Translations under genes and position numbers: made by a program
The notes under the pieces: model-generated
Databases searched by the model: none
Told to the model about the DNA's origin: nothing
The model's input: the letters and a program-made list of their open reading frames with translations, nothing else
Assembly: GCF_028752835.1 (NCBI RefSeq)
Contig: NZ_CP087952.1
Coordinates: forward strand, 3,780,501 to 3,844,500
DNA length: 64,000 nucleotides
Direction of reading: 5' to 3'
Source of the DNA: Desulfosarcina sp. BuS5
GTDB lineage: Bacteria; Desulfobacterota; Desulfobacteria; Desulfobacterales; BuS5
Shown here: positions 1 through 64,000 of the stretch, one piece after another
Numbering within the stretch: the first letter of the stretch is position 1
Layout: each line of letters begins with the position of its first letter

Positions 1-1064
1 AAATTGGAAAAATACCTTTTGGCCTGCCGGGCGGAAGAAATATTTTCTGCGAAGGCGCTAACAGGAATAAAAAGTCTGTTACCGTTGACCTTATGACAGA
101 AAAAGGACAGGCTATTGTTCACAGGTTAGCAAAAGATGCCGATGTGTTTTTGACTAATTTCAGAAGGCCTGCTCTTGAAAAAATGAATATTACTTATGAT
201 GTAATCCGGCGGATAAACAAAAATATTATTTATACATCAGTATCCGCTTATGGTCCCAAGGGTCCTGACAGCGATCGGGGCGGATTCGATTACCAGGGCC
301 AGGCCAGAGCCGGAGTAATGTATTCCATGGGCGAAGAAGGTATGCCGCCCTTAGTCTGTCAGTTCGGTATTCTTGATCAGGCTACGGCATGTAATGCAAG
401 TCACCAGATTATGGCCGCTCTTCTGGCGCGAGAGCGTTTCGGAATAAGTCAGGAAATCAAGATCTCCATTTTAGGTTCTTCAATGAATCTGATTTACTTT
501 AATATTCTCACTTCTCTCGTGGGAGGTTTTAACGTTCCGCGGCACAAGCGTTCAGAGGAGCATCCCATGCGGAATCATTACAAGTGCAAAGATGGCAAAT
601 GGTTTATGATGACTCTCAATCCACCGAACAAACACTGGGAATCTTTATGTCTCGCCCTGGAACATCCTGAGTTTATAAATGACCCACGCTTCAACACCGA
701 TGAGCAGAAACTTGAGAATGCGGAAGAATTGGTTGCTATTTTTGATAAAATCATTGCTGAGCGAACGCGGGCGGAATGGCTCGATATATTCAACCGGTAT
801 GATTTTTTTTGTTGCGCAGTAAATACCATGGAAGATCTTGCTGAAGATCCCCAGGTACTGGAAAATAATTATCTAGTAGATTTTGATCACCCTGACATGG
901 GTAAAATTAAAATTCCCGGGTATCCGGCCTACTTCAGTGAATGTGAAGCGGGTATGGTAAGTGCTGTGCCTGAACTGGGAGAGCATACTGAGCAGGTTCT
1001 CCTTGAACTGGGAGGATATACTTCAGAAGAAATATCAACAATGAAAGATGAAGGAGTTGTATGA
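1..1064 (+). CDS. Class III CoA-transferase (CaiB/BaiF family), 5' end outside the window
   Basis: Moves CoA between acyl groups in the cytoplasm; the substrate cannot be told from sequence. The reading frame is open from base 3, so the start lies upstream of the window and the ATG at 93 is internal. The visible part holds family features: the early GLPGGRN stretch, the D-V-F-L-T-N-F-R-R-P segment that follows the N-terminal Rossmann part, a GGFDYQGQA segment, and an Asp in GILDQATAC (near base 375) placed where formyl-CoA transferase has its catalytic Asp. The C-terminus (GEHTEQVLLELGGY) is typical. About 354 residues are visible against about 400 in the family. It overlaps the region where the next gene starts, so the two are probably cotranscribed. 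Family assignment is firm, substrate unknown. Confidence 0.9.
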   Translation, partial: IGKIPFGLPGGRNIFCEGANRNKKSVTVDLMTEKGQAIVHRLAKDADVFLTNFRRPALEKMNITYDVIRRINKNIIYTSVSAYGPKGPDSDRGGFDYQGQARAGVMYSMGEEGMPPLVCQFGILDQATACNASHQIMAALLARERFGISQEIKISILGSSMNLIYFNILTSLVGGFNVPRHKRSEEHPMRNHYKCKDGKWFMMTLNPPNKHWESLCLALEHPEFINDPRFNTDEQKLENAEELVAIFDKIIAERTRAEWLDIFNRYDFFCCAVNTMEDLAEDPQVLENNYLVDFDHPDMGKIKIPGYPAYFSECEAGMVSAVPELGEHTEQVLLELGGYTSEEISTMKDEGVV

Positions 1065-1065
1065 T

Positions 1066-2313
1066 ATGATAATAGAAAAGCACGAGATACGCCTGTTAAA
1101 GGAATTTTGCGATCTTATGGCCCATACCCGTGCAATACGATTTGTTATTGTTGAGAACATATTCAACAATAACCTTGAATCATCAGACCCCGATGCAATA
1201 AATAACGAAAGGATTAATGTTGAAAAGTTACAGATAACTTCTCTTGAAAATGCACTTTTTTCTCTTGAGAATATTCCTTTTGAAGGGACAAGGCGAATTC
1301 TGTTCCTGGATGCCTCAAAAAAAATAGAGGTAGATCTTGCATATGAAATAGAAGAGCTGAAAAAGGATATTTTCTACCTTAAAAATGGAGAAAAAAAATT
1401 TTTCGGTTATCTTGAAAATATACATTCCGGCTTTACAGAACAGGTGGAAGCTGGGGTAAAAAAACTGGCAGGTCTTGATTTTAACTGTTTCATAACCGAC
1501 CGGGACGGCACCACCAACAATTACTGCGGCATGTACAGATCTTCAATCCAATCTGTTTATAATGCTGTTTTTATTACTCGTTTTGTAAAAAAAAGAACTG
1601 AGAATCCTATTATTATAACTTCCGCGCCACTTAAAGATCCCGGCATAGTCGATGTAAGTGTAAATCCTGAAAATGCAATTATTTATGCCGCCTCAAAGGG
1701 GCGTGAATTTATAGATCTGAACGGATCACGCCGAACTTATCCCATAGAAGAAAACAAACAACAACTTATCAACGAATTGAACAAAAAGCTTTCAGATCTA
1801 TTATCGAATTCAGAGCTGGAAAAATTTACCTTAATAGGCTCCGGGTTGCAGCTTAAATTCGGACAAACAACAATTGCGCGGCAGGATATAAACGGATCGA
1901 TTCCCCAGGATGAATCTGATAAATTTTTAAAACTTGTACAAGGCATTGTTACGGATATCGATCCGGATGGGAACAATTTCAGAATCGAAGATACCGGCCT
2001 TGATATTGAGATAATCCTTACAATTGAAGATTCGGAATCAGTACCCAAGGATTTTGATAAGGGGGATGCCGTCAGGTATCTTAATACCGAATTAGATCTC
2101 TCAATGTCCAAAGGACCACACCTGATATGCGGAGACACAGCATCAGATATTCCCATGATAGAGGCTTCCATTGAACAGAGCGATGACACATGGACTGTTT
2201 TTGTAACTAAAAACAGGACACTTGCAGAAAGAGTGTCGGCAATATCTTCTAATACCGTATTAGTAACGGAGCCGGACATGCTGGTTGCCATGCTGGCTTG
2301 TTTGTCACGATAG
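1066..2313 (+). CDS. HAD-superfamily phosphatase resembling trehalose-6-phosphate phosphatase
   Basis: The central part carries HAD motif I (TDRDGTTNNYCG, about residues 143-154), a motif II-like ITSAP, an ASKGREF segment as in trehalose phosphatases, and motifs III/IV as SKGPHLICGDTASDIPM near residue 350. This suggests an Mg-dependent sugar-phosphate phosphatase. The first 130 residues match no domain I recognise. I chose the ATG at 1066 because AAGGAG at 1051-1056 lies 9 bases before it; an in-frame ATG at 1048 lies upstream of that site and overlaps the CoA-transferase gene. The preceding gene ends at 1064, so the two are tightly linked. No trehalose synthase gene is in view, so the true substrate is open. 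Confidence 0.72.
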   Translation: MIIEKHEIRLLKEFCDLMAHTRAIRFVIVENIFNNNLESSDPDAINNERINVEKLQITSLENALFSLENIPFEGTRRILFLDASKKIEVDLAYEIEELKKDIFYLKNGEKKFFGYLENIHSGFTEQVEAGVKKLAGLDFNCFITDRDGTTNNYCGMYRSSIQSVYNAVFITRFVKKRTENPIIITSAPLKDPGIVDVSVNPENAIIYAASKGREFIDLNGSRRTYPIEENKQQLINELNKKLSDLLSNSELEKFTLIGSGLQLKFGQTTIARQDINGSIPQDESDKFLKLVQGIVTDIDPDGNNFRIEDTGLDIEIILTIEDSESVPKDFDKGDAVRYLNTELDLSMSKGPHLICGDTASDIPMIEASIEQSDDTWTVFVTKNRTLAERVSAISSNTVLVTEPDMLVAMLACLSR

Positions 2314-2361
2314 CTTATACCTCGCAAGGCTATAAATCGTATATTTTTTTTAAAGGAGAGG

Positions 2362-3621
2362 TCATGGCCTGTTTATTCTCCTGGCTGCAAGGCGGAGATG
2401 GTTCCGCATTTGTCCGGCAGTCTGATATCTTTTTTGCAGATTTTTTTCCAGAGTTTTGTTTAAAATAGTTAATATTACTTCGTCGATTGATGAGTTATAT
2501 GAAGAGGGTGGCTCGGGGTCTACATTATTTATCTGGTACATGATAGCCGCCGGATTATCGCCTGTAAAGGGCAGTCTCCCTGTCAGTAACTGGTAGAATA
2601 CGACACCTATAGAGAATATGTCTGAAGGGCCGGTCAGTTTCATCCCCTTTGTCTGCTCCGGCGACATATAATATGGAGTACCTTTTATAATTCCGGTATG
2701 AGTCCCGGAATTATAATTGGAGCTTGCGGTAATCCGCGCTATACCAAAATCGGTTACCTTTACAAGTCCGTCCTCCACTAACATAATATTGGCCGGTTTG
2801 ATATCCCTGTGAACAATATCATGATTATGGGCATATTCCAGCGCGTTACATGCCTGTATGATTATATCGATACACTTTGTGATTGAGAGCAGGTTGTTTT
2901 TGTTTGTATATTTCTCAAGGCTTTCCCCTTCCAGATATTCCATGGCAAGATACGACAGTCCTTTGTCTTCGCCAACATCGTAAATAGCAACGATATTAGG
3001 ATGAGATAGTTTTGCAATAACTTCGGCTTCACGATAAAATTGTTTTTTTGCGTTTATTACCCTGATTTTATCGAAATCATCAATAAAACGTATGGTCTTT
3101 ATTGCAGTCAGCCTGTTAAGCCTGGGATCGCGTCCCTTGTATACGATTCCCATGGCGCCACGGCCTGTCTGTTTAATTATTTCATAGCGGCCGATCGTTT
3201 TTATTTCCTGTGAATTATTTTTAGGGCCGGGCGTTTCCGGATCGGAAAAATTGCCCTGGTATGCCCCGCCGGTACGTGCGGGCTTTCCGGAATTCTGTGA
3301 CAGCCCGTTTAATTCAACAGCAGCTCCGGCAGCGTCCGGGGCGTCTACAAAGAAGCGCAGCCCGCCGAAAAAGAGCACGCTAAGCGCTGCCAGTTTTAGC
3401 ATAAGTTTGATTATCAAGACTGTATCATCGGTAAAATGGAATATACGTATAAAAAAATAATCTGTAAAATCGGAAAGGAATACAAGTCCTATAAAGATCA
3501 TGACAAGATTGATAGCCGCAGCTATTTTTCCGCCGGCATACTCTTTCCTTGCCCGGTTGTAAATCACCAGGGTAATGATATAAAAAAGCAGGCTGAGTGA
3601 CTGGGCAAACATATAATCCAT
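2362..3621 (-). CDS. Membrane-anchored serine/threonine protein kinase (PknB-like)
   Basis: Hanks-type kinase of about 419 residues. The N-terminal 100 residues form three hydrophobic segments; a linker follows, then a kinase domain from about residue 145. Visible parts are the glycine loop GRGAMG (about 153-158), the ATP-binding Lys in AIKTI (about 175), the catalytic loop HRDIKPAN (271-278), DFG (291-293) and GTPYYMSPEQ in the activation segment. All catalytic residues are present, so it should be active. The start at 3621 is preferred over an upstream one at 3678: it lies just past the stop of the preceding gene with GAGGAG before it. The N-terminal membrane module is a close paralogue of the one in the preceding gene (IYNRARKEYAGGKIAAAIN), so both may sense the same thing. 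Substrates unknown. Confidence 0.93.
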   Translation of the reverse strand: MDYMFAQSLSLLFYIITLVIYNRARKEYAGGKIAAAINLVMIFIGLVFLSDFTDYFFIRIFHFTDDTVLIIKLMLKLAALSVLFFGGLRFFVDAPDAAGAAVELNGLSQNSGKPARTGGAYQGNFSDPETPGPKNNSQEIKTIGRYEIIKQTGRGAMGIVYKGRDPRLNRLTAIKTIRFIDDFDKIRVINAKKQFYREAEVIAKLSHPNIVAIYDVGEDKGLSYLAMEYLEGESLEKYTNKNNLLSITKCIDIIIQACNALEYAHNHDIVHRDIKPANIMLVEDGLVKVTDFGIARITASSNYNSGTHTGIIKGTPYYMSPEQTKGMKLTGPSDIFSIGVVFYQLLTGRLPFTGDNPAAIMYQINNVDPEPPSSYNSSIDEVILTILNKTLEKNLQKRYQTAGQMRNHLRLAARRINRP

Positions 3622-3625
3622 AATG

Positions 3626-5026
3626 CTACCGCTCCTCACATTCCCGGATAATCTTCCATTTATCCTGGTTTGCATCATATCTGATATCTAATGAACATTT
3701 ACCTTCACCAATTTCGCTGAAGGTCCAGACTTCCCATTTGTAATATATCGTAAACTCAGAGTATATTCCGGTATTCCTGTTTAAGATTAAATCGTTAAAT
3801 TTGATATTTTTTTTATGGATGTTCCTCCCGCTGTATTTAGAGGTTAAATAAGCCTTAACATCATTATGCGTTAACCCTATGATCAAATCCTTTAACTCCA
3901 TGAATTTTTTAAGTTTTCCTTTATATTTCACAAATCCTGCATCATATAATTTTTTCTCATACTCTTTAGGAGTGATCCATTTTTCTTTATAATAAATATA
4001 TCCTTGTGAACCGAAAATGATTTCTTCATCTCTTAATGCATTTTCAATTTTAATTCTACACTTTAAAAATTCGTTTTGATCTTTAAAAATGCTTTCTTCA
4101 AGTATGCGCAAGGCTGTTTCATAACCATTTTTTGCCTCTGAATATTTTTTTTGCCTCAAAGATTCTTCTGCTGATGCGATGATGCAGTTTAATATATCTA
4201 TCTCTTTTATTTTCAATGCCTCGGTCTTTTCTTTTTCGATTTTTTTTCGTAGTCTGTGTTTATTTTCCTCCCTGATTTTTGCAAGGCGGTGCTTGTCGGC
4301 CTCTTTTTTTTTCTGTTTTATTTTATTTAATTCTTCACGTTCTTTTTGATGTTCCTTTTCAATTCTATCAAGTATCTCACGTTCTTTTTTTTCTACTTTT
4401 TCAATTCTGGCAAGTACTTCACGTTCCCTGTTTTTTTCTTGTTTTATTCTTGCAAGTATCGTCTGGATTTTTTGTTTTTGTTCTTCTGTAATACCATCTG
4501 ATTCGATTTTCTTTTTTTGAGATTTTTTATCAACAGCGCGCGTAGGTTGATCCGTTCGCCATGATAGATAATAACTTGTTGCTACTGCAACTATTACAAG
4601 GCATGGAACAACGATCGGTATGTTATGTTTTTTTAAATAATGGACTAAGGTTTCAGGCTTAGGGTGGGTTCCTGAAGTCTCTTTAAGCATAACCGTTAAT
4701 TCTGCGCTGCGATTCGGAGCAAAATTGTCCTCCTGTTGAGTATCTTTCGGACAGCCTCTCCTGATGGAAATATGCTGCAGGAATCGATTGTCAACCGGTT
4801 CGCTGACAAAAAAACGTAATCCTCCGAAAAAAAGTACGCAAAAAGAGGTTAATCTTAACAGGATTTTTATTATTGATATTGTTTCGCGAGTTATGTGGAA
4901 TATTATTGAAAAAAAGTAATCCGCAAAATCACAACAAAAAAGAATGATAAGCGAGACCATTATAAGATTAATGGCAGCGGCTATCTTTTCTCCGGCATAC
5001 TCTTTTCTGGCCCGGTTGTATGCCAC
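3626..5026 (-). CDS. Membrane protein with long coiled coil, paired with the downstream kinase; N-terminus frameshifted
   Basis: Function not recognised. The N-terminal 75 residues are paralogous to the membrane module of the neighbouring kinase. A further membrane segment lies at about 136-155, then a strongly charged Lys/Glu coiled coil (about 180-300), then an unrecognised domain of about 130 residues ending in a beta-rich tail. The start given is a GTG inside the shared module. An ATG at 5079 would begin MDYLLAQSLSL, matching the kinase start MDYMFAQSLSL, but the run of eight T at 5041-5048 is one base short for that frame to continue. Either the gene is frameshifted, the assembly has a homopolymer error, or slippage restores the frame. 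The layout suggests an accessory protein or substrate of the kinase (inference). Confidence 0.7.
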   Translation of the reverse strand: MAYNRARKEYAGEKIAAAINLIMVSLIILFCCDFADYFFSIIFHITRETISIIKILLRLTSFCVLFFGGLRFFVSEPVDNRFLQHISIRRGCPKDTQQEDNFAPNRSAELTVMLKETSGTHPKPETLVHYLKKHNIPIVVPCLVIVAVATSYYLSWRTDQPTRAVDKKSQKKKIESDGITEEQKQKIQTILARIKQEKNREREVLARIEKVEKKEREILDRIEKEHQKEREELNKIKQKKKEADKHRLAKIREENKHRLRKKIEKEKTEALKIKEIDILNCIIASAEESLRQKKYSEAKNGYETALRILEESIFKDQNEFLKCRIKIENALRDEEIIFGSQGYIYYKEKWITPKEYEKKLYDAGFVKYKGKLKKFMELKDLIIGLTHNDVKAYLTSKYSGRNIHKKNIKFNDLILNRNTGIYSEFTIYYKWEVWTFSEIGEGKCSLDIRYDANQDKWKIIRECEER

Positions 5027-5087
5027 CAGGGTAATTATATAAAAAAAAGGCTTAATGACTGCGCTAGCAAATAGTCCATGCTGATCT

Positions 5088-5888
5088 TCAGGATTGTATG
5101 TGCTTAAAATTTTTCAAAGTTTTGCAGCATTCTTTTGCTGCAGCAGATTGCAACCGGGAAATGAATATCAAGAATTCCTTGTTGCCTTTTGCGCCTTGAA
5201 TCGGAGATGGGATTACCGGACTGCACACAAGACCTGTATCCTGGAAGAATTCGGCAAGACTGGTTATGACTTCTTCGTGTAAGCGTGTATCCCTTACAAT
5301 GCCGCCCTTCCCTGTTTTACCTTTACCCACTTCGAACTGCGGCTTTATAAGGGCTATAATGCCGCCATTTTTTTTGATAAATTTAAGAACAGCAGGGACT
5401 ACTATTTTAAGGGAAATAAAAGAAACATCTATGGTTGCAAGGTCTAACCCGACAGGAATGATTTTTTCAGATATATGACGGATATTTGTACGTTCCACCA
5501 CCACCACACGGGAATCCTGCCTCAGTTTCCATGCAAGCTGACCATATCCCACATCTACAGCAAAGACTTTTCCGGCGCCTTTTTGGAGCAGGCAGTCGGT
5601 AAAGCCGCCGGTAGATGCTCCCACATCAAGGCATACATTGTTTTGAACACAAATATCAAAAGATTCCAAAGCTCTTTCAAGTTTAAGCCCGCCCCGGCTG
5701 ACATATGGAAACTCATTCCCTTTAATAACTATGTTATCAGAACCTGATGCCAATGTGCCCGGTTTAGCGGCCGGCATATTGTTTACCAGCACCTTGCCGG
5801 CCATGATAAGCGCCCTGGCCTGATTTCTGCTTTGCGCCAGCCCTTTTTCCAGAACCAGCAAATCGATTCTTTTTTTCTTTTCAATCAT
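5088..5888 (-). CDS. tlyA: TlyA-family rRNA 2'-O-methyltransferase (hemolysin A-like)
   Basis: The family adds 2'-O-methyl groups to cytidines of 16S and/or 23S rRNA using S-adenosylmethionine. Residues about 6-66 form an S4 RNA-binding domain (LAQSRNQARALIMAGKVLVN). A methyltransferase fold follows, with RGGLKLERAL at about 65-74 and the SAM loop CLDVGASTGGFTDCLL at about 86-101. The segment ALIKPQFEVGKGKTGKGGIV is typical. Length (266 residues) is normal. The ATG overlaps the end of dxs by 8 bases (ATGATTGA), a sign of coupled translation. Linkage of dxs and tlyA is common in bacteria. It was once called a hemolysin, but the methyltransferase role is the established one. Confidence 0.93.
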   Translation of the reverse strand: MIEKKKRIDLLVLEKGLAQSRNQARALIMAGKVLVNNMPAAKPGTLASGSDNIVIKGNEFPYVSRGGLKLERALESFDICVQNNVCLDVGASTGGFTDCLLQKGAGKVFAVDVGYGQLAWKLRQDSRVVVVERTNIRHISEKIIPVGLDLATIDVSFISLKIVVPAVLKFIKKNGGIIALIKPQFEVGKGKTGKGGIVRDTRLHEEVITSLAEFFQDTGLVCSPVIPSPIQGAKGNKEFLIFISRLQSAAAKECCKTLKNFKHIQS

Positions 5889-7761
5889 ATATGTCGCAAA
5901 GTTTTACTGCTGCATCGGCAATGGAGGGCGCATCAATGCGGTATTTTGATCTTAGAATATCCTGGTTTCCATGCTCGACGAATTTGTCCGGTATTCCAAG
6001 CCTTATAAGATTAAATCTCATTATTCCGTTATCGCATAAACATTCCAGAACCGCGCTTCCGAAACCTCCTTGCAGTACATTCTCCTCGACTGTAATGATT
6101 TTCGGGATTTTTTTTACTAAAGCGCATATCTTGTCGGAATCTATCGGTTTTACAAATCGGCAGTTAACTACGGTTGCGGATATGCCCTTTTTTGACAGCA
6201 GGGAATGGGCGTCAAGAGCATCACCCACAGATCGTCCGATGGCCAGTATGAGAATATCATCACCATCCTTCAGGATTTCGCTCCGGCCGATGGGTATGAC
6301 AGCCGGATTTTCATCAACAGAAACGCCTCTTGCAGTCCCCCTGGGATATCTGAAAGCAACCGGTCCATTATGTGAAGTCGCTGTTATGAGCATTCTGCAG
6401 AGTTCATTCTCATCTTTAGGAGCCATTACAACCATGTTGGGAAGATTTCTGAGGTATGACAAATCGAACAGCCCGTGATGAGTAGAGCCGTCTTCGCCTA
6501 CAATACCGCCCCTGTCGATGGCAAAAACAACCGGGAGCGCTTCCAAGCATACATCATGGATTATCTGGTCATATGCTCTTTGTAAAAAGGTTGAATAAAT
6601 AGCCACAACAGGTTTTAGTCCCTCTATTGCAAGGCCTGCGGCAAAGGTAACCCCGTGCTGTTCCGCAATCCCAACATCAAAAAAGCGGTCTGGAAAAGTA
6701 TCGGCGAATTTTACGAGTCCCGTACCTTCCGGCATGGCTGCGGTAACAGCTATGATTTTATCATTTTTTTCGGCCAGTTTCACCATTGCTTTCCCAAAAA
6801 TTTGGGTATATGTGGGGATCGCACCTTTTTGTCCCGAACTGTTTCCTGTTTTTATTTCAAAACTTCCTACACCATGAAAATAGACAGGATTATTTTCCGC
6901 AGGAGGGTAGCCTTTTCCTTTTTTGGTTGTGACATGAAGAAGTACCGGTTCATTAAGGCATTTGACATTATTGAGTATATCGATCAGGTGATTCAGCCTG
7001 TGGCCGTTGATCGGCCCGAAATATTCAAAATTAAATGCTTCAAACAACATTCCGGGGGTTACAAACGATTTGAATGACTCTTCCGAACGTTTTGCAATCT
7101 GGTAGATGTCTCCACCTACTTTTGGAAGGGATTTCAGAAACTCGCCGAATTCTTTTCTTAAGCCTTGCAGCCTTTTTGCGGCAAAGGCGCGGCTGAGAAA
7201 AGAGGATAATGCTCCTACATTATGGGAGATCGACATATCGTTATCATTCAGGATAACAATAAGATTCTTGTGTATATCTCCGGCCTGATTCAGGCCTTCA
7301 TAGGCCAGGCCCGAAGTCAATGATCCGTCGCCTATTACCGCAATAACCTTGGAATGCTTTTTTTTAAGGCGTCCGGCACAGGCCATACCAAGGCCTGCAG
7401 ATATTGATGTGCCGCTGTGACCGGTTGAAAATGCATCGTAGGGGCTTTCACCTATACGGGTAAATCCGCAAAGGCCTTTATGTTGTCGGAGAGTATGAAA
7501 GCTCTCCCGCCTGCCGGTAAGAAGTTTGTGAGGATAAGACTGATGCCCCACATCCCATATGATTTTATCCTCAGGCGCATTAAATACATAATGGATTGCA
7601 ATGGCAAGTTCAACCGCTCCGAGGCTCGATGCAAGATGGCCGCCGTTTTTAGAAACAACATCCACAATCATTGTTCGTATCTCTTCCGCAAGCGCCGGCA
7701 GCTCAGATCTCGAGAGAAGTTTAAGATCTTCGGGTGAATCTATTTTTTTCAGAAAGCTCAA
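5881..7761 (-). CDS. dxs: 1-deoxy-D-xylulose-5-phosphate synthase
   Basis: First enzyme of the non-mevalonate isoprenoid pathway: a thiamine-diphosphate transketolase-like enzyme joining pyruvate and glyceraldehyde 3-phosphate in the cytoplasm. Motifs seen include DVGHQSYPHKLLTGR, the cofactor-binding GDGSLTSGLAYEGLNQAG with a following NDNDMSIS, and FDVGIAEQHGVTFAAG with the catalytic Glu. Length of 626 residues is normal. The start is TTG: no ATG lies upstream in frame near enough, and MSFLKKIDSPEDLKLLS matches the usual beginning of the family. It sits directly after ispA, so two isoprenoid genes are adjacent, and it overlaps tlyA downstream. Confidence 0.97.
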   Translation of the reverse strand: MSFLKKIDSPEDLKLLSRSELPALAEEIRTMIVDVVSKNGGHLASSLGAVELAIAIHYVFNAPEDKIIWDVGHQSYPHKLLTGRRESFHTLRQHKGLCGFTRIGESPYDAFSTGHSGTSISAGLGMACAGRLKKKHSKVIAVIGDGSLTSGLAYEGLNQAGDIHKNLIVILNDNDMSISHNVGALSSFLSRAFAAKRLQGLRKEFGEFLKSLPKVGGDIYQIAKRSEESFKSFVTPGMLFEAFNFEYFGPINGHRLNHLIDILNNVKCLNEPVLLHVTTKKGKGYPPAENNPVYFHGVGSFEIKTGNSSGQKGAIPTYTQIFGKAMVKLAEKNDKIIAVTAAMPEGTGLVKFADTFPDRFFDVGIAEQHGVTFAAGLAIEGLKPVVAIYSTFLQRAYDQIIHDVCLEALPVVFAIDRGGIVGEDGSTHHGLFDLSYLRNLPNMVVMAPKDENELCRMLITATSHNGPVAFRYPRGTARGVSVDENPAVIPIGRSEILKDGDDILILAIGRSVGDALDAHSLLSKKGISATVVNCRFVKPIDSDKICALVKKIPKIITVEENVLQGGFGSAVLECLCDNGIMRFNLIRLGIPDKFVEHGNQDILRSKYRIDAPSIADAAVKLCDIYD

Positions 7762-7813
7762 TATAGTTATAAATTCCTGTAAGTTAAGTAAGTTAAGTTA
7801 AATTAAAATGTCA

Positions 7814-8719
7814 TTATTTTTTTCGGTTAATAATATAAGAAGCGATTTTACGAAGCGGATCTGAACTTTTATCAAAAATATCCAGAGCCTGCAATGCGTC
7901 GTATATGAGTTGTCCGGCAAATTTTTTTGAACCATTCAACCCCATCAAAGACGGATAGGTGTTTTTGTTCCGGTGGGCATCAGTTCCTGCAGTCTTGCCC
8001 ATAACCAGCGGATCTCCTTCAACGTTCAATATATCGTCTGCAACCTGAAATGCGAGGCCTATTTTTTTGGCATATAATGAAAGATGTTTTAATTGTTTAG
8101 TATTGCAGCCTCCTATAATTGCTCCTGCAGATACCGATGCTTCTATAAGCGCGCCTGTCTTTAATGAATGCATATGTTCAAGCTTATCTAAATTCAGCAC
8201 ACTGTTCTCTGAAGAGATATCCATCATCTGTCCCCTGATCATACCGTTCCAGCCTGATGCGCTTGATAATATATTGATAATTTTCAGCCGCACAGATGGA
8301 TGATGATTTTTATCGTTATGGCCTGATAAAATGTTTGCTGAAGATAGAATCTGAAATGCAAGCGTAAGCAGCGCATCGCCGGCAAGGATTGCTGTGGCTT
8401 CGTCAAACCGGATGTGACAAGTGGGCTTCCCCCTGCGCAGGTCGTCGTCGTCCATTGCCGGGAGATCATCATGTATCAGCGAATAAGTATGTATCATTTC
8501 AAGCGCGCATGCAACCGGCAGGGTATCTCGAATATCCCCATGAACGGCTTCACATGCGGCAATACAGAGCACCGGTCTGACTCTTTTTCCTCCGGCCATC
8601 AAGGAAAATTCCACAGCCTTCATAAGACGGCTGTGAACCGAAAAATGTTCAAGGATATTTCTAAGAGAGTTGTTTACAAGCTCTTGTTTTTCAGTAAGAT
8701 ATTCTTTAAATTTGAACAT
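7814..8719 (-). CDS. ispA: Geranyl/farnesyl diphosphate synthase (polyprenyl synthetase)
   Basis: Condenses isopentenyl diphosphate with allylic diphosphates to make C10-C15 prenyl chains for quinones and undecaprenyl phosphate. The first Asp-rich motif is at about residues 84-90 within HDDLPAMDDDDLRRG, with the two-residue insertion typical of bacterial short-chain synthases. The second is FQVADDILNVEGD near residue 230. GGKRVRPVL at about 43-51 is the usual diphosphate-binding segment. Length of 301 residues is normal. It lies between xseB and dxs on the same strand, the well-known xseA-xseB-ispA-dxs order. The exact chain length cannot be fixed from sequence alone. Confidence 0.94.
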   Translation of the reverse strand: MFKFKEYLTEKQELVNNSLRNILEHFSVHSRLMKAVEFSLMAGGKRVRPVLCIAACEAVHGDIRDTLPVACALEMIHTYSLIHDDLPAMDDDDLRRGKPTCHIRFDEATAILAGDALLTLAFQILSSANILSGHNDKNHHPSVRLKIINILSSASGWNGMIRGQMMDISSENSVLNLDKLEHMHSLKTGALIEASVSAGAIIGGCNTKQLKHLSLYAKKIGLAFQVADDILNVEGDPLVMGKTAGTDAHRNKNTYPSLMGLNGSKKFAGQLIYDALQALDIFDKSSDPLRKIASYIINRKK

Positions 8720-8761
8720 GATAGAGTTTGTTCATCAACATGCAAGCCTTTTATTAAACTA

Positions 8762-8992
8762 TCATTCCTGATCCGGTGCAAATGGTTTTTCACTCAACTT
8801 TCCGCTGTTATTCTCCATGAGGATTATTATTTTTTTTTCAGTTTCATCAAGTTTGCGGGAACAGAACTTTGATAGTTTTACACCTTCCTCGAATTTTTTC
8901 AAAGCTTCTTCAAGGGGAAGATCTTCGGTTTCCAAATCCTGAACTATATGTTCCAGCAAGCTTATTGCTTTTTCAAATGTTTGTTTCGTCAT
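8762..8992 (-). CDS. xseB: Exodeoxyribonuclease VII small subunit
   Basis: A 76-residue protein with the family pattern: TFEKAISLLEHIVQDLETEDLPLEEALKKFEEGVKL in overview (residues about 4-39), two helices forming a hairpin that docks on XseA. Exonuclease VII degrades single-stranded DNA to short oligonucleotides in repair. The start overlaps the end of xseA by 20 bases, so the subunits are probably translationally coupled, which suits a complex with several small subunits per large one. Ordinary in size and content. Confidence 0.93.
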   Translation of the reverse strand: MTKQTFEKAISLLEHIVQDLETEDLPLEEALKKFEEGVKLSKFCSRKLDETEKKIIILMENNSGKLSEKPFAPDQE

Positions 8993-10340
8993 TATAAGTT
9001 TTCCCTTCTACGCGGCATAATATTGATCCATTCCTGACCATGATTTCAAGTTGATCATCTATTGAAACAGATGTGATCTCTTTCACAATAATTCTTTCAG
9101 GTATGGTTCTTGTAATACTGTAGCCCCTGGCAAGGATTGTCTCGGGATTCATAGCTTTCAGCCTGGCGGAGAGTTCGTTCAGAATTCCACGTTTGCCGAT
9201 CAAATATATCTTTAGAAAAGATAACAGATCAGAGTTGATCTGTTCAAGTCTTTCATTTATGCGGGGTATCGATTTTAAAGGACTGTTTGCCTGCAGTATT
9301 TCAATGCGCCATCTCAGATCTTGTCGTTTTTGTTTTAGATGATTTAAAAAATTTCCAACAAGGCGCGATGTGATATCATCTGTCCTCAGCCGCAAGTCTG
9401 TAAGCTTTTTTCCGGGGTTGACAAGCCGGTCAGAGAGACTCTTCAGTATGGTAAGCTTTTGCTCTATATATTTGTAAAAATTTGTTTTAAGGCTTCTGAA
9501 CAGCTCATAACATTGTTTTTCAAGTTCATCCTTTTGCGGTACGGCAAGCTCTGCCGCGGCTGATGGAGTCGGAGCACGCAGATCGGCTGTAAAATCACAA
9601 ATTGTATAGTCGGTTTCGTGTCCCACAGCAGAGATAACAGGAATTTTTGATGCAAAAACGGCCCTCGCAACATCCTCTGAGTTAAAAGCGGCCAGATCCT
9701 CCATAGAACCCCCGCCGCGGGCCACTATGATCAGATCTGCCGGTTTGTTTTCAGGTCTGGTTTTAGTTATGGCGTTCAGCAGTTTTATACCGGCGGCGAT
9801 TTCCTTTTCGGCGCCGTATCCCTGAACCCTGGAGGGAATAATTTCAAGATGAATATTTGGAAAACGTCTGTCAATAATTTTGAGAATGTCATGGACAACG
9901 GCTCCGCCGGGGGATGTTACAATTCCGATTTTTTTTGGTAAAAAGGGAAGGGGAGCCTTATGTTTTTCGTCGAATAGACCTTCTGCGGCAAGACGATTTT
10001 TTAGTTGTTCAAAAGCCTTCTGCAAAGCTCCGGCGCCATGGGGCTCCAAGTATTCAAAAATTATCTGGTATGTTCCGCGGGGTTCATAGACGCTGATTCT
10101 GCCAAAACCGGTTATGTTCATCCCGTCTTCCGGGACAAATTGTAAAGATCGGTTTTGTCCCTTGAAGATTACACCGCTGATCTGGGATTTACTATCCTTT
10201 AAAGTAAAATAATAGTGCCCGGAATATGGAGTGCTGAAGTTGGATATTTCACCTGAAACCCAAATAAAAGGGAATTTTTCTTCAAGCAGAATTTTAATAT
10301 CGGAAGTTATTTCTGAAACTGTGTATGTTTTGCGATGCAT
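8973..10340 (-). CDS. xseA: Exodeoxyribonuclease VII large subunit
   Basis: Catalytic subunit of exonuclease VII. The N-terminal OB-fold (about residues 5-100) reads VSEITSDIKILLEEKFP and then WVSGEISNFS. The nuclease core follows, with KIGIVTSPGGAVVHDIL, the ARGGGSMEDLAAFNSE motif and SAVGHETDYTICDFTADLRAPTPSAAAE, the last shown here only as its landmarks VGHETD and RAPTPSAAAE. A long helical region completes the 455 residues, a normal length. It is the first gene of the minus-strand run xseA-xseB-ispA-dxs-tlyA. The ATG at 10340 has only a weak ribosome site. Confidence 0.95.
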   Translation of the reverse strand: MHRKTYTVSEITSDIKILLEEKFPFIWVSGEISNFSTPYSGHYYFTLKDSKSQISGVIFKGQNRSLQFVPEDGMNITGFGRISVYEPRGTYQIIFEYLEPHGAGALQKAFEQLKNRLAAEGLFDEKHKAPLPFLPKKIGIVTSPGGAVVHDILKIIDRRFPNIHLEIIPSRVQGYGAEKEIAAGIKLLNAITKTRPENKPADLIIVARGGGSMEDLAAFNSEDVARAVFASKIPVISAVGHETDYTICDFTADLRAPTPSAAAELAVPQKDELEKQCYELFRSLKTNFYKYIEQKLTILKSLSDRLVNPGKKLTDLRLRTDDITSRLVGNFLNHLKQKRQDLRWRIEILQANSPLKSIPRINERLEQINSDLLSFLKIYLIGKRGILNELSARLKAMNPETILARGYSITRTIPERIIVKEITSVSIDDQLEIMVRNGSILCRVEGKTYNDETNI

Positions 10341-10425
10341 ATTAACAGGATAAACTACATGAAAAGAGATGGCAACAACTATAGATTGTCACATAAATAA
10401 TTTCACTGCATTATCGGTCGTCGGA

Positions 10426-10453
10426 GTAGGGGTTCAAGATTTTGAACCCCTAC
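10426..10453. repeat. Perfect 12-bp inverted repeat with 4-base loop
   Basis: GTAGGGGTTCAA at 10426-10437 pairs exactly with TTGAACCCCTAC at 10442-10453 around the loop GATT. It has no T tract on either side, so it is not a standard intrinsic terminator. It lies about 85 bases upstream of xseA and well after the end of the CGGC-domain gene. A looser relative (TTAGGGGTT with AACCCTAA) lies at 11378-11406 on the other side of that gene. Confidence 0.75.
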
Positions 10454-10698
10454 CCCCTCCCATCATGATTGCGTGAACCGCAAGGGGAAGCTGGAATTTA
10501 CCCACACCTGTAACTGGCCAGGTTTACATAGGATTCAGACGGTTTTTAAGAGAAATTAAATTTTCGATATTGCCATCCATGCCGCCGGGAACACCGAGAA
10601 CAAAATTTACAAAGTTCCGCGCCTGTAACAGGGCAGGTGATTATGAGCGGATTATTGGTCATGTTTTATATATGAGGCACTTCTTCCCGTCCAATCTT

Positions 10699-10860
10699 TA
10701 GGGAACTGGAAGAAAATAATATACCTATATCGTGCAGAACTTTTGTTCGTCTTCAAGGCGTGATGGCAGGTGCATAGCAAGCTATATGCCTGTTATTACA
10801 ACGTAGAAGACGGGCAAAAGGGCAAGCAGGATGGGTAATTATTTTTTGGAAGCTCCCTTA
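10699..10860. repeat. MITE-like palindromic element, about 162 bp
   Basis: The outer ends are imperfect inverted repeats: TAGGGAACT on the left and, reading inward from the right, TAAGGGAGCT, each followed within a few bases by AAATAAT. Inside, CTTTTGTTCGTCTTC pairs with GAAGACGGGCAAAAG, and the centre holds GGTGCATAGC facing GCTATATGCC. It codes for nothing. The phrases TCAAGGCG and CAACGTAGA also occur at matching places in the 22150-22294 element, so the two seem related. Confidence 0.65.
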
Positions 10861-10871
10861 CACTTGATTTA

Positions 10872-11318
10872 TTAGTCATATGATAAACGAATCTTTTCAT
10901 CCACTAATGTCGGGCTAATAATTTTTTTCCACCCAGGAGTGTCCCAGGTACCTATTTGATCATGCATGATGAGGTATTTTTGAGGTATAGGATGAGTGCC
11001 ATATACTACTTCAAGGCCATATTTTGTTTGGATAAAATTACTAAAATAAGTGAGATATGGACATGGAGGATACCCCACAATTAGTCCGGTGGCAAGATGT
11101 ATCGTCTCTGCTCCGTTTCCCATCATTTCATCAACAGCATATTCAACATTGCCGCCAGGGCACCCTTCGCAAGTAGTATACCCGACAACTTCAACTTCCA
11201 TTTTTTTATATCTGCTAAACGCGCCTTCCCTGTTGCGCAATGACCTGAAACATTTTCCTCCTGCGCATCTGCGGTAGCGGTCACAGATGATTATTCCAAT
11301 TTTTGTTTTTTCTTCCAT
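10872..11318 (-). CDS. CGGC-domain protein, cysteine-rich, possible metal binding
   Basis: A 148-residue protein with the cysteine pattern of the CGGC family: CDRYRRCAGGKCFRSLRN at residues about 12-29, then TTCEGCPGG near 49-57 and YPPCPYLTYF near 85. The conserved cysteines and a His/Gly-rich end suggest metal or redox binding in the cytoplasm, but the biochemical role of the family is not established. There is no signal peptide. It stands alone on the minus strand with repeat-filled gaps on both sides. Length is normal for the family. Confidence 0.85.
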   Translation of the reverse strand: MEEKTKIGIIICDRYRRCAGGKCFRSLRNREGAFSRYKKMEVEVVGYTTCEGCPGGNVEYAVDEMMGNGAETIHLATGLIVGYPPCPYLTYFSNFIQTKYGLEVVYGTHPIPQKYLIMHDQIGTWDTPGWKKIISPTLVDEKIRLSYD

Positions 11319-11459
11319 CTTACCTCATGATTCCTTAATATCTTTCCCCTGAAACCCTGTCATGAAAAACAAGAAAATTAGGGGTTGGTTTTATCATCGA
11401 ACCCTAAGAGTTGCGTGTTGAGTAGTGAGTGATGAGGAAAACCAGATCGTATCTTTATT

Positions 11460-11484
11460 CTCAATACTCAATACTCAATACTCA
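11460..11484. repeat. Short tandem repeat of CTCAATA, three units
   Basis: CTCAATA is repeated three times head to tail from 11460 to 11480 and followed by CTCAT. Just upstream, TTGAGTAGTGAGTGATGAG at about 11418-11436 is roughly complementary, so the stretch could fold into an imperfect hairpin. It lies in the gap between two minus-strand genes. Three units of seven bases are too few and too short for a CRISPR. Confidence 0.7.
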
Positions 11485-11551
11485 TATCTTATAGAGTTGG
11501 GTTGCGGTCAAAGCCCGCTTTGGGAATTAAGTGACATATGGATCCCGTGTT

Positions 11552-11995
11552 TTAATTGTTTTGTTCATCACACATGTACGCGTGGGCTTCGTCTATTCTT
11601 TGCTCAATATACAAAAGCAGTTCCTCATCCTGATTATCGTAATCAAAACAGTGAGCGTCCTGCCCCAAAAGCCCTTCAGGTACAAAATCACCAATTTCGT
11701 CCGGATCTGTTATCATGTCTCCAAAGAAACAAACAGATAGCCAGCGATTAGCAGGGTCATCATCTATTATATCTACCATTGCGAATAATGGATTATCCTT
11801 TGCCGATGATTTTTTTATTGTAGCTCGTAATGAATAGGTAATCCCGGCCCTTGAATGAAAAGATAAAAGTGTATTCTTTTTTTTTAAGAGTTTATCTTTT
11901 AGTCTGGCAAATGCAGGTTTTGCATTAAGCTCATCAGTTTTCCAATTTTCAATAAAATCATTCAGTTCTGTTTCGTAATTTTTATTTTCAAACAT
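11552..11995 (-). CDS. Hypothetical protein, acidic, 147 residues
   Basis: I do not recognise this family. The protein is soluble, with no signal peptide or membrane segment. The N-terminal third is helical and charged; the middle has a beta-rich stretch (RAGITYSLRATIKK); the C-terminal third is acidic and contains CFFGDMITDPDEIGDFVP and GQDAHCFDYD. The ATG at 11995 is preceded by AAAGGA at good distance, which supports translation. It is flanked by repeats and has no operon partner in view. The codon use and even composition look like those of a real gene. Confidence 0.7.
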   Translation of the reverse strand: MFENKNYETELNDFIENWKTDELNAKPAFARLKDKLLKKKNTLLSFHSRAGITYSLRATIKKSSAKDNPLFAMVDIIDDDPANRWLSVCFFGDMITDPDEIGDFVPEGLLGQDAHCFDYDNQDEELLLYIEQRIDEAHAYMCDEQNN

Positions 11996-12477
11996 GGTTT
12001 TTCCTTTGTTTATTATTATTTATAAATTCATTGCAAATAGTGTCCGTTCAGAAATCAAGAGATTGAATCTTTTATGACATACCCCTGCTTGTATATTTAT
12101 TCCAGTATTTTTTTGTTTTTTTAAATTTTTTTTGTGTTGATTTTTTGGCATCCTTCAAATTTAGTTTATATTTACTTTGTTATAAAAAATTGGATTTCAC
12201 CGCGGAGAACGCAGAGATCGCTGAGATATTACATTAAAAATTAAGCAGTTCCTCTGCGCTTTCTGCGTTCTTTGCGGTGAAAATATCGGTTCTAACCTGG
12301 GAAAAAGTGTTAACTACTTTTGGCCTTTAATGAAGGATGCCGATTTTTTTATGATTTATCCTGACCGGGAATGTGGATAAGAGGCTTGTAAAACGGTCGG
12401 AAATATTGTATTATTATTTCAATATCTTTGATATTTGGTCTTCGATTATTGCTGATTTATTCAATCCGGAATATAAA
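11996..12477. other. Gap largely filled by a MITE-like element
   Basis: Between the minus-strand hypothetical gene and the CDF transporter there is no convincing gene. Most of the gap is the repeat at 12147-12341. An in-frame GTG at 12373 could extend the transporter by 35 residues, but it lacks a good ribosome site and the extension has no counterpart in typical CDF proteins. Confidence 0.55.
12147..12341. repeat. MITE-like element with GGCATCCTTCA ends and an internal ERIC-like palindrome, 195 bp
   Basis: GGCATCCTTCAAA at the left end matches the reverse complement of TGAAGGATGCC at the right end. The core is a long imperfect palindrome from 12196 to 12281: TTCACCGCGGAGAACGCAGA faces TCTGCGTTCTTTGCGGTGAA. 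The left 22 bases recur, inverted, at 40317-40340, and about 75 bases of the left half recur at 27231-27308 in front of and inside gspH. No protein is encoded. Confidence 0.8.
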
Positions 12478-13683
12478 ATGGAACAAAATGAAAAAATTGG
12501 GGCCTATTCCATAGGCGTCAATCTCCTTCTTGTCATAATTAAGTGTTTTTTGTCTTTTCTCTCCGGATCCGTTGCTCTTTTTGCAGATACTATTCATTCC
12601 GCCACAGATGTAATTTCTTCTATAACAGTCTTGTGGGGAATAAAAATTTCCAAGAGAAAATCAAAAAATTTTCCTTACGGGTTGTACAAAGTTGAGAATT
12701 TTGTTTCTCTGCTCTCTTCTATATTTATTTTTTTTGCCGGTTATGAAATCGTTTATACTGTTATATTTGCGCAAAAGTCCCTGAAGACCGAATTTTTGCC
12801 TTATACAGTGGCGGGCGTAGCTTTGGCCACGGGAATTACTTTTCTATTTTCACGTTATGAATTGCGGCAAGGGCAAAAAATCGGCTCTCCCAGTCTTATT
12901 GCTGATGCGCAGCATATCCGAACGGATATGTTTTCTTCTTTAGTTATATTGGTTGGTCTTATAGGCGGATTGTTCGGTCTGGAGATTGACCGGATAGCGG
13001 CGCTTATAGTTGTTGTATTTGTTTTTCAAGCCGGGCTGAGTATTTTTGTCAATGCTATACGGGTACTCTTGGATGCGTCAATTGACTTTGAAACAATGGA
13101 TCGAGTCAAAACTATTATCTTGAAAGATCCACGGATCGTTTCAATTAGAAACCTCTGGGGGAGAAATTCCGGTCCGTTTAAATTTATAGAGGCCGACATA
13201 GTGATTAAGACCAATAACCTGGAAAAAGCACATTCCGTTACCAGGAAGATTGAAAATGAAATCAAGAGGCTTGTTTCCCACGTTGATCATATTTTAATCC
13301 ATTACGAGCCCCAAAAGAAAGATACTATTACTTTAGCCATTCCCCTGGAAGAGGACCGGCAGATATTGTCAGAACATTTTGGAGAGGCTCCTTTCTTTTA
13401 TATAGCCACATTGCGGGAAATGGACGGCTCCCTTCTTTCAGAGGCATTTCACCGCAATCCCGTTGCAAAGGATGAGAGGGGCAAGGGAATCAAGGTTAGT
13501 GAGTGGTTGCTTGAAAAAAAAATAGATGCTGTATATTCACCCAAAAAATTCGATGGAAAAGGACCAGGGTATGTCTTTTCGGATGCTGGTGTGGATATAA
13601 TTGCATCTTGCAGTAAGACTTTAGAAGAGTTCCGCCAGGGTTTTCATAAATCAGTCATGCATTCCATTAGAAGTCATGATTAG
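12478..13683 (+). CDS. Cation diffusion facilitator transporter with C-terminal NifX-like domain
   Basis: The first 190 residues form the six-helix membrane domain of CDF (ZIP-independent) metal exporters, with SGSVALFADTIHSATD in helix 2 and ADAQHIRTDMFSS in helix 5; these HxxxD and HxxxD sites bind the transported divalent metal. A cytoplasmic CDF domain follows (ILIHYE). The last 120 residues (TLAIPLEEDRQILSEHFGEAPFFYIA) match the dinitrogenase iron-molybdenum cofactor / NifX type, a fusion seen in some anaerobes. The ATG at 12478 is chosen because the family begins there and GGAA lies 8 bases before it. Likely a Zn, Fe or Mn exporter in the inner membrane; the NifX-like part may sense metal or cofactor (inference). 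Confidence 0.86.
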   Translation: MEQNEKIGAYSIGVNLLLVIIKCFLSFLSGSVALFADTIHSATDVISSITVLWGIKISKRKSKNFPYGLYKVENFVSLLSSIFIFFAGYEIVYTVIFAQKSLKTEFLPYTVAGVALATGITFLFSRYELRQGQKIGSPSLIADAQHIRTDMFSSLVILVGLIGGLFGLEIDRIAALIVVVFVFQAGLSIFVNAIRVLLDASIDFETMDRVKTIILKDPRIVSIRNLWGRNSGPFKFIEADIVIKTNNLEKAHSVTRKIENEIKRLVSHVDHILIHYEPQKKDTITLAIPLEEDRQILSEHFGEAPFFYIATLREMDGSLLSEAFHRNPVAKDERGKGIKVSEWLLEKKIDAVYSPKKFDGKGPGYVFSDAGVDIIASCSKTLEEFRQGFHKSVMHSIRSHD

Positions 13684-13810
13684 AATTTTGCTTTCGGATC
13701 TGTTCAGGGCTTGACTAAGCCAATCAGAATGGTATTATCCATAAGGATATTGGCAGGGAAAAAATTTACTCTGTAATACTATTAATTTTTGACTTGTTTT
13801 ATTTTTAAAC

Positions 13811-13955
13811 TTGAGACCTTTGAAAAATACTTGATTTTGTTCAAAGTAAAGGAAAGTTAAAATTTTAGCCGCAGGAATATATTTGATATTTCGAGGATTA
13901 AAAATTGAGCCTGACACAGGAGTTGGGCAAAAAGGGTGTTTTGCAAAGGTCTCAA
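13811..13955. repeat. MITE-like element with TTGAGACCTTTG ends, 145 bp
   Basis: TTGAGACCTTTGAAAAA at 13811-13827 matches the reverse complement of TTTTGCAAAGGTCTCAA at 13939-13955 in 16 of 17 positions. The interior shares GCAGGAATA and ATTTCGAGGATTAAAA with the element at 22150-22294, which is also 145 bp but has different ends. It lies 22 bases before the start codon of the following gene, so it may supply its promoter or leader. Confidence 0.82.
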
Positions 13956-13977
13956 TTTATTGAAGAGGGAGATAGTT

Positions 13978-14475
13978 ATGGTTGGTTTGAGTGTTTTAGA
14001 AAAAGTTGAGGTTTTTAAAGGCTTAAATGATGAGCGGTTGGCCACCATCCAGAAATATGTCGAAGAAATCGAATATCAAAAAGATGATAAGCTTTTTACT
14101 GAGGGTGATGATGCACTACACTTGTGGGTAGTGATTGAGGGAGAGGTAGACTTGCGTTTTGAATTGCCAGGAGGTCGTCCTGCGGCAAAAAGAAACACTG
14201 TTGGAGCCAGAAAATCCAAAAAAACGGTCTCCAGGGTATTGGGCTGGTCTTGTTTTGTGAAGCCATATAAAATGAGGCTTTCAGCCTATTGTGCCTCCAG
14301 ACGCTGCAAGGTAATAAGGATTACGAAAAAAGACCTTCTCTCAATTTGTGAAAAAGACAGCAGACTTGGGTTTTTGGTTATGCGGCTTATGGTCGAGGTG
14401 GTTGGGTATCGTTTCCAGCAGTTTCAGGATATTGTTGCCAAAACCATGGGCGAGGATCTCTTGAGCGGCTGGTAA
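13978..14475 (+). CDS. Cyclic-nucleotide-binding-like (Crp/Fnr effector fold) protein, no DNA-binding domain
   Basis: A 165-residue protein beginning MVGLSVLEKVEVFKGLNDERL, then the beta-roll of cyclic nucleotide-binding domains (DDKLFTEGDDALHLWVVIEGEV, about residues 38-59, given here in part: KLFTEGD and VVIEGEVDL). The middle part is altered by a Lys/Arg-rich insert, and the cyclic-nucleotide phosphate-binding signature is not clear. No helix-turn-helix follows; the C-terminal helix ends at SGW. So it is probably a sensory or regulatory subunit and not a transcription factor. ATG at 13978 with GAGGGAG before it is preferred over an upstream GTG that lies in the MITE. Neighbouring genes are yhaO/yhaN. 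Confidence 0.78.
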   Translation: MVGLSVLEKVEVFKGLNDERLATIQKYVEEIEYQKDDKLFTEGDDALHLWVVIEGEVDLRFELPGGRPAAKRNTVGARKSKKTVSRVLGWSCFVKPYKMRLSAYCASRRCKVIRITKKDLLSICEKDSRLGFLVMRLMVEVVGYRFQQFQDIVAKTMGEDLLSGW

Positions 14476-14534
14476 TCTGCTTGTGTCCTGTTTGTTTTTG
14501 AGCCAGCCCTTAATTTGCCGATGGAACTTGAAAT

Positions 14535-15812
14535 ATGTTTAAATTCATCCACGCGGCTGATATTCATTTAGACAGCCCCTTGCACAAGCTCGACTATTAC
14601 GAAGGCGCTCCGGCAGATGAAATTCGCAAGGCAACCAGACGGGCTTTTGATAATCTGGTTCAAACCGCCATTGCCGAAGACGTTAATTTTATATTGATAG
14701 CCGGTGATCTTTATGATGGGGACTGGAAAGATTATAATACCGGGCTTTACCTGGTATCCCAAACCGGCAAGCTGCGTGATGCCGGCATTTCCGTTTATAT
14801 TGCTTACGGAAATCACGATGCGGCAAGCAAGATAACCAAAACGCTCAGACTTCCGGAAAATGTTCATCTGTTTCCGCCTGATAAACCCTCCACGTACCTT
14901 ATAGACAATATAAATGTGGCTGTTCATGGCCAGAGTTTTGCTGCACCGGCCGTAAAAAAGGACATTTCCCTTTTTTATCCATCCCCTCTTCATGGTTATT
15001 TTAACATCGGCGTATTGCATACCTGCGCCTCAGGACGCGAAGGCCACGATCCATATGCTCCTTGTACTCTGGAAGGGTTGCGCCAAAAGGGATACGATTA
15101 CTGGGCGCTGGGGCATGTTCATCAGCAGGAGATCCTTTGTGAAGATCCGCCGATCTTGTTTTCAGGAAACATCCAGGGACGCCATATCCGGGAAACCGGC
15201 CCCAAGGGATGTATGCTCATTACGGTCGACGAGAGCGGCCGTTCAAAACTCGAGTTCAAACCACTCGATGTTGTCCGCTGGGCAATCCTCAAAGTCGATT
15301 CAAAAGGAGTTGAAAGCGGCTATGATCTTATTGATCGATTTTGTAAAGAGCTTGAAATTTTGTTAGATCAGAGCGCCGGCCTGCCTCTGGTTGCGCGTGT
15401 TTTAATCGAAGGTGAAACTCCGGCTCATAGTGAGCTTTTAACGGATTTTGACCGATGGAGCAATGAGATCCGGGCTGCTGCTTTAGATACAAGCGGAGAC
15501 AGGGTCTGGATTGAAAAAATTAAAATCCGGACCAAGTTACCCCCATCTGAGCAGAGTATTCAGGCAGGTGACGGCGCAATCGGGGAGCTTGTAAAATTAT
15601 TTGACGAATTAGCATCCCAACCGGAATTATTGCGTGGTTTATCGGATGAACTGATTGATCTTGATAAAAAAATCCCTAAAGAACTAAAAAAAGAACTTCA
15701 GGAGAATCCTGATGGAATCGGGCTGGATGATATTGAATGGCTTGGAAGCCTGGTGGAACAAGTGCGGCCGATGCTCATTCAGAGGCTGATGCGAAAAGGG
15801 GATTTTGAATGA
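14535..15812 (+). CDS. YhaO/SbcD-like metallophosphoesterase (DNA repair exonuclease)
   Basis: Two-metal phosphoesterase of the Mre11/SbcD class. Metal ligands are visible in order: FIHAADIHLD (residues 4-13), AGDLYDG (about 56-62), YGNHDA (about 93-98), GVLHTC (near 158) and GHVHQQE (about 193-199). The C-terminal part is helical and acidic and should bind the partner ATPase. It overlaps the next gene by 4 bases (ATGA), so the two are translationally coupled as in yhaO-yhaN of Bacillus. The pair acts on DNA ends or structures, with the nuclease here and the ATPase next door. Length of 425 residues is normal. Confidence 0.9.
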   Translation: MFKFIHAADIHLDSPLHKLDYYEGAPADEIRKATRRAFDNLVQTAIAEDVNFILIAGDLYDGDWKDYNTGLYLVSQTGKLRDAGISVYIAYGNHDAASKITKTLRLPENVHLFPPDKPSTYLIDNINVAVHGQSFAAPAVKKDISLFYPSPLHGYFNIGVLHTCASGREGHDPYAPCTLEGLRQKGYDYWALGHVHQQEILCEDPPILFSGNIQGRHIRETGPKGCMLITVDESGRSKLEFKPLDVVRWAILKVDSKGVESGYDLIDRFCKELEILLDQSAGLPLVARVLIEGETPAHSELLTDFDRWSNEIRAAALDTSGDRVWIEKIKIRTKLPPSEQSIQAGDGAIGELVKLFDELASQPELLRGLSDELIDLDKKIPKELKKELQENPDGIGLDDIEWLGSLVEQVRPMLIQRLMRKGDFE

Positions 15813-18800
15813 AGATTCTTGAGATGAGAATTCTTGCATATGGTCCTTTTACCGACAAGATCATTGATTTAAGCGGCGGCAATCAAGGCCTGCATGTAAT
15901 TTACGGCCCTAACGAGGCCGGCAAAAGTTCGGCCCTGCGGGCATTGCGAAACCTGCTTTACGGTATTCCGGAGCGATCAACGGATGATTTTCTGCATCCC
16001 TACTCCAAAATGCGCATCGGAGCAACCATTCAATCAAGCCGGGGAGATGTGCTGGAATTTATTCGGCGCAAAGGGAGGAACAATACGCTTCGTTCTGAGG
16101 ATGACCGGACAGTGATTGAAGAATCACTGCTGGGCCGATTTTTAAACGGGGTCGGCCCCGATCTTTTTGTGACCATGTTCGGCATCGACCACAACGACCT
16201 GGTTAGCGGAGGCAAAGAGATTATAAGTGGCGGCGGAAGCATGGGGCGGCTTATTTTTGCCGCAGGATCGGGCGCTTCCAATCTTCGTGAAGTTCAGGAA
16301 AAACTCAAGTCCGAGGCTGACGCTCTTTTCAAACCCTCTGCCAAGAAACCGAAAATTAATGAAACCCTGAGCAATATAAGCAGGAATCGTAAAGAGATAC
16401 GTGATGTCCAGTTGTCCGGCTGGCAATGGATCACGCATGATCAGTCTTTGCGCCGAGCAATGGATTGTAAGCAAGCCGTTGAAAAGGATTTAGCGGAAAA
16501 AAAACGCGCTATGCACCGCCTGGAACGTATCCGGGAGGCTTTACCGGTTATTGCCAACCGCAAAGAGCTGATCAATAAATTCGAAATATACGCCTCTGCA
16601 ACGCTTTTGCCGGAAAAATTCCCGAAGCAAAGAAGCGATCTGCTCACAAAGCTGAGGATGGCGGAAAACGATCGTAATCAGGCGCTTAAAAGCTTGGAGA
16701 TTATCCAAAAAGATCTGTCTGAACTTAAAATTTCCAAAAATTTGCTCGAAAATTCAGAGTTGATTGAAGAAATACATCGGGACTCCGGGAGTCAGGGTAA
16801 AGCTGCCCGGGATTCTTTTCAGTTACAAACGCGTCTGAGCATCCTGCGGGGCGAAGCAAAGGAAATTCTTCACAGTCTGCGGGATGACTTGACTTTGGCT
16901 GATGCTGAAAAATTGAGGATCAAGAAGTCTGAAGCGGTTCGAATACAGGACCTGGGAACAAAGTTTGAGCGGATCAGCACTCGTATAGATGCTGCCCGCG
17001 AGGCAATTCCTAAATTTGAGCATCGAATTGCGGGGATTGCCAAACAGCTAAAAAAAATTGGAGATCCCAGGCAGATCGATACCTTAAAAAATGCTCTATA
17101 CCAGGCTGAAGAATACGGGGCGTTAGAAAAACACTGCCGTAATGAGCAGACTGAAATCAGTATTATTTTAAAATCGCTGAATCTGGAGCTTGATAAACAG
17201 AATTTATGGTCGGGAACGATCGAAAAACTGGAGTCGCTTCCGGTGCCTTCAATAGATACGATAAGCATCTTTGAGGATAAAATCGGTGCGGTTGAGCTTG
17301 ATAACAATAGCTTAAAAAAGGATTACGGAAAACTTGAGAAGAAACTGGCGAATATTGAAAGGCAGATCAACGAACTCAGGCTGCAGCAGGAAGTGCCCGG
17401 TGAGGAGGATCTTCAAAAGGCAAGGGAAGAGAGAGATTCAGGATGGCTGCTTGTTGCATCTGTTTTGGAGGGCAAACCTCTGCAAGATGAGGCAATTGAC
17501 AGTTACATAAAGGGGGTACCGCCGGCAGGTACTCTGCCGGAGGCCTTTGAAATCCGTGTCAGGAAGGCGGATGAGATTTCCGACAGGCTCAGGCGGGAGG
17601 CGGACCGGGTCGCGGCCAAAGCCAAATTGATCGCTGATCAGACGGCTTATCAAAAGCAGATGGAGCGTTTGAAAAGAGCTCTGAAAACATCTGAAAAGGC
17701 AAAAGAGAATATTAAGGGAGAGTGGGCGCAATTATGGGAGGCTGCGAAAATTAAGGCCGGATCGCCAAAAGAGATGCGGGGATGGGTCCAAAACCATATG
17801 GCGCTGGTTAAAAAGGCCGCAGATATCAGGGAACGTAAAGCAAAGGCTGATAAGCTGCAGGAAGGGATTGACGCTCAGATTAAAAGGCTGAACAAGTGTA
17901 TGGATGATCTTTCTGAGCCCCGTTCCGGTGATGGCGAAACCCTGACCGGTTTAATAAAAAGAGGTAGAATGATCATCGAATCGGAGGATGATCTGCGCAG
18001 GAATAAAGACCGTCTGCAAGCTGAAGACGAGCAGCATAAACAGGAATTGGCGGAAGCCAGGGAAAAAGTTGCTGCCAGTGAAAGGGAACTTTCCCAATGG
18101 CAAAACGAATGGGAACAGGCTGTCCGGATCATAGGTCTTGACCGCGGCGCCCTCCCGGCTCAGGCCAAGGTTGTCATGGAAGATCTCAACACCCTGTTCG
18201 ACAAGCTCAAAGAGGCCGGCATTCTTCAAAAGCGTATTAAAGGTATTAATCGTGATGCGGATGAATTTATAAACAAGGTTACCGGTTTGGTGGGGGCTGT
18301 GGCAAAAGATCTGGCGGATCTGACTGCCGGTGAAGCAACTTTGAAACTGAACAGCAGGCTGACACTGGCGCGAACGGCTCAATCGCAGAGGCAAACACTC
18401 CTGAAACAGTTAAAGCAGGAAAAGATCCGTATCAATAAGGCTGTTATCAGGATTACCACGCTGGAAACCAGGCTCAAAGGTATGTGCGCCGAGGCAGGCT
18501 GCGCAAGCTACGATGATCTCCCGGAGGCTGAGGAAAGATCCAAAACAAGGCGGCGGCTGGAAGCCGAACTGAAAGGACTGGATGAAAGGCTGCACCAGTT
18601 GAGCGGAGGCGCTCTTATTGATGATTTTATCAGGGATGCCCGGGAAGTGGACCCGGACAGTATTGAGGGGGATATCGGCCGGTTGACGGAGGAGATTGAT
18701 AAGCTTAATCAGGAAAAATCAGAACTGGATCAGACCATCGGAAGCGAGCGAACCGAGCTTGGCAAAATGGACGGAAGCTCCCGGGCCGCCGAGTTGGCCG

Positions 18801-19327
18801 AAGCGATTCAGGGACACCTGGGGCGGCTTGAAAACAACGTGGAGCAGTATGCCCGCTTGAGAATTGCCGCAAAAATTTTAAACATGGCAATAGAACGGTA
18901 CCGGGACAAAAACCAGGGTCCGATTTTAAAAAGCGCAACCGATCTTTTTAAACTCATTACGCAAGGCTCCTTTAAAGGAATCCGGGCGGAATTCGACGAT
19001 AATGGCCGGCCGGTGCTTGTAGGTGTCCGCCCGGACGGCAGGGAAATAGTCAGCCTTAACGGGATGAGTGACGGGACGGCAGATCAATTGTACCTTGCTT
19101 TACGTATAGCCGGTCTCCAGGATTACCTGAAAAAAAATGAACCGATCCCGTTTATTGTGGACGATATTTTGATTAAATTTGACGATGATCGGGCGGTTGC
19201 GGCCCTGCAGGCGCTGGCACGGTTATCCGAACAGACCCAGGTAATTTTTTTCACCCACCACCGGCACCTTCTGGAGCTTGTTGAAAAAAATATCGAATCT
19301 TCGGTTTTAATCAGGCATACTCTATAA
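15809..19327 (+). CDS. YhaN/SbcC-like SMC-type ATPase
   Basis: Large ATPase of the Rad50/SbcC type, 1172 residues. Walker A is GPNEAGKSS at residues 33-41. Two long coiled-coil arms rich in Lys, Glu, Leu and Arg follow. The C-terminal half-site has LNGMSDGTADQLYLALRIA (the ABC signature region, about 1070-1090) and Walker B as PFIVDDILIKFDDDRA. No clear CxxC zinc hook stands in the middle, which fits YhaN better than SbcC. It partners the metallophosphoesterase just upstream to process DNA ends in the cytoplasm. The stop is followed by a small TGCCC/GGGCA hairpin facing the convergent next gene. Confidence 0.9.
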   Translation: MKILEMRILAYGPFTDKIIDLSGGNQGLHVIYGPNEAGKSSALRALRNLLYGIPERSTDDFLHPYSKMRIGATIQSSRGDVLEFIRRKGRNNTLRSEDDRTVIEESLLGRFLNGVGPDLFVTMFGIDHNDLVSGGKEIISGGGSMGRLIFAAGSGASNLREVQEKLKSEADALFKPSAKKPKINETLSNISRNRKEIRDVQLSGWQWITHDQSLRRAMDCKQAVEKDLAEKKRAMHRLERIREALPVIANRKELINKFEIYASATLLPEKFPKQRSDLLTKLRMAENDRNQALKSLEIIQKDLSELKISKNLLENSELIEEIHRDSGSQGKAARDSFQLQTRLSILRGEAKEILHSLRDDLTLADAEKLRIKKSEAVRIQDLGTKFERISTRIDAAREAIPKFEHRIAGIAKQLKKIGDPRQIDTLKNALYQAEEYGALEKHCRNEQTEISIILKSLNLELDKQNLWSGTIEKLESLPVPSIDTISIFEDKIGAVELDNNSLKKDYGKLEKKLANIERQINELRLQQEVPGEEDLQKAREERDSGWLLVASVLEGKPLQDEAIDSYIKGVPPAGTLPEAFEIRVRKADEISDRLRREADRVAAKAKLIADQTAYQKQMERLKRALKTSEKAKENIKGEWAQLWEAAKIKAGSPKEMRGWVQNHMALVKKAADIRERKAKADKLQEGIDAQIKRLNKCMDDLSEPRSGDGETLTGLIKRGRMIIESEDDLRRNKDRLQAEDEQHKQELAEAREKVAASERELSQWQNEWEQAVRIIGLDRGALPAQAKVVMEDLNTLFDKLKEAGILQKRIKGINRDADEFINKVTGLVGAVAKDLADLTAGEATLKLNSRLTLARTAQSQRQTLLKQLKQEKIRINKAVIRITTLETRLKGMCAEAGCASYDDLPEAEERSKTRRRLEAELKGLDERLHQLSGGALIDDFIRDAREVDPDSIEGDIGRLTEEIDKLNQEKSELDQTIGSERTELGKMDGSSRAAELAEAIQGHLGRLENNVEQYARLRIAAKILNMAIERYRDKNQGPILKSATDLFKLITQGSFKGIRAEFDDNGRPVLVGVRPDGREIVSLNGMSDGTADQLYLALRIAGLQDYLKKNEPIPFIVDDILIKFDDDRAVAALQALARLSEQTQVIFFTHHRHLLELVEKNIESSVLIRHTL

Positions 19328-19388
19328 TCATCATGCCCTGTCGGGCACAACAAAACGTGAAAGTGTTATCATAAAACTTAAAACTTTC

Positions 19389-22019
19389 CTATAACTGCTC
19401 CTTGAGCCGGAGATAGTCTGTTTTACCCGTCCCCAAAACAGGAATTGAATCTACTTTTACTACACGACGGATATTATGTAATGGCGATAACCCGCTGTTG
19501 CGAATTTTTTGATTGATCAGGCTTCGATCCATGTTACGTGTTGTAAACAGCACTATTTCAGGATGTTCATCGTCGGGTGTTGCCTCTATTGCCAAAACAG
19601 GCCCTTCATCCTCCCCTTCATCCTCTTCAGTTGAAAAACAGGCGCTCAATACGTTTTCAATGGCCGGGAGTGAAATCATTTCGCCCCCAAGCTTTATAAA
19701 GCGTTTTAAACGCCCGCAGAATGTAAGAATTCCGTCGGAATCTTCTTTTACCAGATCTCCTGTTTTGTACCAGGATTTTCCTTCAAAATCTACAAAAGGT
19801 GAAGCGCCGTTATAGTTTAAATATCCATTAAAAATACTCCGTCCTCTTACAAGCAGCATCCCCCGGGCGCCGGCTGCGACTCTTTGTTTCGTTTTTGTAT
19901 CTATAATAGCATAATCGAGTGATTCAACAACCCTGCCGATGGTGCCGTGTCTTGGATTTTCAGGATGATTGCAGGATACTACAGGAGAACATTCAGTAAT
20001 GCCGTAGCCTTCCAAAACTTTTAATTGCGGGCAGGAATGGTTCAGGGCGTCATAAACGGATTCAGGGCATTTCTCTGCGCCTGAAAAAGCAAGTTTCAGG
20101 CTGGAAAGTTGAGAGGGTTTTGCAGCTCTGGCGATTCCATTTAAAAAAGTAGGCGTGCCTATCAGGATACTGACCTTGTAGGCTTCGATAAGAGAGGAGA
20201 GTGTGACTGCCTCGGTGGGTTCGGGATGGTAAACGGCCCTCATTCCGGTGCATAAGGGAATCAAAAGTGTGCCTGTTAATCCAAAGGAATGAAAGGGGGG
20301 CAGCATACCTATTAATATATCCTTATTTGTCAAAGACAATCCTTTTATCATATCCCGGATGTTTGTGAGAATATTGTTATCTGTTAAAGGGACTGCTTTT
20401 GGCAGGTCCTCCGAACCGCTTGTAAAGAGTATAACAGCAGTATCGGAAACATCTGCTTTCCGCAATGCTCCCTTAAAAAAATAACTCTTTAGAAGAGCTG
20501 ATATTTTCTGCAATTTTGTCAATCCCGCTCCTATATCTTCCAGGAAAACAAATTTCTCCTTTATGCTTTTAAGGGATATTCCCCGGTTTTCAATAGTGCT
20601 TGTCAGGACTTTGGATGTAAGCACGTGTTTTACTTCCGACAGGCTGAGGCAATGCTTCAGGCTTCTTTCACCAACGGTCCAATTGATCATAACAGGTATC
20701 TTGCCTGCAAAACGGGAAGCCATATAGACAATAGAGGCGCCTGCTGAAGCCGGCAGCATTATACCGATTCTTGCGCCTGCCAGGTTCCTGATTTTTGATT
20801 GCAGCGCAAGTATCCCGGTTACTATACGGCGATAGGTTTTAGCGCCTCCGGTCTGATCGGCAATAACGATGCTGCCTGGATTTTTATAAGACTGATTCAG
20901 GAAAACATCTGTGATTTTATCCCCTTCCGGAACCATTGCAATTCCGTTATCGTTATTCTTTTTGAACCATTTGCGGGGCACCGGCTTGAGACTTTTAGAG
21001 CCTGATGATATGGCATGTCCGGATGCTGCCAGCAGACAATCGGCAACTGTCTGCATTGAATCGCTATCACCTTGGGCAAAGCCGAATTCCCGGCCGATCC
21101 ATACAATCAGTTCAGCTCTTGCAAGGCTGTCCATGCCCATGTCATGGGCAAGGCGGAGATCGTTGTCTATTTTATCGATACCTGTAATTTTTTTGAGATA
21201 CTTAATAACCGTTTTGCGCGTGGCATCCGGTACAGTCGATATATCTCCGTCAATTTTTTGCAGTTCAGGCTCCGGCAGTACGCGGGTACCTCCTCTTTCC
21301 CATATAGTATAAGGAACATAAACGGCTGGAGGAACGTCCTGATTGTAGAAAGCCTCAAGATAACTGTTTATGGCGGCTCTCCCATCGCCGCGGGGCAGAT
21401 CTTCAGGTTCGTAAAGTTCGATCATCACCTTGCGTCGCGGCCCGAAAAATATTCCGTTCAGCAGGAGAGACTTACAGGCTTTAAAAAGCACATTGTCAAG
21501 CTTTACAGGCGTTTCCCCGCCATGGCCGAATCTGCTTCCCCATAACCCTCTTGTTCGAACCAGCACAACCCGGGTATCCGGCAAAATATTTAATATCGTC
21601 TCAACAGCGCTGTTGGCGCCAATATCTTCATACCTGCCATGGGCAAGATGACCTGCCGGATAGAGCAGTATATTATCTCCTTTCCGCAGGGCCGAGATGG
21701 TGGTTTTTAAAACGGTTTTTATCGTATCTCCGCCCTTGGCGCCTGTCGTAACCATGTCCGGAATAGAGAGAACATGAACAGCTTCGGCTAATTGGCGAAT
21801 AACCGGTCTGTTGATTTGACCCTCATTTGCAATAGGCCTGGGCCTGAATTTTTTATGCAGATAGACGCTCAGGATAACAGGATCAATCAAGGCCGGATGA
21901 TTAGGTAAAAAAAGAATCCCTTTATCGCCTTTTGCTGCGATATCAGTAATACCATTGATGGTTACATGATATCTGAGCCATAAAAGAAAACGGATTATTT
22001 CTCTAAAAATAGTTGCCAT
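19389..22019 (-). CDS. Fused acyltransferase, acyl-carrier domain and AMP-dependent acyl-CoA/ACP synthetase
   Basis: Three domains in 876 residues. Residues 1-230 are a PlsC-type acyltransferase with the HxxxxD motif NHPALIDP (His41, Asp46) and YPAGHLAHG. Residues about 262-335 look like an acyl-carrier domain with GMDSLA, where Ser298 would carry phosphopantetheine. The rest is an AMP-forming ligase with ILFTSGSEDLPKAVPLT and WYKTGDLVKED. The order resembles Aas (lysophospholipid acyltransferase / acyl-ACP synthetase), which recycles fatty acids into phospholipids, but the built-in carrier is an addition. It may activate a fatty acid, hold it and hand it to a lysolipid at the inner membrane (inference). 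No near partner genes. Confidence 0.88.
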   Translation of the reverse strand: MATIFREIIRFLLWLRYHVTINGITDIAAKGDKGILFLPNHPALIDPVILSVYLHKKFRPRPIANEGQINRPVIRQLAEAVHVLSIPDMVTTGAKGGDTIKTVLKTTISALRKGDNILLYPAGHLAHGRYEDIGANSAVETILNILPDTRVVLVRTRGLWGSRFGHGGETPVKLDNVLFKACKSLLLNGIFFGPRRKVMIELYEPEDLPRGDGRAAINSYLEAFYNQDVPPAVYVPYTIWERGGTRVLPEPELQKIDGDISTVPDATRKTVIKYLKKITGIDKIDNDLRLAHDMGMDSLARAELIVWIGREFGFAQGDSDSMQTVADCLLAASGHAISSGSKSLKPVPRKWFKKNNDNGIAMVPEGDKITDVFLNQSYKNPGSIVIADQTGGAKTYRRIVTGILALQSKIRNLAGARIGIMLPASAGASIVYMASRFAGKIPVMINWTVGERSLKHCLSLSEVKHVLTSKVLTSTIENRGISLKSIKEKFVFLEDIGAGLTKLQKISALLKSYFFKGALRKADVSDTAVILFTSGSEDLPKAVPLTDNNILTNIRDMIKGLSLTNKDILIGMLPPFHSFGLTGTLLIPLCTGMRAVYHPEPTEAVTLSSLIEAYKVSILIGTPTFLNGIARAAKPSQLSSLKLAFSGAEKCPESVYDALNHSCPQLKVLEGYGITECSPVVSCNHPENPRHGTIGRVVESLDYAIIDTKTKQRVAAGARGMLLVRGRSIFNGYLNYNGASPFVDFEGKSWYKTGDLVKEDSDGILTFCGRLKRFIKLGGEMISLPAIENVLSACFSTEEDEGEDEGPVLAIEATPDDEHPEIVLFTTRNMDRSLINQKIRNSGLSPLHNIRRVVKVDSIPVLGTGKTDYLRLKEQL

Positions 22020-22070
22020 TGAATTTTTAAATTCCGGTGAAAGGGGAAATATTTTTAATATAGATTAATT

Positions 22071-22143
22071 AGTGCTTGAACGAAAACTGCTAATTTTCCC
22101 AATTTTTGTCCAGAAAAAATTTTATAGTTTTCGTTCGGGCACT
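22071..22143. repeat. 73-bp hairpin element
   Basis: AGTGCTTGAACGAAAACT at 22071-22088 pairs with AGTTTTCGTTCGGGCACT at 22126-22143, with two mismatches in 18 positions. The 37-base loop is AT-rich. It is followed only six bases later by the 145-bp element, so one may have inserted next to the other. Confidence 0.78.
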
Positions 22144-22149
22144 GCTAAA

Positions 22150-22294
22150 TAGTGTCTATCCATAAATAGGATAGTTCGTTCGAGATCAAGGCGCTCTGAA
22201 ATTTTAACCGCAGGAATACATTGAGTATTTCGAGGATTAAAATTTTAGAGCAACGTAGATATCGGGCGAAATAGCCATTTATGGATGGACACTA
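22150..22294. repeat. MITE-like element with TAGTGTC ends, 145 bp
   Basis: TAGTGTCTATCCATAAATA at the left matches the reverse complement of CATTTATGGATGGACACTA at the right in 17 of 19 positions. The element starts and ends with TA, as for elements that duplicate a TA target. The interior is a second palindrome with GAAATTTTAACCGCAGGAAT and ATTTCGAGGATTAAAATTTT. The interior is shared with 13811-13955, while the phrases TCAAGGCG and CAACGTAGA are shared with 10699-10860. Confidence 0.85.
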
Positions 22295-22303
22295 AATATT
22301 AAA

Positions 22304-22321
22304 GTAACCGTGAACGGTTAC
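22304..22321. repeat. Short palindrome GTAACCG-TGAA-CGGTTAC
   Basis: A perfect 7-bp inverted repeat around four bases. The phrase CCGTGAACGGTTAC recurs at 40480-40493 with one base changed before it, and inverted at 42200-42213. Its three places are all intergenic, so it is a dispersed short repeat or a binding site. Confidence 0.7.
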
Positions 22322-22333
22322 ATATTGAATTGG

Positions 22334-23539
22334 TTAAAAATTAATACTGAAAAGAGAATATAAAAGACTTATAATTACCCCTCCAATAATAAGGCTTACA
22401 AATACTATCATTACCGGTTCAGCCAGGGCAATTAATTTGGTAAGGCCGGTATTTAGATCTTCTCCGATGATATTTGAAATTTTGAGGCTCATTTTGCCCA
22501 TATCCCCGCTTTCTTCCGCCACATCTATAAGCGAAGTAACTGAATCCGGCATCCATGAAATTTTCTGTAATACACTTGAGAAACGACCACCTTTGCGAAT
22601 GTCGATTAACGCTGTATCAAAAACTTTTTTAATCGATTTACTGATTAATGTGGAATTGGCCAGCTCAATCCCTTTATCAGCCGGCAGAGAACTCCGGATG
22701 GCCATTCCAAGCAGGCGAAAATAGAGTGATAATTGGTAATTTACCAGAATCGGGCCGATTTTTGGCACGTTGATCAAAAAGTTGTCAAGCCTGCTGCGCA
22801 GCTTATTGCTTTTCCATGCAAATATTAATCCTCCGGCAGTTGCCGCCGTCAGCAGAAATGCTGTGCAGGCTGTCATCCAGAAATGAATGCTTGCAGCATG
22901 CATGATATTCAGAATAAAAGGCATTGGTTTGCCCATATCCGCAAACATTTTGGCAAACCTCGGAACTGCAAAATATATTATAAGAAAAATTGAAACAACC
23001 GCTGTAATCAACAGGATTAGAGGATAGGTAAACGATGAAATCAATGAATCCATAAGCTTGATTTCAAGATCCAGCAGGCGGGAGATTTCAAGAAGGCTTC
23101 CGGCAATATTTCCGCTTTCTTCACCAGCTTTTAATGAAGCTGCAATATAGCCTGGAAAAACAGAAGGATGCTGCAGGATAAGTTCTGAAAACCGTTGTCC
23201 GGATCTTACACCTTTATGGATTTCATCAATAGAAGCCTTGAGGTGGATATTTTTTTGCTGCTTGTGTAAAAGTTTTAAAAGTTTTTCAAGGGAGATGCCT
23301 GCGTCAAGATAAGTGCCCATTTGAAAAAAAAGGTCGCGAATCTCCCTTTTTTTAACCCCCGATTGTTTAGGAAGAATAAAGAAGCGCCTTAATAAATTCT
23401 CTTTTACTTCCAGGGCAAACAAATGTCTTTTTGACAGCTCCCGATAAAGAGCCTCAGTAGATTCAGCATCAATGTGTATATTTAATACATTGCCTGCTCT
23501 ATCGCGGGCCTGTATTTCAAATGACCGCTTTCTATTCAT
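22334..23539 (-). CDS. gspF: Type II secretion inner-membrane platform protein GspF
   Basis: Polytopic platform protein that works with GspE, GspL and GspM to build the pseudopilus. Two GspF domains are seen: one around FFQMGTYLDAGISLEKLLKLL (only FFQMGTYLDAGISLE is diagnostic) and SLKAGEESGNIAGSLLEIS, the second with YFRLLGMAIRSSLP and DVAEESGDMGKMS. Hydrophobic segments lie near residues 160-190, 210-235 and at the very end. ATG at 23539 overlaps the gspG stop (ATGAATAG), so the pair is coupled and I prefer it to an upstream start inside gspG. The protein ends at 401 residues, normal for GspF. It is the last gene of the minus-strand half of the T2SS. Confidence 0.93.
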   Translation of the reverse strand: MNRKRSFEIQARDRAGNVLNIHIDAESTEALYRELSKRHLFALEVKENLLRRFFILPKQSGVKKREIRDLFFQMGTYLDAGISLEKLLKLLHKQQKNIHLKASIDEIHKGVRSGQRFSELILQHPSVFPGYIAASLKAGEESGNIAGSLLEISRLLDLEIKLMDSLISSFTYPLILLITAVVSIFLIIYFAVPRFAKMFADMGKPMPFILNIMHAASIHFWMTACTAFLLTAATAGGLIFAWKSNKLRSRLDNFLINVPKIGPILVNYQLSLYFRLLGMAIRSSLPADKGIELANSTLISKSIKKVFDTALIDIRKGGRFSSVLQKISWMPDSVTSLIDVAEESGDMGKMSLKISNIIGEDLNTGLTKLIALAEPVMIVFVSLIIGGVIISLLYSLFSINF

Positions 23540-23975
23540 AACTGAAAATATCTTTGTTTTCCTCTTCTCCTCCAGGTTTTCCATCCCTGCCTAAAGAATA
23601 TAAAATAAAATCAATTCCCTTTGCTTTTACTTCCTGATCCTCAGTTCCAAGGTAAATAAAATCCCTGTTCCAGGCATCCTGTGGGAGATTAAGTTTTTTC
23701 AGGTATGGCCCCTTCCATTTTTTTGAGAGAGAATGCGGCGCTTTTAAAAGAGCATTCAGTCCCTGTTCGGAAGAAGGGTATTCTCCAAGATCGAGGTGAT
23801 ATGATTCAAGCGCCGTTGAGAGTAGTTCGATTTGTGATTTGGTTGTTTTAACATTGGCCTCCCCTATCCGGCTTGTAAATCGAGGAGCGACAAGAGCAAC
23901 CAGAAGTCCGATAATTACCATTACAATAAGAAGTTCCATAAGCGTAAAGCCGGTGTTGTTATTGAAACGTTTCAT
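23532..23975 (-). CDS. gspG: Major pseudopilin GspG
   Basis: Main subunit of the T2SS pseudopilus. A short positive leader MKRFNNNTG is followed by the prepilin peptidase site and hydrophobic helix G|FTLMELLIVMVIIGLLVA, with Glu at +5. The C-terminal half holds the GspG calcium-loop region and the family signature (YPSSEQGLNALLKAP, WKGPYL, DAWNRDF, YSLGRDGKPGGE). ATG at 23975 is chosen: AGAGG lies 7 bases before it and the leader is then normal; an upstream start would give a 33-residue leader. About 147 residues, normal. Confidence 0.95.
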   Translation of the reverse strand: MKRFNNNTGFTLMELLIVMVIIGLLVALVAPRFTSRIGEANVKTTKSQIELLSTALESYHLDLGEYPSSEQGLNALLKAPHSLSKKWKGPYLKKLNLPQDAWNRDFIYLGTEDQEVKAKGIDFILYSLGRDGKPGGEEENKDIFSYE

Positions 23976-24052
23976 AAAACATCCTCTTGTGCCATAACAG
24001 GCCACATAATACGGGTTTTTGAATAAAAATGATATTGCGCCGTGCAATGCTT

Positions 24053-24619
24053 TCAGATTATCACAGCAATACCTAACACATGAATTTCAAGAATAATACG
24101 GTTTTTAATGCTTTTGGCGTATAATTTTGGAGTAAATAAAAATTTATTGTTGTAACTTTCCAACTCTTCAAGAAAACCATTTAATTGTCGCATTGTTTTG
24201 GATTCACCAAAAATACCCAGGCTGATTATATAAAGCCCGCCTGATATATTTATTGGTTTATTATTTTGAGTACGTCTGATTTTGATATTGTTGTTTTGTG
24301 CAAGGTTCTGTATTATTTTTTGAAGTTTGGCAGCCGCAATATTAATATCAGGACCGGAAAAAATTTTTTGCTCGATAGTTTCAATAGTTTTAAGGTTTTT
24401 TTTATAAATCCGGTCAACCTCGTCACGTTGAGAGTAAATCGTAAGGTAACGATTATAAAGATCCTGCTGCGCCTCTATCTGTTCCCGGAGATGTGCCCAT
24501 TTTTGAAAGACAGGGCCGAGCATGCCGGTCTTTCCGATAAAAAGGAGAACAAGAAGCAATGCTATTATGCCCAGCGCCTTTTCTTTAGATGTAGATCCTA
24601 TAAATTTAATTTTTTTCAT
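24053..24619 (-). CDS. gspM: GspM-like T2SS assembly protein
   Basis: Bitopic inner-membrane protein of 188 residues: a short cytoplasmic end (KKIKFIGSTSKEKA), one membrane helix (ALGIIALLLVLLFIGKTG), a coiled coil of about 70 residues and a periplasmic ferredoxin-like domain. This is the GspM/PilO layout; sequence is weakly conserved in this family, so the name rests on topology and place. ATG at 24619 shares its A with the gspK stop (TAATG), so translation is coupled. It should bridge GspL and the platform. Confidence 0.78.
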   Translation of the reverse strand: MKKIKFIGSTSKEKALGIIALLLVLLFIGKTGMLGPVFQKWAHLREQIEAQQDLYNRYLTIYSQRDEVDRIYKKNLKTIETIEQKIFSGPDINIAAAKLQKIIQNLAQNNNIKIRRTQNNKPINISGGLYIISLGIFGESKTMRQLNGFLEELESYNNKFLFTPKLYAKSIKNRIILEIHVLGIAVII

Positions 24620-25443
24620 TATCTGTCCGCTCTTACCCACTCTGCGATTTTTTTTTCAAATCCGTGATAATTTCCTGTAATCATAAGCCTGTTGTATGCT
24701 GCTGACTGAAATGTATGGCGGGTAAGCATTGCTTCATAAAGATTTATGCCTATAAGCGTCCTTAACGATTCATCATCCAGCCCGAATTCATTTCGATATT
24801 CAATTATTCTTTCAGTCATGTCAACATCTCCGGTAATAGCGTAAATAACCTCGTAAGGCGCATACTTGAAATTTATACCTGTGCTGTTAAATGAAATAAA
24901 CTCTTTAAGCAGATCAAGAACGCTGATGTCAATCCCTTTTATGAGAAGAAGCTCATCATAGCTTTCAATATAACTGTTTTTACTGTTATAAGGATTTGTT
25001 AATGACTGATAATAATCATTTTCAGCTCCATTCGGACGCGTGAATAAATCGGTATCAATCCAGTCCAGAATTGAATCTGCAATAATTTCAGCCTGATGAT
25101 CCTTGATTTTTAAAGATATGCACAACCTGTAAATCTCGTTAAAGCCGGCTTTATTAAGATCAAGAAAATAGTCGGCATTTGAAATATCAATTCTGCAGTT
25201 ACCTATTCTATTTTTGTAAGGACTCGACATGCCGCCCGAAATAATATTGGTTTTTAGTATTTGTTTCAGGCTGTCCATTTCCTGATCTAAAATAATTCTT
25301 GCCTCAATGGAAGCTTCAACGCGCATCATTTCATTACCGCGCCTGGATATTAACATTACCATGGCGGTTACAATAACCGATATCCAGAGTACATATATAA
25401 GAACAAATCCTTTATTGCCGACAGCGTGTAATAAACCATTCAT
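24619..25443 (-). CDS. gspK: Minor pseudopilin GspK
   Basis: The pseudopilus tip protein. The N-terminus has KG|FVLIYVLWISVIVTAM, a prepilin-like site lacking the usual Glu at +5, which is a known mark of GspK. A large domain follows with the SAM-like helical insert (DLNKAGFNEIYRLC and SYDELLLIKGI), also typical. Length of 274 residues is within the family range of about 270-330. It overlaps gspJ by 32 bases and gspM by one, so the minus operon is tightly packed. Confidence 0.85.
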   Translation of the reverse strand: MNGLLHAVGNKGFVLIYVLWISVIVTAMVMLISRRGNEMMRVEASIEARIILDQEMDSLKQILKTNIISGGMSSPYKNRIGNCRIDISNADYFLDLNKAGFNEIYRLCISLKIKDHQAEIIADSILDWIDTDLFTRPNGAENDYYQSLTNPYNSKNSYIESYDELLLIKGIDISVLDLLKEFISFNSTGINFKYAPYEVIYAITGDVDMTERIIEYRNEFGLDDESLRTLIGINLYEAMLTRHTFQSAAYNRLMITGNYHGFEKKIAEWVRADR

Positions 25444-25990
25444 TTGAAGCGTGGTCCTGTAATATGATTTTTATATAATCGGCTTGATCGCCCGGAACCT
25501 GTTCTTTATCAATTTTATCAAAAGCATAAAAAAAATGCGGGACAAACCCCTCAAGTCTCTCTTCATAACAGTAGTCAAAGGCATTTGATGGATTTTCATA
25601 AAAGGATTTAATTTTTTTTTTTTCAGAACCTTCACCTGTAAACAGCATAGGTGTGACACTTAACGTTAAATAATTAACGTAATGTATTGAACTGCTCGAA
25701 ATACTTATTAATTCAGGTCCATACCCTAGTAGATCGAGGCTGGAAATAAAAACAAGCCGGTCATTGTTTCCGTAAACCGGGCCTTCCATATTTGAAAGCA
25801 GCCTGTTAAGAATATTTGTTATTTGTGCTTTTTTCAAAAAACTGTCCTGTATACCGGCAAGCCTGATTTCACTGTGAGCAGCGGTTCTATATATTCCCAT
25901 GGCAATAGCAACAACGATCACTCCTGCTGAAACAGCGATTAACAGTTCCATCAGGGTAAAGCCGTTTTCATTATTATTCATAGATAACAT
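25412..25990 (-). CDS. gspJ: Minor pseudopilin GspJ
   Basis: Pseudopilin with leader MLSMNNNENG, or MNNNENG from the in-frame ATG at 25981, then the site G|FTLMELLIAVSAGVIVVAIA with Glu at +5. The remainder is a soluble domain of about 150 residues beginning RTAAHSEIRLAGIQ. Size and place next to gspK suggest GspJ; GspI or GspH are less likely because those are found elsewhere in the cluster. It is the first gene of the minus half, starting about 145 bases from the dockerin gene on the plus strand. Confidence 0.82.
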   Translation of the reverse strand: MLSMNNNENGFTLMELLIAVSAGVIVVAIAMGIYRTAAHSEIRLAGIQDSFLKKAQITNILNRLLSNMEGPVYGNNDRLVFISSLDLLGYGPELISISSSSIHYVNYLTLSVTPMLFTGEGSEKKKIKSFYENPSNAFDYCYEERLEGFVPHFFYAFDKIDKEQVPGDQADYIKIILQDHASNEWFITRCRQ

Positions 25991-26015
25991 TAACCCTTGA
26001 TTAATAAAAAAAAAG

Positions 26016-26045
26016 ATATTAGTACAGTAATTATTTAATACTCAA
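26016..26045 (-). promoter_or_regulatory. Possible sigma-70 promoter of the gspJ-K-M-G-F operon
   Basis: On the minus strand TTGAGT (plus positions 26040-26045) and TAATAT (26016-26021) are separated by 18 bases, a fair match to -35 and -10 boxes. It would start transcription a few bases before the gspJ leader. Pattern match only. Confidence 0.4.
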
Positions 26046-26055
26046 GTATTTTTTG

Positions 26056-26071
26056 TGGCATATTTATTGCT
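26056..26071 (+). promoter_or_regulatory. Sigma-54-like promoter of the dockerin-gspHCDLIE operon
   Basis: TGGCAT, then five bases, then TTGCT: the -24 GG and -12 GC dinucleotides have the strict spacing of sigma-54 promoters (TGGCAC-N5-TTGC). The transcript would begin near 26083, about 45-55 bases before the start codon. An NtrC-type activator is encoded 10 kb away at 36252-37595. Confidence 0.7.
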
Positions 26072-26090
26072 GTATCATGGAAGAAATCCT

Positions 26091-26114
26091 TAAGTTAACA
26101 ACTAAGTTAACAAC
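26091..26114 (+). repeat. Perfect 12-bp tandem duplication in the 5' leader
   Basis: TAAGTTAACAAC occurs twice without gap, at 26091-26102 and 26103-26114. Each copy holds the palindrome GTTAAC. It lies between the predicted sigma-54 start and the ribosome site of the dockerin gene, where a regulator or a leader structure could act. Confidence 0.8.
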
Positions 26115-26135
26115 ATTGAGGAACAGGTGAATAAA

Positions 26136-27215
26136 ATGACTAAAAAAGTTTTCTGTAAAAATGAATTCGGATGGTTTTCCATTCGTCTGAATTTAATAAT
26201 ATCAGCCTGTTTTTTTTTTATATCAGCGTTTTTAAATACCGGCAGCTCTATGGCAGGATGTCCGCCGGATCAGTATCAGGAAAATTTTTATGGTATTATC
26301 GTGGGAATTGTAATGCAGCCAAATGATGAATTAAGGGCTTATATAAAACCGGAAGAGATTGAATATCCCGACGCTGCTGATGAAGAAGCTTTTGATGAAG
26401 AGGGAACAGAAAGCGAAGATTACACGGAAATCTTTTTAGGCGGAACAGATGGAAATCCCGGAAGGATGGAGGTGCTTGATGGAAATATTAATTTCTCAAT
26501 ATATTTGTGTGGTGAAATTTCTGCGATAGGAGAAGAGGTAGAATTCCGATATGCCCGTGGAAAAAAAGAGTATATTGTTAAAATAGCAGAACCTGAAGGA
26601 AGCGAATTTTTTGAAGGGCGCCAAATTGAAATTACCAATATTTCAGATATAAATAAATCAAGGCTGGTCCTGGAGGTTACCCGGAAAACAGCCGGTGGAG
26701 AAGACGATACGGAGCAGGAAGTCATTCTTCCTGTCCATGGGGATTTGAACGGGGATTATAAGGTTAATTCATCAGATGCATCAATGGTGCTTCACCATAT
26801 CCTTTTCGAAGGCGGAGATGATCCAGGGTATGATATTAACGGTGATGGAACTGTAAACAATGATGATGTAAAAGAAATATATATCATCAGCCGGGGGGGG
26901 CGGGGGAATGGAAATTCACCTTTTTCAGCAACAGCAGCCCCTTTTGCAAGGCAGCAGGATTCACCATTTAAGAAGCCTGCCAATACAGCATTCACGCAGG
27001 CCGGTAAGAGCCCCTTTGAAAAAAAATCTTCCGAAGCCCCTTTTGCTGATGCTTCCGGCTCACAGATCAAGCAGTCATCAAAGTCGCCCTTCACTGTGCC
27101 CGGGCAGAACCCTTTTTCACAATCTTCAGGAACAATTTTTACGCCTCCTCCCGAGCAGCCGTTCGCTGCATCAAAAATTAAGCATGCTGTTTCATCTCCT
27201 GATTCTCAATTTTAA
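26136..27215 (+). CDS. Secreted dockerin-type protein with proline-phenylalanine repeats
   Basis: A signal peptide (LNLIISACFFFISAF, ending near SSMAG) is followed by an acidic beta-rich domain of about 170 residues that I do not recognise. Next comes a type I dockerin pair near residues 200-255: DLNGDYKVNSSDASMVLHHI and DINGDGTVNNDDVKEIY, each a calcium loop DxNGDxxVNxxD. The last 100 residues are low complexity with about ten PF motifs (SPFSA, APFAR, SPFKK, SPFEK, APFAD, SPFTV, NPFSQ) spaced about 9-13 residues apart. It is the first gene of the plus T2SS operon, so it may be a T2SS substrate or accessory part (inference). An in-frame GTG at 26127 is the other possible start; AGGTGA favours the ATG. 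Confidence 0.82.
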   Translation: MTKKVFCKNEFGWFSIRLNLIISACFFFISAFLNTGSSMAGCPPDQYQENFYGIIVGIVMQPNDELRAYIKPEEIEYPDAADEEAFDEEGTESEDYTEIFLGGTDGNPGRMEVLDGNINFSIYLCGEISAIGEEVEFRYARGKKEYIVKIAEPEGSEFFEGRQIEITNISDINKSRLVLEVTRKTAGGEDDTEQEVILPVHGDLNGDYKVNSSDASMVLHHILFEGGDDPGYDINGDGTVNNDDVKEIYIISRGGRGNGNSPFSATAAPFARQQDSPFKKPANTAFTQAGKSPFEKKSSEAPFADASGSQIKQSSKSPFTVPGQNPFSQSSGTIFTPPPEQPFAASKIKHAVSSPDSQF

Positions 27216-27230
27216 TTAATTAGTCATTTC

Positions 27231-27308
27231 GGCATCTTTTTACATTTACTTTGCACAAAAAAATGGATTTAACCGCGGAGAGCACAGAGATCGCTGAAAT
27301 ATTTACGC
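27231..27308. repeat. Partial copy of the 12147-12341 repeat, running into gspH
   Basis: GGCATC, then TTTACTTTG, ATGGATTT, ACCGCGGAGA and CAGAGATCGCTGA follow in the same order as in 12147-12224, with a 14-base deletion near the left end. It covers the ATG of gspH and its first 14 or so codons. Confidence 0.75.
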
Positions 27309-27700
27309 TCCCACGTTCCAGCGCGGGAACCGGAGGTTTCACTCTTTTAGAGCTGTTGATAATAATATTTTTAATAGGTATTATTTCAGCAGTGGCTTTG
27401 CCGCGCATGATAATGCCCAGGCAGGAACAACTACCGGTAATATTAAAAAGCTGCTTTGAACATGCATTTACCAGGGCGCTTATATCGGGTAAAGAGGTTA
27501 AACTCAGTTTTGAGCATGATAAAATTAAAGTTCTGGACATGACATATGATTATCCGGAAGGTATAATACTTAAAAAGGAGAAAGAAGTTTTGTTTTATCC
27601 GGAAGGCTTTTCAACGCCGCAAGAAATTATATTTTATAAAGGCGCTGAAAAACTGGAAGTGCAAGTAGGTTTGTTCGGCATAACAGAGCAAGACTCGTAA
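27263..27700 (+). CDS. gspH: Minor pseudopilin GspH-like, with leader made of repeat DNA
   Basis: After the leader, the pseudopilin site reads TGG|FTLLELLIIIFLIGIISAVALP with Glu at +5, followed by a 100-residue domain (FEHAFTRALISGKEVKLSFE) similar to GspH. The leader, MDLTAESTEIAEIFTLPRSS in its first 20 residues, is unusually long and acidic for a prepilin, where short positive leaders are the rule. Its DNA is a copy of a dispersed repeat (27231-27308) followed by CGCTCCCACGTTCCAGCG, which resembles another palindromic repeat family. No other start codon lies between this ATG and the cleavage site, except a TTG at 27251 still further upstream. Second gene of the plus operon. Confidence 0.8.
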   Translation: MDLTAESTEIAEIFTLPRSSAGTGGFTLLELLIIIFLIGIISAVALPRMIMPRQEQLPVILKSCFEHAFTRALISGKEVKLSFEHDKIKVLDMTYDYPEGIILKKEKEVLFYPEGFSTPQEIIFYKGAEKLEVQVGLFGITEQDS

Positions 27701-27712
27701 GAAAGGAGAATT

Positions 27713-28570
27713 ATGAAATTTAAACAAATATATCACAATTTAATATATCCGTTTAATATTGTTTTGTTTGCCGCCGCAATTATTTTTTTTGCCATGGGTG
27801 TCAATAACCTGACCGGCAGCGTTGAAATACCGGATAAACTATTCCCGGGAAATGGCAGTGATTCCGGTATCAAATTGATTTCACCTGTGGAAAAAGATGT
27901 AACCCTCGGAGAAAAGATAAGCATAAAAGCCGATCTCAATCCATTTGCATCCGACCATCAGGACTGGATCGCAGCCAGAGAGACGGTGAAGGAAAAAGAT
28001 GCCGACCTTAATCTTGAGGTCAGAGGTGTTGTTAATATAAGGTCAAGGATTAAGGCTCTTGTTAAAGATCTTGATGGAAAAAATAACAGCACTTTCTGGC
28101 TTGCCAGGGGCGACACTTATAAAGGATATAATGTCGCCTACGTAAGCTCACGGCATATAGTTTTTACAGGAAACGGGAAAAATCTCCTTTTTACGCTTAA
28201 AACCGGTCGTGGCAAACTATACAGTGGTAAACCGGAAATCTTTGTAGCTCCGGACATAGATCTCTATCTTGACAATCTGGAAGCAGAAGAAGAGGCAAGC
28301 GTACAAAAAACCGCCGCGGATGGTAAAAAAGCAACAAAAAAGGCTGGAATTGCAGCAGAAAAAACTACAACTTCAACAGCAGCCACTAGCCGCCAAAGCA
28401 GTTCATCATCCGGCCTGTCTGCTGGATCCGTTTCAGGAGTCGCCGGGTCCACATCCCCCTCCGGTTCAACATCTTCAAGCGGAAACGGCGCCCAATCAGA
28501 GTCGTCAAGGGAAGAGGAAATGGCTTTTATCAAAGAGCTGATGAAAATATTTCAAAAAGGGGAGAAATAA
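27713..28570 (+). CDS. gspC: GspC-like T2SS inner-membrane coupling protein
   Basis: One membrane helix at about residues 14-32 (NIVLFAAAIIFFAMGV) is followed by a periplasmic part. Residues about 98-165 (LEVRGVVNIRSRIKALV, FWLARGDTYKGYNVAYV, HIVFTGNGKNLLFTL) have the beta pattern of the GspC homology region / PilP domain that binds the secretin. The last 100 residues are low complexity, rich in Ala, Lys, Thr, Ser and Gly, and end in a helix. The usual C-terminal PDZ of GspC is missing. AGGAG before the ATG is good. It sits between gspH and gspD, as GspC should. Assignment is by fold pattern and place. Confidence 0.75.
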   Translation: MKFKQIYHNLIYPFNIVLFAAAIIFFAMGVNNLTGSVEIPDKLFPGNGSDSGIKLISPVEKDVTLGEKISIKADLNPFASDHQDWIAARETVKEKDADLNLEVRGVVNIRSRIKALVKDLDGKNNSTFWLARGDTYKGYNVAYVSSRHIVFTGNGKNLLFTLKTGRGKLYSGKPEIFVAPDIDLYLDNLEAEEEASVQKTAADGKKATKKAGIAAEKTTTSTAATSRQSSSSSGLSAGSVSGVAGSTSPSGSTSSSGNGAQSESSREEEMAFIKELMKIFQKGEK

Positions 28571-30631
28571 GTGGCACCGTTAAAACGGACGGGACGGCCG
28601 GGTTTTTATTGTTTCAGTATTATATTATTATTTGTTTTTGTATCTATTTTTGCCGGGTGCGCCTTGCAGTATGATCTGGATCATAAGAATAAAAGTGAAG
28701 CGCAAATTAAAAAAGTAAAAGATATCTATAAAACCGGAAAAAAATACCAAGTCAAGATTTCCAAAATTGATCCTGACAAGGCCGAAAAGCCGGCTGAATC
28801 AGGCGTTTCAAGAGAGATAAAATCTCCGGAGACAGATAAAGCTCGAAGAGTAATGGATATTCTTCCTCCTGTCGGCGGTCAAACTTCCGAATTAGACGCC
28901 GCTGATGAGAAAGGTAATAAGGATAAAGACAAAAAGGATAGCATTCCATTTTCGATCCAGCTTGAAGATGCTGATATAAGAGATTTCCTGGATATAATAA
29001 TTGGTGATTTTATAGGAGGATCATATATTCTTGAAGCAAAGCCGGCACAAAAAATAAGCATTAACATGCATGGAAATTTTACTAATAAAAATATGCTGGC
29101 CACCCTGAAAATTATACTTGATTCCATGAGCCTGACTCTTGCCAGGCACCATGGTGTCTATCATGTTTTGCCGAATAAAAAAGGGATTGCCATTGCGGAA
29201 AATATTCAGGTACTGATAGTCTCGCCAAAATATATCAAGGTTGTCAACCTTATTACAATTTTAAAGGATTTGAAGTCTTCCGGCGGGAAAATTGCCACTA
29301 TCCAGGGAAGCAATATACTTTTCATGCTTGATTATCCGGAAAACCTGGAACGAGCCCGGGCTTTGATCAATCTGTTTGATGCCCCGTTTTTCAAGGACAG
29401 GTATGTCCGTGTATATTCTCTAAAAACCGCTTTGGCGCAGGATGTTTCCGAAGAACTTAATTCGCTGGTCAAGGAATATAATGTTTTTTCAAACAAAGAA
29501 CCGGTCAATATAAGAATTATTCCGATTAAAAGGCTGAAAAAAATCGTTATACTGGCGACATCACTGGAATCTTTGGAATATCTGGATAGCTGGATCGGCA
29601 TACTGGATCAGGAGCGTGATGATGATGAAAAAATTTCCCTGTTTACCTACCGTCCAAAATACAGCAAAGTAAAGGATTTGGTGAATCTTCTTAATAAAAT
29701 ATTCCCGAAACTCAAAAACAACGAAGACGGCCTTGAAGCATTTGCTGATAATATCAGCAATATGCTTATCCTGAGGGCACAAAAAAAGATTTGGCTGGAA
29801 GCCAGAGAGATCATCGTTGATGTGGACAAACAGCCTGGCCAGGTTTATATTCAGGCGGTGCTTGCGGAGATCAAGCTTGATCAAAATATGCAGATGGGTT
29901 TTCAATGGTGGCTGCAGCATGAGTTTTTCGGCTATGATGATCTGGTTATCGGGAGCACGATGGGTGATCTGACCAATGAAGCTTTGAAAATTACTGTCTC
30001 TTCCGGGGAATTTTTCGGGTTATTGGCCGAGAGGGTCAATGATGGCGAGGCCAGTATTATTGCTACACCCCATATACTGGTTAAGCACGAGGAAGAAGCA
30101 TCTATAGAAATTAAACGCGAAGTCCCGGTTGTCAAGGATTTTTTAAAAACAGACCAGCAGGTCGATGGCACCACTTCAGACAAGCCCTCCATAGAGTACA
30201 AGGATGCCGGTATTATTCTTAAAGTCAAAACAAGGATTATCAACCGGTCGGATGTGGAAATTAATATCGAGCAGGAGGTGTCTGAACCAAGAACAACAAC
30301 AGTTGCCGGTATTGATACATATGAATTTAATACCAGAAAGATTATGTCTGACCTTATCCTTAAAGATCAGCAAACGATTCTGATAGGCGGACTTATTTCG
30401 GAGCTGCATGAAAATTCCGATACGCGGATTCCCATTCTAAGCGATATCCCGCTGCTGAAATATATGTTTACCAGTAAAAGTAAAAAAACCCAAAGGAGTG
30501 AACTGGTCCTTTTTTTGACTCCGGTTATTGTTAGTAACAGCAATGAATTACAGGCTTTCACAAACAACCTGACGGCTATATTGCAAAATAATATACAGGA
30601 TGAAATAGGAGATGTTGAAAAGGCTGATTAA
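28571..30631 (+). CDS. gspD: Type II secretion outer-membrane secretin GspD
   Basis: Forms the outer-membrane channel. A lipoprotein signal peptide ends at FAGC (Cys30), so this secretin is probably self-anchored and needs no separate pilotin (inference). N0-N3 domains are seen: FSIQLEDADIRDFLDIII near residue 125, then repeated RYVRVYSLKTALAQDV and SLFTYRPKYSKVKDL. The secretin core has VYIQAVLAEIKLDQNMQMG, VPVVKDF and the end motif LIGGLISELHENSDTRIPIL followed by LLKYMFTSKSKKTQRSELVL. Length of 686 residues is normal. The start is GTG with GGGGAG six bases before. Confidence 0.94.
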   Translation: MAPLKRTGRPGFYCFSIILLFVFVSIFAGCALQYDLDHKNKSEAQIKKVKDIYKTGKKYQVKISKIDPDKAEKPAESGVSREIKSPETDKARRVMDILPPVGGQTSELDAADEKGNKDKDKKDSIPFSIQLEDADIRDFLDIIIGDFIGGSYILEAKPAQKISINMHGNFTNKNMLATLKIILDSMSLTLARHHGVYHVLPNKKGIAIAENIQVLIVSPKYIKVVNLITILKDLKSSGGKIATIQGSNILFMLDYPENLERARALINLFDAPFFKDRYVRVYSLKTALAQDVSEELNSLVKEYNVFSNKEPVNIRIIPIKRLKKIVILATSLESLEYLDSWIGILDQERDDDEKISLFTYRPKYSKVKDLVNLLNKIFPKLKNNEDGLEAFADNISNMLILRAQKKIWLEAREIIVDVDKQPGQVYIQAVLAEIKLDQNMQMGFQWWLQHEFFGYDDLVIGSTMGDLTNEALKITVSSGEFFGLLAERVNDGEASIIATPHILVKHEEEASIEIKREVPVVKDFLKTDQQVDGTTSDKPSIEYKDAGIILKVKTRIINRSDVEINIEQEVSEPRTTTVAGIDTYEFNTRKIMSDLILKDQQTILIGGLISELHENSDTRIPILSDIPLLKYMFTSKSKKTQRSELVLFLTPVIVSNSNELQAFTNNLTAILQNNIQDEIGDVEKAD

Positions 30632-31754
30632 TCGGAAAAAAAATAATGCTGCCCCTCCCCGCTTCAGGCTGCTGAATCTGTTCGGGCCTTCCGCCACGGG
30701 TTGCGCATACCATCATGATAATCCGGTACAGGTTGAAGGTTCTTTGGACCGGAAAAAATTTTCATGGAAACTTTCAGGTGAAGGCTCGGGGCCTGCGGTG
30801 TTAGCTGTTTCCATGGAGAATTTTATATTCCGGATGGTTGATATATCCCCGGACAATCCTAAAGTCATTGCCGGCCAGATAAACAGGTTCCTCCCTTTTG
30901 CAGCCCCGGATTTAACCTGGCTTATTATACCCGTTGCCGGAAAATCATTTATTATTGCGCTGACCAGAGCAAGGTGGCGTGAAATAATATCCGGATTTGT
31001 TAAGGGCCGCAAAAAACCTCCGTTTGTAATTCCTTCGATTGTGGCAGCCGCAATTTATCATTTGTGGATGCATAACGGAAATGGCGATCTTGCGGTTCCG
31101 GTCGATTCAGGCTATCTTTTGATGTGCATGCGCAATGGATGCGCCGAAAAAATAGAACAATATGCAACCATCCCCGACAGGGAGGTTGTAATCTATGATA
31201 ACCCGGAATTAATTGCATGCGGCGCGGCTATTTATGCCTTGATACCCCATAATTTTAAAACCGATCTTGGCGGGCGCAGGCCTTTTGCCCGTTTTGCAAT
31301 TCGTCCGCTTTTATACGCCGCCTGCTGTGCTTTCATGACCTTTTTTTTTATATACTCATTATATTCAAAAGATCTGCTTACGCTGGAAAAATTAAATAAT
31401 TCCATCAGCGATATAAGGCAAAAAACCGGGAGTATTGAAGCTGTTATAAATCGTAATAAAAATATTGAAACCACGGCTGATTTTCTTCATAAATTTAACG
31501 ACGAATATATATCACCTTATCTTGTAATGGGAGATGTCGCTGTAAATCTTCCTGAAAAAACATTTCTTACGGATTTTTTTATAGATGCCGGAAAAGGATA
31601 TATCACAGGCGTCTCCAGGGATGTTACCACTCTGCTTGAGCTGCTTTCCGGACGCGCCTATGTATCCCGGGCGGAATTTACAACCCCTGTGGTTCGTGAC
31701 GCAAAAGGCAACGAAAGGTTTCAAATCGGCTTTGAAATAGAAAAGGATGAATAA
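30612..31754 (+). CDS. gspL: GspL-like T2SS protein
   Basis: A 380-residue bitopic protein. The N-terminal 225 residues look like the cytoplasmic actin-like domain of GspL/PilM (AVSMENFIFRMVDI, PVDSGYLLMCMRNGCAEKI). One membrane helix follows (RPLLYAACCAFMTFFFIYSL, near 236-256), then a coiled coil and a small periplasmic domain like PilN/GspL. Sequence similarity is low, so the call rests on layout and on its place between gspD and gspI. It starts 20 bases inside the end of gspD; a TTG three bases later would suit the ribosome site better. Confidence 0.72.
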   Translation: MLKRLINRKKNNAAPPRFRLLNLFGPSATGCAYHHDNPVQVEGSLDRKKFSWKLSGEGSGPAVLAVSMENFIFRMVDISPDNPKVIAGQINRFLPFAAPDLTWLIIPVAGKSFIIALTRARWREIISGFVKGRKKPPFVIPSIVAAAIYHLWMHNGNGDLAVPVDSGYLLMCMRNGCAEKIEQYATIPDREVVIYDNPELIACGAAIYALIPHNFKTDLGGRRPFARFAIRPLLYAACCAFMTFFFIYSLYSKDLLTLEKLNNSISDIRQKTGSIEAVINRNKNIETTADFLHKFNDEYISPYLVMGDVAVNLPEKTFLTDFFIDAGKGYITGVSRDVTTLLELLSGRAYVSRAEFTTPVVRDAKGNERFQIGFEIEKDE

Positions 31755-32160
31755 ATCAGGTTTTTCTCTGCTTGAGGTTCTTATAGCAGTAACTCTTACA
31801 GCGCTGCTGGCGTCAAGTGCGCTTGGTCTTATCGGATATCACACAGCAATTGCAGCTAAAGTTGAAAAAAGATTTTTGCTCTTTAACAGGGCCGCCGCAT
31901 TGCTGTCGGATATACCTTTTATAATAAAAGAGACAGACGAAGATTTCCCTTTTCTGGAAAAAAATGAAAAAAAAAGAGATTATGAAGGGGAATATAAAAG
32001 TTTTCAATGGAAAGCGCGTCTAACCAAAATGTATACCTCGGGTATTCCGGAATATTTCAAACTTGCCCTCAAAGTAAGCAGCGATGATCAGGAGGCGGAA
32101 CTGTTCAAGTACTTGTTAAACAAAAAAGAGAGTAAAGAAAAAAATCAGGACGATAATTAA
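31747..32160 (+). CDS. gspI: Minor pseudopilin GspI-like
   Basis: The leader MNKSG is followed by FSLLEVLIAVTLTALLASSA with Glu at +5 and then a domain of about 100 residues rich in Lys and Glu. The length of 137 residues and the S-L-L-E-V-L-I-A start are typical of GspI. It overlaps gspL by 8 bases. With GspG, H, J and K in the same cluster it completes the pseudopilin set. Confidence 0.82.
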   Translation: MNKSGFSLLEVLIAVTLTALLASSALGLIGYHTAIAAKVEKRFLLFNRAAALLSDIPFIIKETDEDFPFLEKNEKKRDYEGEYKSFQWKARLTKMYTSGIPEYFKLALKVSSDDQEAELFKYLLNKKESKEKNQDDN

Positions 32161-32162
32161 TA

Positions 32163-33782
32163 ATGGATGAATATGAGATAATAAACAAATTTACAGATAA
32201 TGGTTTGCTAAGCGAATCGAACCGTTTGACTCTTTTCCAGATGCAGAAGAAAAGCGGAAGAAGGATGCTTCATCTCGCAACCGAAGCCGGTATGTTTTCG
32301 GAGGAAGAGATTGTGGATCATCTTGCCGCCCTGTATGGATTTGAAAAAACCGAACTTGACGGCTATGAACTGGATCAGGAAGGATGGGATAAATATATCG
32401 ATTTTTTTATGGCCAATCATCTCGTTCCTTTAAAAAAAAATGACGATACTCTTTCACTGGCTCTGTTCGACCCTTCTGATTCGATGCTCATCCGTTCGAT
32501 TGAACAAAGTTTCGGCATAAAAACGATTATCAGCCTGTTGCCACAAAAAGAGATCGTTCGTTTCTGGGATGACCTTCTGAAAAATGAAGAAAACGTGGAA
32601 GAAGATGATATAGAGCATATTATTGATATTGCTTCCGAAGCTCCGGTTGTCAGGGTGGTAAGTGATATATTGAGCCGCGCAGTTGAACTATGCGCCAGCG
32701 ACATACACCTTGAGGCCAGGGATAATGATCTTAAACTTAGATACAGGATAGATGGAATTCTGCACAATTTTGCACCACCCCCTTCGGGAATGGGACCGGC
32801 AATTATAAGCCGCATTAAAATTTTGGCAAACCTCGATATTGCGGAGCGAAGGAAACCCCAGGACGGCGCTATAAAATTAACCACCTCCGCCAAAGATGTG
32901 GACGTAAGAGTCTCCTGCATACCTACCGTGCATGGTGAGAGCGTGGTGCTGCGTATACTCGACAAAGAGAGTACGGTTTTAAATCTGGAAGCGCTTGGCC
33001 TGGATGGAGAAAACAGCAGGCTTTTAATCTCCATGCTGGAAAAGAGTTACGGCATGGTTGTTGTGGCAGGTCCCACCGGCGCCGGCAAAACAACGACTCT
33101 CTATGCCGCTCTGGAACATATCCGCTCGGAAACGGGAAAAATTGTTACGATTGAAGACCCTGTCGAGTTTAAAATAAAGGATGTAACCCAGATTCAGGTT
33201 AATCCCAAGGCAGGCCTCACTTTTGCAAACGGACTCAAATCAATCTTGCGTCATGATCCCGATATTATGCTTGTAGGAGAGATAAGAGATTCGGAAACTG
33301 CATCCATAAGCATCCAGGCTGCCTTGACAGGACACCTTGTCTTGACGACTTTGCATGCCAACCGGGCCTCCCAGGTATTCAGCCGGCTGATTGATATGGG
33401 CATAGAGGCATTTCTCGCCTCTGCTTCAATTCTGGGTTCGATGTCGCAAAGGCTGGTTCGCAAGATCTGTCCGGCCTGCAAAGAGATTATTAAATCGGAT
33501 TCAAGTTTTCTAAAGATGTTTAATGTAAATGCCGATACGGATTTTTACAGCGGCGCAGGCTGCAAATTGTGTAATTACACCGGATATAAGGGCCGGATCG
33601 GAATTTATGAAATTATGCAGATAAATGATGAAATTCAGCATCTCATCCTTACAAAAGCTCCGGTCGTACAACTGGAGAATGCCGCCGCGCAAGCAGGCTT
33701 CAAAACTATGACCGAGGACGGCATTGCCAAGGCAAAAGCCGGACTAACAACAATTGAAGAAATTATACGCGTTGCAGGATAA
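32163..33782 (+). CDS. gspE: Type II secretion ATPase GspE
   Basis: Cytoplasmic hexameric ATPase that drives pseudopilus assembly. N-terminal GspE domains (about 1-150) precede the core: the Asp box LEARDNDLKLRYRIDGILH, Walker A GPTGAGKTTT (near residue 302), TIEDPVEF, Walker B DIMLVGEIRDSETA and the His box LTGHLVLTTLHAN. A tetracysteine zinc motif follows as CPACKEII and CKLCNYTGYKGR, a mark of GspE/PilB ATPases. Length of 539 residues is normal. It closes the plus operon. GspO (prepilin peptidase) is not in the window and must be elsewhere. Confidence 0.96.
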   Translation: MDEYEIINKFTDNGLLSESNRLTLFQMQKKSGRRMLHLATEAGMFSEEEIVDHLAALYGFEKTELDGYELDQEGWDKYIDFFMANHLVPLKKNDDTLSLALFDPSDSMLIRSIEQSFGIKTIISLLPQKEIVRFWDDLLKNEENVEEDDIEHIIDIASEAPVVRVVSDILSRAVELCASDIHLEARDNDLKLRYRIDGILHNFAPPPSGMGPAIISRIKILANLDIAERRKPQDGAIKLTTSAKDVDVRVSCIPTVHGESVVLRILDKESTVLNLEALGLDGENSRLLISMLEKSYGMVVVAGPTGAGKTTTLYAALEHIRSETGKIVTIEDPVEFKIKDVTQIQVNPKAGLTFANGLKSILRHDPDIMLVGEIRDSETASISIQAALTGHLVLTTLHANRASQVFSRLIDMGIEAFLASASILGSMSQRLVRKICPACKEIIKSDSSFLKMFNVNADTDFYSGAGCKLCNYTGYKGRIGIYEIMQINDEIQHLILTKAPVVQLENAAAQAGFKTMTEDGIAKAKAGLTTIEEIIRVAG

Positions 33783-33888
33783 CTTGTCCGGGCATACTTT
33801 TTATATTTGTTCAAAAGTACTGCATCTTTTATAAATTTGATAAACCTGTCTGTGTGCATCTGTATTCCATTGTTGTTTCAAAAGCATT

Positions 33889-34833
33889 GTGGTAAAAAAA
33901 CAATTATTTTCCGTTATAATTTTTTTTCTGTTTTTACTGTTTTTATTATGCAGCGTCATACCGGTTTGTCCGGAACCTGCTGAAATAAAAACGGCCGTGC
34001 TTGTTTCACGGGATATACGTCCCTATTATGAAACAGTGGAAAGCTTGAATAATGAGCTGGTATCTATAGGCAATTTCAGGATCGAAGAATTTAATATTGG
34101 AAGATATAAACGGAAACAGCTTAATAAAATAGCTGACCATATAAAAAAGAAAAAATTTGATATCTGCATTGCAATAGGCCCGGAAGCCGCATTTTTTATC
34201 TGGAAGGATATACCTGGCCTTAATGCCCTCAAATGCTACACAATGGTACTTGCACCGGAAAAAATTATTGGAGAAAGCGCTGAAAACTGCGGCACCTCAC
34301 TTAATATTCCGCCTGAAATTCAGGTTGAACTGATATCCGGCTGTTTTCCTGATATCAACAGAATAGGGATCCTTTATGATCCGGCGCATAATACTGATTT
34401 TCTTAATAAAACCTTGCGTTATGCCTTAAAAACCGACCTCCGGATAGTTCCGCTCTCAATTTCATCAAAAAAAAATATCCCCTCCGTGCTGAAAAAAAAC
34501 TGGCCTGCCATTGATGCGCTGCTCTTTATACCTGATGAAACAGTAATTTCAGAAAGTATTATTCAGTATATCATAACAGAGTCCATCCGGAAAAATATTC
34601 CTGTAATAGGATACAACCGTTTTTTTTATGATAGAGGCGCCGCTCTTGCCTTTGTGATAGATTATCGGGAAACCGGCATTCAAACAGCCCGTCAGGCAGC
34701 CGCCCTGATCAATAGTCGGGAATGCGGAAAACAAGCGCCGCCGTTTAATGCCCTGTTAAATACCAGGATTGCCGGGCTGTTGAATTTAAAAACCGATTTA
34801 ACAGGATTTCCACAAATAAAGGCGGGCCCATGA
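33889..34833 (+). CDS. Periplasmic ABC-type substrate-binding-like protein
   Basis: A 314-residue protein with a signal peptide (FSVIIFFLFLLFLLCSVIPV), then the two-lobe fold of the ABC_sub_bind (PF04392-like) family: AVLVSRDIRPYYETVESLNN, CIAIGPEAA, IGILYDPAHN and an end region VIDYRETGIQTARQAA. No ABC permease or ATPase is near. It overlaps the sensor kinase by 4 bases (ATGA), so it is more likely the ligand-sensing part of that system than part of a transporter (inference). The start is a GTG at 33889. Ligand unknown. Confidence 0.83.
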   Translation: MVKKQLFSVIIFFLFLLFLLCSVIPVCPEPAEIKTAVLVSRDIRPYYETVESLNNELVSIGNFRIEEFNIGRYKRKQLNKIADHIKKKKFDICIAIGPEAAFFIWKDIPGLNALKCYTMVLAPEKIIGESAENCGTSLNIPPEIQVELISGCFPDINRIGILYDPAHNTDFLNKTLRYALKTDLRIVPLSISSKKNIPSVLKKNWPAIDALLFIPDETVISESIIQYIITESIRKNIPVIGYNRFFYDRGAALAFVIDYRETGIQTARQAAALINSRECGKQAPPFNALLNTRIAGLLNLKTDLTGFPQIKAGP

Positions 34834-36239
34834 AACAGCCGGGTATACATTTCAGAATTCTTGTCACGGCCTTTATCCTGATAAGCTCTGTGAGCTTTAT
34901 ACTGGGCATCACAGGCATAAATATAACCAGGGAATATATCACCAGGCGGTTTACCGATAATATATTTTTTATGGCCCGGCATCTGGCCACAAATGCCGAG
35001 GCCGGCATTATGGTAGGCGACAGGGCCTGGCTGAAACGGCTTGCCGCAAATCTTTTAACGGAAAAAAATGATATTGTGAAAATCAGTATCGCGGATTCTT
35101 CGGGCAATCTTCTGGTCGATATTACAAAAAATTATAAAGGCCCGGATGCTTTTGTGGAACTGCCGGTAATTCCCAGAAAGCCTGTGGATGCAAACAGCCT
35201 GTTTTCATCATCCGCGCTTAATGTTTTATCCGGTAAACTTGCGGAACAACCGGTAGGTAAAATATCGATCAGGTTCACCACCAGAAATATAGATAATCTT
35301 TTGCAACGCATTACGCAAAGGTTTTTCTGGCTTTCCCTGGCGCTTGCAAGCTGCGCCTGCGTTATATTTTTCTTTATTTCCAGATCCATAGTATCAGAGG
35401 TCAGCATGCTGTCCGATACTGCGAAGAAAGTTGCCCGGGGAAATTTTGATTTAAGGGCCGAGCCGGGCCGCCTGCCTGAAACCGGAAGGCTGGCCACGGC
35501 ATTCAACGCGATGCTGGATACGATCGAAAAGAGCCGGAAAGCGCTGAAAGCAACAAATAAAAAAATTATTCGCCAGAGTTCCATGGCTGAAATGGGCAAG
35601 TTTTCCATGATGATAGCCCATGAAGTTAAGAATCCCCTGGCAATTATTAAAGGTTCCATTGATGTGTTGAAAAAAAAACATGACCCGGCCACCAACAGCT
35701 TGATGATTGAATATATAGAAGATGAGGTAATGCGGCTCAACCGGCTGATAGAACATTTTCTTGTATTTGCCAGGCCGGCCAGACCGGTTTTCCGTGAAGT
35801 GGATGTTAACGGACTCCTTGTTGATATAGTCAGCAGGTTTAAAATTCAGGATAATAATGCTGAATTTTTTATAAAGGAAAATATTCCGCAAACAGAATGT
35901 AAAATCATGGCTGATCCTGATCTTCTGTCAAGAGCGCTGGGCAATATAATCAGAAATGCAATTGACGCCGGCAAAAATAAAGACGGCCCTGTTAATATAA
36001 GCGCCAGAACAATTCATGACTTCTGGATCGCCGAGGTTGCAGATCATGGCGACGGCATTCCGGAAGAAGAGATCAACAGGATTTTTGAACCGTTTTTTAC
36101 TACCAAGGCAAAGGGCAGCGGTCTGGGGCTTGCCTTTGCCTCCCAGGCGATCAAGGCGCATGGCGGAATTATAGCTGTAAAAAATATTCCTGAAGGCGGC
36201 GCCCTTTTCAGTGTTGAGTTGAAGATCGAAGAAGAATAA
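34830..36239 (+). CDS. Sensor histidine kinase
   Basis: Inner-membrane kinase of 469 residues. There is a membrane helix near 13-33, a periplasmic region of about 135 residues, a second helix near 168-188 and a HAMP-like region (SDTAKKVARGNFDLRAEPG). The H box is MMIAHEVKNPLAIIKGSIDV with the phospho-acceptor His. N, G1 and G2 boxes follow: ALGNIIRNAIDAG, ADHGDGIPEEEI and GSGLGLAFASQ. Together with the next gene it forms a two-component system of the NtrB/NtrC style. Confidence 0.94.
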   Translation: MKQPGIHFRILVTAFILISSVSFILGITGINITREYITRRFTDNIFFMARHLATNAEAGIMVGDRAWLKRLAANLLTEKNDIVKISIADSSGNLLVDITKNYKGPDAFVELPVIPRKPVDANSLFSSSALNVLSGKLAEQPVGKISIRFTTRNIDNLLQRITQRFFWLSLALASCACVIFFFISRSIVSEVSMLSDTAKKVARGNFDLRAEPGRLPETGRLATAFNAMLDTIEKSRKALKATNKKIIRQSSMAEMGKFSMMIAHEVKNPLAIIKGSIDVLKKKHDPATNSLMIEYIEDEVMRLNRLIEHFLVFARPARPVFREVDVNGLLVDIVSRFKIQDNNAEFFIKENIPQTECKIMADPDLLSRALGNIIRNAIDAGKNKDGPVNISARTIHDFWIAEVADHGDGIPEEEINRIFEPFFTTKAKGSGLGLAFASQAIKAHGGIIAVKNIPEGGALFSVELKIEEE

Positions 36240-36251
36240 AGGAGCTATGTT

Positions 36252-37595
36252 ATGGTCAGGATTCTGGTAGTTGACGATGAAGAAAAGATGAGGCATCTGC
36301 TTGCCATAATGCTCGGCGCCGGTGGTTATGCCGTTGATCAGGCGCCGGATGGCGAAGCCGCCTTGAATATGGCGGCTTCCGGTAATTACGATATCATAAT
36401 AAGCGATATAAGGATGCCGAAAATGGATGGCATTACCCTGCTGAACAGATTAAAGGAGATGAATCTTCCATGCCCGGTAATTTTTATAACAGCTTTTGCT
36501 TCGGTAGATTCAGCCGTTGATGCAATGCGAAAAGGCGCGGCTGACTATATAACCAAACCTTTTGAAGAAAAACGGATTTTGCTGGCAGTGGAAAGGACAT
36601 TAAACATTACCAGGTTAATGTCCGAAAATCTGGCTTTAAAGCAGCATATCAATAAAATTACCGAAAAAGATGAAATTATCAGTGCATCCGAATCAATGTC
36701 GAAAATACTTAAGCTTGCCGGCAAGGTGGCGCAGCGTAATGCCACTGTTTTGATTACCGGTGAGTCGGGAGTCGGCAAAGAGGTTCTGGCAAAATTTATC
36801 CATAACAAAAGTCCCAGAAAAGATGAAAAATTTATACCTTTAAACTGCGCAGCCATATCTGCAGGCCTGATGGAATCCGAGCTCTTTGGACATGAAAAAG
36901 GAGCCTATACGGGAGCTGACCGGAGAACCCTGGGAAAATTTGAGTATTCGGATAAAGGAACACTTTTCCTGGATGAAATAGGAGATCTCCCTTTTGAGGC
37001 CCAGTCAAAACTTTTAAGGGCCCTCCAGGATAATAAAATTCAGCGAGTGGGCGGAAACAGCGAAATTAAGATCGATGTAAGAGTGATCTGCGCCACTAAC
37101 CAGAATCTTGAGCAACTTGTTGAGGACGGCAAATTTCGTGCGGATCTTTTTTTTAGAATAAATGTTTTTCCTGTTCATATTCCGACGCTCTCCGAACGGA
37201 AAAATGACATCATACCACTGGCCGAGTATTTTCTCCGCCGTTTTGATGAGTCTGGTGGAATAAGTTTGTCGGCAAGCTCCCAGGAACAGCTTTTAAATTA
37301 TGCCTGGCCCGGCAATGTCCGGGAGCTTGCCAATGCCATAGAGCGGGCTGTGATTATAGCGGATAATCCGGGGAAGATAACATCTGCGACTCTCTCCTTT
37401 TTGAATTCAAAAGCCCGCCTGGCTGACAAGAACAATAATAATATCCTGTTAAACGGAAAAACATCCCTGGACGAAATAGAAAAAAATCTGGTTCAGCAGG
37501 CGCTTGAAAAATCGAACAATAATCAAACCGCTGCCGCCAAACTGTTAGGTATAACCAGATCCAGATTCAGAGTCCTGTTGAAACAGCTTAACTGA
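36252..37595 (+). CDS. NtrC-family sigma-54-dependent response regulator
   Basis: Receiver domain at 1-120 with LVVDDEEKM and the phospho-acceptor Asp in IISDIRMPKMDG (Asp52 or so). The AAA+ domain has Walker A GESGVGKE, the sigma-54 contact loop as GAYTGA (Tyr in place of Phe in GAFTGA, an accepted variant), Walker B GTLFLDEIGDLP and arginine-finger region. A C-terminal Fis-type helix-turn-helix reads NNQTAAAKLLGITRSRFRVL. AGGAG precedes the ATG. It should activate sigma-54 promoters; two candidates lie in the window at 26056 and 40671, so it could link the sensor to secretion genes (inference). Confidence 0.95.
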   Translation: MVRILVVDDEEKMRHLLAIMLGAGGYAVDQAPDGEAALNMAASGNYDIIISDIRMPKMDGITLLNRLKEMNLPCPVIFITAFASVDSAVDAMRKGAADYITKPFEEKRILLAVERTLNITRLMSENLALKQHINKITEKDEIISASESMSKILKLAGKVAQRNATVLITGESGVGKEVLAKFIHNKSPRKDEKFIPLNCAAISAGLMESELFGHEKGAYTGADRRTLGKFEYSDKGTLFLDEIGDLPFEAQSKLLRALQDNKIQRVGGNSEIKIDVRVICATNQNLEQLVEDGKFRADLFFRINVFPVHIPTLSERKNDIIPLAEYFLRRFDESGGISLSASSQEQLLNYAWPGNVRELANAIERAVIIADNPGKITSATLSFLNSKARLADKNNNNILLNGKTSLDEIEKNLVQQALEKSNNNQTAAAKLLGITRSRFRVLLKQLN

Positions 37596-37603
37596 GGCTT
37601 TTC

Positions 37604-39679
37604 TTGACGAATAAATTACTCATTATATTAAAAGTCTTTGTCATATTATTCCTGCTTATGCCTGCGCCTGTATTTCCGGAAGGTGAAGCCGGGGAAAATC
37701 CTGGTGCGGAAAGCAGTCCCACCATGCTCATGTTTGTGGGAGAGGAACTCAATTTGCTTTCGATTGCATCCCGCCGGGAAGAGAGCGCTTTTAAGGCGCC
37801 TGCCATAGCCCGTGTAATAACCGGCGCTGAAATAAGGGAGCGGGGCATCACCACCCTTGCCCAGGCCCTGGAATATACACCCGGATTTTACATGGCCCAA
37901 AAGGAATGGGGATGTCAGCCTTATCTCAGGGGCCTCCCTGATTCGATTCTGTTCCTGTATGATACGGTGCCCATGGGTATGGAAATAAGCAAAACAGTGC
38001 ATCCGCTTGAACATGAGCTTTCTCTTTCGGCAATTAAACGGGTAGAGATCATCAGGGGCCCCGGTTCCGTTCTCTGGGGGCCGGATGCCTTTGCCGGAAT
38101 TGTCAACCTTGTTCCCCTGACAGGCCGTGATTTTACCGGAATGGAGAGCGGTCTGATCTATAACACACCCCATGACCAGAAAGGCTTTTACGTAAATTTG
38201 GGATATGATCAGGGCCTCTGGGACGTATTTCTGTCCGTCAGCGGCCGCAGGGGACGCGAGGGAAATAATGAAAGGTATAATATTACCCGCTTCTGGGATA
38301 ACGGAATAATTCCGGCTGATCCGGAGAATCGTTTTAAAAGTAAAGGTCTGAATAGTTCCAGGCTGTTTGAAATGGCCGGCAATTTTTCATTTGGTGATTT
38401 CGCGCGCCTTAGCGGCCGTGTGAGCGATTTTAAAAGGCCGGCCGTTTTCAAAAAACCGGATTCAGACATCAAGTGGAGGGAAAACCGCGGCTGCCCCCAG
38501 CATTTTGTAAAGCTTGAACTTAAACAAAGCCTGAACAGACTGTCGGCATTAAGGTTCACCGGATATTTAAGGAATGCTGAAATCGAAAACAGTATAATCG
38601 ATTATTCCGTTACCCAGAAAGAGAGAGCCTTTTATTCCGAAATTCTCTATGACCGGTCTTTTTTTTCCCGCCGCGGGCTTTTTACCGGGGGCGTTTCGTA
38701 CAGAGAAAGGAATATAAGGGATGCGCTTGTATGGGAAAGCTATATGCCCGATTTTCTTGGACCGGAAAACAAGTTTTTTTTACCCCTGGCGCTGGAAAAG
38801 AATTATGATTCGCGTCTTAAATCAATCTTCGGACAATCCTCTTTTAAAATCGGCGATCTGGACCTTATGCTCGGCGCGCGGTTAGACATCCATGATAAAT
38901 ATCCCGATCGGACAAGCTATAATGCGGCCGTAACCTGGGCATTTCACCGCGATAGCATGTTCAAACTTATATATGGAACAGCCTACCGGACCCCCTTTGC
39001 CAGGCAGTTGACAAACAATTCCGAATTTGGTTCGGAGCTAGATCTTGAAAAAATCAGAAACATCGATCTGCAACTGGCCTGGAAGCCTTCAAACCGCGCC
39101 GGCGTCACTCTCTCCTGTTTCATCAGCAGGATTGAAGATCATGTCAAAGAGGATTGCTACGCAGGGCTTTCCCTGCCCAACAGCCAGAAGATATCAGGGC
39201 TTGAAATTGAAGGGAATATAAAACCTCTGCCTACGGTTGAAATTTCGGCAAATGCCTCCTTTATACATGCCGGCGGCAAAGACGAGACTTATTATTACAA
39301 CGATTATATTATTATAAACCATGATAATACAATAACCAGGCACTATACCGATATCAAATATCCTTTTGACAAGGGCCCGGGCACGTTTTTTAATATCAGC
39401 GGCATCTGGAAACCTGTTGAATCAGTCATTTTTTCAACCAGGATAGGCTATTTCTCGTCCCGACGCATGATTCAGCCGCGCACCAATAAAATTTCGACCA
39501 TCCATGGAAGCACGATTGTTGATGCCGGCGTAACTTTTAAAAATTTTATCCTGAACGATCTGGATCTGGTTGTCTCCTGCCGGAATCTTTTTGACCGGGA
39601 TTACAAAACCCCCGGCACATACGGTTCCATCAACGGCGCACCCTTTGAAACAGAATTTATTTTAAGGAAAAGATGGTAA
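37604..39679 (+). CDS. TonB-dependent outer-membrane receptor
   Basis: Receptor of 691 residues with a signal peptide (LKVFVILFLLMPAPVFPEG) and a plug domain: SAFKAPAIARVITGAEIRER, LAQALEYTPGFYMAQ, QPYLRGLPDSILFLYD and VEIIRGPGSVLWGPDAFAGI. The rest is a 22-strand-type barrel that ends in an aromatic residue (LRKRW). The start is TTG with GAGG six bases before, directly after the regulator gene. The transported ligand (siderophore, cobalamin, other metal chelate or glycan) cannot be read from sequence, and no riboswitch is seen. As last gene of the sensor operon it may supply the periplasm with the ligand that is sensed (inference). Confidence 0.93.
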   Translation: MTNKLLIILKVFVILFLLMPAPVFPEGEAGENPGAESSPTMLMFVGEELNLLSIASRREESAFKAPAIARVITGAEIRERGITTLAQALEYTPGFYMAQKEWGCQPYLRGLPDSILFLYDTVPMGMEISKTVHPLEHELSLSAIKRVEIIRGPGSVLWGPDAFAGIVNLVPLTGRDFTGMESGLIYNTPHDQKGFYVNLGYDQGLWDVFLSVSGRRGREGNNERYNITRFWDNGIIPADPENRFKSKGLNSSRLFEMAGNFSFGDFARLSGRVSDFKRPAVFKKPDSDIKWRENRGCPQHFVKLELKQSLNRLSALRFTGYLRNAEIENSIIDYSVTQKERAFYSEILYDRSFFSRRGLFTGGVSYRERNIRDALVWESYMPDFLGPENKFFLPLALEKNYDSRLKSIFGQSSFKIGDLDLMLGARLDIHDKYPDRTSYNAAVTWAFHRDSMFKLIYGTAYRTPFARQLTNNSEFGSELDLEKIRNIDLQLAWKPSNRAGVTLSCFISRIEDHVKEDCYAGLSLPNSQKISGLEIEGNIKPLPTVEISANASFIHAGGKDETYYYNDYIIINHDNTITRHYTDIKYPFDKGPGTFFNISGIWKPVESVIFSTRIGYFSSRRMIQPRTNKISTIHGSTIVDAGVTFKNFILNDLDLVVSCRNLFDRDYKTPGTYGSINGAPFETEFILRKRW

Positions 39680-39707
39680 TGATTCCCGGGGCGTTGCTCC
39701 CGGATTA

Positions 39708-40205
39708 TTAAAGAAGGGAAAAACTGCGAAGTACCGCGCTTAATTTAGCATCATTTTCCGCAAGTTTGCGCAGTGCATGCACCAAACGTGTTGGTACGGA
39801 ACCTTGTTCATGACGTAATTCCAGATCCCGCAACAAATTATTTTCAAGTTCCATTATTTTTTTCTCCAATGGGCGGGAGGCTGTTTTTCGATCCCAGACA
39901 ATAAAGCCTATCAAACCCATAATTCCTGCCAGAACAACCAAAATCAAATTCCATATACGGTCATATTGATTTTCCAGGGCTTCAAATCTTCGATTCATTT
40001 CAGAACGAAAAGCTTCCTGGCCGGATTTCATTTCTTTACGAAGATCTGTAATGCGTTGATTCAGAGCAGACTGGCCAGCCTCCAACCCTGCAAGTTTTTC
40101 TATGATTTCCCGGTCTGATATACGCGGCGCAACTTCAACTGCCTGGATAGAGACCGGAAGGGAAAGTATAAGAGAAAATAAAATAAATAAAGTTATTTGC
40201 TTCAT
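39708..40205 (-). CDS. Hypothetical membrane protein with signal peptide and coiled coil
   Basis: 165 residues, not assigned to a known function. A signal peptide (ITLFILFSLILSLPVSIQA) is followed by a coiled coil (residues about 33-80), a membrane helix at about 85-105 (NLILVVLAGIMGLIGFIVW) and a charged helical tail. Similar small proteins occur in many deltaproteobacteria near various genes. It is convergent with the TonB receptor gene; an imperfect hairpin CCGGGGC/GCTCCCGG at about 39686-39703 lies between them. No operon partner. Confidence 0.68.
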   Translation of the reverse strand: MKQITLFILFSLILSLPVSIQAVEVAPRISDREIIEKLAGLEAGQSALNQRITDLRKEMKSGQEAFRSEMNRRFEALENQYDRIWNLILVVLAGIMGLIGFIVWDRKTASRPLEKKIMELENNLLRDLELRHEQGSVPTRLVHALRKLAENDAKLSAVLRSFSLL

Positions 40206-40316
40206 AATTAAAAAATAGTTTCTTTTTTGTTGAAAATCAAGCTTAAAAAATAAATTTTCTCATGTGGGGTTCCCACGCAGGAGCATGGGACCAGGCAAAA
40301 ACCAGCATCTAAACAG

Positions 40317-40340
40317 TGTAAACTAAATTTGAAGGATGCC
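40317..40340 (-). repeat. Inverted end copy of the 12147 MITE
   Basis: Reading the minus strand gives GGCATCCTTCAAATTTAGTT and then TA, identical over 22 bases to the left end of the element at 12147. The rest of that element is missing here, so this is a solo end or a remnant. Confidence 0.75.
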
Positions 40341-40358
40341 TAAATTTCAAACTTTTTT

Positions 40359-40407
40359 TCGTTCCCGGGCTCTGCCTGGGAATGCGTATCGCAAGGCTCC
40401 GCCTTGC
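40359..40407. repeat. Double-hairpin palindromic repeat
   Basis: Two hairpins follow each other: TTCCCGGG-CTCTG-CCTGGGAA (one mismatch) and GCAAGGC-TCC-GCCTTGC (perfect). The form, a GTTCCC...GGGAAC unit and then a GGCTCCGCC unit, is that of a widespread bacterial palindromic repeat. A related GTTCCCA...TGGGAC unit lies 90 bases upstream. Confidence 0.7.
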
Positions 40408-40670
40408 ATCTGCAGCACCCTGCAAACGCTTACAGCTCAAAGGTTTACATGTAATTGACATTTGATACGGCAATACAGCCCGTGAACGGTTACAAATCAG
40501 GTAATTATCTAACGGTCTATAATTACCCGGCCCTGTAAAGGTGATATTTAACCAACGCTGGTCATATACAACCACGATTTTCTCTCCCGCCCGCAGGACC
40601 ATCCTTTTTGCTTCTCTCTAATTATCTGATTTCAAAAGCTTTTTTAAAAACAGCTCTTAAACCTGTTCAA

Positions 40671-40686
40671 TGGCACATTGTTTGCT
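40671..40686 (+). promoter_or_regulatory. Sigma-54 promoter of the CAP-domain gene
   Basis: TGGCACATTGTTTGCT matches the consensus TGGCAC-N5-TTGC exactly, with GG and GC ten bases apart. The transcript would start near 40697, about 35 bases before the GTG at 40733, with AAAGGAG at 40719-40725 in between. It is the clearest promoter in the window. Confidence 0.8.
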
Positions 40687-40732
40687 TATTTTTAATAAAA
40701 TTTAACGCAAAAAAATTTAAAGGAGCATTCCG

Positions 40733-42178
40733 GTGCGGCATTCAATTTCAATATACGGTATTTCAGTTTTGTTATTTTTATCAAGCTTGGGTTGTACTGC
40801 TGCTGCGGCATCAAATACTGCTGTTCCCGATTCCATTGAACTTTACCTGATACAACTTATAAATAATGCCCGCGTAAATCCGCGGGCCGCAGCAAGCTCC
40901 ATCGGCCTTGACCCTGAAAGTATTCTTGAATCGGATCCCGGGATCAGGGATATCCTTGAAAACGGCCTGCCGCCTCTTGATTATAACGGCAACATCCAGC
41001 TTGCGGCCAGGGAATGCGGGCGCAAGCTGCTGGCAGACAATTTGGTTAACAAAGGAGAATGCAGGCTTGAAAGCAGTCTCCGGGCGCGTGGCTACATACC
41101 GGCCTGCTCAAAAGAGATTACCGGCTCAATAATGTTTTTAAATTTTATCAGTAAGGAAGAGGCTGCCAATCTTGTTTTCAGGGATATTTTAAAAAAAGAG
41201 CTGAACGCAACGGCGGTTGAAGATTTAAAAGTATTAAGCCCGAATGTCAGTGAAATCGGGCTTAGCTTCCGGTCCGGGAATGTCCGGGCTGCCGGAGGCC
41301 ATTATATGGCTTATCTGCTCACGGCTGATTTGGCGGCTAATATCTGTTCGAAAACCGGGTTTCAGCTCCATGCCCTGATTAATCAGGCCCGCTCCTTTCC
41401 TTTGGAAACAGCGCAGGCCTTATCCATTAATCCGGAAGATATTCCTGAAGATTTGAAAGAGAGTTTTAAAAACGGTTTGCTGCCTTATAATTTGAATGAA
41501 ATGCTGGTTGCGGCTGCTGCTGATAAGGTAGATGAGCTTGCCCGGGATATTTACGATTCCCAAAATCCTTCCGGGTCATCAGACCCTTTGGACCCCGTTG
41601 TGGTTAAAGCCGGGCCTGAAGAGCGCCTGGCCGGTTTTGGTTATGAGGCCGGTTTTGCGGATCAGTTCACGGCTTTTCTGATTTCCGGCGGAACTGTGGC
41701 GCCTGGGTCTTCTTATGTTGCCGATCTCTTTTTCAAGGCTCAACTAAGGAAGGAACTCAGTCCTGATAATGAAAATCCTGTTATTTTTTCCGATATTTTA
41801 AATGAAAGCGGGATCCGCTTTTCATCAAGCGATGCAGGTAATCCTTTTAGTATGCAATTTCTGCTTGCGGCCGATTTCGGTTATGCAAAAAAAACGGCAG
41901 GCAGTTTTGTCTGCGGTATGGTTTTTGAGGATTTCAACAGAAACAGGCTTTACGATATTAATGAAGGGCTTGGCGGAATTCAGGTCAGGATATACGGAAA
42001 TCATAAAAATTTGCTTTTTTTCACAAATTCCGCCGGCGGTTTTGAAATACCGCTTGAGTCCGGGAAATATATTGTTACCGCATATCTTCCGGATGGGGCG
42101 GAAGAAATACTTGTTGATATAATTGATAATAATGCGGCTGTCAGGTTTTTGGTTGAACTTGAAAATGACCGGATTTAA
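40733..42178 (+). CDS. Secreted CAP (SCP-like) domain protein with C-terminal beta domain
   Basis: 481 residues. A signal peptide (GISVLLFLSSLGCTAAAA) is followed by a CAP-like domain (LYLIQLINNARVNPRAAASS, LDYNGNIQLAARECGRKL, GGHYMAYLLTAD). A second, diverged CAP-like copy begins at FQLHALINQARSFPLETAQA. The last 90 residues (CGMVFEDFNRNRLYDINEGLGG, given here as FEDFNRNRLYDINEG, then GGFEIPLESGKY) form an SdrD-B/carboxypeptidase-regulatory-like beta domain that often binds calcium. Such proteins act outside the cell; the activity of bacterial CAP proteins is mostly unknown. GTG start with AAAGGAG seven bases before. It has its own sigma-54 promoter, and the giant gene follows. Confidence 0.86.
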   Translation: MRHSISIYGISVLLFLSSLGCTAAAASNTAVPDSIELYLIQLINNARVNPRAAASSIGLDPESILESDPGIRDILENGLPPLDYNGNIQLAARECGRKLLADNLVNKGECRLESSLRARGYIPACSKEITGSIMFLNFISKEEAANLVFRDILKKELNATAVEDLKVLSPNVSEIGLSFRSGNVRAAGGHYMAYLLTADLAANICSKTGFQLHALINQARSFPLETAQALSINPEDIPEDLKESFKNGLLPYNLNEMLVAAAADKVDELARDIYDSQNPSGSSDPLDPVVVKAGPEERLAGFGYEAGFADQFTAFLISGGTVAPGSSYVADLFFKAQLRKELSPDNENPVIFSDILNESGIRFSSSDAGNPFSMQFLLAADFGYAKKTAGSFVCGMVFEDFNRNRLYDINEGLGGIQVRIYGNHKNLLFFTNSAGGFEIPLESGKYIVTAYLPDGAEEILVDIIDNNAAVRFLVELENDRI

Positions 42179-42199
42179 AATCAGAAGATATAATTATGA

Positions 42200-42213
42200 G
42201 TAACCGTTCACGG
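42200..42213 (-). repeat. Third copy of the CCGTGAACGGTTAC repeat
   Basis: GTAACCGTTCACGG is the exact inverse of the phrase at 22308-22321 and nearly all of that at 40479-40493. Here it lies between the CAP gene and the giant gene, followed by GTTTACAGTTTACGG, a looser echo. Confidence 0.65.
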
Positions 42214-42265
42214 TTTACAGTTTACGGTTTTTTAAAAAAGGCAAAATTAATAAATCAGTACGTTT

Positions 42266-42277
42266 AAAGGAGGTGAT
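42266..42277 (+). promoter_or_regulatory. Full anti-Shine-Dalgarno match in a leader
   Basis: AAAGGAGGTGAT is complementary to the last 12 bases of typical 16S rRNA. It is 72 bases before the ATG of the giant gene, which has its own AGGAG at 42339-42343. The only ORF next to it would be eight codons (MPSGVEKI), starting too close for normal use. It might be a ribosome standby site or chance. Confidence 0.35.
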
Positions 42278-42349
42278 GCCGTCAGGAGTAGAAAAAATTT
42301 AACCTTTTTTTACAACGCATGTTTTAATAATTAATTTTAGGAGAAATTT

Positions 42350-45300
42350 ATGAATTATGGTAAATATAGAGGATGGCGACCATTATCCATCCTTATTATG
42401 ATTTTTGCATTTGTGGCTCTTGTAACAGGCAGCGCTATGGCAGCGGCCGTCCTTACAGGAAACACAAATGCAAATCCAAAGATAATAAAAGATCAGGATT
42501 ATCAAATAGCTTTGCCTGATTTTGATATTGATGACGATGATGCTCTTATGCTCTATTATACTACAGGCTGGGTGTTGGACAGCACAAATTCCGGTACCAT
42601 GAGGGACCCTGATGGCACAAGTGATACGGTTTACCAGCCGCCGGATACAGAGGATTCAGGGGCATATTTTCAGATTCTTGTAAATGAAAATACTACCGCC
42701 ACATTCGGCGATGCAGCAGATGGGTTCATGCTGTTAAGAGGCGTTCCTGATGAAGACGGCGCCGGTTTGAATGCATTGGATGGGGCGATTCCCGATATCC
42801 TTGTAGGCACTCTGCTTGCAACGGGAAATACTGCTAGTGATGAACTATATGTCATGTCAAGTTCAAAATTGGCTGGCCCTGGTTCTGTAACAGTAACCTC
42901 TGCAGCTATACCCGTTGATGCAGATCTTGTTAACCCGTTCTTGCTGGTGTCTGGTGATGATGCATTAGCTGCTGGTGATCAAGATGATGGCGCAACCGCC
43001 TATGATTTAGGCGCTGATACAGCAGAAAATGATAATGGAGAAGTCGAAAGTAATATCAGCATTGGCCTTACGAGTGATATGGCTGATCCGACCCTGGTAG
43101 ATGCTGAAATTACCCTTGCGGATATTGTGTACGGCGGCAAGACAACATTCATATGCGCACTGGATCCGGATCCGGAAAAAAACATTATCAACGGTATTGC
43201 TACAGCCGAATTTGAACTGAATGTTTCTCTGCCCGAAATTGCTCCGGATGCATGGAAATCTGATTTTGGAAGCAAACCAGATCTGGATGACCTGAACACA
43301 AGTCTTGTATTTACAAACGGTGATTTTATTAATCCTTTTACTTTTATCTTCAAGGTCAATACACATACCGATAATTGTGAAGTAGGTTCAAATGACTACG
43401 ATTTTACCTTCCTCAATGACGGTACGGTACTGATTACCGATAGCGATGATCTGAGTCTCAAAGCCACCTACTCTATCTTCTTTGATGATGACGCACTTAC
43501 AAATATCAGCGCTGCTACCAGCGATGAACGTTCGGTTACTGTTACTGACGGCATAGGACCTTATGTTGTGGAGTCTGAAGCGGATTCCGATATTCCGGCT
43601 CTCTGGACCGTTAATGAAGATGGAGATACAAATGTTAATGCTATTTACGTTGCATTCAGCGAACCTTTGAATGCATCTGTTGCTACCAGTCTTACAGCAT
43701 CTGATTTTGTGATCTGGGTTGATGCTGATGATAATGATACTGTAAATGATGGCGAAATTTTTACAAGCGCTGTTACTTCAGTTCAGGTTGTTGCTATTAA
43801 CGACGTGGACGGCGACGGTGAGCCGGATAACGACGCGTGGGATTTAAACGGTGATGGTGAAGCTGATACCGGCGCGGATTATGGTATCAAGATTATCCTT
43901 GATGATACATCCATTGGTACGGGTGCTGAACCTTACATCCGTGTGGCAATAGCTGCTCCTGTTTCTGATATCAAGGATGCCGGCGGCGCAAACTATGGTA
44001 TGTATTGTGGTAAAATACTTGGTGGAGCAGGTGATTACTTCCAGTTATTTAACCATTTCACATTTGATGATGCCGACACACCTAACGACGGTGAATATGC
44101 TAATGAGGCTGCAAGTTCTCAATTATCAGTCGCCGAAAGAAGACTTAGCGTTGTTAAGTCTCCCCAGGCTCAAGACAAAGCCGCGCCTGGAATTAAAACA
44201 GCAGAATACGATGCCGAAACAGGTGTCATGACGGTTACCTTTAATGAAGACTGGGCTGATGATGGTTTCGACCTCTCAGGCTACAGTGCCCAGCAGGCTT
44301 TTGTAATTCGCAATGCCGCAGGCAAAAAAGTAACCTTTGTTGGTGAGTTTGATGCTGTGGATGGTTTACAGGATGGCGGAGTTGCCGAGTTTACCATTAA
44401 TTCAATCAGCGAGTCTGTCTCATTAGACTTTACGATTCAGGCCTATACCTATCCCATGAACGATAAAGTATTAATGGATGGTAATGGAAATTATGTTTCT
44501 GAATCGAATCAAGTTTCAATCTCAACGGAAGCTGCCACAAGCGCTGCAACTCCAACCTGTGATGCTGATCTTGGAGCAGGTATTTCCCTGATTCAAAATG
44601 ACTCAACCCTGTTTTATGATCAGGCCAAGGTAATTTTCGGCAGCTCTCCTGAAGACGCTGATCCTGTTACCACGCTTGCCCTGGTTAAGGATACGGATGA
44701 TGACGGAACATTCGATGCAACCGTAACAGATACTACCGAGATTAAGAATGCTCTTATTGAAATGTTTTTAATCTATGACGGCGGTGATGGAACCTGGAAC
44801 AGGGCAGCCACAGCTGCTGCAATGACGAATAATTATGTTACCCTGACCCTGGAAAATCCAAGTTCCATCAGTACTAATGTAATAATTGAATATCATCAGT
44901 ATACGGATGATTCTGATGTTGTCTACGCTTTATCCAACGCAGCTGATCCCTATGGCACAGTTAGTGCCGGTAGCTGCATGTTTGCCGGTCCAAGCGCCGG
45001 TGACTGGGGGGCATGCCTGATCGACAGCGACCTTGACGGATTGGTTGATTCTGTTGAACTTGTTTATGCCGGCGAGCTTATAGAGGCCGCAGACGGCACA
45101 GTTGATACCAGTGGTTTTTCGTTAACCCTGCAATCAGATGGAAGCGCGGTTCCGGTTGCAGATGAGGCCGTTATTTCCTATGACGAAGATAGTGATGAGA
45201 CTACTCTGATCCTGGCGCTTGACCCGGACGGGGTAATCACTGACTGGTATCCAACAGATGATCCTGATGAAAAACAGGATCTTTATACAGACGCTAAAGA

Positions 45301-48064
45301 TATGTTTTACATCCTTTATTCAGGCAGCACTTTGACAAGATCCGACGGAACAAAATTGCCTGAACTGGTCATAGACGACCAGGCAGATTGTTCTGCGCCG
45401 GTTCCTGTAGAAGCAGGCAATACCTGCGATGGTGATAATAATCTCCTGATAATAATGAGTGAGGATTTGGTTGACGCTGATCCCAGCTTACTTAACGGTC
45501 AGGAAGCAGGTAAATATTTTGTCTTTCTGGACGCGGATGGTAATTTCATCAATTCCGAAGGCTGGACACTTGAAACAAGTGTTTCTTCAGAACAGGATGA
45601 GATTGGCGTAAATTGTGACGGCGACGGCGACGGCTACGGCGGCGGCGGCGGGGTTGCGTATATTTACTTAAGCCAGGCCAACCGGCCGGAGGACGGAGGA
45701 GACATTAAAGATGAAGCTGGAAATCTTGAAGAAGATCCTCTTTACAACAACCAGCTTGATATTGGCACAAAGATTGAAGTAGCACAGTGCGGAGATGCTC
45801 TTCCGCAAATAGAATCTGCCAAAACCTTTGCCTGCTGTGAAGATACGGATGGTGACGGAAGCGATGATGTATGTTATTATAAATACATCTGGGTAAAACT
45901 CACCAAGGATGTTGTCCAGGCAGACCCAGGCATTAATATGCAAACTCCGGAAGGTATTTGCATGGCGTTTGAGGTAACCATCGGTAACACTGACTCCGGT
46001 GCTCTTAACCCGTATCAGAAGCTTACGGTAAATTCTGTTACCCTTGTAAATGGAAATGAGATTTTAATTGCCGTGCCTCATGTAGCAGATGAAGGTGGAC
46101 TTGATGCCAACACCAATGGCCTCGGTTTCCGCCCGATTTCTATTACCTATCTGGATAACAGTGAAAAAGATGGGTATGACTATCTGATGGCTGACAATGG
46201 TGATGCTCTTGCAGGCGCAACTGTTGATGTTGAATGGAATGGGCTTGACAAAGGATCTCTTGAAGAAGACCGAACCGCAGATGTAGCTACCGTTGAAGTC
46301 TGGGGTAATCTGTCCAATTTCGATTTCCAGGGAGATCCTAACGGGGGAGCCCAGATTACGGCTTATGAGGCTTACCGTTATCTTGATGTTTCCCAGGATG
46401 AATACTACAATCTGGAAATAAGCTTTGACTACGGACCGCTTTCAAAAAATACCGGCGGCTCTTTCGGTCTTTATACAAAAGGCCAGACTCCGCAGTGTCA
46501 CCAGAATGGTACATATATCACCCTGGTATACTCGGATGGCGATGGTGTATCTTCGTGTGAGGGCGGCACAGATCCTAACTATGGGGATATTGATCCGCTG
46601 ACGGGTGCTGATGATATTGAGGACTTCGTAGAAGCCGGTTACTGTTATCTGCATACCGACATTGGATACTCTGGAGGTGATGCTGATGATGATGATAGCA
46701 GCTACGGAAGCAGCCAGGGCATAGTGCCAAGTGATGATATTTATAATATTAATTACGGTTTCAACTTTGGCCTCTCTCTTGATCCTGAACCGCAGGGCGA
46801 GCACGATTCTGTTTTTTATGTAAAGCTTACTGTGAAGGAAAATACAAGAGACGGATCAGCGACCATAACTGCCTCAGGCAGTTACGGCATCAAGGGTTCC
46901 GGTTCCAGGACAGTTGTAACTACCCTGGATGATGACTGGAAATTCTGGGATGGTGATCTGATTGCTAGCGCTACACCTCGTCCGGTTGGAAAAGCCTTTG
47001 TAGACTTTGGCGATACGGCCGGTCAGTACAAGATACTAGCCGTTGACGAGCTTGGAAAAGCTCTTCTTGTCAACGACGAAGCTCTTACGGATAACCAGGA
47101 TGACGAAGCTCTTCTTGCCAAAGGGTCTACTCTCCAGGAATTGAAAGAAGCGATTCAATCCAGAATCATCGAAAAGAAAGTTGTGCTGGTACTCACAGAG
47201 CAGTATACACAGGAATGCTCCGGTACTGCTTCAGGCATCTGGGAGACAGACTATCCTGAAGCTACGGCTTCAAGGCACATCCTTCTTAACGGTGTAACTG
47301 ATGATGTGGATATAACTTATTACTTCTGGACCAAGGACGGTACATGCAGGGCTGATTTTGACATGACCAAAATCTTTGACTATGATTTGGTCGATGGCTG
47401 GAATCTCCTGCCTGTTGTTGTAGATAAGGTTTATTATAAGAGTAAAGCGCCAAGCATCAACAAAGTATACCCCGGCGTTGACAAGACACCCAGGGCAACT
47501 GCCAATATTCAGGTTGCAAGCGTGTCTAGTGCTCTTATCGGTATTGATTCTGAAAGTGGTGTCCCGTTTATAGCCGGGGCTGGAGCCAAGCTTTTCGGCC
47601 TGGACGAAAACGGTGTTGTTTACGCTGCTTCATCTGATATATCATACCTTAGAGCAGGTTACGCATATGCGCTTAACAGCTCAAGCCTGACAAACAATAA
47701 TGACGGCAGTGAAGTAGGCGGTGAAGAAGGTCACCCGCAGCTCTACATTTTCGGGTATGTATTACCTGATAATGGTATGAGCGGCGGCGCTAAACTTACT
47801 GCAAATGTTCTTGATGTGACTGATTCGTCTGATGCCAGAAGCAAAACCAATCTCGGATGGAATCTCATTGCGGACGTTGCCGACATTAATCTGCCTTCCG
47901 GCGAACTTGACTACGTAATCACCTTCACAGCAGGTGAATTCGAATCATGGATTAGTTCTGCCGAAACAGATTTAAACGATTTCAGCGCTATAACGAATTT
48001 ATATACCGCTGATGATGATAAACCCAGGGGGAAAGGTTACTTTACCCATACATTTGAAGATTAA
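42350..48064 (+). CDS. Giant acidic secreted protein with calcium-loop motifs, 1904 residues
   Basis: Signal peptide MNYGKYRGWRPLSILIMIFA with cleavage near GSAMA|AAV. The mature protein is very rich in Asp, Glu, Gly and Ser/Thr and nearly free of Arg and Lys in long stretches. It appears as a chain of beta domains; short calcium loops are DVDGDGEPDNDAWDLNGDGE (near 485), DSDLDGLVDS (near 893), DGDGDGYGGGGG (about 1092-1103) and DTDGDGSDD (near 1166). A GWNLLP and GWNLIAD pair marks the C-terminal 300 residues. No anchor, S-layer homology or autotransporter domain is seen. A surface or S-layer-like protein or a T2SS substrate is likely; function is not known. AGGAG stands before the ATG, and a strong terminator follows the stop. 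Confidence 0.85.
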   Translation: MNYGKYRGWRPLSILIMIFAFVALVTGSAMAAAVLTGNTNANPKIIKDQDYQIALPDFDIDDDDALMLYYTTGWVLDSTNSGTMRDPDGTSDTVYQPPDTEDSGAYFQILVNENTTATFGDAADGFMLLRGVPDEDGAGLNALDGAIPDILVGTLLATGNTASDELYVMSSSKLAGPGSVTVTSAAIPVDADLVNPFLLVSGDDALAAGDQDDGATAYDLGADTAENDNGEVESNISIGLTSDMADPTLVDAEITLADIVYGGKTTFICALDPDPEKNIINGIATAEFELNVSLPEIAPDAWKSDFGSKPDLDDLNTSLVFTNGDFINPFTFIFKVNTHTDNCEVGSNDYDFTFLNDGTVLITDSDDLSLKATYSIFFDDDALTNISAATSDERSVTVTDGIGPYVVESEADSDIPALWTVNEDGDTNVNAIYVAFSEPLNASVATSLTASDFVIWVDADDNDTVNDGEIFTSAVTSVQVVAINDVDGDGEPDNDAWDLNGDGEADTGADYGIKIILDDTSIGTGAEPYIRVAIAAPVSDIKDAGGANYGMYCGKILGGAGDYFQLFNHFTFDDADTPNDGEYANEAASSQLSVAERRLSVVKSPQAQDKAAPGIKTAEYDAETGVMTVTFNEDWADDGFDLSGYSAQQAFVIRNAAGKKVTFVGEFDAVDGLQDGGVAEFTINSISESVSLDFTIQAYTYPMNDKVLMDGNGNYVSESNQVSISTEAATSAATPTCDADLGAGISLIQNDSTLFYDQAKVIFGSSPEDADPVTTLALVKDTDDDGTFDATVTDTTEIKNALIEMFLIYDGGDGTWNRAATAAAMTNNYVTLTLENPSSISTNVIIEYHQYTDDSDVVYALSNAADPYGTVSAGSCMFAGPSAGDWGACLIDSDLDGLVDSVELVYAGELIEAADGTVDTSGFSLTLQSDGSAVPVADEAVISYDEDSDETTLILALDPDGVITDWYPTDDPDEKQDLYTDAKDMFYILYSGSTLTRSDGTKLPELVIDDQADCSAPVPVEAGNTCDGDNNLLIIMSEDLVDADPSLLNGQEAGKYFVFLDADGNFINSEGWTLETSVSSEQDEIGVNCDGDGDGYGGGGGVAYIYLSQANRPEDGGDIKDEAGNLEEDPLYNNQLDIGTKIEVAQCGDALPQIESAKTFACCEDTDGDGSDDVCYYKYIWVKLTKDVVQADPGINMQTPEGICMAFEVTIGNTDSGALNPYQKLTVNSVTLVNGNEILIAVPHVADEGGLDANTNGLGFRPISITYLDNSEKDGYDYLMADNGDALAGATVDVEWNGLDKGSLEEDRTADVATVEVWGNLSNFDFQGDPNGGAQITAYEAYRYLDVSQDEYYNLEISFDYGPLSKNTGGSFGLYTKGQTPQCHQNGTYITLVYSDGDGVSSCEGGTDPNYGDIDPLTGADDIEDFVEAGYCYLHTDIGYSGGDADDDDSSYGSSQGIVPSDDIYNINYGFNFGLSLDPEPQGEHDSVFYVKLTVKENTRDGSATITASGSYGIKGSGSRTVVTTLDDDWKFWDGDLIASATPRPVGKAFVDFGDTAGQYKILAVDELGKALLVNDEALTDNQDDEALLAKGSTLQELKEAIQSRIIEKKVVLVLTEQYTQECSGTASGIWETDYPEATASRHILLNGVTDDVDITYYFWTKDGTCRADFDMTKIFDYDLVDGWNLLPVVVDKVYYKSKAPSINKVYPGVDKTPRATANIQVASVSSALIGIDSESGVPFIAGAGAKLFGLDENGVVYAASSDISYLRAGYAYALNSSSLTNNNDGSEVGGEEGHPQLYIFGYVLPDNGMSGGAKLTANVLDVTDSSDARSKTNLGWNLIADVADINLPSGELDYVITFTAGEFESWISSAETDLNDFSAITNLYTADDDKPRGKGYFTHTFED

Positions 48065-48128
48065 ATAATCTTTAACCATTAACCGGCCTTTGGAAATATT
48101 ATTCCAGGGGCCGCAATTACAATTCAAT

Positions 48129-48165
48129 AAAAGCCCCGGCCGGTTTTCGACCGGGGCTTTTTTAT
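48129..48165 (+). terminator. Intrinsic terminator after the giant secreted-protein gene
   Basis: AAAAGCCCCGG pairs with CCGGGGCTTTT around an 11-base loop and runs into TTTTTTTATATTT. It is a textbook GC-rich hairpin with a T tract, 65 bases after the stop codon. Confidence 0.95.
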
Positions 48166-48185
48166 ATTTGTCAAAGTTTTAAGTG

Positions 48186-50289
48186 ATTAACCCATCTTTT
48201 TGAGTTTTATGGGCAAATGCTCAAAATAAGCCTCATTTTAGAATTTTCAAAAATTTAATTTGAATGATTTTAATAGGTTAAAAATAATTTGCTCTGGCTT
48301 TACCAGTGTAGTGCCATAAAATAAAAAAATAACTTGACTTTTTATTGATATCCGCCTATATTGGGCAACATGTATATTAGAAGAACCACAATAAAAAGTC
48401 GAAAAGATGGCAAACAATATTACACCTATAGATTGGTTCAATCCGAACGAACTGCAAAGGGAGTCAGCCAGCACACATTAATTAATCTCGGTACGGCTTT
48501 TTCTCTGCCACGGGATCAATGGCCAGAATTATCTTCACGCATTCAGGAGATTATCAGTGGCCAGCAGAGTTTTTTCAAAATTTCTGAAGAAATAGAGGAG
48601 CTTGCTCAAAATTATGCAGCCCGGATTATTCACGCGCAACACAAAAATAAAGCTGAAAATAATAAGCCGGATTATCGCGAGGTAGATGTAGACAGCCTGG
48701 AAATGTTCAGGCCACGCAGTGTAAGCTGTGAACATGTGGCGCTGGAAGCGTTTGTTTTTTTAAAACTTGGTGAAGAACTAAAAGCCCTGGGATTCAATGG
48801 CCCTCAGCTCGCAGCAGCAACCGGTACAATAATAGGTCGTATGTGTCAACCAGGTAGTGAACTGGCAACTCATTACTGGCTCCAGAATGTTTCAGGCTTG
48901 GGTGAATTAATTGATTATGATTTCAACAAAATTAATCTATACAAAATGTATAAAATCTCTGATCAGCTTCTCAATAATAAGGAAGCCATAGAAAATCATC
49001 TATACTTACAAGAAAAGAATTTATTTGAATTTCAAGAGACAATAACCCTTTATGATCTTACCAACACTTATTTTGAAGGCAGCAGTAAAGCAAACAAGCT
49101 GGGGAAACGCGGACATTCCAAAGAGAAACGTTCTGATTGTCCACTGGTAACTTTGGCTTTGGTGCTGGACAGCAGTGGCTTTCCCAAGCGCAGCAAAGTA
49201 TTTGAGGGTAATGTAAGTGAACCGTCAACATTAAAAAAAATGATTGTTGGTTTGGAAAGAAAGAATTTATCCCAAGAGCTGTTTAAGCCCTCAAAAGCGA
49301 CTATAGTAATGGATGCCGGAATTGCCACTGAAGATAATATTAAATGGCTCAGGGAAAACAGTTATCCATATATTGTAGTTAGCCGAAAACATCATCGCGA
49401 ATTTAATGAAGATGAAGCAGTTGTGGTAAAACAAGACAATGACTGCACAGTAAAAGTGCAAAAAATTATTGACTCAGAAAATGATGAGGTTTTGTTGTAT
49501 TGTCACTCTACAAAGCGGGAAAAAAAAGAACAGGCTATTAATGATCGCTTTACCATTCGCTTTGAAAAGGCTGTCAGCAAACTTGAGTCAGGCTTGCATA
49601 AAAAAGGATGTCTAAAAAAATACGATAAAGTCCTGGAAAAAATAGGTCGTCTGAAACAGCAATATTCCAAGGCTGCAAAGCATTATAAAATAGAAGTATC
49701 TAAAAACGAAAAAAATGGCAACGCTGTTAAGATCCTTTGGACACGCCAAACGCTTGCGGACACAAAAGATAGTTTGCCGGGAGTATATTGTCTCAGAACA
49801 ACCCATATGGAATTTGATGAAGCTACGCTATGGCGTACATATACAATGTTAACGGATTTGGAGGCTGTTTTTCGTTCACTGAAATCCGAGCTTGGGATGC
49901 GGCCGGTTTTTCACCAAATCACAAAACGGGTGACAGGTCATATTTTTATCAGTGTCATCGCTTACCATTTGATACATAGTATTCGTTACCGATTGAAAAA
50001 GACGGGGATAAACAGTAGCTGGTCTGATTTGAGAAAACAACTTGCAGGCCAAAATCGAGTAACAGTTTCCATGCAGTGCCGAAATGATAATGTTGTGCAT
50101 GTAAGAAAAAGCACACGACCGGAATCACGACAACAGAAAATATATTCTGCTTTAGGGTTAAGCTCTCTCCCTGGCAGAACGATGAAAACAACTATCAAAA
50201 AAATAAAAGTAGTGCCATAACTAAGATTTTAAAAAAGTAACCTACTGTAATTATAGTGTTTGTTTTTTTTATTCAAAAAGATGGGTTAA
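48186..50289 (+). mobile_element. IS1634-like insertion sequence, about 2.1 kb, apparently intact
   Basis: A perfect 17-bp inverted repeat, TTAACCCATCTTTTTGA at 48187-48203 and TCAAAAAGATGGGTTAA at 50273-50289, bounds one long transposase gene. Both sides carry the same flanking 10 bases GTTTTAAGTG (48176-48185 and 50290-50299), taken as the target duplication. The phrase TAGTGCCATAA also occurs directly at both ends inside the element. The element separates the giant-gene terminator from the polysaccharide locus. Confidence 0.9.
48370..50220 (+). CDS. IS1634-family (IS4-like DDE) transposase
   Basis: 616 residues, full-length for the family. The N-terminus MYIRRTTIKSRKDGKQYYTY is the usual start. 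DDE residues are visible: the first Asp in TLYDLTNTYFEG, the second in IVMDAGIATEDNIKWL and the Glu in LTDLEAVFRSLKSELGMRPV. The gene has no frameshift and could be active. ATG at 48370 is chosen over a TTG three codons before. Base composition is AT-rich compared with the neighbours. Confidence 0.93.
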   Translation: MYIRRTTIKSRKDGKQYYTYRLVQSERTAKGVSQHTLINLGTAFSLPRDQWPELSSRIQEIISGQQSFFKISEEIEELAQNYAARIIHAQHKNKAENNKPDYREVDVDSLEMFRPRSVSCEHVALEAFVFLKLGEELKALGFNGPQLAAATGTIIGRMCQPGSELATHYWLQNVSGLGELIDYDFNKINLYKMYKISDQLLNNKEAIENHLYLQEKNLFEFQETITLYDLTNTYFEGSSKANKLGKRGHSKEKRSDCPLVTLALVLDSSGFPKRSKVFEGNVSEPSTLKKMIVGLERKNLSQELFKPSKATIVMDAGIATEDNIKWLRENSYPYIVVSRKHHREFNEDEAVVVKQDNDCTVKVQKIIDSENDEVLLYCHSTKREKKEQAINDRFTIRFEKAVSKLESGLHKKGCLKKYDKVLEKIGRLKQQYSKAAKHYKIEVSKNEKNGNAVKILWTRQTLADTKDSLPGVYCLRTTHMEFDEATLWRTYTMLTDLEAVFRSLKSELGMRPVFHQITKRVTGHIFISVIAYHLIHSIRYRLKKTGINSSWSDLRKQLAGQNRVTVSMQCRNDNVVHVRKSTRPESRQQKIYSALGLSSLPGRTMKTTIKKIKVVP

Positions 50290-50499
50290 GTTTTAAGTGT
50301 TAAGTGGTGTATTTCTTAAAACTTAACCACTTAAAACCTAAAACTTGTATTCCCTACAGTACCAGTCGGGCTGACAGCATTTGCTCCCTGGCCGAAACGA
50401 TGACCAAGGCCCTTATATCTTATGCAACCAGCCCTGGGAAAAGATTGTATATTCCCCAATGAAATTTTATATGAAAGTTCGGCTCAAGGGGCCATTAAA

Positions 50500-52317
50500 A
50501 TGAAAAGTCGGTCAAAAAAAAAAAAACCGGCAGCGGATAAAAAGGCGGTTTTCAGGAAAGTTTTTAGTTTATGGCAGGTTCAGGTTTTTTTACTTGCCGC
50601 CGCAACCATTGCGGTTTACATCCATACTCTTGATGTCCCGTTTTATTTTGATGATTTTTCTTCTATAAAAGAAAGTACTCTATTCACCCAGGGATGTGAT
50701 ATTAAATCACTCTGGAATTTTTCACCCCTTAGAATAACAGGCTATACTTCTTTCTGGCTGAATTATCACTGGCACAAATTTGATGTGACAGGATACCATA
50801 TTATCAACCTGATAATCCATCTTTTTGCCGGTTATGCTGTTTTTCTGCTCGGAAGGGGGTTGCTCCTTTCTCCTGCCTTAAAAGGCAGAATCAGCAATAT
50901 AACCGCAAAATGGTTTCCATTTATAAGCGCCGCGTTATTTTTGCTTCATCCCCTTCAGACCCAGGCGGTTACATATATTGTGCAGCGGCTGGCCTGCATG
51001 GCGGCAATGTTTTATATTTTTTCCCTTGCCTGTTATGTTTATGCAAGAATTTCAACCGATAGCAAGCAAAGATATTTATGGTTTTCAGGTCTTATATTTT
51101 TTTCAATTCTTGCTTTTTTCACAAAGCAGAATACCGTCACCCTTCCGGCGGCGGTATTAATAATTGAATGGATATTTTTTAACAGCGCTAAAAAACGGCT
51201 TGTTTTATGGGCTTTTTTTTCAATCATTCTATTCAGCGCTATCCTGGCTTTTGTCAGATATATTTCAGGGTATGATCCATTTTCCCTTGAAGCGCTGCAG
51301 GCCCTTACCAGAGACACAATAATTATTTCACGCAAAGATTATTTAAATACCCAGTTTATCGTATTATGGAAATATATTCGTCTTTTCCTGTGGCCTGCAG
51401 GTTTGCACCTTGACTATGATATTCCGATTGCGCCAGGTTTTTTTGATCCCCTGGTTCTTTGCTCCTTTGCCGGGCATCTCTGCATGCTTGCCGCAGCGAT
51501 TTTATTAAAAAAACGGTTTCCGACGGTAACATTTGCAATTTTATTTTATTATCTGGCCCACCTTGTTGAATCAAGTCTAATCCCTATAAGGGACTTGATG
51601 TTTGAGCATAGAACCTATCTGCCGAACCTGGGGTTATGTCTTGGCGCGGGATATTCAGCGGCGGTTTGGCTATCGGATCGAAAAAGAAATATTGCGGTGC
51701 CGATTGTTCTGCTTTTATTGTTGTCTGCATCGGCTGCCACCTGGCAGCGAAACCGGATGTGGAGAGATCCGGTTCTCTTTTGGCGGGATTGCGCCAGGTA
51801 TTCCCCGCAAAAGATGAGACCCTGGAATACGTTAGGCGTGATGTTGCTGCAGGAAGGAAAAGATGATGAGGCTGAAAAAGCATTCAGCAAAGCCATGGAG
51901 TGCAGACAAACTAAAACAGGCGCCCAGGCCGCCGCCTCAAACCTGATTATCCTGTACCGGCGCAAGGGAAGATTAAAGGATGCGCTGCAGATGGCGGATA
52001 TTCTTTTAAAACAGGATTTAACTTCCTTAAATCGTTCCAGGGTGCTTAACAGCAAGGGGAATATCTATTTTGCCATGAAACAGTACTCCCGTGCTGAAAA
52101 ATATTTTAAAAAGGCGCTTGAAATTTATCCGGAAAGTTTGTTTGCAATGAATAATCTCGGGCATATATTTATTATCAGCGGCAGGGTTCAAGATGCGAAA
52201 AATATATTTACCGAAATCCTTAAAATTGATCCTCAGCACAAAGAAGCAAAACATAATTTTGATTTGCTTCAAAAATTATTAAAAAAAGGGCGTTTGAAAA
52301 TTGCAAATGATGATTGA
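50500..52317 (+). CDS. Polytopic membrane protein with C-terminal TPR repeats (glycosyltransferase-like)
   Basis: 605 residues. Ten or more membrane helices with family marks of TMTC/O-mannosyltransferase-like proteins: YIHTLDVPFYFDDFSSIKES at the first loop, where the Asp pair sits as in GT-C enzymes, LLHPLQTQAVTYIVQRL, FFTKQNTVTLPAA and MFEHRTYLPNLGL. The last 150 residues are tetratricopeptide repeats (WNTLGVMLLQEGKDDEAEKA, NSKGNIYFAMKQYSRAEKYF). Such proteins are proposed to be GT-C glycosyltransferases using lipid-linked sugar; substrate unknown. The ATG at 50500 has AAGGGG eight bases before; an ATG at 50422 would add 26 hydrophilic residues. First gene of the surface polysaccharide locus. 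Confidence 0.85.
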   Translation: MKSRSKKKKPAADKKAVFRKVFSLWQVQVFLLAAATIAVYIHTLDVPFYFDDFSSIKESTLFTQGCDIKSLWNFSPLRITGYTSFWLNYHWHKFDVTGYHIINLIIHLFAGYAVFLLGRGLLLSPALKGRISNITAKWFPFISAALFLLHPLQTQAVTYIVQRLACMAAMFYIFSLACYVYARISTDSKQRYLWFSGLIFFSILAFFTKQNTVTLPAAVLIIEWIFFNSAKKRLVLWAFFSIILFSAILAFVRYISGYDPFSLEALQALTRDTIIISRKDYLNTQFIVLWKYIRLFLWPAGLHLDYDIPIAPGFFDPLVLCSFAGHLCMLAAAILLKKRFPTVTFAILFYYLAHLVESSLIPIRDLMFEHRTYLPNLGLCLGAGYSAAVWLSDRKRNIAVPIVLLLLLSASAATWQRNRMWRDPVLFWRDCARYSPQKMRPWNTLGVMLLQEGKDDEAEKAFSKAMECRQTKTGAQAAASNLIILYRRKGRLKDALQMADILLKQDLTSLNRSRVLNSKGNIYFAMKQYSRAEKYFKKALEIYPESLFAMNNLGHIFIISGRVQDAKNIFTEILKIDPQHKEAKHNFDLLQKLLKKGRLKIANDD

Positions 52318-52349
52318 CGTGATAAACCCGGGCATAAGGGCGATATAGA

Positions 52350-53501
52350 ATGCGTGTTCTTCATATCGGAAAATTTTACCCGCCTGTATCCGGCGGCATG
52401 GAAAATTTTTTAGGCGATCTCCTTCCTGCATTGCAAACTGCAGGAGTGAATGCCGCAGCCCTGGTGCACAGTCATTCGCCTGAACAAACCGGATTGATTA
52501 AAAATAAAAATTCCGTTCAAATTTGGCAGGCCCCATGCTATGGTACTTTGATTTATGCGCCTCTGAGCCCTTTGTTTCCCTTTATCCTGAGGCGCATTGT
52601 TCGTTTGTTTAAGCCGGAAATTTTGCATTTGCACATGCCTAATACATCGGCATTCTGGGCTTTATTCCATATGCCGGCAAAAAAAATTCCATCTGTGATT
52701 CACTGGCATTCGGATGTAGCTGTTTCTAATATTGATTTCCGGTTGAACTTTGCCTACAGGTTTTACCGTCCCCTGGAAAGCCTTCTCCTGGAAAGGTCAA
52801 GTGCAATATTTGTAACTTCCCCGCCTTATCTGGCAACAAGCAGCGCTTTAAAGCCATGGAAAAATAAATGCATAGTCGTTCCACTTGGTATAAATCCTGC
52901 GCGTTTAAAAACTGCATCTCTTGAATTGAAAAACCGGATGGAAAAAATATGGGGCGGCAGAAAGCCCAGAATTCTTGCAATAGGAAGACTAACATACTAT
53001 AAGGGGCATGATGTGTTGATCAAAGCGGCATCAAAAACGCCTGACGCCATGGTTGTTATCGTGGGTGATGGTGAGCTCCGGCAGCATCTGCAGGATCTGA
53101 TTAACGCAAGCGGACTTGCCGGCCGGGTGAAGCTGACAGGCCTTATGGAACAAGAGCAAGTTTGCGCACTGCTGGAAACGTGTGATTTCCTCTGCCTTTC
53201 TTCTGTTGAACGAACCGAGGCCTTCGGCCTTGTTCTTCTTGAAGCAATGCGATTTGGAAAGCCTGTTATTGCAGGCAATATAACCGGCTCCGGCATTGGC
53301 TGTGTTGTAAAACATAATAAGACCGGATTATTGGTCAGGCCGGACGATCCGGATGCTCTTGCGGCGGCGATAAGGATAATGTCGAAAAATTCGGAATTAA
53401 AAAACCGGATGGGGAATGCGGCTAAAGAAGAGTTTAATAAATTTTATAAAATTAATAATATTGCCCGGCAAATTGCAGCCGTGTATGATACTGTTTTATA
53501 G
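52350..53501 (+). CDS. Glycosyltransferase family 4
   Basis: 383-residue GT-B enzyme. N-terminal lobe: VLHIGKFYPPVSGGMENFLG, with GG at the donor loop, and the HWHSDV acceptor region. C-terminal lobe: AIGRLTYYKGHDVLIKAA and the nucleotide-sugar E-x7-E motif in SSVERTEAFGLVLLEAMRFGKP. Probably adds a sugar (often mannose or rhamnose) to the polysaccharide repeat on the cytoplasmic side. Acceptor and sugar unknown. Follows the TPR protein closely and is followed by a GT2. Confidence 0.93.
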   Translation: MRVLHIGKFYPPVSGGMENFLGDLLPALQTAGVNAAALVHSHSPEQTGLIKNKNSVQIWQAPCYGTLIYAPLSPLFPFILRRIVRLFKPEILHLHMPNTSAFWALFHMPAKKIPSVIHWHSDVAVSNIDFRLNFAYRFYRPLESLLLERSSAIFVTSPPYLATSSALKPWKNKCIVVPLGINPARLKTASLELKNRMEKIWGGRKPRILAIGRLTYYKGHDVLIKAASKTPDAMVVIVGDGELRQHLQDLINASGLAGRVKLTGLMEQEQVCALLETCDFLCLSSVERTEAFGLVLLEAMRFGKPVIAGNITGSGIGCVVKHNKTGLLVRPDDPDALAAAIRIMSKNSELKNRMGNAAKEEFNKFYKINNIARQIAAVYDTVL

Positions 53502-53551
53502 GCTTTAAGGGATGATCTCCGGACGCAGCGAAAGGTTTCAAGTCGGATAGT

Positions 53552-54250
53552 ATGATAGTTCTTATCCCGGCCATGAATGAAGAGCAAACAGTAGCCGATG
53601 TTGTCCTTAAGGTTAAGGAACTGGTCTCCTGTGATGTAGTGGTGATAGATGATGCCGGCGATGACGGCACTTCCGATGCTGCAAGGGCTGCCGGAGCTGT
53701 CTTATTGCCTCATGCTGTGCGGCTTGGCGCCTGGGGCGCCGTAAGAACCGGTTTCCGGTATGCTGTCCGGCACGGTTATGAGATTGCGGTGACCATGGAT
53801 GCCGATGGTCAGCATTCCGCCGATTCGATTATGCAGGTAGCTGCTCCGGTTAAAAACAAACAGTCAGATGTAGTTATCGGTTCATGCCTTTCCCGTGGTA
53901 CTTCCGCCAGAAAATTTGCCTGGCCCTGGCTGCGAAGGATTTCAATGTTAAAAACATGGGATATTACCTCAGGGCTGCGCGCATATAATCGAGCCGCTTT
54001 TTCAGCTCTTGTATCCGACCGGACGGCGCTTCTTGATTATCAGGATATTGGAACCCTTCTTTATCTAAAAAAAAACGGTTTTAGAATAATGGAAATTCCG
54101 GTAAAAATGAATACCAGGGCATACGGCAAGTCTAAAGTATTTTCTTCATGGGGAGCCGTTATTATATATCTTTATAAAACCTTAATATTGTGTTTGTCTA
54201 AAATGTGCCGGGAGTCAAAACCTGATTCCCGACCTGATTCCCGTTTATAG
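53552..54250 (+). CDS. Glycosyltransferase family 2
   Basis: 232-residue GT-A enzyme: VLIPAMNEEQTVADVV at the start, VVIDDAGDDGT, the DxD motif in TMDADGQHSAD (near residue 88), and a C-terminal hydrophobic region. It has the size of dolichol-phosphate-mannose-synthase-like or undecaprenyl-phosphate-sugar synthases. It is followed by a DUF2304 protein, the common partner of such GT2s, which suggests a polyprenyl-phosphate sugar donor made at the membrane, perhaps used by the GT-C-like protein upstream (inference). Confidence 0.9.
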   Translation: MIVLIPAMNEEQTVADVVLKVKELVSCDVVVIDDAGDDGTSDAARAAGAVLLPHAVRLGAWGAVRTGFRYAVRHGYEIAVTMDADGQHSADSIMQVAAPVKNKQSDVVIGSCLSRGTSARKFAWPWLRRISMLKTWDITSGLRAYNRAAFSALVSDRTALLDYQDIGTLLYLKKNGFRIMEIPVKMNTRAYGKSKVFSSWGAVIIYLYKTLILCLSKMCRESKPDSRPDSRL

Positions 54251-54268
54251 GAGGAAATTTACAATTTA

Positions 54269-54613
54269 ATGTTGTTTTCTTATCGTTTGACATCTCTGGT
54301 ATTAGGGCTGACAATAGCCGTGCTTATAATTTATCTTGTAAGAAAAGATACTTTACATGCCAGACATTCATTATTCTGGCTGCTGATATCAGGCGCAATT
54401 GTTTTATTCGGGGCATTTCCGGATCTGAATGATTTTGTGGCAACGCTTCTGGGCGTAAGTTACCCACCGATTTTTCTTGTTATAGCCGGTATGGGGGTAA
54501 TAATGATTAAAATGCTTGTTAATGATATTGAACGATCAAGGCAGGAACAAAGATTACGCTTGTTGACAGAGCGGCTTGCTGTTATGGAAGGAGAAAAGCA
54601 GAATCCGGAATAA
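54269..54613 (+). CDS. DUF2304 family small membrane protein
   Basis: 114 residues with three membrane helices: LTSLVLGLTIAVLIIYLV, SLFWLLISGAIVLFGAF and PPIFLVIAGMGVIMIKML. A short helical tail rich in Arg and Glu follows. Layout and sequence fit DUF2304, often encoded next to GT2 enzymes in polysaccharide loci. It may anchor or regulate the GT2 encoded just upstream. GGAGG lies 14 bases before the ATG, rather far. Confidence 0.85.
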   Translation: MLFSYRLTSLVLGLTIAVLIIYLVRKDTLHARHSLFWLLISGAIVLFGAFPDLNDFVATLLGVSYPPIFLVIAGMGVIMIKMLVNDIERSRQEQRLRLLTERLAVMEGEKQNPE

Positions 54614-54711
54614 TTCCAACATGATAATGAAACTGTGATGCATAGTTGGGGAAGTTAATTCGTTTTTGTTCCTTACTTACGAAGCGTTATAAATGTTCCA
54701 CAAGTTCAAAT

Positions 54712-55350
54712 ATGAAAAAATTACCCATAGGCATATCCACGTTTAAGGAAATCAGACAAAAGTATGGTTATTATGTTGATAAAACAGCGCTTTTGAAAAA
54801 ATTGATCGACAACGGAAAATATTATTTTCTTTTCAGGCCGCGAAGATTCGGCAAGAGTTTATTCCTTGATACCCTGAAGCAGGCCTTTTTAGCGGAAAAA
54901 GAATATTTCAAAGGCTTGTTTTTGGAAAAAAACCGGGACTGGACGCAGAAATATCCCGTTATTCATATCAGTTTCGGTGGAGGTGTAATTGAAACACGGG
55001 AAATCCTGGATAAAAGCATTCATGCTTTAATAAAAGAGAATGCCAGGCATTATGCTGTGGAAATTGTGGTTACTTCCCATAATTATTTGCAAACAAGTCT
55101 GGATCTTTTACCATACCAACATAAAACCAGTGTTATCCCTGTCAGTGTTGAAGAATATAGTTATCCGCAACCGGAAGAGTCAAGGAAGGAATATTGGAGA
55201 CGGAAAGTCGGGGATAATTATTTTTTTTTATAGGGTGATGTTAAATTAAGCGAGGCGATGGGAAGGGCAGCCAGACAAAGGTATGAATCATTATTTATGG
55301 GTCCCAGGATGGGGAATGACTACGCAGCTCTTTATCGCTCCTTACTTTAA
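54712..55350 (+). pseudogene. Chimeric pseudogene: AAA-ATPase-like N-terminus joined to remnants of a GT4 glycosyltransferase
   Basis: Residues 1-118 (54712-55065) match the start of PD-(D/E)XK-linked AAA-ATPase-like proteins: LPIGISTFKEIRQKYGYYVD and RPRRFGKSLFLDTL. The frame then goes into VVTSHNYLQTSLDLLPYQHK and EYWRRKVGDNYFF, which is GT4-like. A TAG at 55231-55233 ends it. The same frame goes on as KLSEAMGRAARQRYESLFMG and YAALYRSLL with TAA at 55348-55350, the C-terminus of the same kind of GT4. The sugar-binding core between is missing. So a GT4 gene was interrupted and deleted, and the part before was replaced by an ATPase fragment. Confidence 0.75.
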
Positions 55351-55380
55351 AGAGGAAGATGCAGGCCGCCGATTTAGAGA

Positions 55381-55477
55381 TAATTAATTTTACAAGGATA
55401 TAGAGAAAAGCCAGAGAGAGACGTACTGATAGTACGTCGACCGAGGTTTTTAACCGATAACGCAGTGAAATTATTTA
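55381..55477. repeat. Palindromic element before gmd
   Basis: The centre is a perfect hairpin GACGTACT-GAT-AGTACGTC (55420-55438). Outer ends TAATTAATTTTAC and GTGAAATTATTTA are roughly complementary. The layout ACAAGG...hairpin...AACG is like the other palindromic elements at 10699 and 22150. It lies between the pseudogene and gmd, 14 bases before the ATG of gmd. Confidence 0.6.
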
Positions 55478-55490
55478 CGCGGAGATATAG

Positions 55491-56468
55491 ATGAGAAATA
55501 ATGAAATGAAACGTGCACTGATTACAGGGATTACTGGACAGGATGGCTCATATTTAGCTGAATTTTTGCTTGGCAAAGGCTATGAAGTTCATGGTATTAT
55601 CCGCAGAGTCGCTTTTGAAGATCCTGCCCATAGATTATACAGGATTAATCATATATTAAAGCGGATTACGCTGCATACGGCTTCTATGGAAAGTTACCCG
55701 AGCCTTTTTAATGTTATTGAAAAAATAAAGCCTGATGAATGTTACCATCTGGCCGCTCAGAGTTTTGTCGGAGATTCATTTGAGGACGCATTTTCAACAT
55801 TTAATACAAACATAAATGGAACTCTTCATGTATTGTCCGCTATTAAAGAAAAGTCGCCTGAATGCAAAATATATTTTGCCGCGACAAGCGAAATGTTCGG
55901 GAAGGTCAAAGAAACGCCGCAAAATGAGAATACCCCTTTTTATCCACGCTCACCGTACGGGATTACCAAAGTTGTGGGGTTTGATTTAATAAGGAATTTT
56001 CGGGAATCGTATGGATTGTTTGCTGTCAGCGGAATATTGTTTAATCATGAATCACCGCGACGGGGCTTTGAATTTGTTACAAGAAAAATAACCAGTAGTG
56101 TTGCAAAAATAAAATCAGGCCAAAAGAATGAATTGCGTTTAGGCAATCTGGATGCAAAAAGGGATTGGGGCTTTGCCGGGGATTATGTTAAAGCGATGTG
56201 GCTGATGCTTCAGCAGGATGAGCCGGATGATTTTGTTGTCGCAACAAATGAGACCCATTCCGTTAGAGAGTTTTTAGAGCAGGCTTTTGGCTGCGCCGGC
56301 CTTAAGTGGGAGGATTATGTTTCTATTGATAAAAGATTTTATCGTCCTGCCGAGGTTCATTTGCTGCAGGGAGATTATAGTAAGGGATATAAAAAATTAG
56401 GTTGGGAACCAAAGGTTAAATTTGAAGAGCTTGTCAGGATGATGGTAGAGTCAGACCTGAATTTATAG
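55491..56468 (+). CDS. gmd: GDP-mannose 4,6-dehydratase
   Basis: Converts GDP-D-mannose to GDP-4-keto-6-deoxymannose, the first step toward GDP-L-fucose or GDP-D-rhamnose. Extended short-chain dehydrogenase, 325 residues: GITGQDGSYLAEFLL for NADP binding, ECYHLAAQSFVGDSF, the catalytic ATSEMFG and YGITK (Tyr and Lys), FNHESPRRGFEFVTRKI and AKRDWGFAGDYVKAMW. GGAG six bases before the ATG at 55491. No reductase or epimerase that would finish the sugar is in view. It suggests a 6-deoxyhexose in the polysaccharide. Confidence 0.94.
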   Translation: MRNNEMKRALITGITGQDGSYLAEFLLGKGYEVHGIIRRVAFEDPAHRLYRINHILKRITLHTASMESYPSLFNVIEKIKPDECYHLAAQSFVGDSFEDAFSTFNTNINGTLHVLSAIKEKSPECKIYFAATSEMFGKVKETPQNENTPFYPRSPYGITKVVGFDLIRNFRESYGLFAVSGILFNHESPRRGFEFVTRKITSSVAKIKSGQKNELRLGNLDAKRDWGFAGDYVKAMWLMLQQDEPDDFVVATNETHSVREFLEQAFGCAGLKWEDYVSIDKRFYRPAEVHLLQGDYSKGYKKLGWEPKVKFEELVRMMVESDLNL

Positions 56469-56486
56469 CTTGTTTCGTACGCATCC

Positions 56487-57290
56487 TTGAAAAATAAAAG
56501 ATTCGTTACAATGATGTCAACACTGAATGCTTCATTTATCCTGGAAATTACCAGGCGTGATTTTGCTGAACGTTTTGCCGGTTCCGTGCTTGGTTCCCTG
56601 TGGGCTATAATCTGGCCGCTGGTAAATCTTTTTATCTATTTAATTATTTTTGGAAAACTGATGGGAGCGCGCCTTCCCGGCACATCAAATATGAACGCCT
56701 ATGGTATTTACCTTGCAGCCGGCCTGATTCCCTGGACCAGTTTTGCAGGAACAATCAGCCGTTCAGCTTCGGCATTTATAGACAAAAAGCATATAATCAC
56801 AAAAATAAACACCTCGCTTCCCTCACTGCTTATACACATTAACCTGTCGGAAACCATAACATATCTATTATCCATGCTGTTTTTTTTTGTTTTCCTTGCT
56901 TTTCAGGATTATCCTTTTCATACGAATCTACTGTTGGTGCCGTTTATTTACTATCTTCAGCAGCTTCTTGCTTTTGGCATAGGATTATTTGTAGCGGCGC
57001 TGACTGTTTTTATTAGAGATGTTCGTGAAATAACAGGAGTAATTCTACAGCTCTGGTTCTGGTTTACTCCTATTGTTTATGTCTTTGATATCCTGCCGGA
57101 TTTTGTCAAGAAGATGCTTGTTTATAACCCTGCCTTTATTTTAGTCGAATCATATCAGAGGATTTTTATCTTTAATGACTATCCTGCCTTCAATGCCCTT
57201 GTTATCCTGGCAGTCATTACACATTTTATCCTGTTTTTTTCTTACGTTATGTTTCGTTACCTCGAAAAGGATATCAGAGATTTTTTATGA
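56487..57290 (+). CDS. wzm: ABC transporter permease for polysaccharide export (Wzm-like)
   Basis: Inner-membrane ABC2-type permease of 267 residues: FILEITRRDFAERFAGSVLG at the N-terminus, then WPLVNLFIYLIIFGKLMGAR, GLIPWTSFAGTISRSASAFI and WFWFTPIVYVFDILP. Six hydrophobic segments are seen. It is the partner of the ATPase at 58599 for moving O-antigen-like chains to the periplasm. The start given is TTG at 56487; an ATG at 56511 is a shorter choice. The stop overlaps the next small gene by 4 bases (ATGA). Confidence 0.92.
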   Translation: MKNKRFVTMMSTLNASFILEITRRDFAERFAGSVLGSLWAIIWPLVNLFIYLIIFGKLMGARLPGTSNMNAYGIYLAAGLIPWTSFAGTISRSASAFIDKKHIITKINTSLPSLLIHINLSETITYLLSMLFFFVFLAFQDYPFHTNLLLVPFIYYLQQLLAFGIGLFVAALTVFIRDVREITGVILQLWFWFTPIVYVFDILPDFVKKMLVYNPAFILVESYQRIFIFNDYPAFNALVILAVITHFILFFSYVMFRYLEKDIRDFL

Positions 57291-57466
57291 TTGAATTATT
57301 GTTTCTTCTCATTTGGGCAATTATTTTTTTTGGCGGATATGTTTTAATCCGGAAGCGAATCAAAGCCCATATTAAAGTTTACCTTTTATTAATTTTACAT
57401 TTTTTTTACCTTACCGGGATTTTTTATTTTTATCCAGTGGTTTTGGAGCTGAAGAATAAGCTATGA
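57287..57466 (+). CDS. Small membrane protein, 59 residues
   Basis: Starts at ATG 57287 overlapping the permease stop (ATGA) and ends at a TGA that overlaps the start of the next glycosyltransferase (ATGA). So it is translationally coupled on both sides, strong evidence that it is real. Two hydrophobic helices are seen: LLFLLIWAIIFFGGYVLI and VYLLLILHFFYLTGIFYFY with the short positive loop RKRIKAH between. I recognise no family. It may be an accessory to the permease or anchor the next glycosyltransferase (inference). Confidence 0.75.
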   Translation: MIELLFLLIWAIIFFGGYVLIRKRIKAHIKVYLLLILHFFYLTGIFYFYPVVLELKNKL

Positions 57467-58602
57467 AAATTCTGGTTGATGCAATACCAATGACCGGCCT
57501 TCTGACCGGTATTGCCAGATACTTGCGGAATATGTACTCTGCCATGGCCGCAATGAACAATGTTGAGATTTCCTATTTGACAGGAAAGAAACTGGTTGAT
57601 GATATGCCGTTTCTTGCTGATTCAAGGAAATGGCAAAAGGCGACAGCCGCTGTATGGAATTTGCCGGATCCGGTTGTTTTTGGTCTACGTTCTGTTCATT
57701 GGTTGCGATATGAGAAATTATTGCGTGGAATCTGCCGAAAAAATTCTTTTGACATCTACCACGAAACTGCATTTGTTCCTGCAAAATTGACTGCCGTTCC
57801 AACCATATATTCAATATATGATCTTTCCCTGCGCAGGTTCCGGTCAACCCACCCCCGCGAGAGGGTCTGGTTTTTTGAGTATTTCCTTAAAAACAGAATG
57901 CAGTTTGTCAGCCATATTTTAACCATATCCGAATTTATCCGTCAGGAAATTATAGAAGAGTTCAGTATCCCTCCGGAAATGGTTACATCAATTCCCCTGG
58001 CGCCTGATCCTGTTTTCGGCCTGAAATCTGCTGCTGAAGTAAAAAAGGTAAAAGAAAAATATCGCCTTCCTGAATCATACCTGCTGTTTGTAAGCTCCCT
58101 TGAGCCCCGTAAAAATATAGACCTTCTCATTAACGCCATGCAGGCAGTCAGCGTTGATGTTCCGCTGGTTCTTGTAGGCTGGCAGGGCTGGGGTGATAAG
58201 GAATGGCTTGAGAAAATTAAATCCGCAGGACTTAAGGATCGTATCTATATTACAGGCCATATTTCGGATAATGACCTGACAGCTATTTATAATGGAGCCT
58301 TAGCCCTTGTCTATCCCAGCATCTACGAAGGTTTTGGGCTGCCTATTGTTGAAGCCATGGCCTGTGGATGCCCGGTAATCTGTTCCAATGCAGCCAGCAT
58401 GCCTGAAGCTGCAGGGGATGCCGCAATTCTCATAGATCCTGCCCGCAGCGATGAATTGGCAGCGGCCATTGAAACCATAATCCATGACCAGGAGTACAGA
58501 AATCAGCTTGTTAAACTTGGCCAAAAGCAGGCAGAAAAATTTTCCTGGTACCGGACCGCAGGTGAAACCCTTGAACTTTTTAAAATGGTGGTTGGTAAAT
58601 GA
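57463..58602 (+). CDS. Glycosyltransferase family 4
   Basis: 379-residue GT-B enzyme. N-lobe: ILVDAIPMTGLLTGIARYLR with the donor loop and YHETAFVPA. C-lobe: LFVSSLEPRKNIDLLINAM and the E-x7-E motif in YPSIYEGFGLPIVEAMACGCPV. Typical of mannosyltransferases of the WbdA/B/C kind, though the sugar cannot be fixed. It overlaps the ABC ATPase start by 4 bases (ATGA), so it is translated together with the exporter. Confidence 0.93.
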   Translation: MKILVDAIPMTGLLTGIARYLRNMYSAMAAMNNVEISYLTGKKLVDDMPFLADSRKWQKATAAVWNLPDPVVFGLRSVHWLRYEKLLRGICRKNSFDIYHETAFVPAKLTAVPTIYSIYDLSLRRFRSTHPRERVWFFEYFLKNRMQFVSHILTISEFIRQEIIEEFSIPPEMVTSIPLAPDPVFGLKSAAEVKKVKEKYRLPESYLLFVSSLEPRKNIDLLINAMQAVSVDVPLVLVGWQGWGDKEWLEKIKSAGLKDRIYITGHISDNDLTAIYNGALALVYPSIYEGFGLPIVEAMACGCPVICSNAASMPEAAGDAAILIDPARSDELAAAIETIIHDQEYRNQLVKLGQKQAEKFSWYRTAGETLELFKMVVGK

Positions 58603-59822
58603 TCTCCGTTAAAAATATTTCAAAAACCTTTAAACTTTACCAGTCTCCATCTGACCGTTTAAAAGAAATTATTCTGCATCGTTCTTATCACAGGGTATTC
58701 CAGGCGCTGAATAATGTAAGTTTTGAAGTGAAACAGGGAGAAACCTTAGGGATTATCGGTGAGAATGGCGCCGGTAAATCAACGATTCTTAAAATTTTAA
58801 CGGGTATTTTGATGCCGGATAGAGGTTCTGTGAATATTGATGGTAAAATTACAGGACTTCTTGAGCTGGGAACCGGATTTAATGCTGAATTCTCAGGCTT
58901 GGATAATATTTTTCATAATGCCACATACCTTGGGCTTTCACGCAATGATATAGAAAAAAAACTTGATGAAATAATTGAATTTACAGAACTGCACGAGTTT
59001 ATCAATGAACCCATAAAAACATATTCCTCCGGTATGGTCATGCGGCTGGCATTTTCTGTTGCAATTCATGCCGACCCCAATGCATTTGTGGTGGACGAGG
59101 CTTTGTCGGTTGGAGACGCTTATTTCCAGCAGAAGTGCATGCAGAAAATAAAGGCATTTAAAAATAATGGGGGTTCCATCATATTTGTATCCCATGATTC
59201 AAATGCGGTGAAGATTCTTTGTGATGAGGCCATTTTGTTAGAAGGAGGTAATGTTGTTCAACAGGCCGACCCTGAAACTATTATAAACACATATAATTTT
59301 CTCATTGCAAAACGTTCAAAAGGAGAAGATATCAGATATCAGGGTGATGATACATCTTCAGGGTATGGTAATTATATGGTCAGAATTGATGATGTTTCTT
59401 TGCAGGATGAAAATAATAACCCCTCGGAAATATTAATATCCGGCCGTCCGGCCAAAATTGTGATCCGATTAGCCGGAGAAGAGACCATAGATGATCTTAC
59501 CGTAGGAATTGGAATCAGAGATAAATTCGGTCAGGATATATATGGAACAAATTCTTTTCATTTAAAAAAAAAGATCTGTATTAAAAAAGGGCAGATCCTT
59601 TTAATTGAGTATTATTTTAAAGAGTTTAATGTAGGGCCCGGCAAATACACAGTTTCTGTGGCTCTCCATACCGGAGATACCCATGTTAATGAATGTTTTC
59701 ACTGGTTGGACAAGAGTGTAGCTTTTGAAGTGGTTGCCGGGGGGGATGATATTTTCATAGGTTTTGTCCGGTTAAAACCGGATTTCCATATTAAGAGTGA
59801 AACAGGTAATAAAGATGATTGA
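58599..59822 (+). CDS. wzt: ABC transporter ATPase with C-terminal carbohydrate-binding domain (Wzt-like)
   Basis: The nucleotide-binding domain has Walker A GENGAGKST (near residue 56), the signature YSSGMVMRLAFSVA, Walker B AFVVDEALSVGDAYF and VSHDSN. The last 150 residues (YMVRIDDVSLQDENN, PAKIVIRLAGEE, GTNSFHLKKK, GPGKYTVSVALHTGD) are the Wzt C-terminal type that recognises the finished chain end. So export probably depends on a terminal cap. The next gene encodes a methyltransferase that could add that cap, the same partnership as Wzt-WbdD in E. coli O9a. Stop overlaps the next start by 8 bases. Confidence 0.94.
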   Translation: MISVKNISKTFKLYQSPSDRLKEIILHRSYHRVFQALNNVSFEVKQGETLGIIGENGAGKSTILKILTGILMPDRGSVNIDGKITGLLELGTGFNAEFSGLDNIFHNATYLGLSRNDIEKKLDEIIEFTELHEFINEPIKTYSSGMVMRLAFSVAIHADPNAFVVDEALSVGDAYFQQKCMQKIKAFKNNGGSIIFVSHDSNAVKILCDEAILLEGGNVVQQADPETIINTYNFLIAKRSKGEDIRYQGDDTSSGYGNYMVRIDDVSLQDENNNPSEILISGRPAKIVIRLAGEETIDDLTVGIGIRDKFGQDIYGTNSFHLKKKICIKKGQILLIEYYFKEFNVGPGKYTVSVALHTGDTHVNECFHWLDKSVAFEVVAGGDDIFIGFVRLKPDFHIKSETGNKDD

Positions 59823-62277
59823 GACGAACATACCGAAAATCAGTGTAGAAGAAATTATGGAGCGCATCCGGAAAGAAGTAAAATTGAGAAAGCTGCAATC
59901 TGCATCCCATCAATCTTCCGACCGTAATGATGATAGATCCTCCTCACAAATATTAGAAAAGCCCTCATCACTGCCTGATAATGCTGATCAAGCTTTTTTA
60001 CCATTTAACAATGATGGGCCTGATTTAATGTTATCAACATGTCCGGTTTTGCCACAATCCCCTGTTGAATCAGATGTGCCGCCACTGCCGGTTAAAAAAG
60101 CTTATACTCTGAATGAATTATCAGGATATCACGATCTTGATTTTATTACTAATGCCTATAAGGCATTGTTACGTCGGTCTGCTGATAATAATGGTAAACA
60201 GCATTATTTAACAAATTTGCGGAATGGCAGATTGACCAAAGCGGAAATATTAGGCAGACTCCATTATTCCCGTGAAGGACGCAGCCGTAAAATTTCTGTT
60301 AAAGGCCTTTTTTTACCTTTTATTGTTCAGACTTCTTTTAAAATACCACTGCTTGGATACATAATCCGAATTTTAACCGGAATACTCAACCTGCCGGCTA
60401 TTTTAAAAAATATTCAGGTTCTGGAAAATCAACTTTTCATAAAAAACAATCTTTTAAATAATCAGACAAAAGAAATTCACTCACATATTCATACTCTAAG
60501 AAATCATGTTTCAGATATGCAGAATGAAATTGCTTCAATCCTGAATACAAAAGCCCGAAAGGAAAATATTCATAAATTGTATGAGCATTTTGCCACCATT
60601 AGTGCAAGTCTTTCAAAAGAAATCACCGAGGTAGCAGAAAATATTACATCCACCAAAGCAGCTCTTGGCAATGATATTCACGAGGTGTCGGAAAGCCTGA
60701 CCACAACAAAGGCTGATCTGACAAAAGAAATCACCGCAGTTTCGGAAGAGCTTGCCACCACCAATGCAGATCTGTCAGACACTCAATCAGACTTGGCATC
60801 CACTAATGCAGATCTGTTATCCACCCGGACAGATTTGAAAAATGATATAACAGAAATTTCAGAGAAGCTGACAGATACGCAGACAGATTTTACAAAGAAA
60901 ATAACTGCAGTTTCAGAAGAGATTGCCACAACCAATGCAAGTCTTTCAAAAGAGATCACCGAGGTAGCAGAAAATATTACATCCACCAAAGCAGCTCTTG
61001 GCAATGATATTCAGAATGTGTTGGAAAGCCTGACCACAACAAAGGCTGATCTGACAAGAGAAATCACCGCAGTTTCGGAAGAGCTTGCCACAACCAATGC
61101 AGATTTGTCAGACACTCAATCAGACTTGGCATCCACTAATGCAGATCTGTTATCCACCCGGACAGATTTGAAAAATGATATAACAGAAATTTCAGAGAAG
61201 CTAACAGATACGCAGACAGATTTTACAAAGAAAATCACTGCAGTTTCAGAAGAGATTGCCACCACCAATGCAAGTCTTTCAAAAGAGATCACCGAGGTAG
61301 CAGAAAAGATTACATCCACCAAAGCAGCTCTTAGCAATGATATTCACGAGGTGTCGGAAAGCCTGACCACAACAAAGGCTGACCTGACAAATACGCAGAC
61401 AGATTTTACTGCAGGATTAGAATTAATGTCAGATGATTTACACTCAAAAATTGCTTCAAAAGCCGACAAAACAGAGTTAAAATTATATCTGCAAACCGTA
61501 AGTTATGCAAAAGAGTATATGAAAATATCACAACAAAATATGCAGAATCTTATAGATGAAGCTAAAAAAAGGCTCCCTGATGAAATTTTTAATGAAAAAG
61601 AATTGCTGTTATTAACGGATGAAGAAAAACATAAATTAGATCCATTTTATGTTGAGTTTGAAGATCGTTTCAGGGGCACAAGAGAAGACATAAAAAAAAG
61701 AGTTGAGGTGTATTTACCATATTTGGAAGCTTTACCGTTTAAAAAAGAAGAAATAAGAGCTTTGGATTTGGGCTGTGGCAGAGGTGAATGGCTTGAACTC
61801 CTTGGTGAACATGGCTATAAAGCCCAGGGTATAGATATTAATCGAATAATGGTGGCTAAATCCAAAGAATTAGGCTTGAATGTACAACAGGCTGATGTCA
61901 GAGAATATTTAACATCATTAGAAGAAGAATCTCTTTCAGTCGTTACAGGTTTTCACATTATCGAGCACCTTCCTTTTCAAATTTTAATGAAAATGTATGA
62001 CGAGGTGCTCCGGGTTTTGAAACCAGAAGGAATGGTTATATTTGAAACACCAAATCCAGAAAATGTCTTAGTTGGTGCTTGTAATTTTTATACTGACCCT
62101 ACTCATATTAACCCTATCCCTCCAAAAACTACAGAATTTTTGCTAAGTAAAATAGGTTTTAATAAAATTAAACTTGAACGAGTAAATAAACCTGAAGATA
62201 CACATTATGAAGACCCTAATCTTAATCATTTGTTTGCTAGTTCAATGGATTATTCAGTAATCGGATATAAAATATGA
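59815..62277 (+). CDS. Coiled-coil methyltransferase resembling WbdD, chain terminator and ruler
   Basis: 820 residues. The start MIETNIPKISVEEIMERIRK is typical for methyltransferases of such loci. Residues about 98-155 (FITNAYKALLRRSADNNGKQ) match DUF4214. A hydrophobic segment lies near 170-205. A long coiled coil at about 210-550 holds two 111-residue units nearly identical and part of a third (see repeat). The C-terminal 190 residues are a methyltransferase with ALDLGCGRGEWLELLGEHGY and FHIIEHLPFQIL. No kinase part is seen, unlike E. coli WbdD, and the domain order is reversed. Likely methylates the end of the glycan, with the coiled coil setting its length (inference). Confidence 0.85.
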   Translation: MIETNIPKISVEEIMERIRKEVKLRKLQSASHQSSDRNDDRSSSQILEKPSSLPDNADQAFLPFNNDGPDLMLSTCPVLPQSPVESDVPPLPVKKAYTLNELSGYHDLDFITNAYKALLRRSADNNGKQHYLTNLRNGRLTKAEILGRLHYSREGRSRKISVKGLFLPFIVQTSFKIPLLGYIIRILTGILNLPAILKNIQVLENQLFIKNNLLNNQTKEIHSHIHTLRNHVSDMQNEIASILNTKARKENIHKLYEHFATISASLSKEITEVAENITSTKAALGNDIHEVSESLTTTKADLTKEITAVSEELATTNADLSDTQSDLASTNADLLSTRTDLKNDITEISEKLTDTQTDFTKKITAVSEEIATTNASLSKEITEVAENITSTKAALGNDIQNVLESLTTTKADLTREITAVSEELATTNADLSDTQSDLASTNADLLSTRTDLKNDITEISEKLTDTQTDFTKKITAVSEEIATTNASLSKEITEVAEKITSTKAALSNDIHEVSESLTTTKADLTNTQTDFTAGLELMSDDLHSKIASKADKTELKLYLQTVSYAKEYMKISQQNMQNLIDEAKKRLPDEIFNEKELLLLTDEEKHKLDPFYVEFEDRFRGTREDIKKRVEVYLPYLEALPFKKEEIRALDLGCGRGEWLELLGEHGYKAQGIDINRIMVAKSKELGLNVQQADVREYLTSLEEESLSVVTGFHIIEHLPFQILMKMYDEVLRVLKPEGMVIFETPNPENVLVGACNFYTDPTHINPIPPKTTEFLLSKIGFNKIKLERVNKPEDTHYEDPNLNHLFASSMDYSVIGYKI
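60607..61450 (+). repeat. 333-bp tandem repeats within the coiled coil, two full and one partial unit
   Basis: Units start at 60607, 60940 and 61273 with AGTCTTTCAAAAGA[A/G]ATCACCGAG. The first two are 333 bp (111 codons) and differ in about four residues; the third breaks off after about 40 codons and passes into TNTQTDFTAGLELMSDDL. Each unit is itself made of related segments (TTTKADL, TTNADL, STNADL, STRTDL). High identity at the DNA level points to recent duplication. Confidence 0.93.
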
Positions 62278-64000
62278 AAATGGCATTAGTAATTCCCTGG
62301 TTTGGGAAAGATTTAAAAGGTGGGGCAGAACAACAAGCTTGGCAAATAGCAAAAAGATTTACAGATAGAAAGATTGATATAGAGGTATTGACTACCTGCT
62401 CTAAAGATTTTTTATCTGATTGGTCTGAAAATTTTTATGAGGCAAAAGAGTATGTCGAAGATGAAATAAAAATAAAAAGATTTAAAGTTAAACAACGAGA
62501 CACATTAGCTTTTGATAGTATCAACCTAAAATTAATGCAAGTACCAAAAACATCTTTTATACCTGGATTATCACCACTTTCTAACGAAGAAGAACAAATT
62601 TTTTTAAATGAAAATATATATTCTCCAGATTTACATAACTACATTGTTAAACAAAAAGGAAAATATGATATTTTTCTTTTTTTACCTTACCTTTTTCCAA
62701 ATATTATAAAAGGAATAAATGCGGTCAAAGAAAAAGCTGTAATACAACCTTGTTTACATAATGAATCTTACGCTTATTTAGATTGTGTTCAAGAGAATTT
62801 TTATAATGCTAAAAGTATTCTTTTCCTTTCATCTGGTGAGTATGAAGTAGCACAGAAAATTTTTGGTCCGTCTATTATTCACAAATCAAAAGTAGTGTAT
62901 GGAGGTGTGGAAGTAGATCAACATTTTGACATTAAATATAGTCAATATCTACTTTATCTTGGCAGAAGAGATAAAGGTAAGAACACCCACCTTTTAATAG
63001 AAAGTTTTGATAAATTTGTAGAAGAGACAAATTCAGATTTGAAATTAATGATTGCCGGTGTGGGCGAATTACCTGTACAGCCTAAAAGTGAAAATATAGT
63101 AGATTTAGGCTTAGTCAGCGAAGAGCAGAAATCAAAATTACTTTCAGAGTGTCTATCACTTATAAATCCGAGTGAAAATGAAAGTTTTTCAAGAGTTATA
63201 TTTGAATCTTGGTATGCTAAAAAGCCTATTATAGTGAACAAAAAATGTTTAGCAACATACAATGCTCTAATTGATGCAGGTGAAGCGGGTTTCTCTGCTG
63301 ATACTCAAGATGGCTTTGTGGAAGTTCTCAAGAAAATTAATATTATGGATATAAAAGAGATAAAAAGCTTAGGAGAAAAAGGATTTATATATGCTAAAGA
63401 GATAGCAAACTGGGATAAAGTAATAGATAGATATATTGATGAGTTCAATATCATTGCGAATAAGATAAAATCAAATAAAAATAAAAGGATAATTCTAACA
63501 TATTTCAATATAGGCAAAAATGATGCTGTAGGATTTGATATATTATATGAATATGAGATTTTAAAATTAAATGGATATGATGATGTTGCTATCTACGCTG
63601 AAGAGTTCGATCCTGCATTGGATTTATCGCGGTACAACATTATAAATAAAAAAAATTTAAACAGCTATATTGCTGATTTAGATACGACCTTCATCTATCA
63701 TCATGCAAACTACTGGGAGAATGGTTATCAACTGTTATCAAAAGCTAAATGTAAAATCATTGTAAAATATCACAATATAACACCACCAGATTTTTTTAAA
63801 CCATATTTTGAAGACGCATATATAAACTGCAGAAATGGTATTGAACAAACAAAAAAGATCGTAATTCTAAAGAAAGATATAATATTTTTTGCAGATTCTC
63901 AATTCAATGCAGATGAATTGATAGAATATGGTGCCAAGCCTTTAAATGTTAGGATACATCCTCCATTTTATAAGTATAATGAGCTAAAAAAATATACTAT
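62274..64000 (+). CDS. Tandem family 4 glycosyltransferase, 3' end outside the window
   Basis: The frame is open from ATG 62274 (overlap ATGA with the previous stop) to the end of the window, 575 codons. First GT4 domain: MALVIPWFGKDLKGGAEQQA, FLSSGEYEVA, YLGRRDKGKNTHLLIESF and NPSENESFSRVIFESWYAKK with the E-x7-E motif. A second GT4 domain begins near residue 405 (RIILTYFNIGKNDAVGFDIL, YHHANYWENGYQLL, VKYHNITPPDFF). Two linked transferases in one protein suit polymerases of homopolymer O antigens such as WbdA. Composition is clearly more AT-rich than upstream, suggesting a different origin. Confidence 0.88.
   Translation, partial: MKMALVIPWFGKDLKGGAEQQAWQIAKRFTDRKIDIEVLTTCSKDFLSDWSENFYEAKEYVEDEIKIKRFKVKQRDTLAFDSINLKLMQVPKTSFIPGLSPLSNEEEQIFLNENIYSPDLHNYIVKQKGKYDIFLFLPYLFPNIIKGINAVKEKAVIQPCLHNESYAYLDCVQENFYNAKSILFLSSGEYEVAQKIFGPSIIHKSKVVYGGVEVDQHFDIKYSQYLLYLGRRDKGKNTHLLIESFDKFVEETNSDLKLMIAGVGELPVQPKSENIVDLGLVSEEQKSKLLSECLSLINPSENESFSRVIFESWYAKKPIIVNKKCLATYNALIDAGEAGFSADTQDGFVEVLKKINIMDIKEIKSLGEKGFIYAKEIANWDKVIDRYIDEFNIIANKIKSNKNKRIILTYFNIGKNDAVGFDILYEYEILKLNGYDDVAIYAEEFDPALDLSRYNIINKKNLNSYIADLDTTFIYHHANYWENGYQLLSKAKCKIIVKYHNITPPDFFKPYFEDAYINCRNGIEQTKKIVILKKDIIFFADSQFNADELIEYGAKPLNVRIHPPFYKYNELKKYT

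Follow-up and report, generated by a model that had tools for sequence, protein, structure and literature searches.

The 64-kb stretch of DNA analysed here (the window) carries a gene block that we read, with a probability of about 0.7, as a local signal-to-secretion module, in which a sensor-regulator-receptor cassette would act through a palindrome and a sigma-54 site on a secreted output protein of CAP fold. On sequence comparison, the NtrC-type regulator of the cassette and the CAP gene very likely form a local regulon. The initial annotation had placed sensor, regulator and CAP product side by side, an arrangement that is conserved across many families together with the sigma-54 site and the palindrome. 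It had also put the block forward as a candidate undescribed system, a proposal that still stands, as no published account of the block was found in the open-access full-text literature.

The conserved cassette and the CAP protein

The cassette comprises four genes on the forward strand. These encode an ABC_sub_bind protein that is likely the periplasmic ligand receptor for the kinase (33889-34833), a membrane histidine kinase with sCache_4-like, HAMP, HisKA and HATPase domains (34830-36239), the NtrC-type response regulator (36252-37595) and a TonB-dependent outer-membrane receptor (37604-39679), in which Pfam at E up to 0.1 finds the plug and the barrel and no N-terminal STN domain. The regulator combines a receiver, a sigma-54 AAA+ domain and a Fis-type HTH, the domain set of the NtrC family. 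Its sigma-54 contact loop reads GAYTGA, while GAFTGA is present in 47 of 63 aligned regulators and GSFTGA in 11; the tyrosine variant of this loop would probably be functional. Conservation was assessed in 67 further genomes of the order that carry the TonB receptor, excluding from each denominator the loci cut by a contig end. Upstream of the receptor gene, the regulator is found in 62/62 testable genomes, the kinase in 58/59 and the binding protein in 56/57, and in 18 genomes of other orders the respective figures are 17/18, 18/18 and 18/18, related genomes in these counts not being independent events. Judged by this gene order, binding protein, kinase, regulator and TonB receptor are one cassette that is kept as a unit.

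The CAP gene (40733-42178, +) starts with GTG, with an AAGGAG ribosome site ahead of it, and encodes a predicted secreted protein of 481 aa to which neither Pfam nor NCBIfam gives a family name. Pfam detects no CAP domain in the window copy at E up to 0.1, and the protein of one relative reaches 20.9 bits against the Pfam cut-off of 21.1. In an AlphaFold2 model built with 24 relatives (pLDDT 88), the first domain shows the CAP fold and the tail is CNA-B/SdrD-like, the middle part being a putative second CAP domain on the strength of motifs repeated in the alignment. The CAP fold is matched by VIA-align with Z 14.6 (rmsd 2.5, 126 aligned), and a profile match to 4ifa is obtained at E 7.5e-4. 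In its first domain, the window copy carries Cys where most relatives carry the His of the HT.DM motif; cavity residues underlie CAP activity, are variable within the superfamily and are dispensable for the fold. Among the other genomes of the order, a recognisable CAP gene follows the TonB receptor gene in 34 of 49 testable loci and is absent from the other 15.

The sigma-54 promoter and its predicted enhancer

The exact sigma-54 consensus claimed ahead of the CAP gene was confirmed by a pattern scan and by comparison of relatives. The sequence TGGCACATTGTTTGCT at 40671-40686 (+) agrees with TGGCAC-N5-TTGCW (-24/-12) and is the sole site with zero mismatches in the window; as the pattern with up to two mismatches shows no enrichment there (29 found versus 31.2 expected), only the exact match counts. 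In the whole genome (4.18 Mb), the exact consensus occurs 12 times, versus twice for the reversed pattern. When the best site in each TonB-CAP interval is counted, using weights of our own, 34 of 42 loci (the window's own included) present a sigma-54 site of at least 17.4 out of 19.2, and the same 42 intervals yield 2 with the reversed matrix and 1 on the other strand. Of these 34 sites, 29 are no more than 115 nt away from the point where CAP is estimated to start, those of G350, G362 and G054 lie 250, 321 and 1447 nt from it, and for G205 and G038 the start estimate is wrong. Among five CAP loci of other orders, scanned with a matrix that additionally permitted T at the fourth position, G652, G612 and G742 show a site of at least 18.2 after the TonB receptor gene; the stretch ahead of CAP in G592 and G709 falls outside the scanned interval. 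On these sequence comparisons, the site at 40671 is real and is predicted to act as a sigma-54 promoter of the enhancer type.

A search for activator sites at this promoter, suggested in the initial annotation, returned two tandem palindromes about 113-133 nt upstream, where the conserved motif predicts an enhancer for an AAA+ activator. The distal copy, AGGTGATATTTAACCA (40539-40554, +), has a de novo motif score of 11.9 bits and is where the linked NtrC-type regulator is predicted to bind; the proximal copy, TGGTCATATACAACCA (40559-40574, +), lies 20 bp from it and, with 19.9 bits, is the best in the window. The palindrome TGGtTAnATnTAaCCA was recovered de novo from each of two halves of the regions, and 13/21 and 15/21 held-out regions exceeded the motif threshold, where shuffles within 20-nt blocks would give 0.42 each. 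At 14 bits, it is found within 400 nt upstream of 33 of 44 CAP ORFs, and elsewhere 19 sites occur in 1.44 Mb, 12 of them directly after the TonB receptor gene; neighbouring sites are spaced by exactly 20 bp in 28 of 32 pairs. The 18 genomes of other orders were outside motif training, and there the palindrome reaches at least 14 bits before CAP in four of five loci (13.8 in the fifth) and in none of the 13 CAP-less genomes, three CAP-less loci having sites of 13.1-13.6 bits within cassette genes. Since the 42 regions of the order served as the training set for the motif used in the window, CAP-ORF and own-genome scans, independent evidence comes only from the held-out halves and the other orders. 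The detection of CAP in the latter is itself not independent, because its profile was built from L199-L244 and L219 and L230 apparently correspond to the G742 and G612 stretches.

That the palindrome belongs instead to another NtrC-family activator, the linked regulator having other targets, appears quite improbable. Linkage is not proof of binding, and, in the portion of a survey available to us, Desulfobacteria exceed all other classes covered in their number of sigma-54 activators, with as many as 69 in one genome (PMC12316311). The palindrome, however, tracks the cassette and CAP across orders, and within the own genome the CAP site is by far the best (19.9 bits, the next one 13.6) of 42 sigma-54-like places examined, which comprise the 12 exact sites and the first 30 of 107 loose ones and include 16 copies of one repeated 16-mer. 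It is also nearly absent where the recognition segment of the linked regulator differs. Of the 44 CAP ORFs, 11 have no palindrome at 14 bits: nine come from a group in which the regulator carries another segment (RARFRTL), one has a pair just past 400 nt and one scores 13.8. Within 3 kb after the TonB receptor gene, a 15-bit palindrome is present in 1/13 RARFRTL loci, but the loci with other readable segments have it in no more than 29/42. Two places considered as further targets in the own genome were judged weak, namely L036, a PilT-like gene with an 11.6-bit site, and L009, whose 13.6-bit site is a 16-mer repeated in the genome.

The secretion system and the proposed second cargo

The type II secretion system (T2SS) of the window includes GspD, E, F, G, K and further pseudopilins. 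A divergent arm (22334-25990, -) holds gspF, gspG, an M-like gene, gspK and a pseudopilin gene, a sigma-54-like site, TGGCATATTTATTGCT (26056-26071, +), precedes the second arm, and the secretin GspD and the ATPase GspE are encoded at 28571-30631 and 32163-33782 (both +). This GspD is an outlier when set beside those encoded close to the cassette in relatives and for that reason failed as a marker of the block, with matches in 0/290 other genomes at E 1e-60. A relaxed search revealed GspDs near the CAP genes of G054 and G038, which led to the recognition of the conserved block. Of 47 other genomes with sufficient contig, 36 have a T2SS secretin gene no more than 12 kb upstream; none was found within this distance in the remaining 11, so that export by the T2SS is proposed from proximity only. 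A T2SS is usually linked to the cassette, but in the own genome it looks to have been replaced by an unrelated one. Conservation of the whole 22-48 kb block, a check suggested in the initial annotation, holds for the cassette and, in most loci, for CAP, with GspD nearby in the proportion just given, and fails for the 1904-aa protein that follows CAP, which is missing from all 388 other genomes of the order.

The original version of the proposal, in which T2SS, CAP and the 1904-aa protein form one regulon of the linked two-component system, is now unlikely. It draws on physical linkage, on the frequent proximity of GspD to the cassette and on the sigma-54-like site before one T2SS arm, but the best palindrome within about 1 kb of 26056 scores 2.8 bits, versus 19.9 at CAP. 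No palindrome of at least 15 bits was found at the T2SS genes of G054 and G038, where the stretch spans gspE to gspD, and in G012 a 17.6-bit site lies inside gspD. Enhancers are able to act from afar, and a palindrome missing near the T2SS promoter is not absolute evidence. The initial annotation itself took different activators at the two promoters as evidence against a single regulon, and by that measure the missing palindrome at 26056 indicates that the CAP and T2SS promoters are probably controlled by different activators.

The 1904-aa protein (42350-48064, +) has an apparent signal peptide and is lineage-specific, with relatives in 0/57 other genomes in one search and in 0/388 other genomes of the order in another, and no sequence match in Pfam, NCBIfam or PDB (the latter at E up to 1). 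In relatives, the same slot is occupied by secreted proteins that all belong to one unrelated family; among the 12 loci with both ORFs called, 10 have a distance of 138-300 nt between CAP and this protein. The 1904-aa protein shows no similarity to the family (hmmsearch E 0.58). As first described, no terminator is visible between CAP and this ORF: no terminator-like hairpin is listed in the 171-nt gap, and an attenuator or terminator there was rejected, the RNA fold being no better than shuffles (z 0.08). A terminator-like stem is located downstream of the 1904-aa gene, at 48140-48154. Co-transcription of both genes is possible, and so is an arrangement, compatible with the module reading and falling somewhat short of an even chance, in which the 1904-aa gene forms a separate unit, such as an inserted gene for a constitutively made surface protein, with only CAP under sigma-54 control. 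The gap, which holds a very short ORF whose ribosome site is strong, the absence of the protein from other genomes and a sigma-70-like match (10 of 12) at 42165-42194 favour such a separate unit, although matches of this kind are common in the region (26 in 39600-48500 versus 17.3, sd 3.2, in shuffles) and a single one says little. The lack of a listed hairpin in the gap and the secreted proteins that relatives carry in the same slot argue against it.

The proposed circuit and related systems

According to the module reading, a ligand would enter the periplasm via the TonB receptor and be read there by the binding protein and the kinase, after which the phosphorylated regulator would bind the palindromes, loop onto the sigma-54 RNA polymerase at 40671 and turn on CAP. 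The CAP protein would exit the cell by Sec and then by the neighbouring T2SS, which would stay nearby without being switched by a CAP-type enhancer. The gene after CAP would encode a cargo peculiar to the lineage, exposed at the surface or released; in the window this is the 1904-aa protein, which may in part be made from the CAP transcript. Points against this reading are the CAP ORFs that have no palindrome, the loci where CAP or a nearby GspD is missing, the GAYTGA loop of the window regulator, the Cys in place of His in the window CAP copy and the 13.1-13.6-bit sites in CAP-less loci. More tentatively, and with the odds slightly against it, the block may represent, within Desulfobacterota, a class of outside-to-outside circuit that has not been described, running from TonB receptor and binding protein through kinase and NtrC-type regulator to a double-CAP protein exported via an adjacent T2SS, in which the machine and the second cargo are exchanged and the sensor, the enhancer code and CAP are kept.

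In TonB cell-surface signalling, FecA and FpvA function with an anti-sigma and an ECF sigma factor. The present system would likewise couple an outer-membrane TonB receptor to transcription, but its receptor shows no STN domain in the Pfam search and neighbours a histidine kinase and a sigma-54 regulator. The PEP-CTERM/exosortase regulators PrsK/PrsR are also a histidine kinase and a sigma-54 regulator, located near surface polysaccharide genes. With the model for PrsK (NCBIfam TIGR02916), however, the window kinase reaches 97.8 bits where the cut-off is 300, a score that fits generic similarity among kinases. As far as the available part of the Desulfovibrio vulgaris regulome study goes (PMC4641369), NtrC-family two-component systems with local sigma-54 targets share the receiver/AAA+/Fis-HTH regulator, an enhancer at least about 100 nt upstream and neighbouring targets. 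They differ in that the cassette described here also contains genes for a periplasmic binding protein and a TonB receptor and that its probable target is a CAP-fold protein; TonB, type II secretion and Desulfobacter were looked for in the text of that study and gave no match.

The outputs of most sigma-54 activators of Desulfobacteria are, we infer, unknown. Here, one activator family can be listed along with its probable DNA site, its promoter and its conserved target across dozens of species, which makes ligand, binding and secretion directly testable, including in the cultured Desulfatitalea alkaliphila (L238), whose contig carries the block. Dozens of sulfate-reducer-type bacteria that are only distantly related have retained, as neighbours, a gene set that apparently senses an external signal and turns on a secreted protein via a sigma-54 promoter. 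As for the output itself, it resembles the bacterial CAP/SCP proteins BB0689 of Borrelia (4d53) and SCP of B. anthracis (4ifa) in its CAP fold (Z 14.6 and 14.5), and differs from them in its putative tandem of two CAP domains followed by the CNA-B/SdrD-like domain and in that Pfam misses the window copy. The top Foldseek rows for the CAP model apparently reflect mostly the CNA-B-like tail, with CAP/PR-1 proteins appearing lower.

Conservation of the sensor cassette

The initial annotation placed a sensor kinase, an NtrC-type regulator and a CAP gene side by side as one block, an arrangement that is borne out in related genomes. On the plus strand of the window, an ABC_sub_bind protein (33889..34833), the kinase (34830..36239), the regulator (36252..37595) and a TonB receptor (37604..39679) form a sensor cassette upstream of CAP. 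The receptor is the best marker of the block and is present in 68 of the 389 genomes of the order, the own genome included (E up to 1e-40). The surroundings of all 67 other receptor-bearing genomes were examined, and in the loci with enough contig the receptor is preceded by the regulator (62/62), the kinase (58/59) and the ABC_sub_bind protein (56/57), has a GspD gene at most 12 kb upstream (36/47) and is followed by a CAP protein (34/49). The 46 named receptor loci carry names of Desulfobacterales or Desulfobacteraceae, unspecified Deltaproteobacteria and a few Syntrophales-type names, with Desulfatitalea alkaliphila and Desulfocicer vacuolatum as the cultured species. In a sample of 395 genomes of the phylum, the receptor (E up to 1e-80) was found in 20, namely the own genome, one of the same order and 18 of other orders, and in these 18 it lies beside the binding protein (18/18), the kinase (18/18) and the regulator (17/18). 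The cassette also occurs in other orders with no recognised CAP, as in genome G739, where the neighbours at the locus (L287) include SpoU-, DHH- and ThiC-type genes.

Comparison of these genomes shows that the cassette, CAP, its promoter and a palindrome in front of it belong together. From the perspective of mechanism, a ligand would enter via the TonB receptor and be read by the binding protein and the kinase; CAP would then be switched on by looping, and its product may be exported by the type II secretion system (T2SS). The window regulator consists of a receiver, a sigma-54 AAA+ domain with the loop GAYTGA, and a Fis HTH. Every component of the block is of a known kind, and searches of an open-access full-text library listed no account of the sensor-CAP block. 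According to a survey (PMC12316311), Desulfobacteria have the highest numbers of sigma-54 activators and are among the classes with secretion-related sigma-54 targets, T2SS enrichment being reported mainly for Myxococcia; the available part of a paper on the D. vulgaris sigma-54 regulome (PMC4641369) makes no mention of TonB or type II secretion.

The CAP gene, its promoter and the palindrome

CAP (40733..42178, plus strand) starts with GTG at 40733, behind a good ribosome site and downstream of a sigma-54 site. Its 481-aa product has no match in Pfam or NCBIfam. An AlphaFold2 model built with 24 relatives from named records (mean pLDDT 87.8) resembles CAP/SCP proteins in residues 31-204 (4d53_A, Z 14.6, rmsd 2.5, 126 aligned; 4ifa, Z 14.5) and SdrD/UafA-type domains in residues about 390-477 (Z about 11), and a profile search concurs (SdrD 2.4e-13; 4ifa 7.5e-4). 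According to the alignment with relatives, CAP motifs recur in the middle part of the protein, and in the window protein the first domain no longer has the HT.DM His. Between TonB and CAP lies a minus-strand gene (39708-40205) for a 165-aa protein with an apparent signal peptide and a membrane segment, without a match in Pfam at E up to 0.01.

The exact-consensus sigma-54 promoter described in front of CAP stands: TGGCACATTGTTTGCT, at 40671-40686 (+), is the sole zero-mismatch match in the 64-kb window. The own genome has 12 matches to the exact pattern versus 2 to its reversed form, and 107 to a looser pattern versus 5, dozens of the places listed being one identical, probably repeat-borne 16-mer. 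Among the 42 genomes (own included) with a CAP match after TonB, 34 hold, in the TonB-CAP stretch, a sigma-54 site that scores 17.4 or more of 19.2, as against 2 when the matrix is reversed and 1 when the opposite strand is read, and 29 of the 34 sites lie at most 115 nt from the estimated CAP start. In the own genome (C1), an identical 16-mer, TGGCAGACTCGTTGCA, that fits the loose pattern is present in dozens of copies and is probably part of a family of repeats; TGGCCATATACTGCCA also recurs.

The 330 nt upstream of the sigma-54 site were searched de novo for palindromic motifs; two randomly chosen halves of the set, searched independently, gave the same motif, TGGtTAnATnTAaCCA, the predicted enhancer site of the linked regulator. 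Each half's motif was found above threshold in the other half, in 13/21 and 15/21 sequences, with 0.42 expected to pass. At 14 bits or more, the palindrome lies within 400 nt upstream of 33 of the 44 CAP ORFs (all 86 loci). Outside those stretches, 1.44 Mb of sequence hold only 19 sites, of which 12 lie just after TonB, either in loci where clustering called no CAP ORF (10) or just beyond 400 nt from the CAP ORF (2). Adjacent copies are exactly 20 bp apart in 28 of 32 pairs, as they are in the window, where a distal copy at 40539 scores 11.9 bits and the proximal one at 40559 scores 19.9. In 21 genomes with both elements, mean pairwise identity is 26-32% in the flanks and 68-70% in the sites, a contrast inflated by the picking of sites by score. 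Among 42 sigma-54-like places examined in the own genome, CAP is far ahead with 19.9, followed by 13.6 (in a repeated 16-mer), 11.6, and then 4.2 or less.

The 18 genomes of other orders, none of which was used for the motif, provide an independent check. Five have CAP, and in four of these a palindrome of at least 16 bits (best 17.8 to 22.4) directly precedes it; in the fifth, G709, which differs in gene order by having CAP upstream of the cassette, the palindrome scores 13.8 bits. Since none of the 13 CAP-less genomes has a site of at least 14 bits (three have sites of 13.1-13.6 bits inside cassette genes), the palindrome would seem to go with the CAP output and not with the cassette itself. 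Presence of the palindrome (15 bits, at most 3 kb after TonB) also varies with the recognition segment of the regulator: it is found in 1/13 loci with the segment RARFRTL and in 29/42 loci where another segment could be read, for the most part R[AS]KFRVL. The RARFRTL group makes up 9 of the 11 CAP ORFs that lack a palindrome of 14 bits, which is a correlation across related genomes rather than proof of binding. In genome G045 a second tandem pair far downstream (TonB +17079/+17099) is followed after about 1.2 kb by a sigma-54-like site fronting a very large ORF, possibly marking a second target.

The T2SS beside the cassette

The initial annotation raised the possibility that the CAP and T2SS promoters belong to one regulon. 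The T2SS arm site at 26056, TGGCATATTTATTGCT, has one mismatch to the strict sigma-54 pattern, and the palindrome reaches at most 2.8 bits within about 1 kb of it, against 19.9 at CAP. Median identities of the window proteins to the others versus among the others are 56.0 vs 57.7% for the regulator, 39.9 vs 37.8% for the receptor, 42.7 vs 40.1% for the kinase and 36.2 vs 34.0% for the binding protein, so that the four cassette genes look like ordinary orthologues. In a comparison of 39 proteins over 500 aa, the window GspD (28571..30631) has a median of 23.6% and 164 bits to the others, among which the median is 41.2% and 512 bits. Because this GspD is far from the cassette GspDs of relatives while the sensor genes fit, the T2SS (22334-33782) is most simply read as an unrelated system that replaced the usual one in place, beside a conserved sensor. 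Fast divergence could also have made the window GspD an outlier; the gene order differs as well, with two divergent arms and a dockerin gene first. The product of the latter, first in the plus arm (26127-27215), carries a dockerin type I domain (Pfam 8.9e-8) and ends in a tail where SPF-like motifs are repeated; it has no tblastn match at the block in relatives.

The variable slot after CAP

As initially described, CAP is followed by an ORF of 1904 aa (42350..48064, plus strand) whose product appears to have a signal peptide. Its proposed place in a conserved unit did not hold: the protein has no relative in the 388 other genomes of the order, and no sequence match in PDB. Members of a different secreted family, mostly 375-642 aa long, are found a short distance behind CAP in 13 other genomes; both ORFs were called in 12 loci, 10 of which have a gap of 138-300 nt. 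The structure model of this family (L224:13990-15117 and relatives) is only fair (pLDDT 73) and predicts a domain at the C-terminus that resembles TM1070 (Z 12.8), the Anabaena sensory rhodopsin transducer fold also being similar (Z about 10). In other relatives, a subtilase gene, a T1SS/RTX set or polysaccharide genes of the Wzm/Wzt type are among those that follow CAP; the slot is variable. At 42260-42303, between CAP and the 1904-aa gene, the start of an 8-codon ORF coincides in part with an exceptionally strong ribosome site, AAAGGAGGTGATG. A DDE transposase gene (48361-50220) directly follows the predicted terminator of the 1904-aa gene.

Further downstream, beside a Wzt_C ABC transporter, a gene at 59797-62277 encodes a protein with DUF4214 and a C-terminal methyltransferase whose middle part is long, repetitive and coiled-coil-like, a layout reminiscent of a chain-length ruler of O-polysaccharide. 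DUF4214-methyltransferase and Wzm/Wzt genes are located after CAP in genomes G018 and G045.
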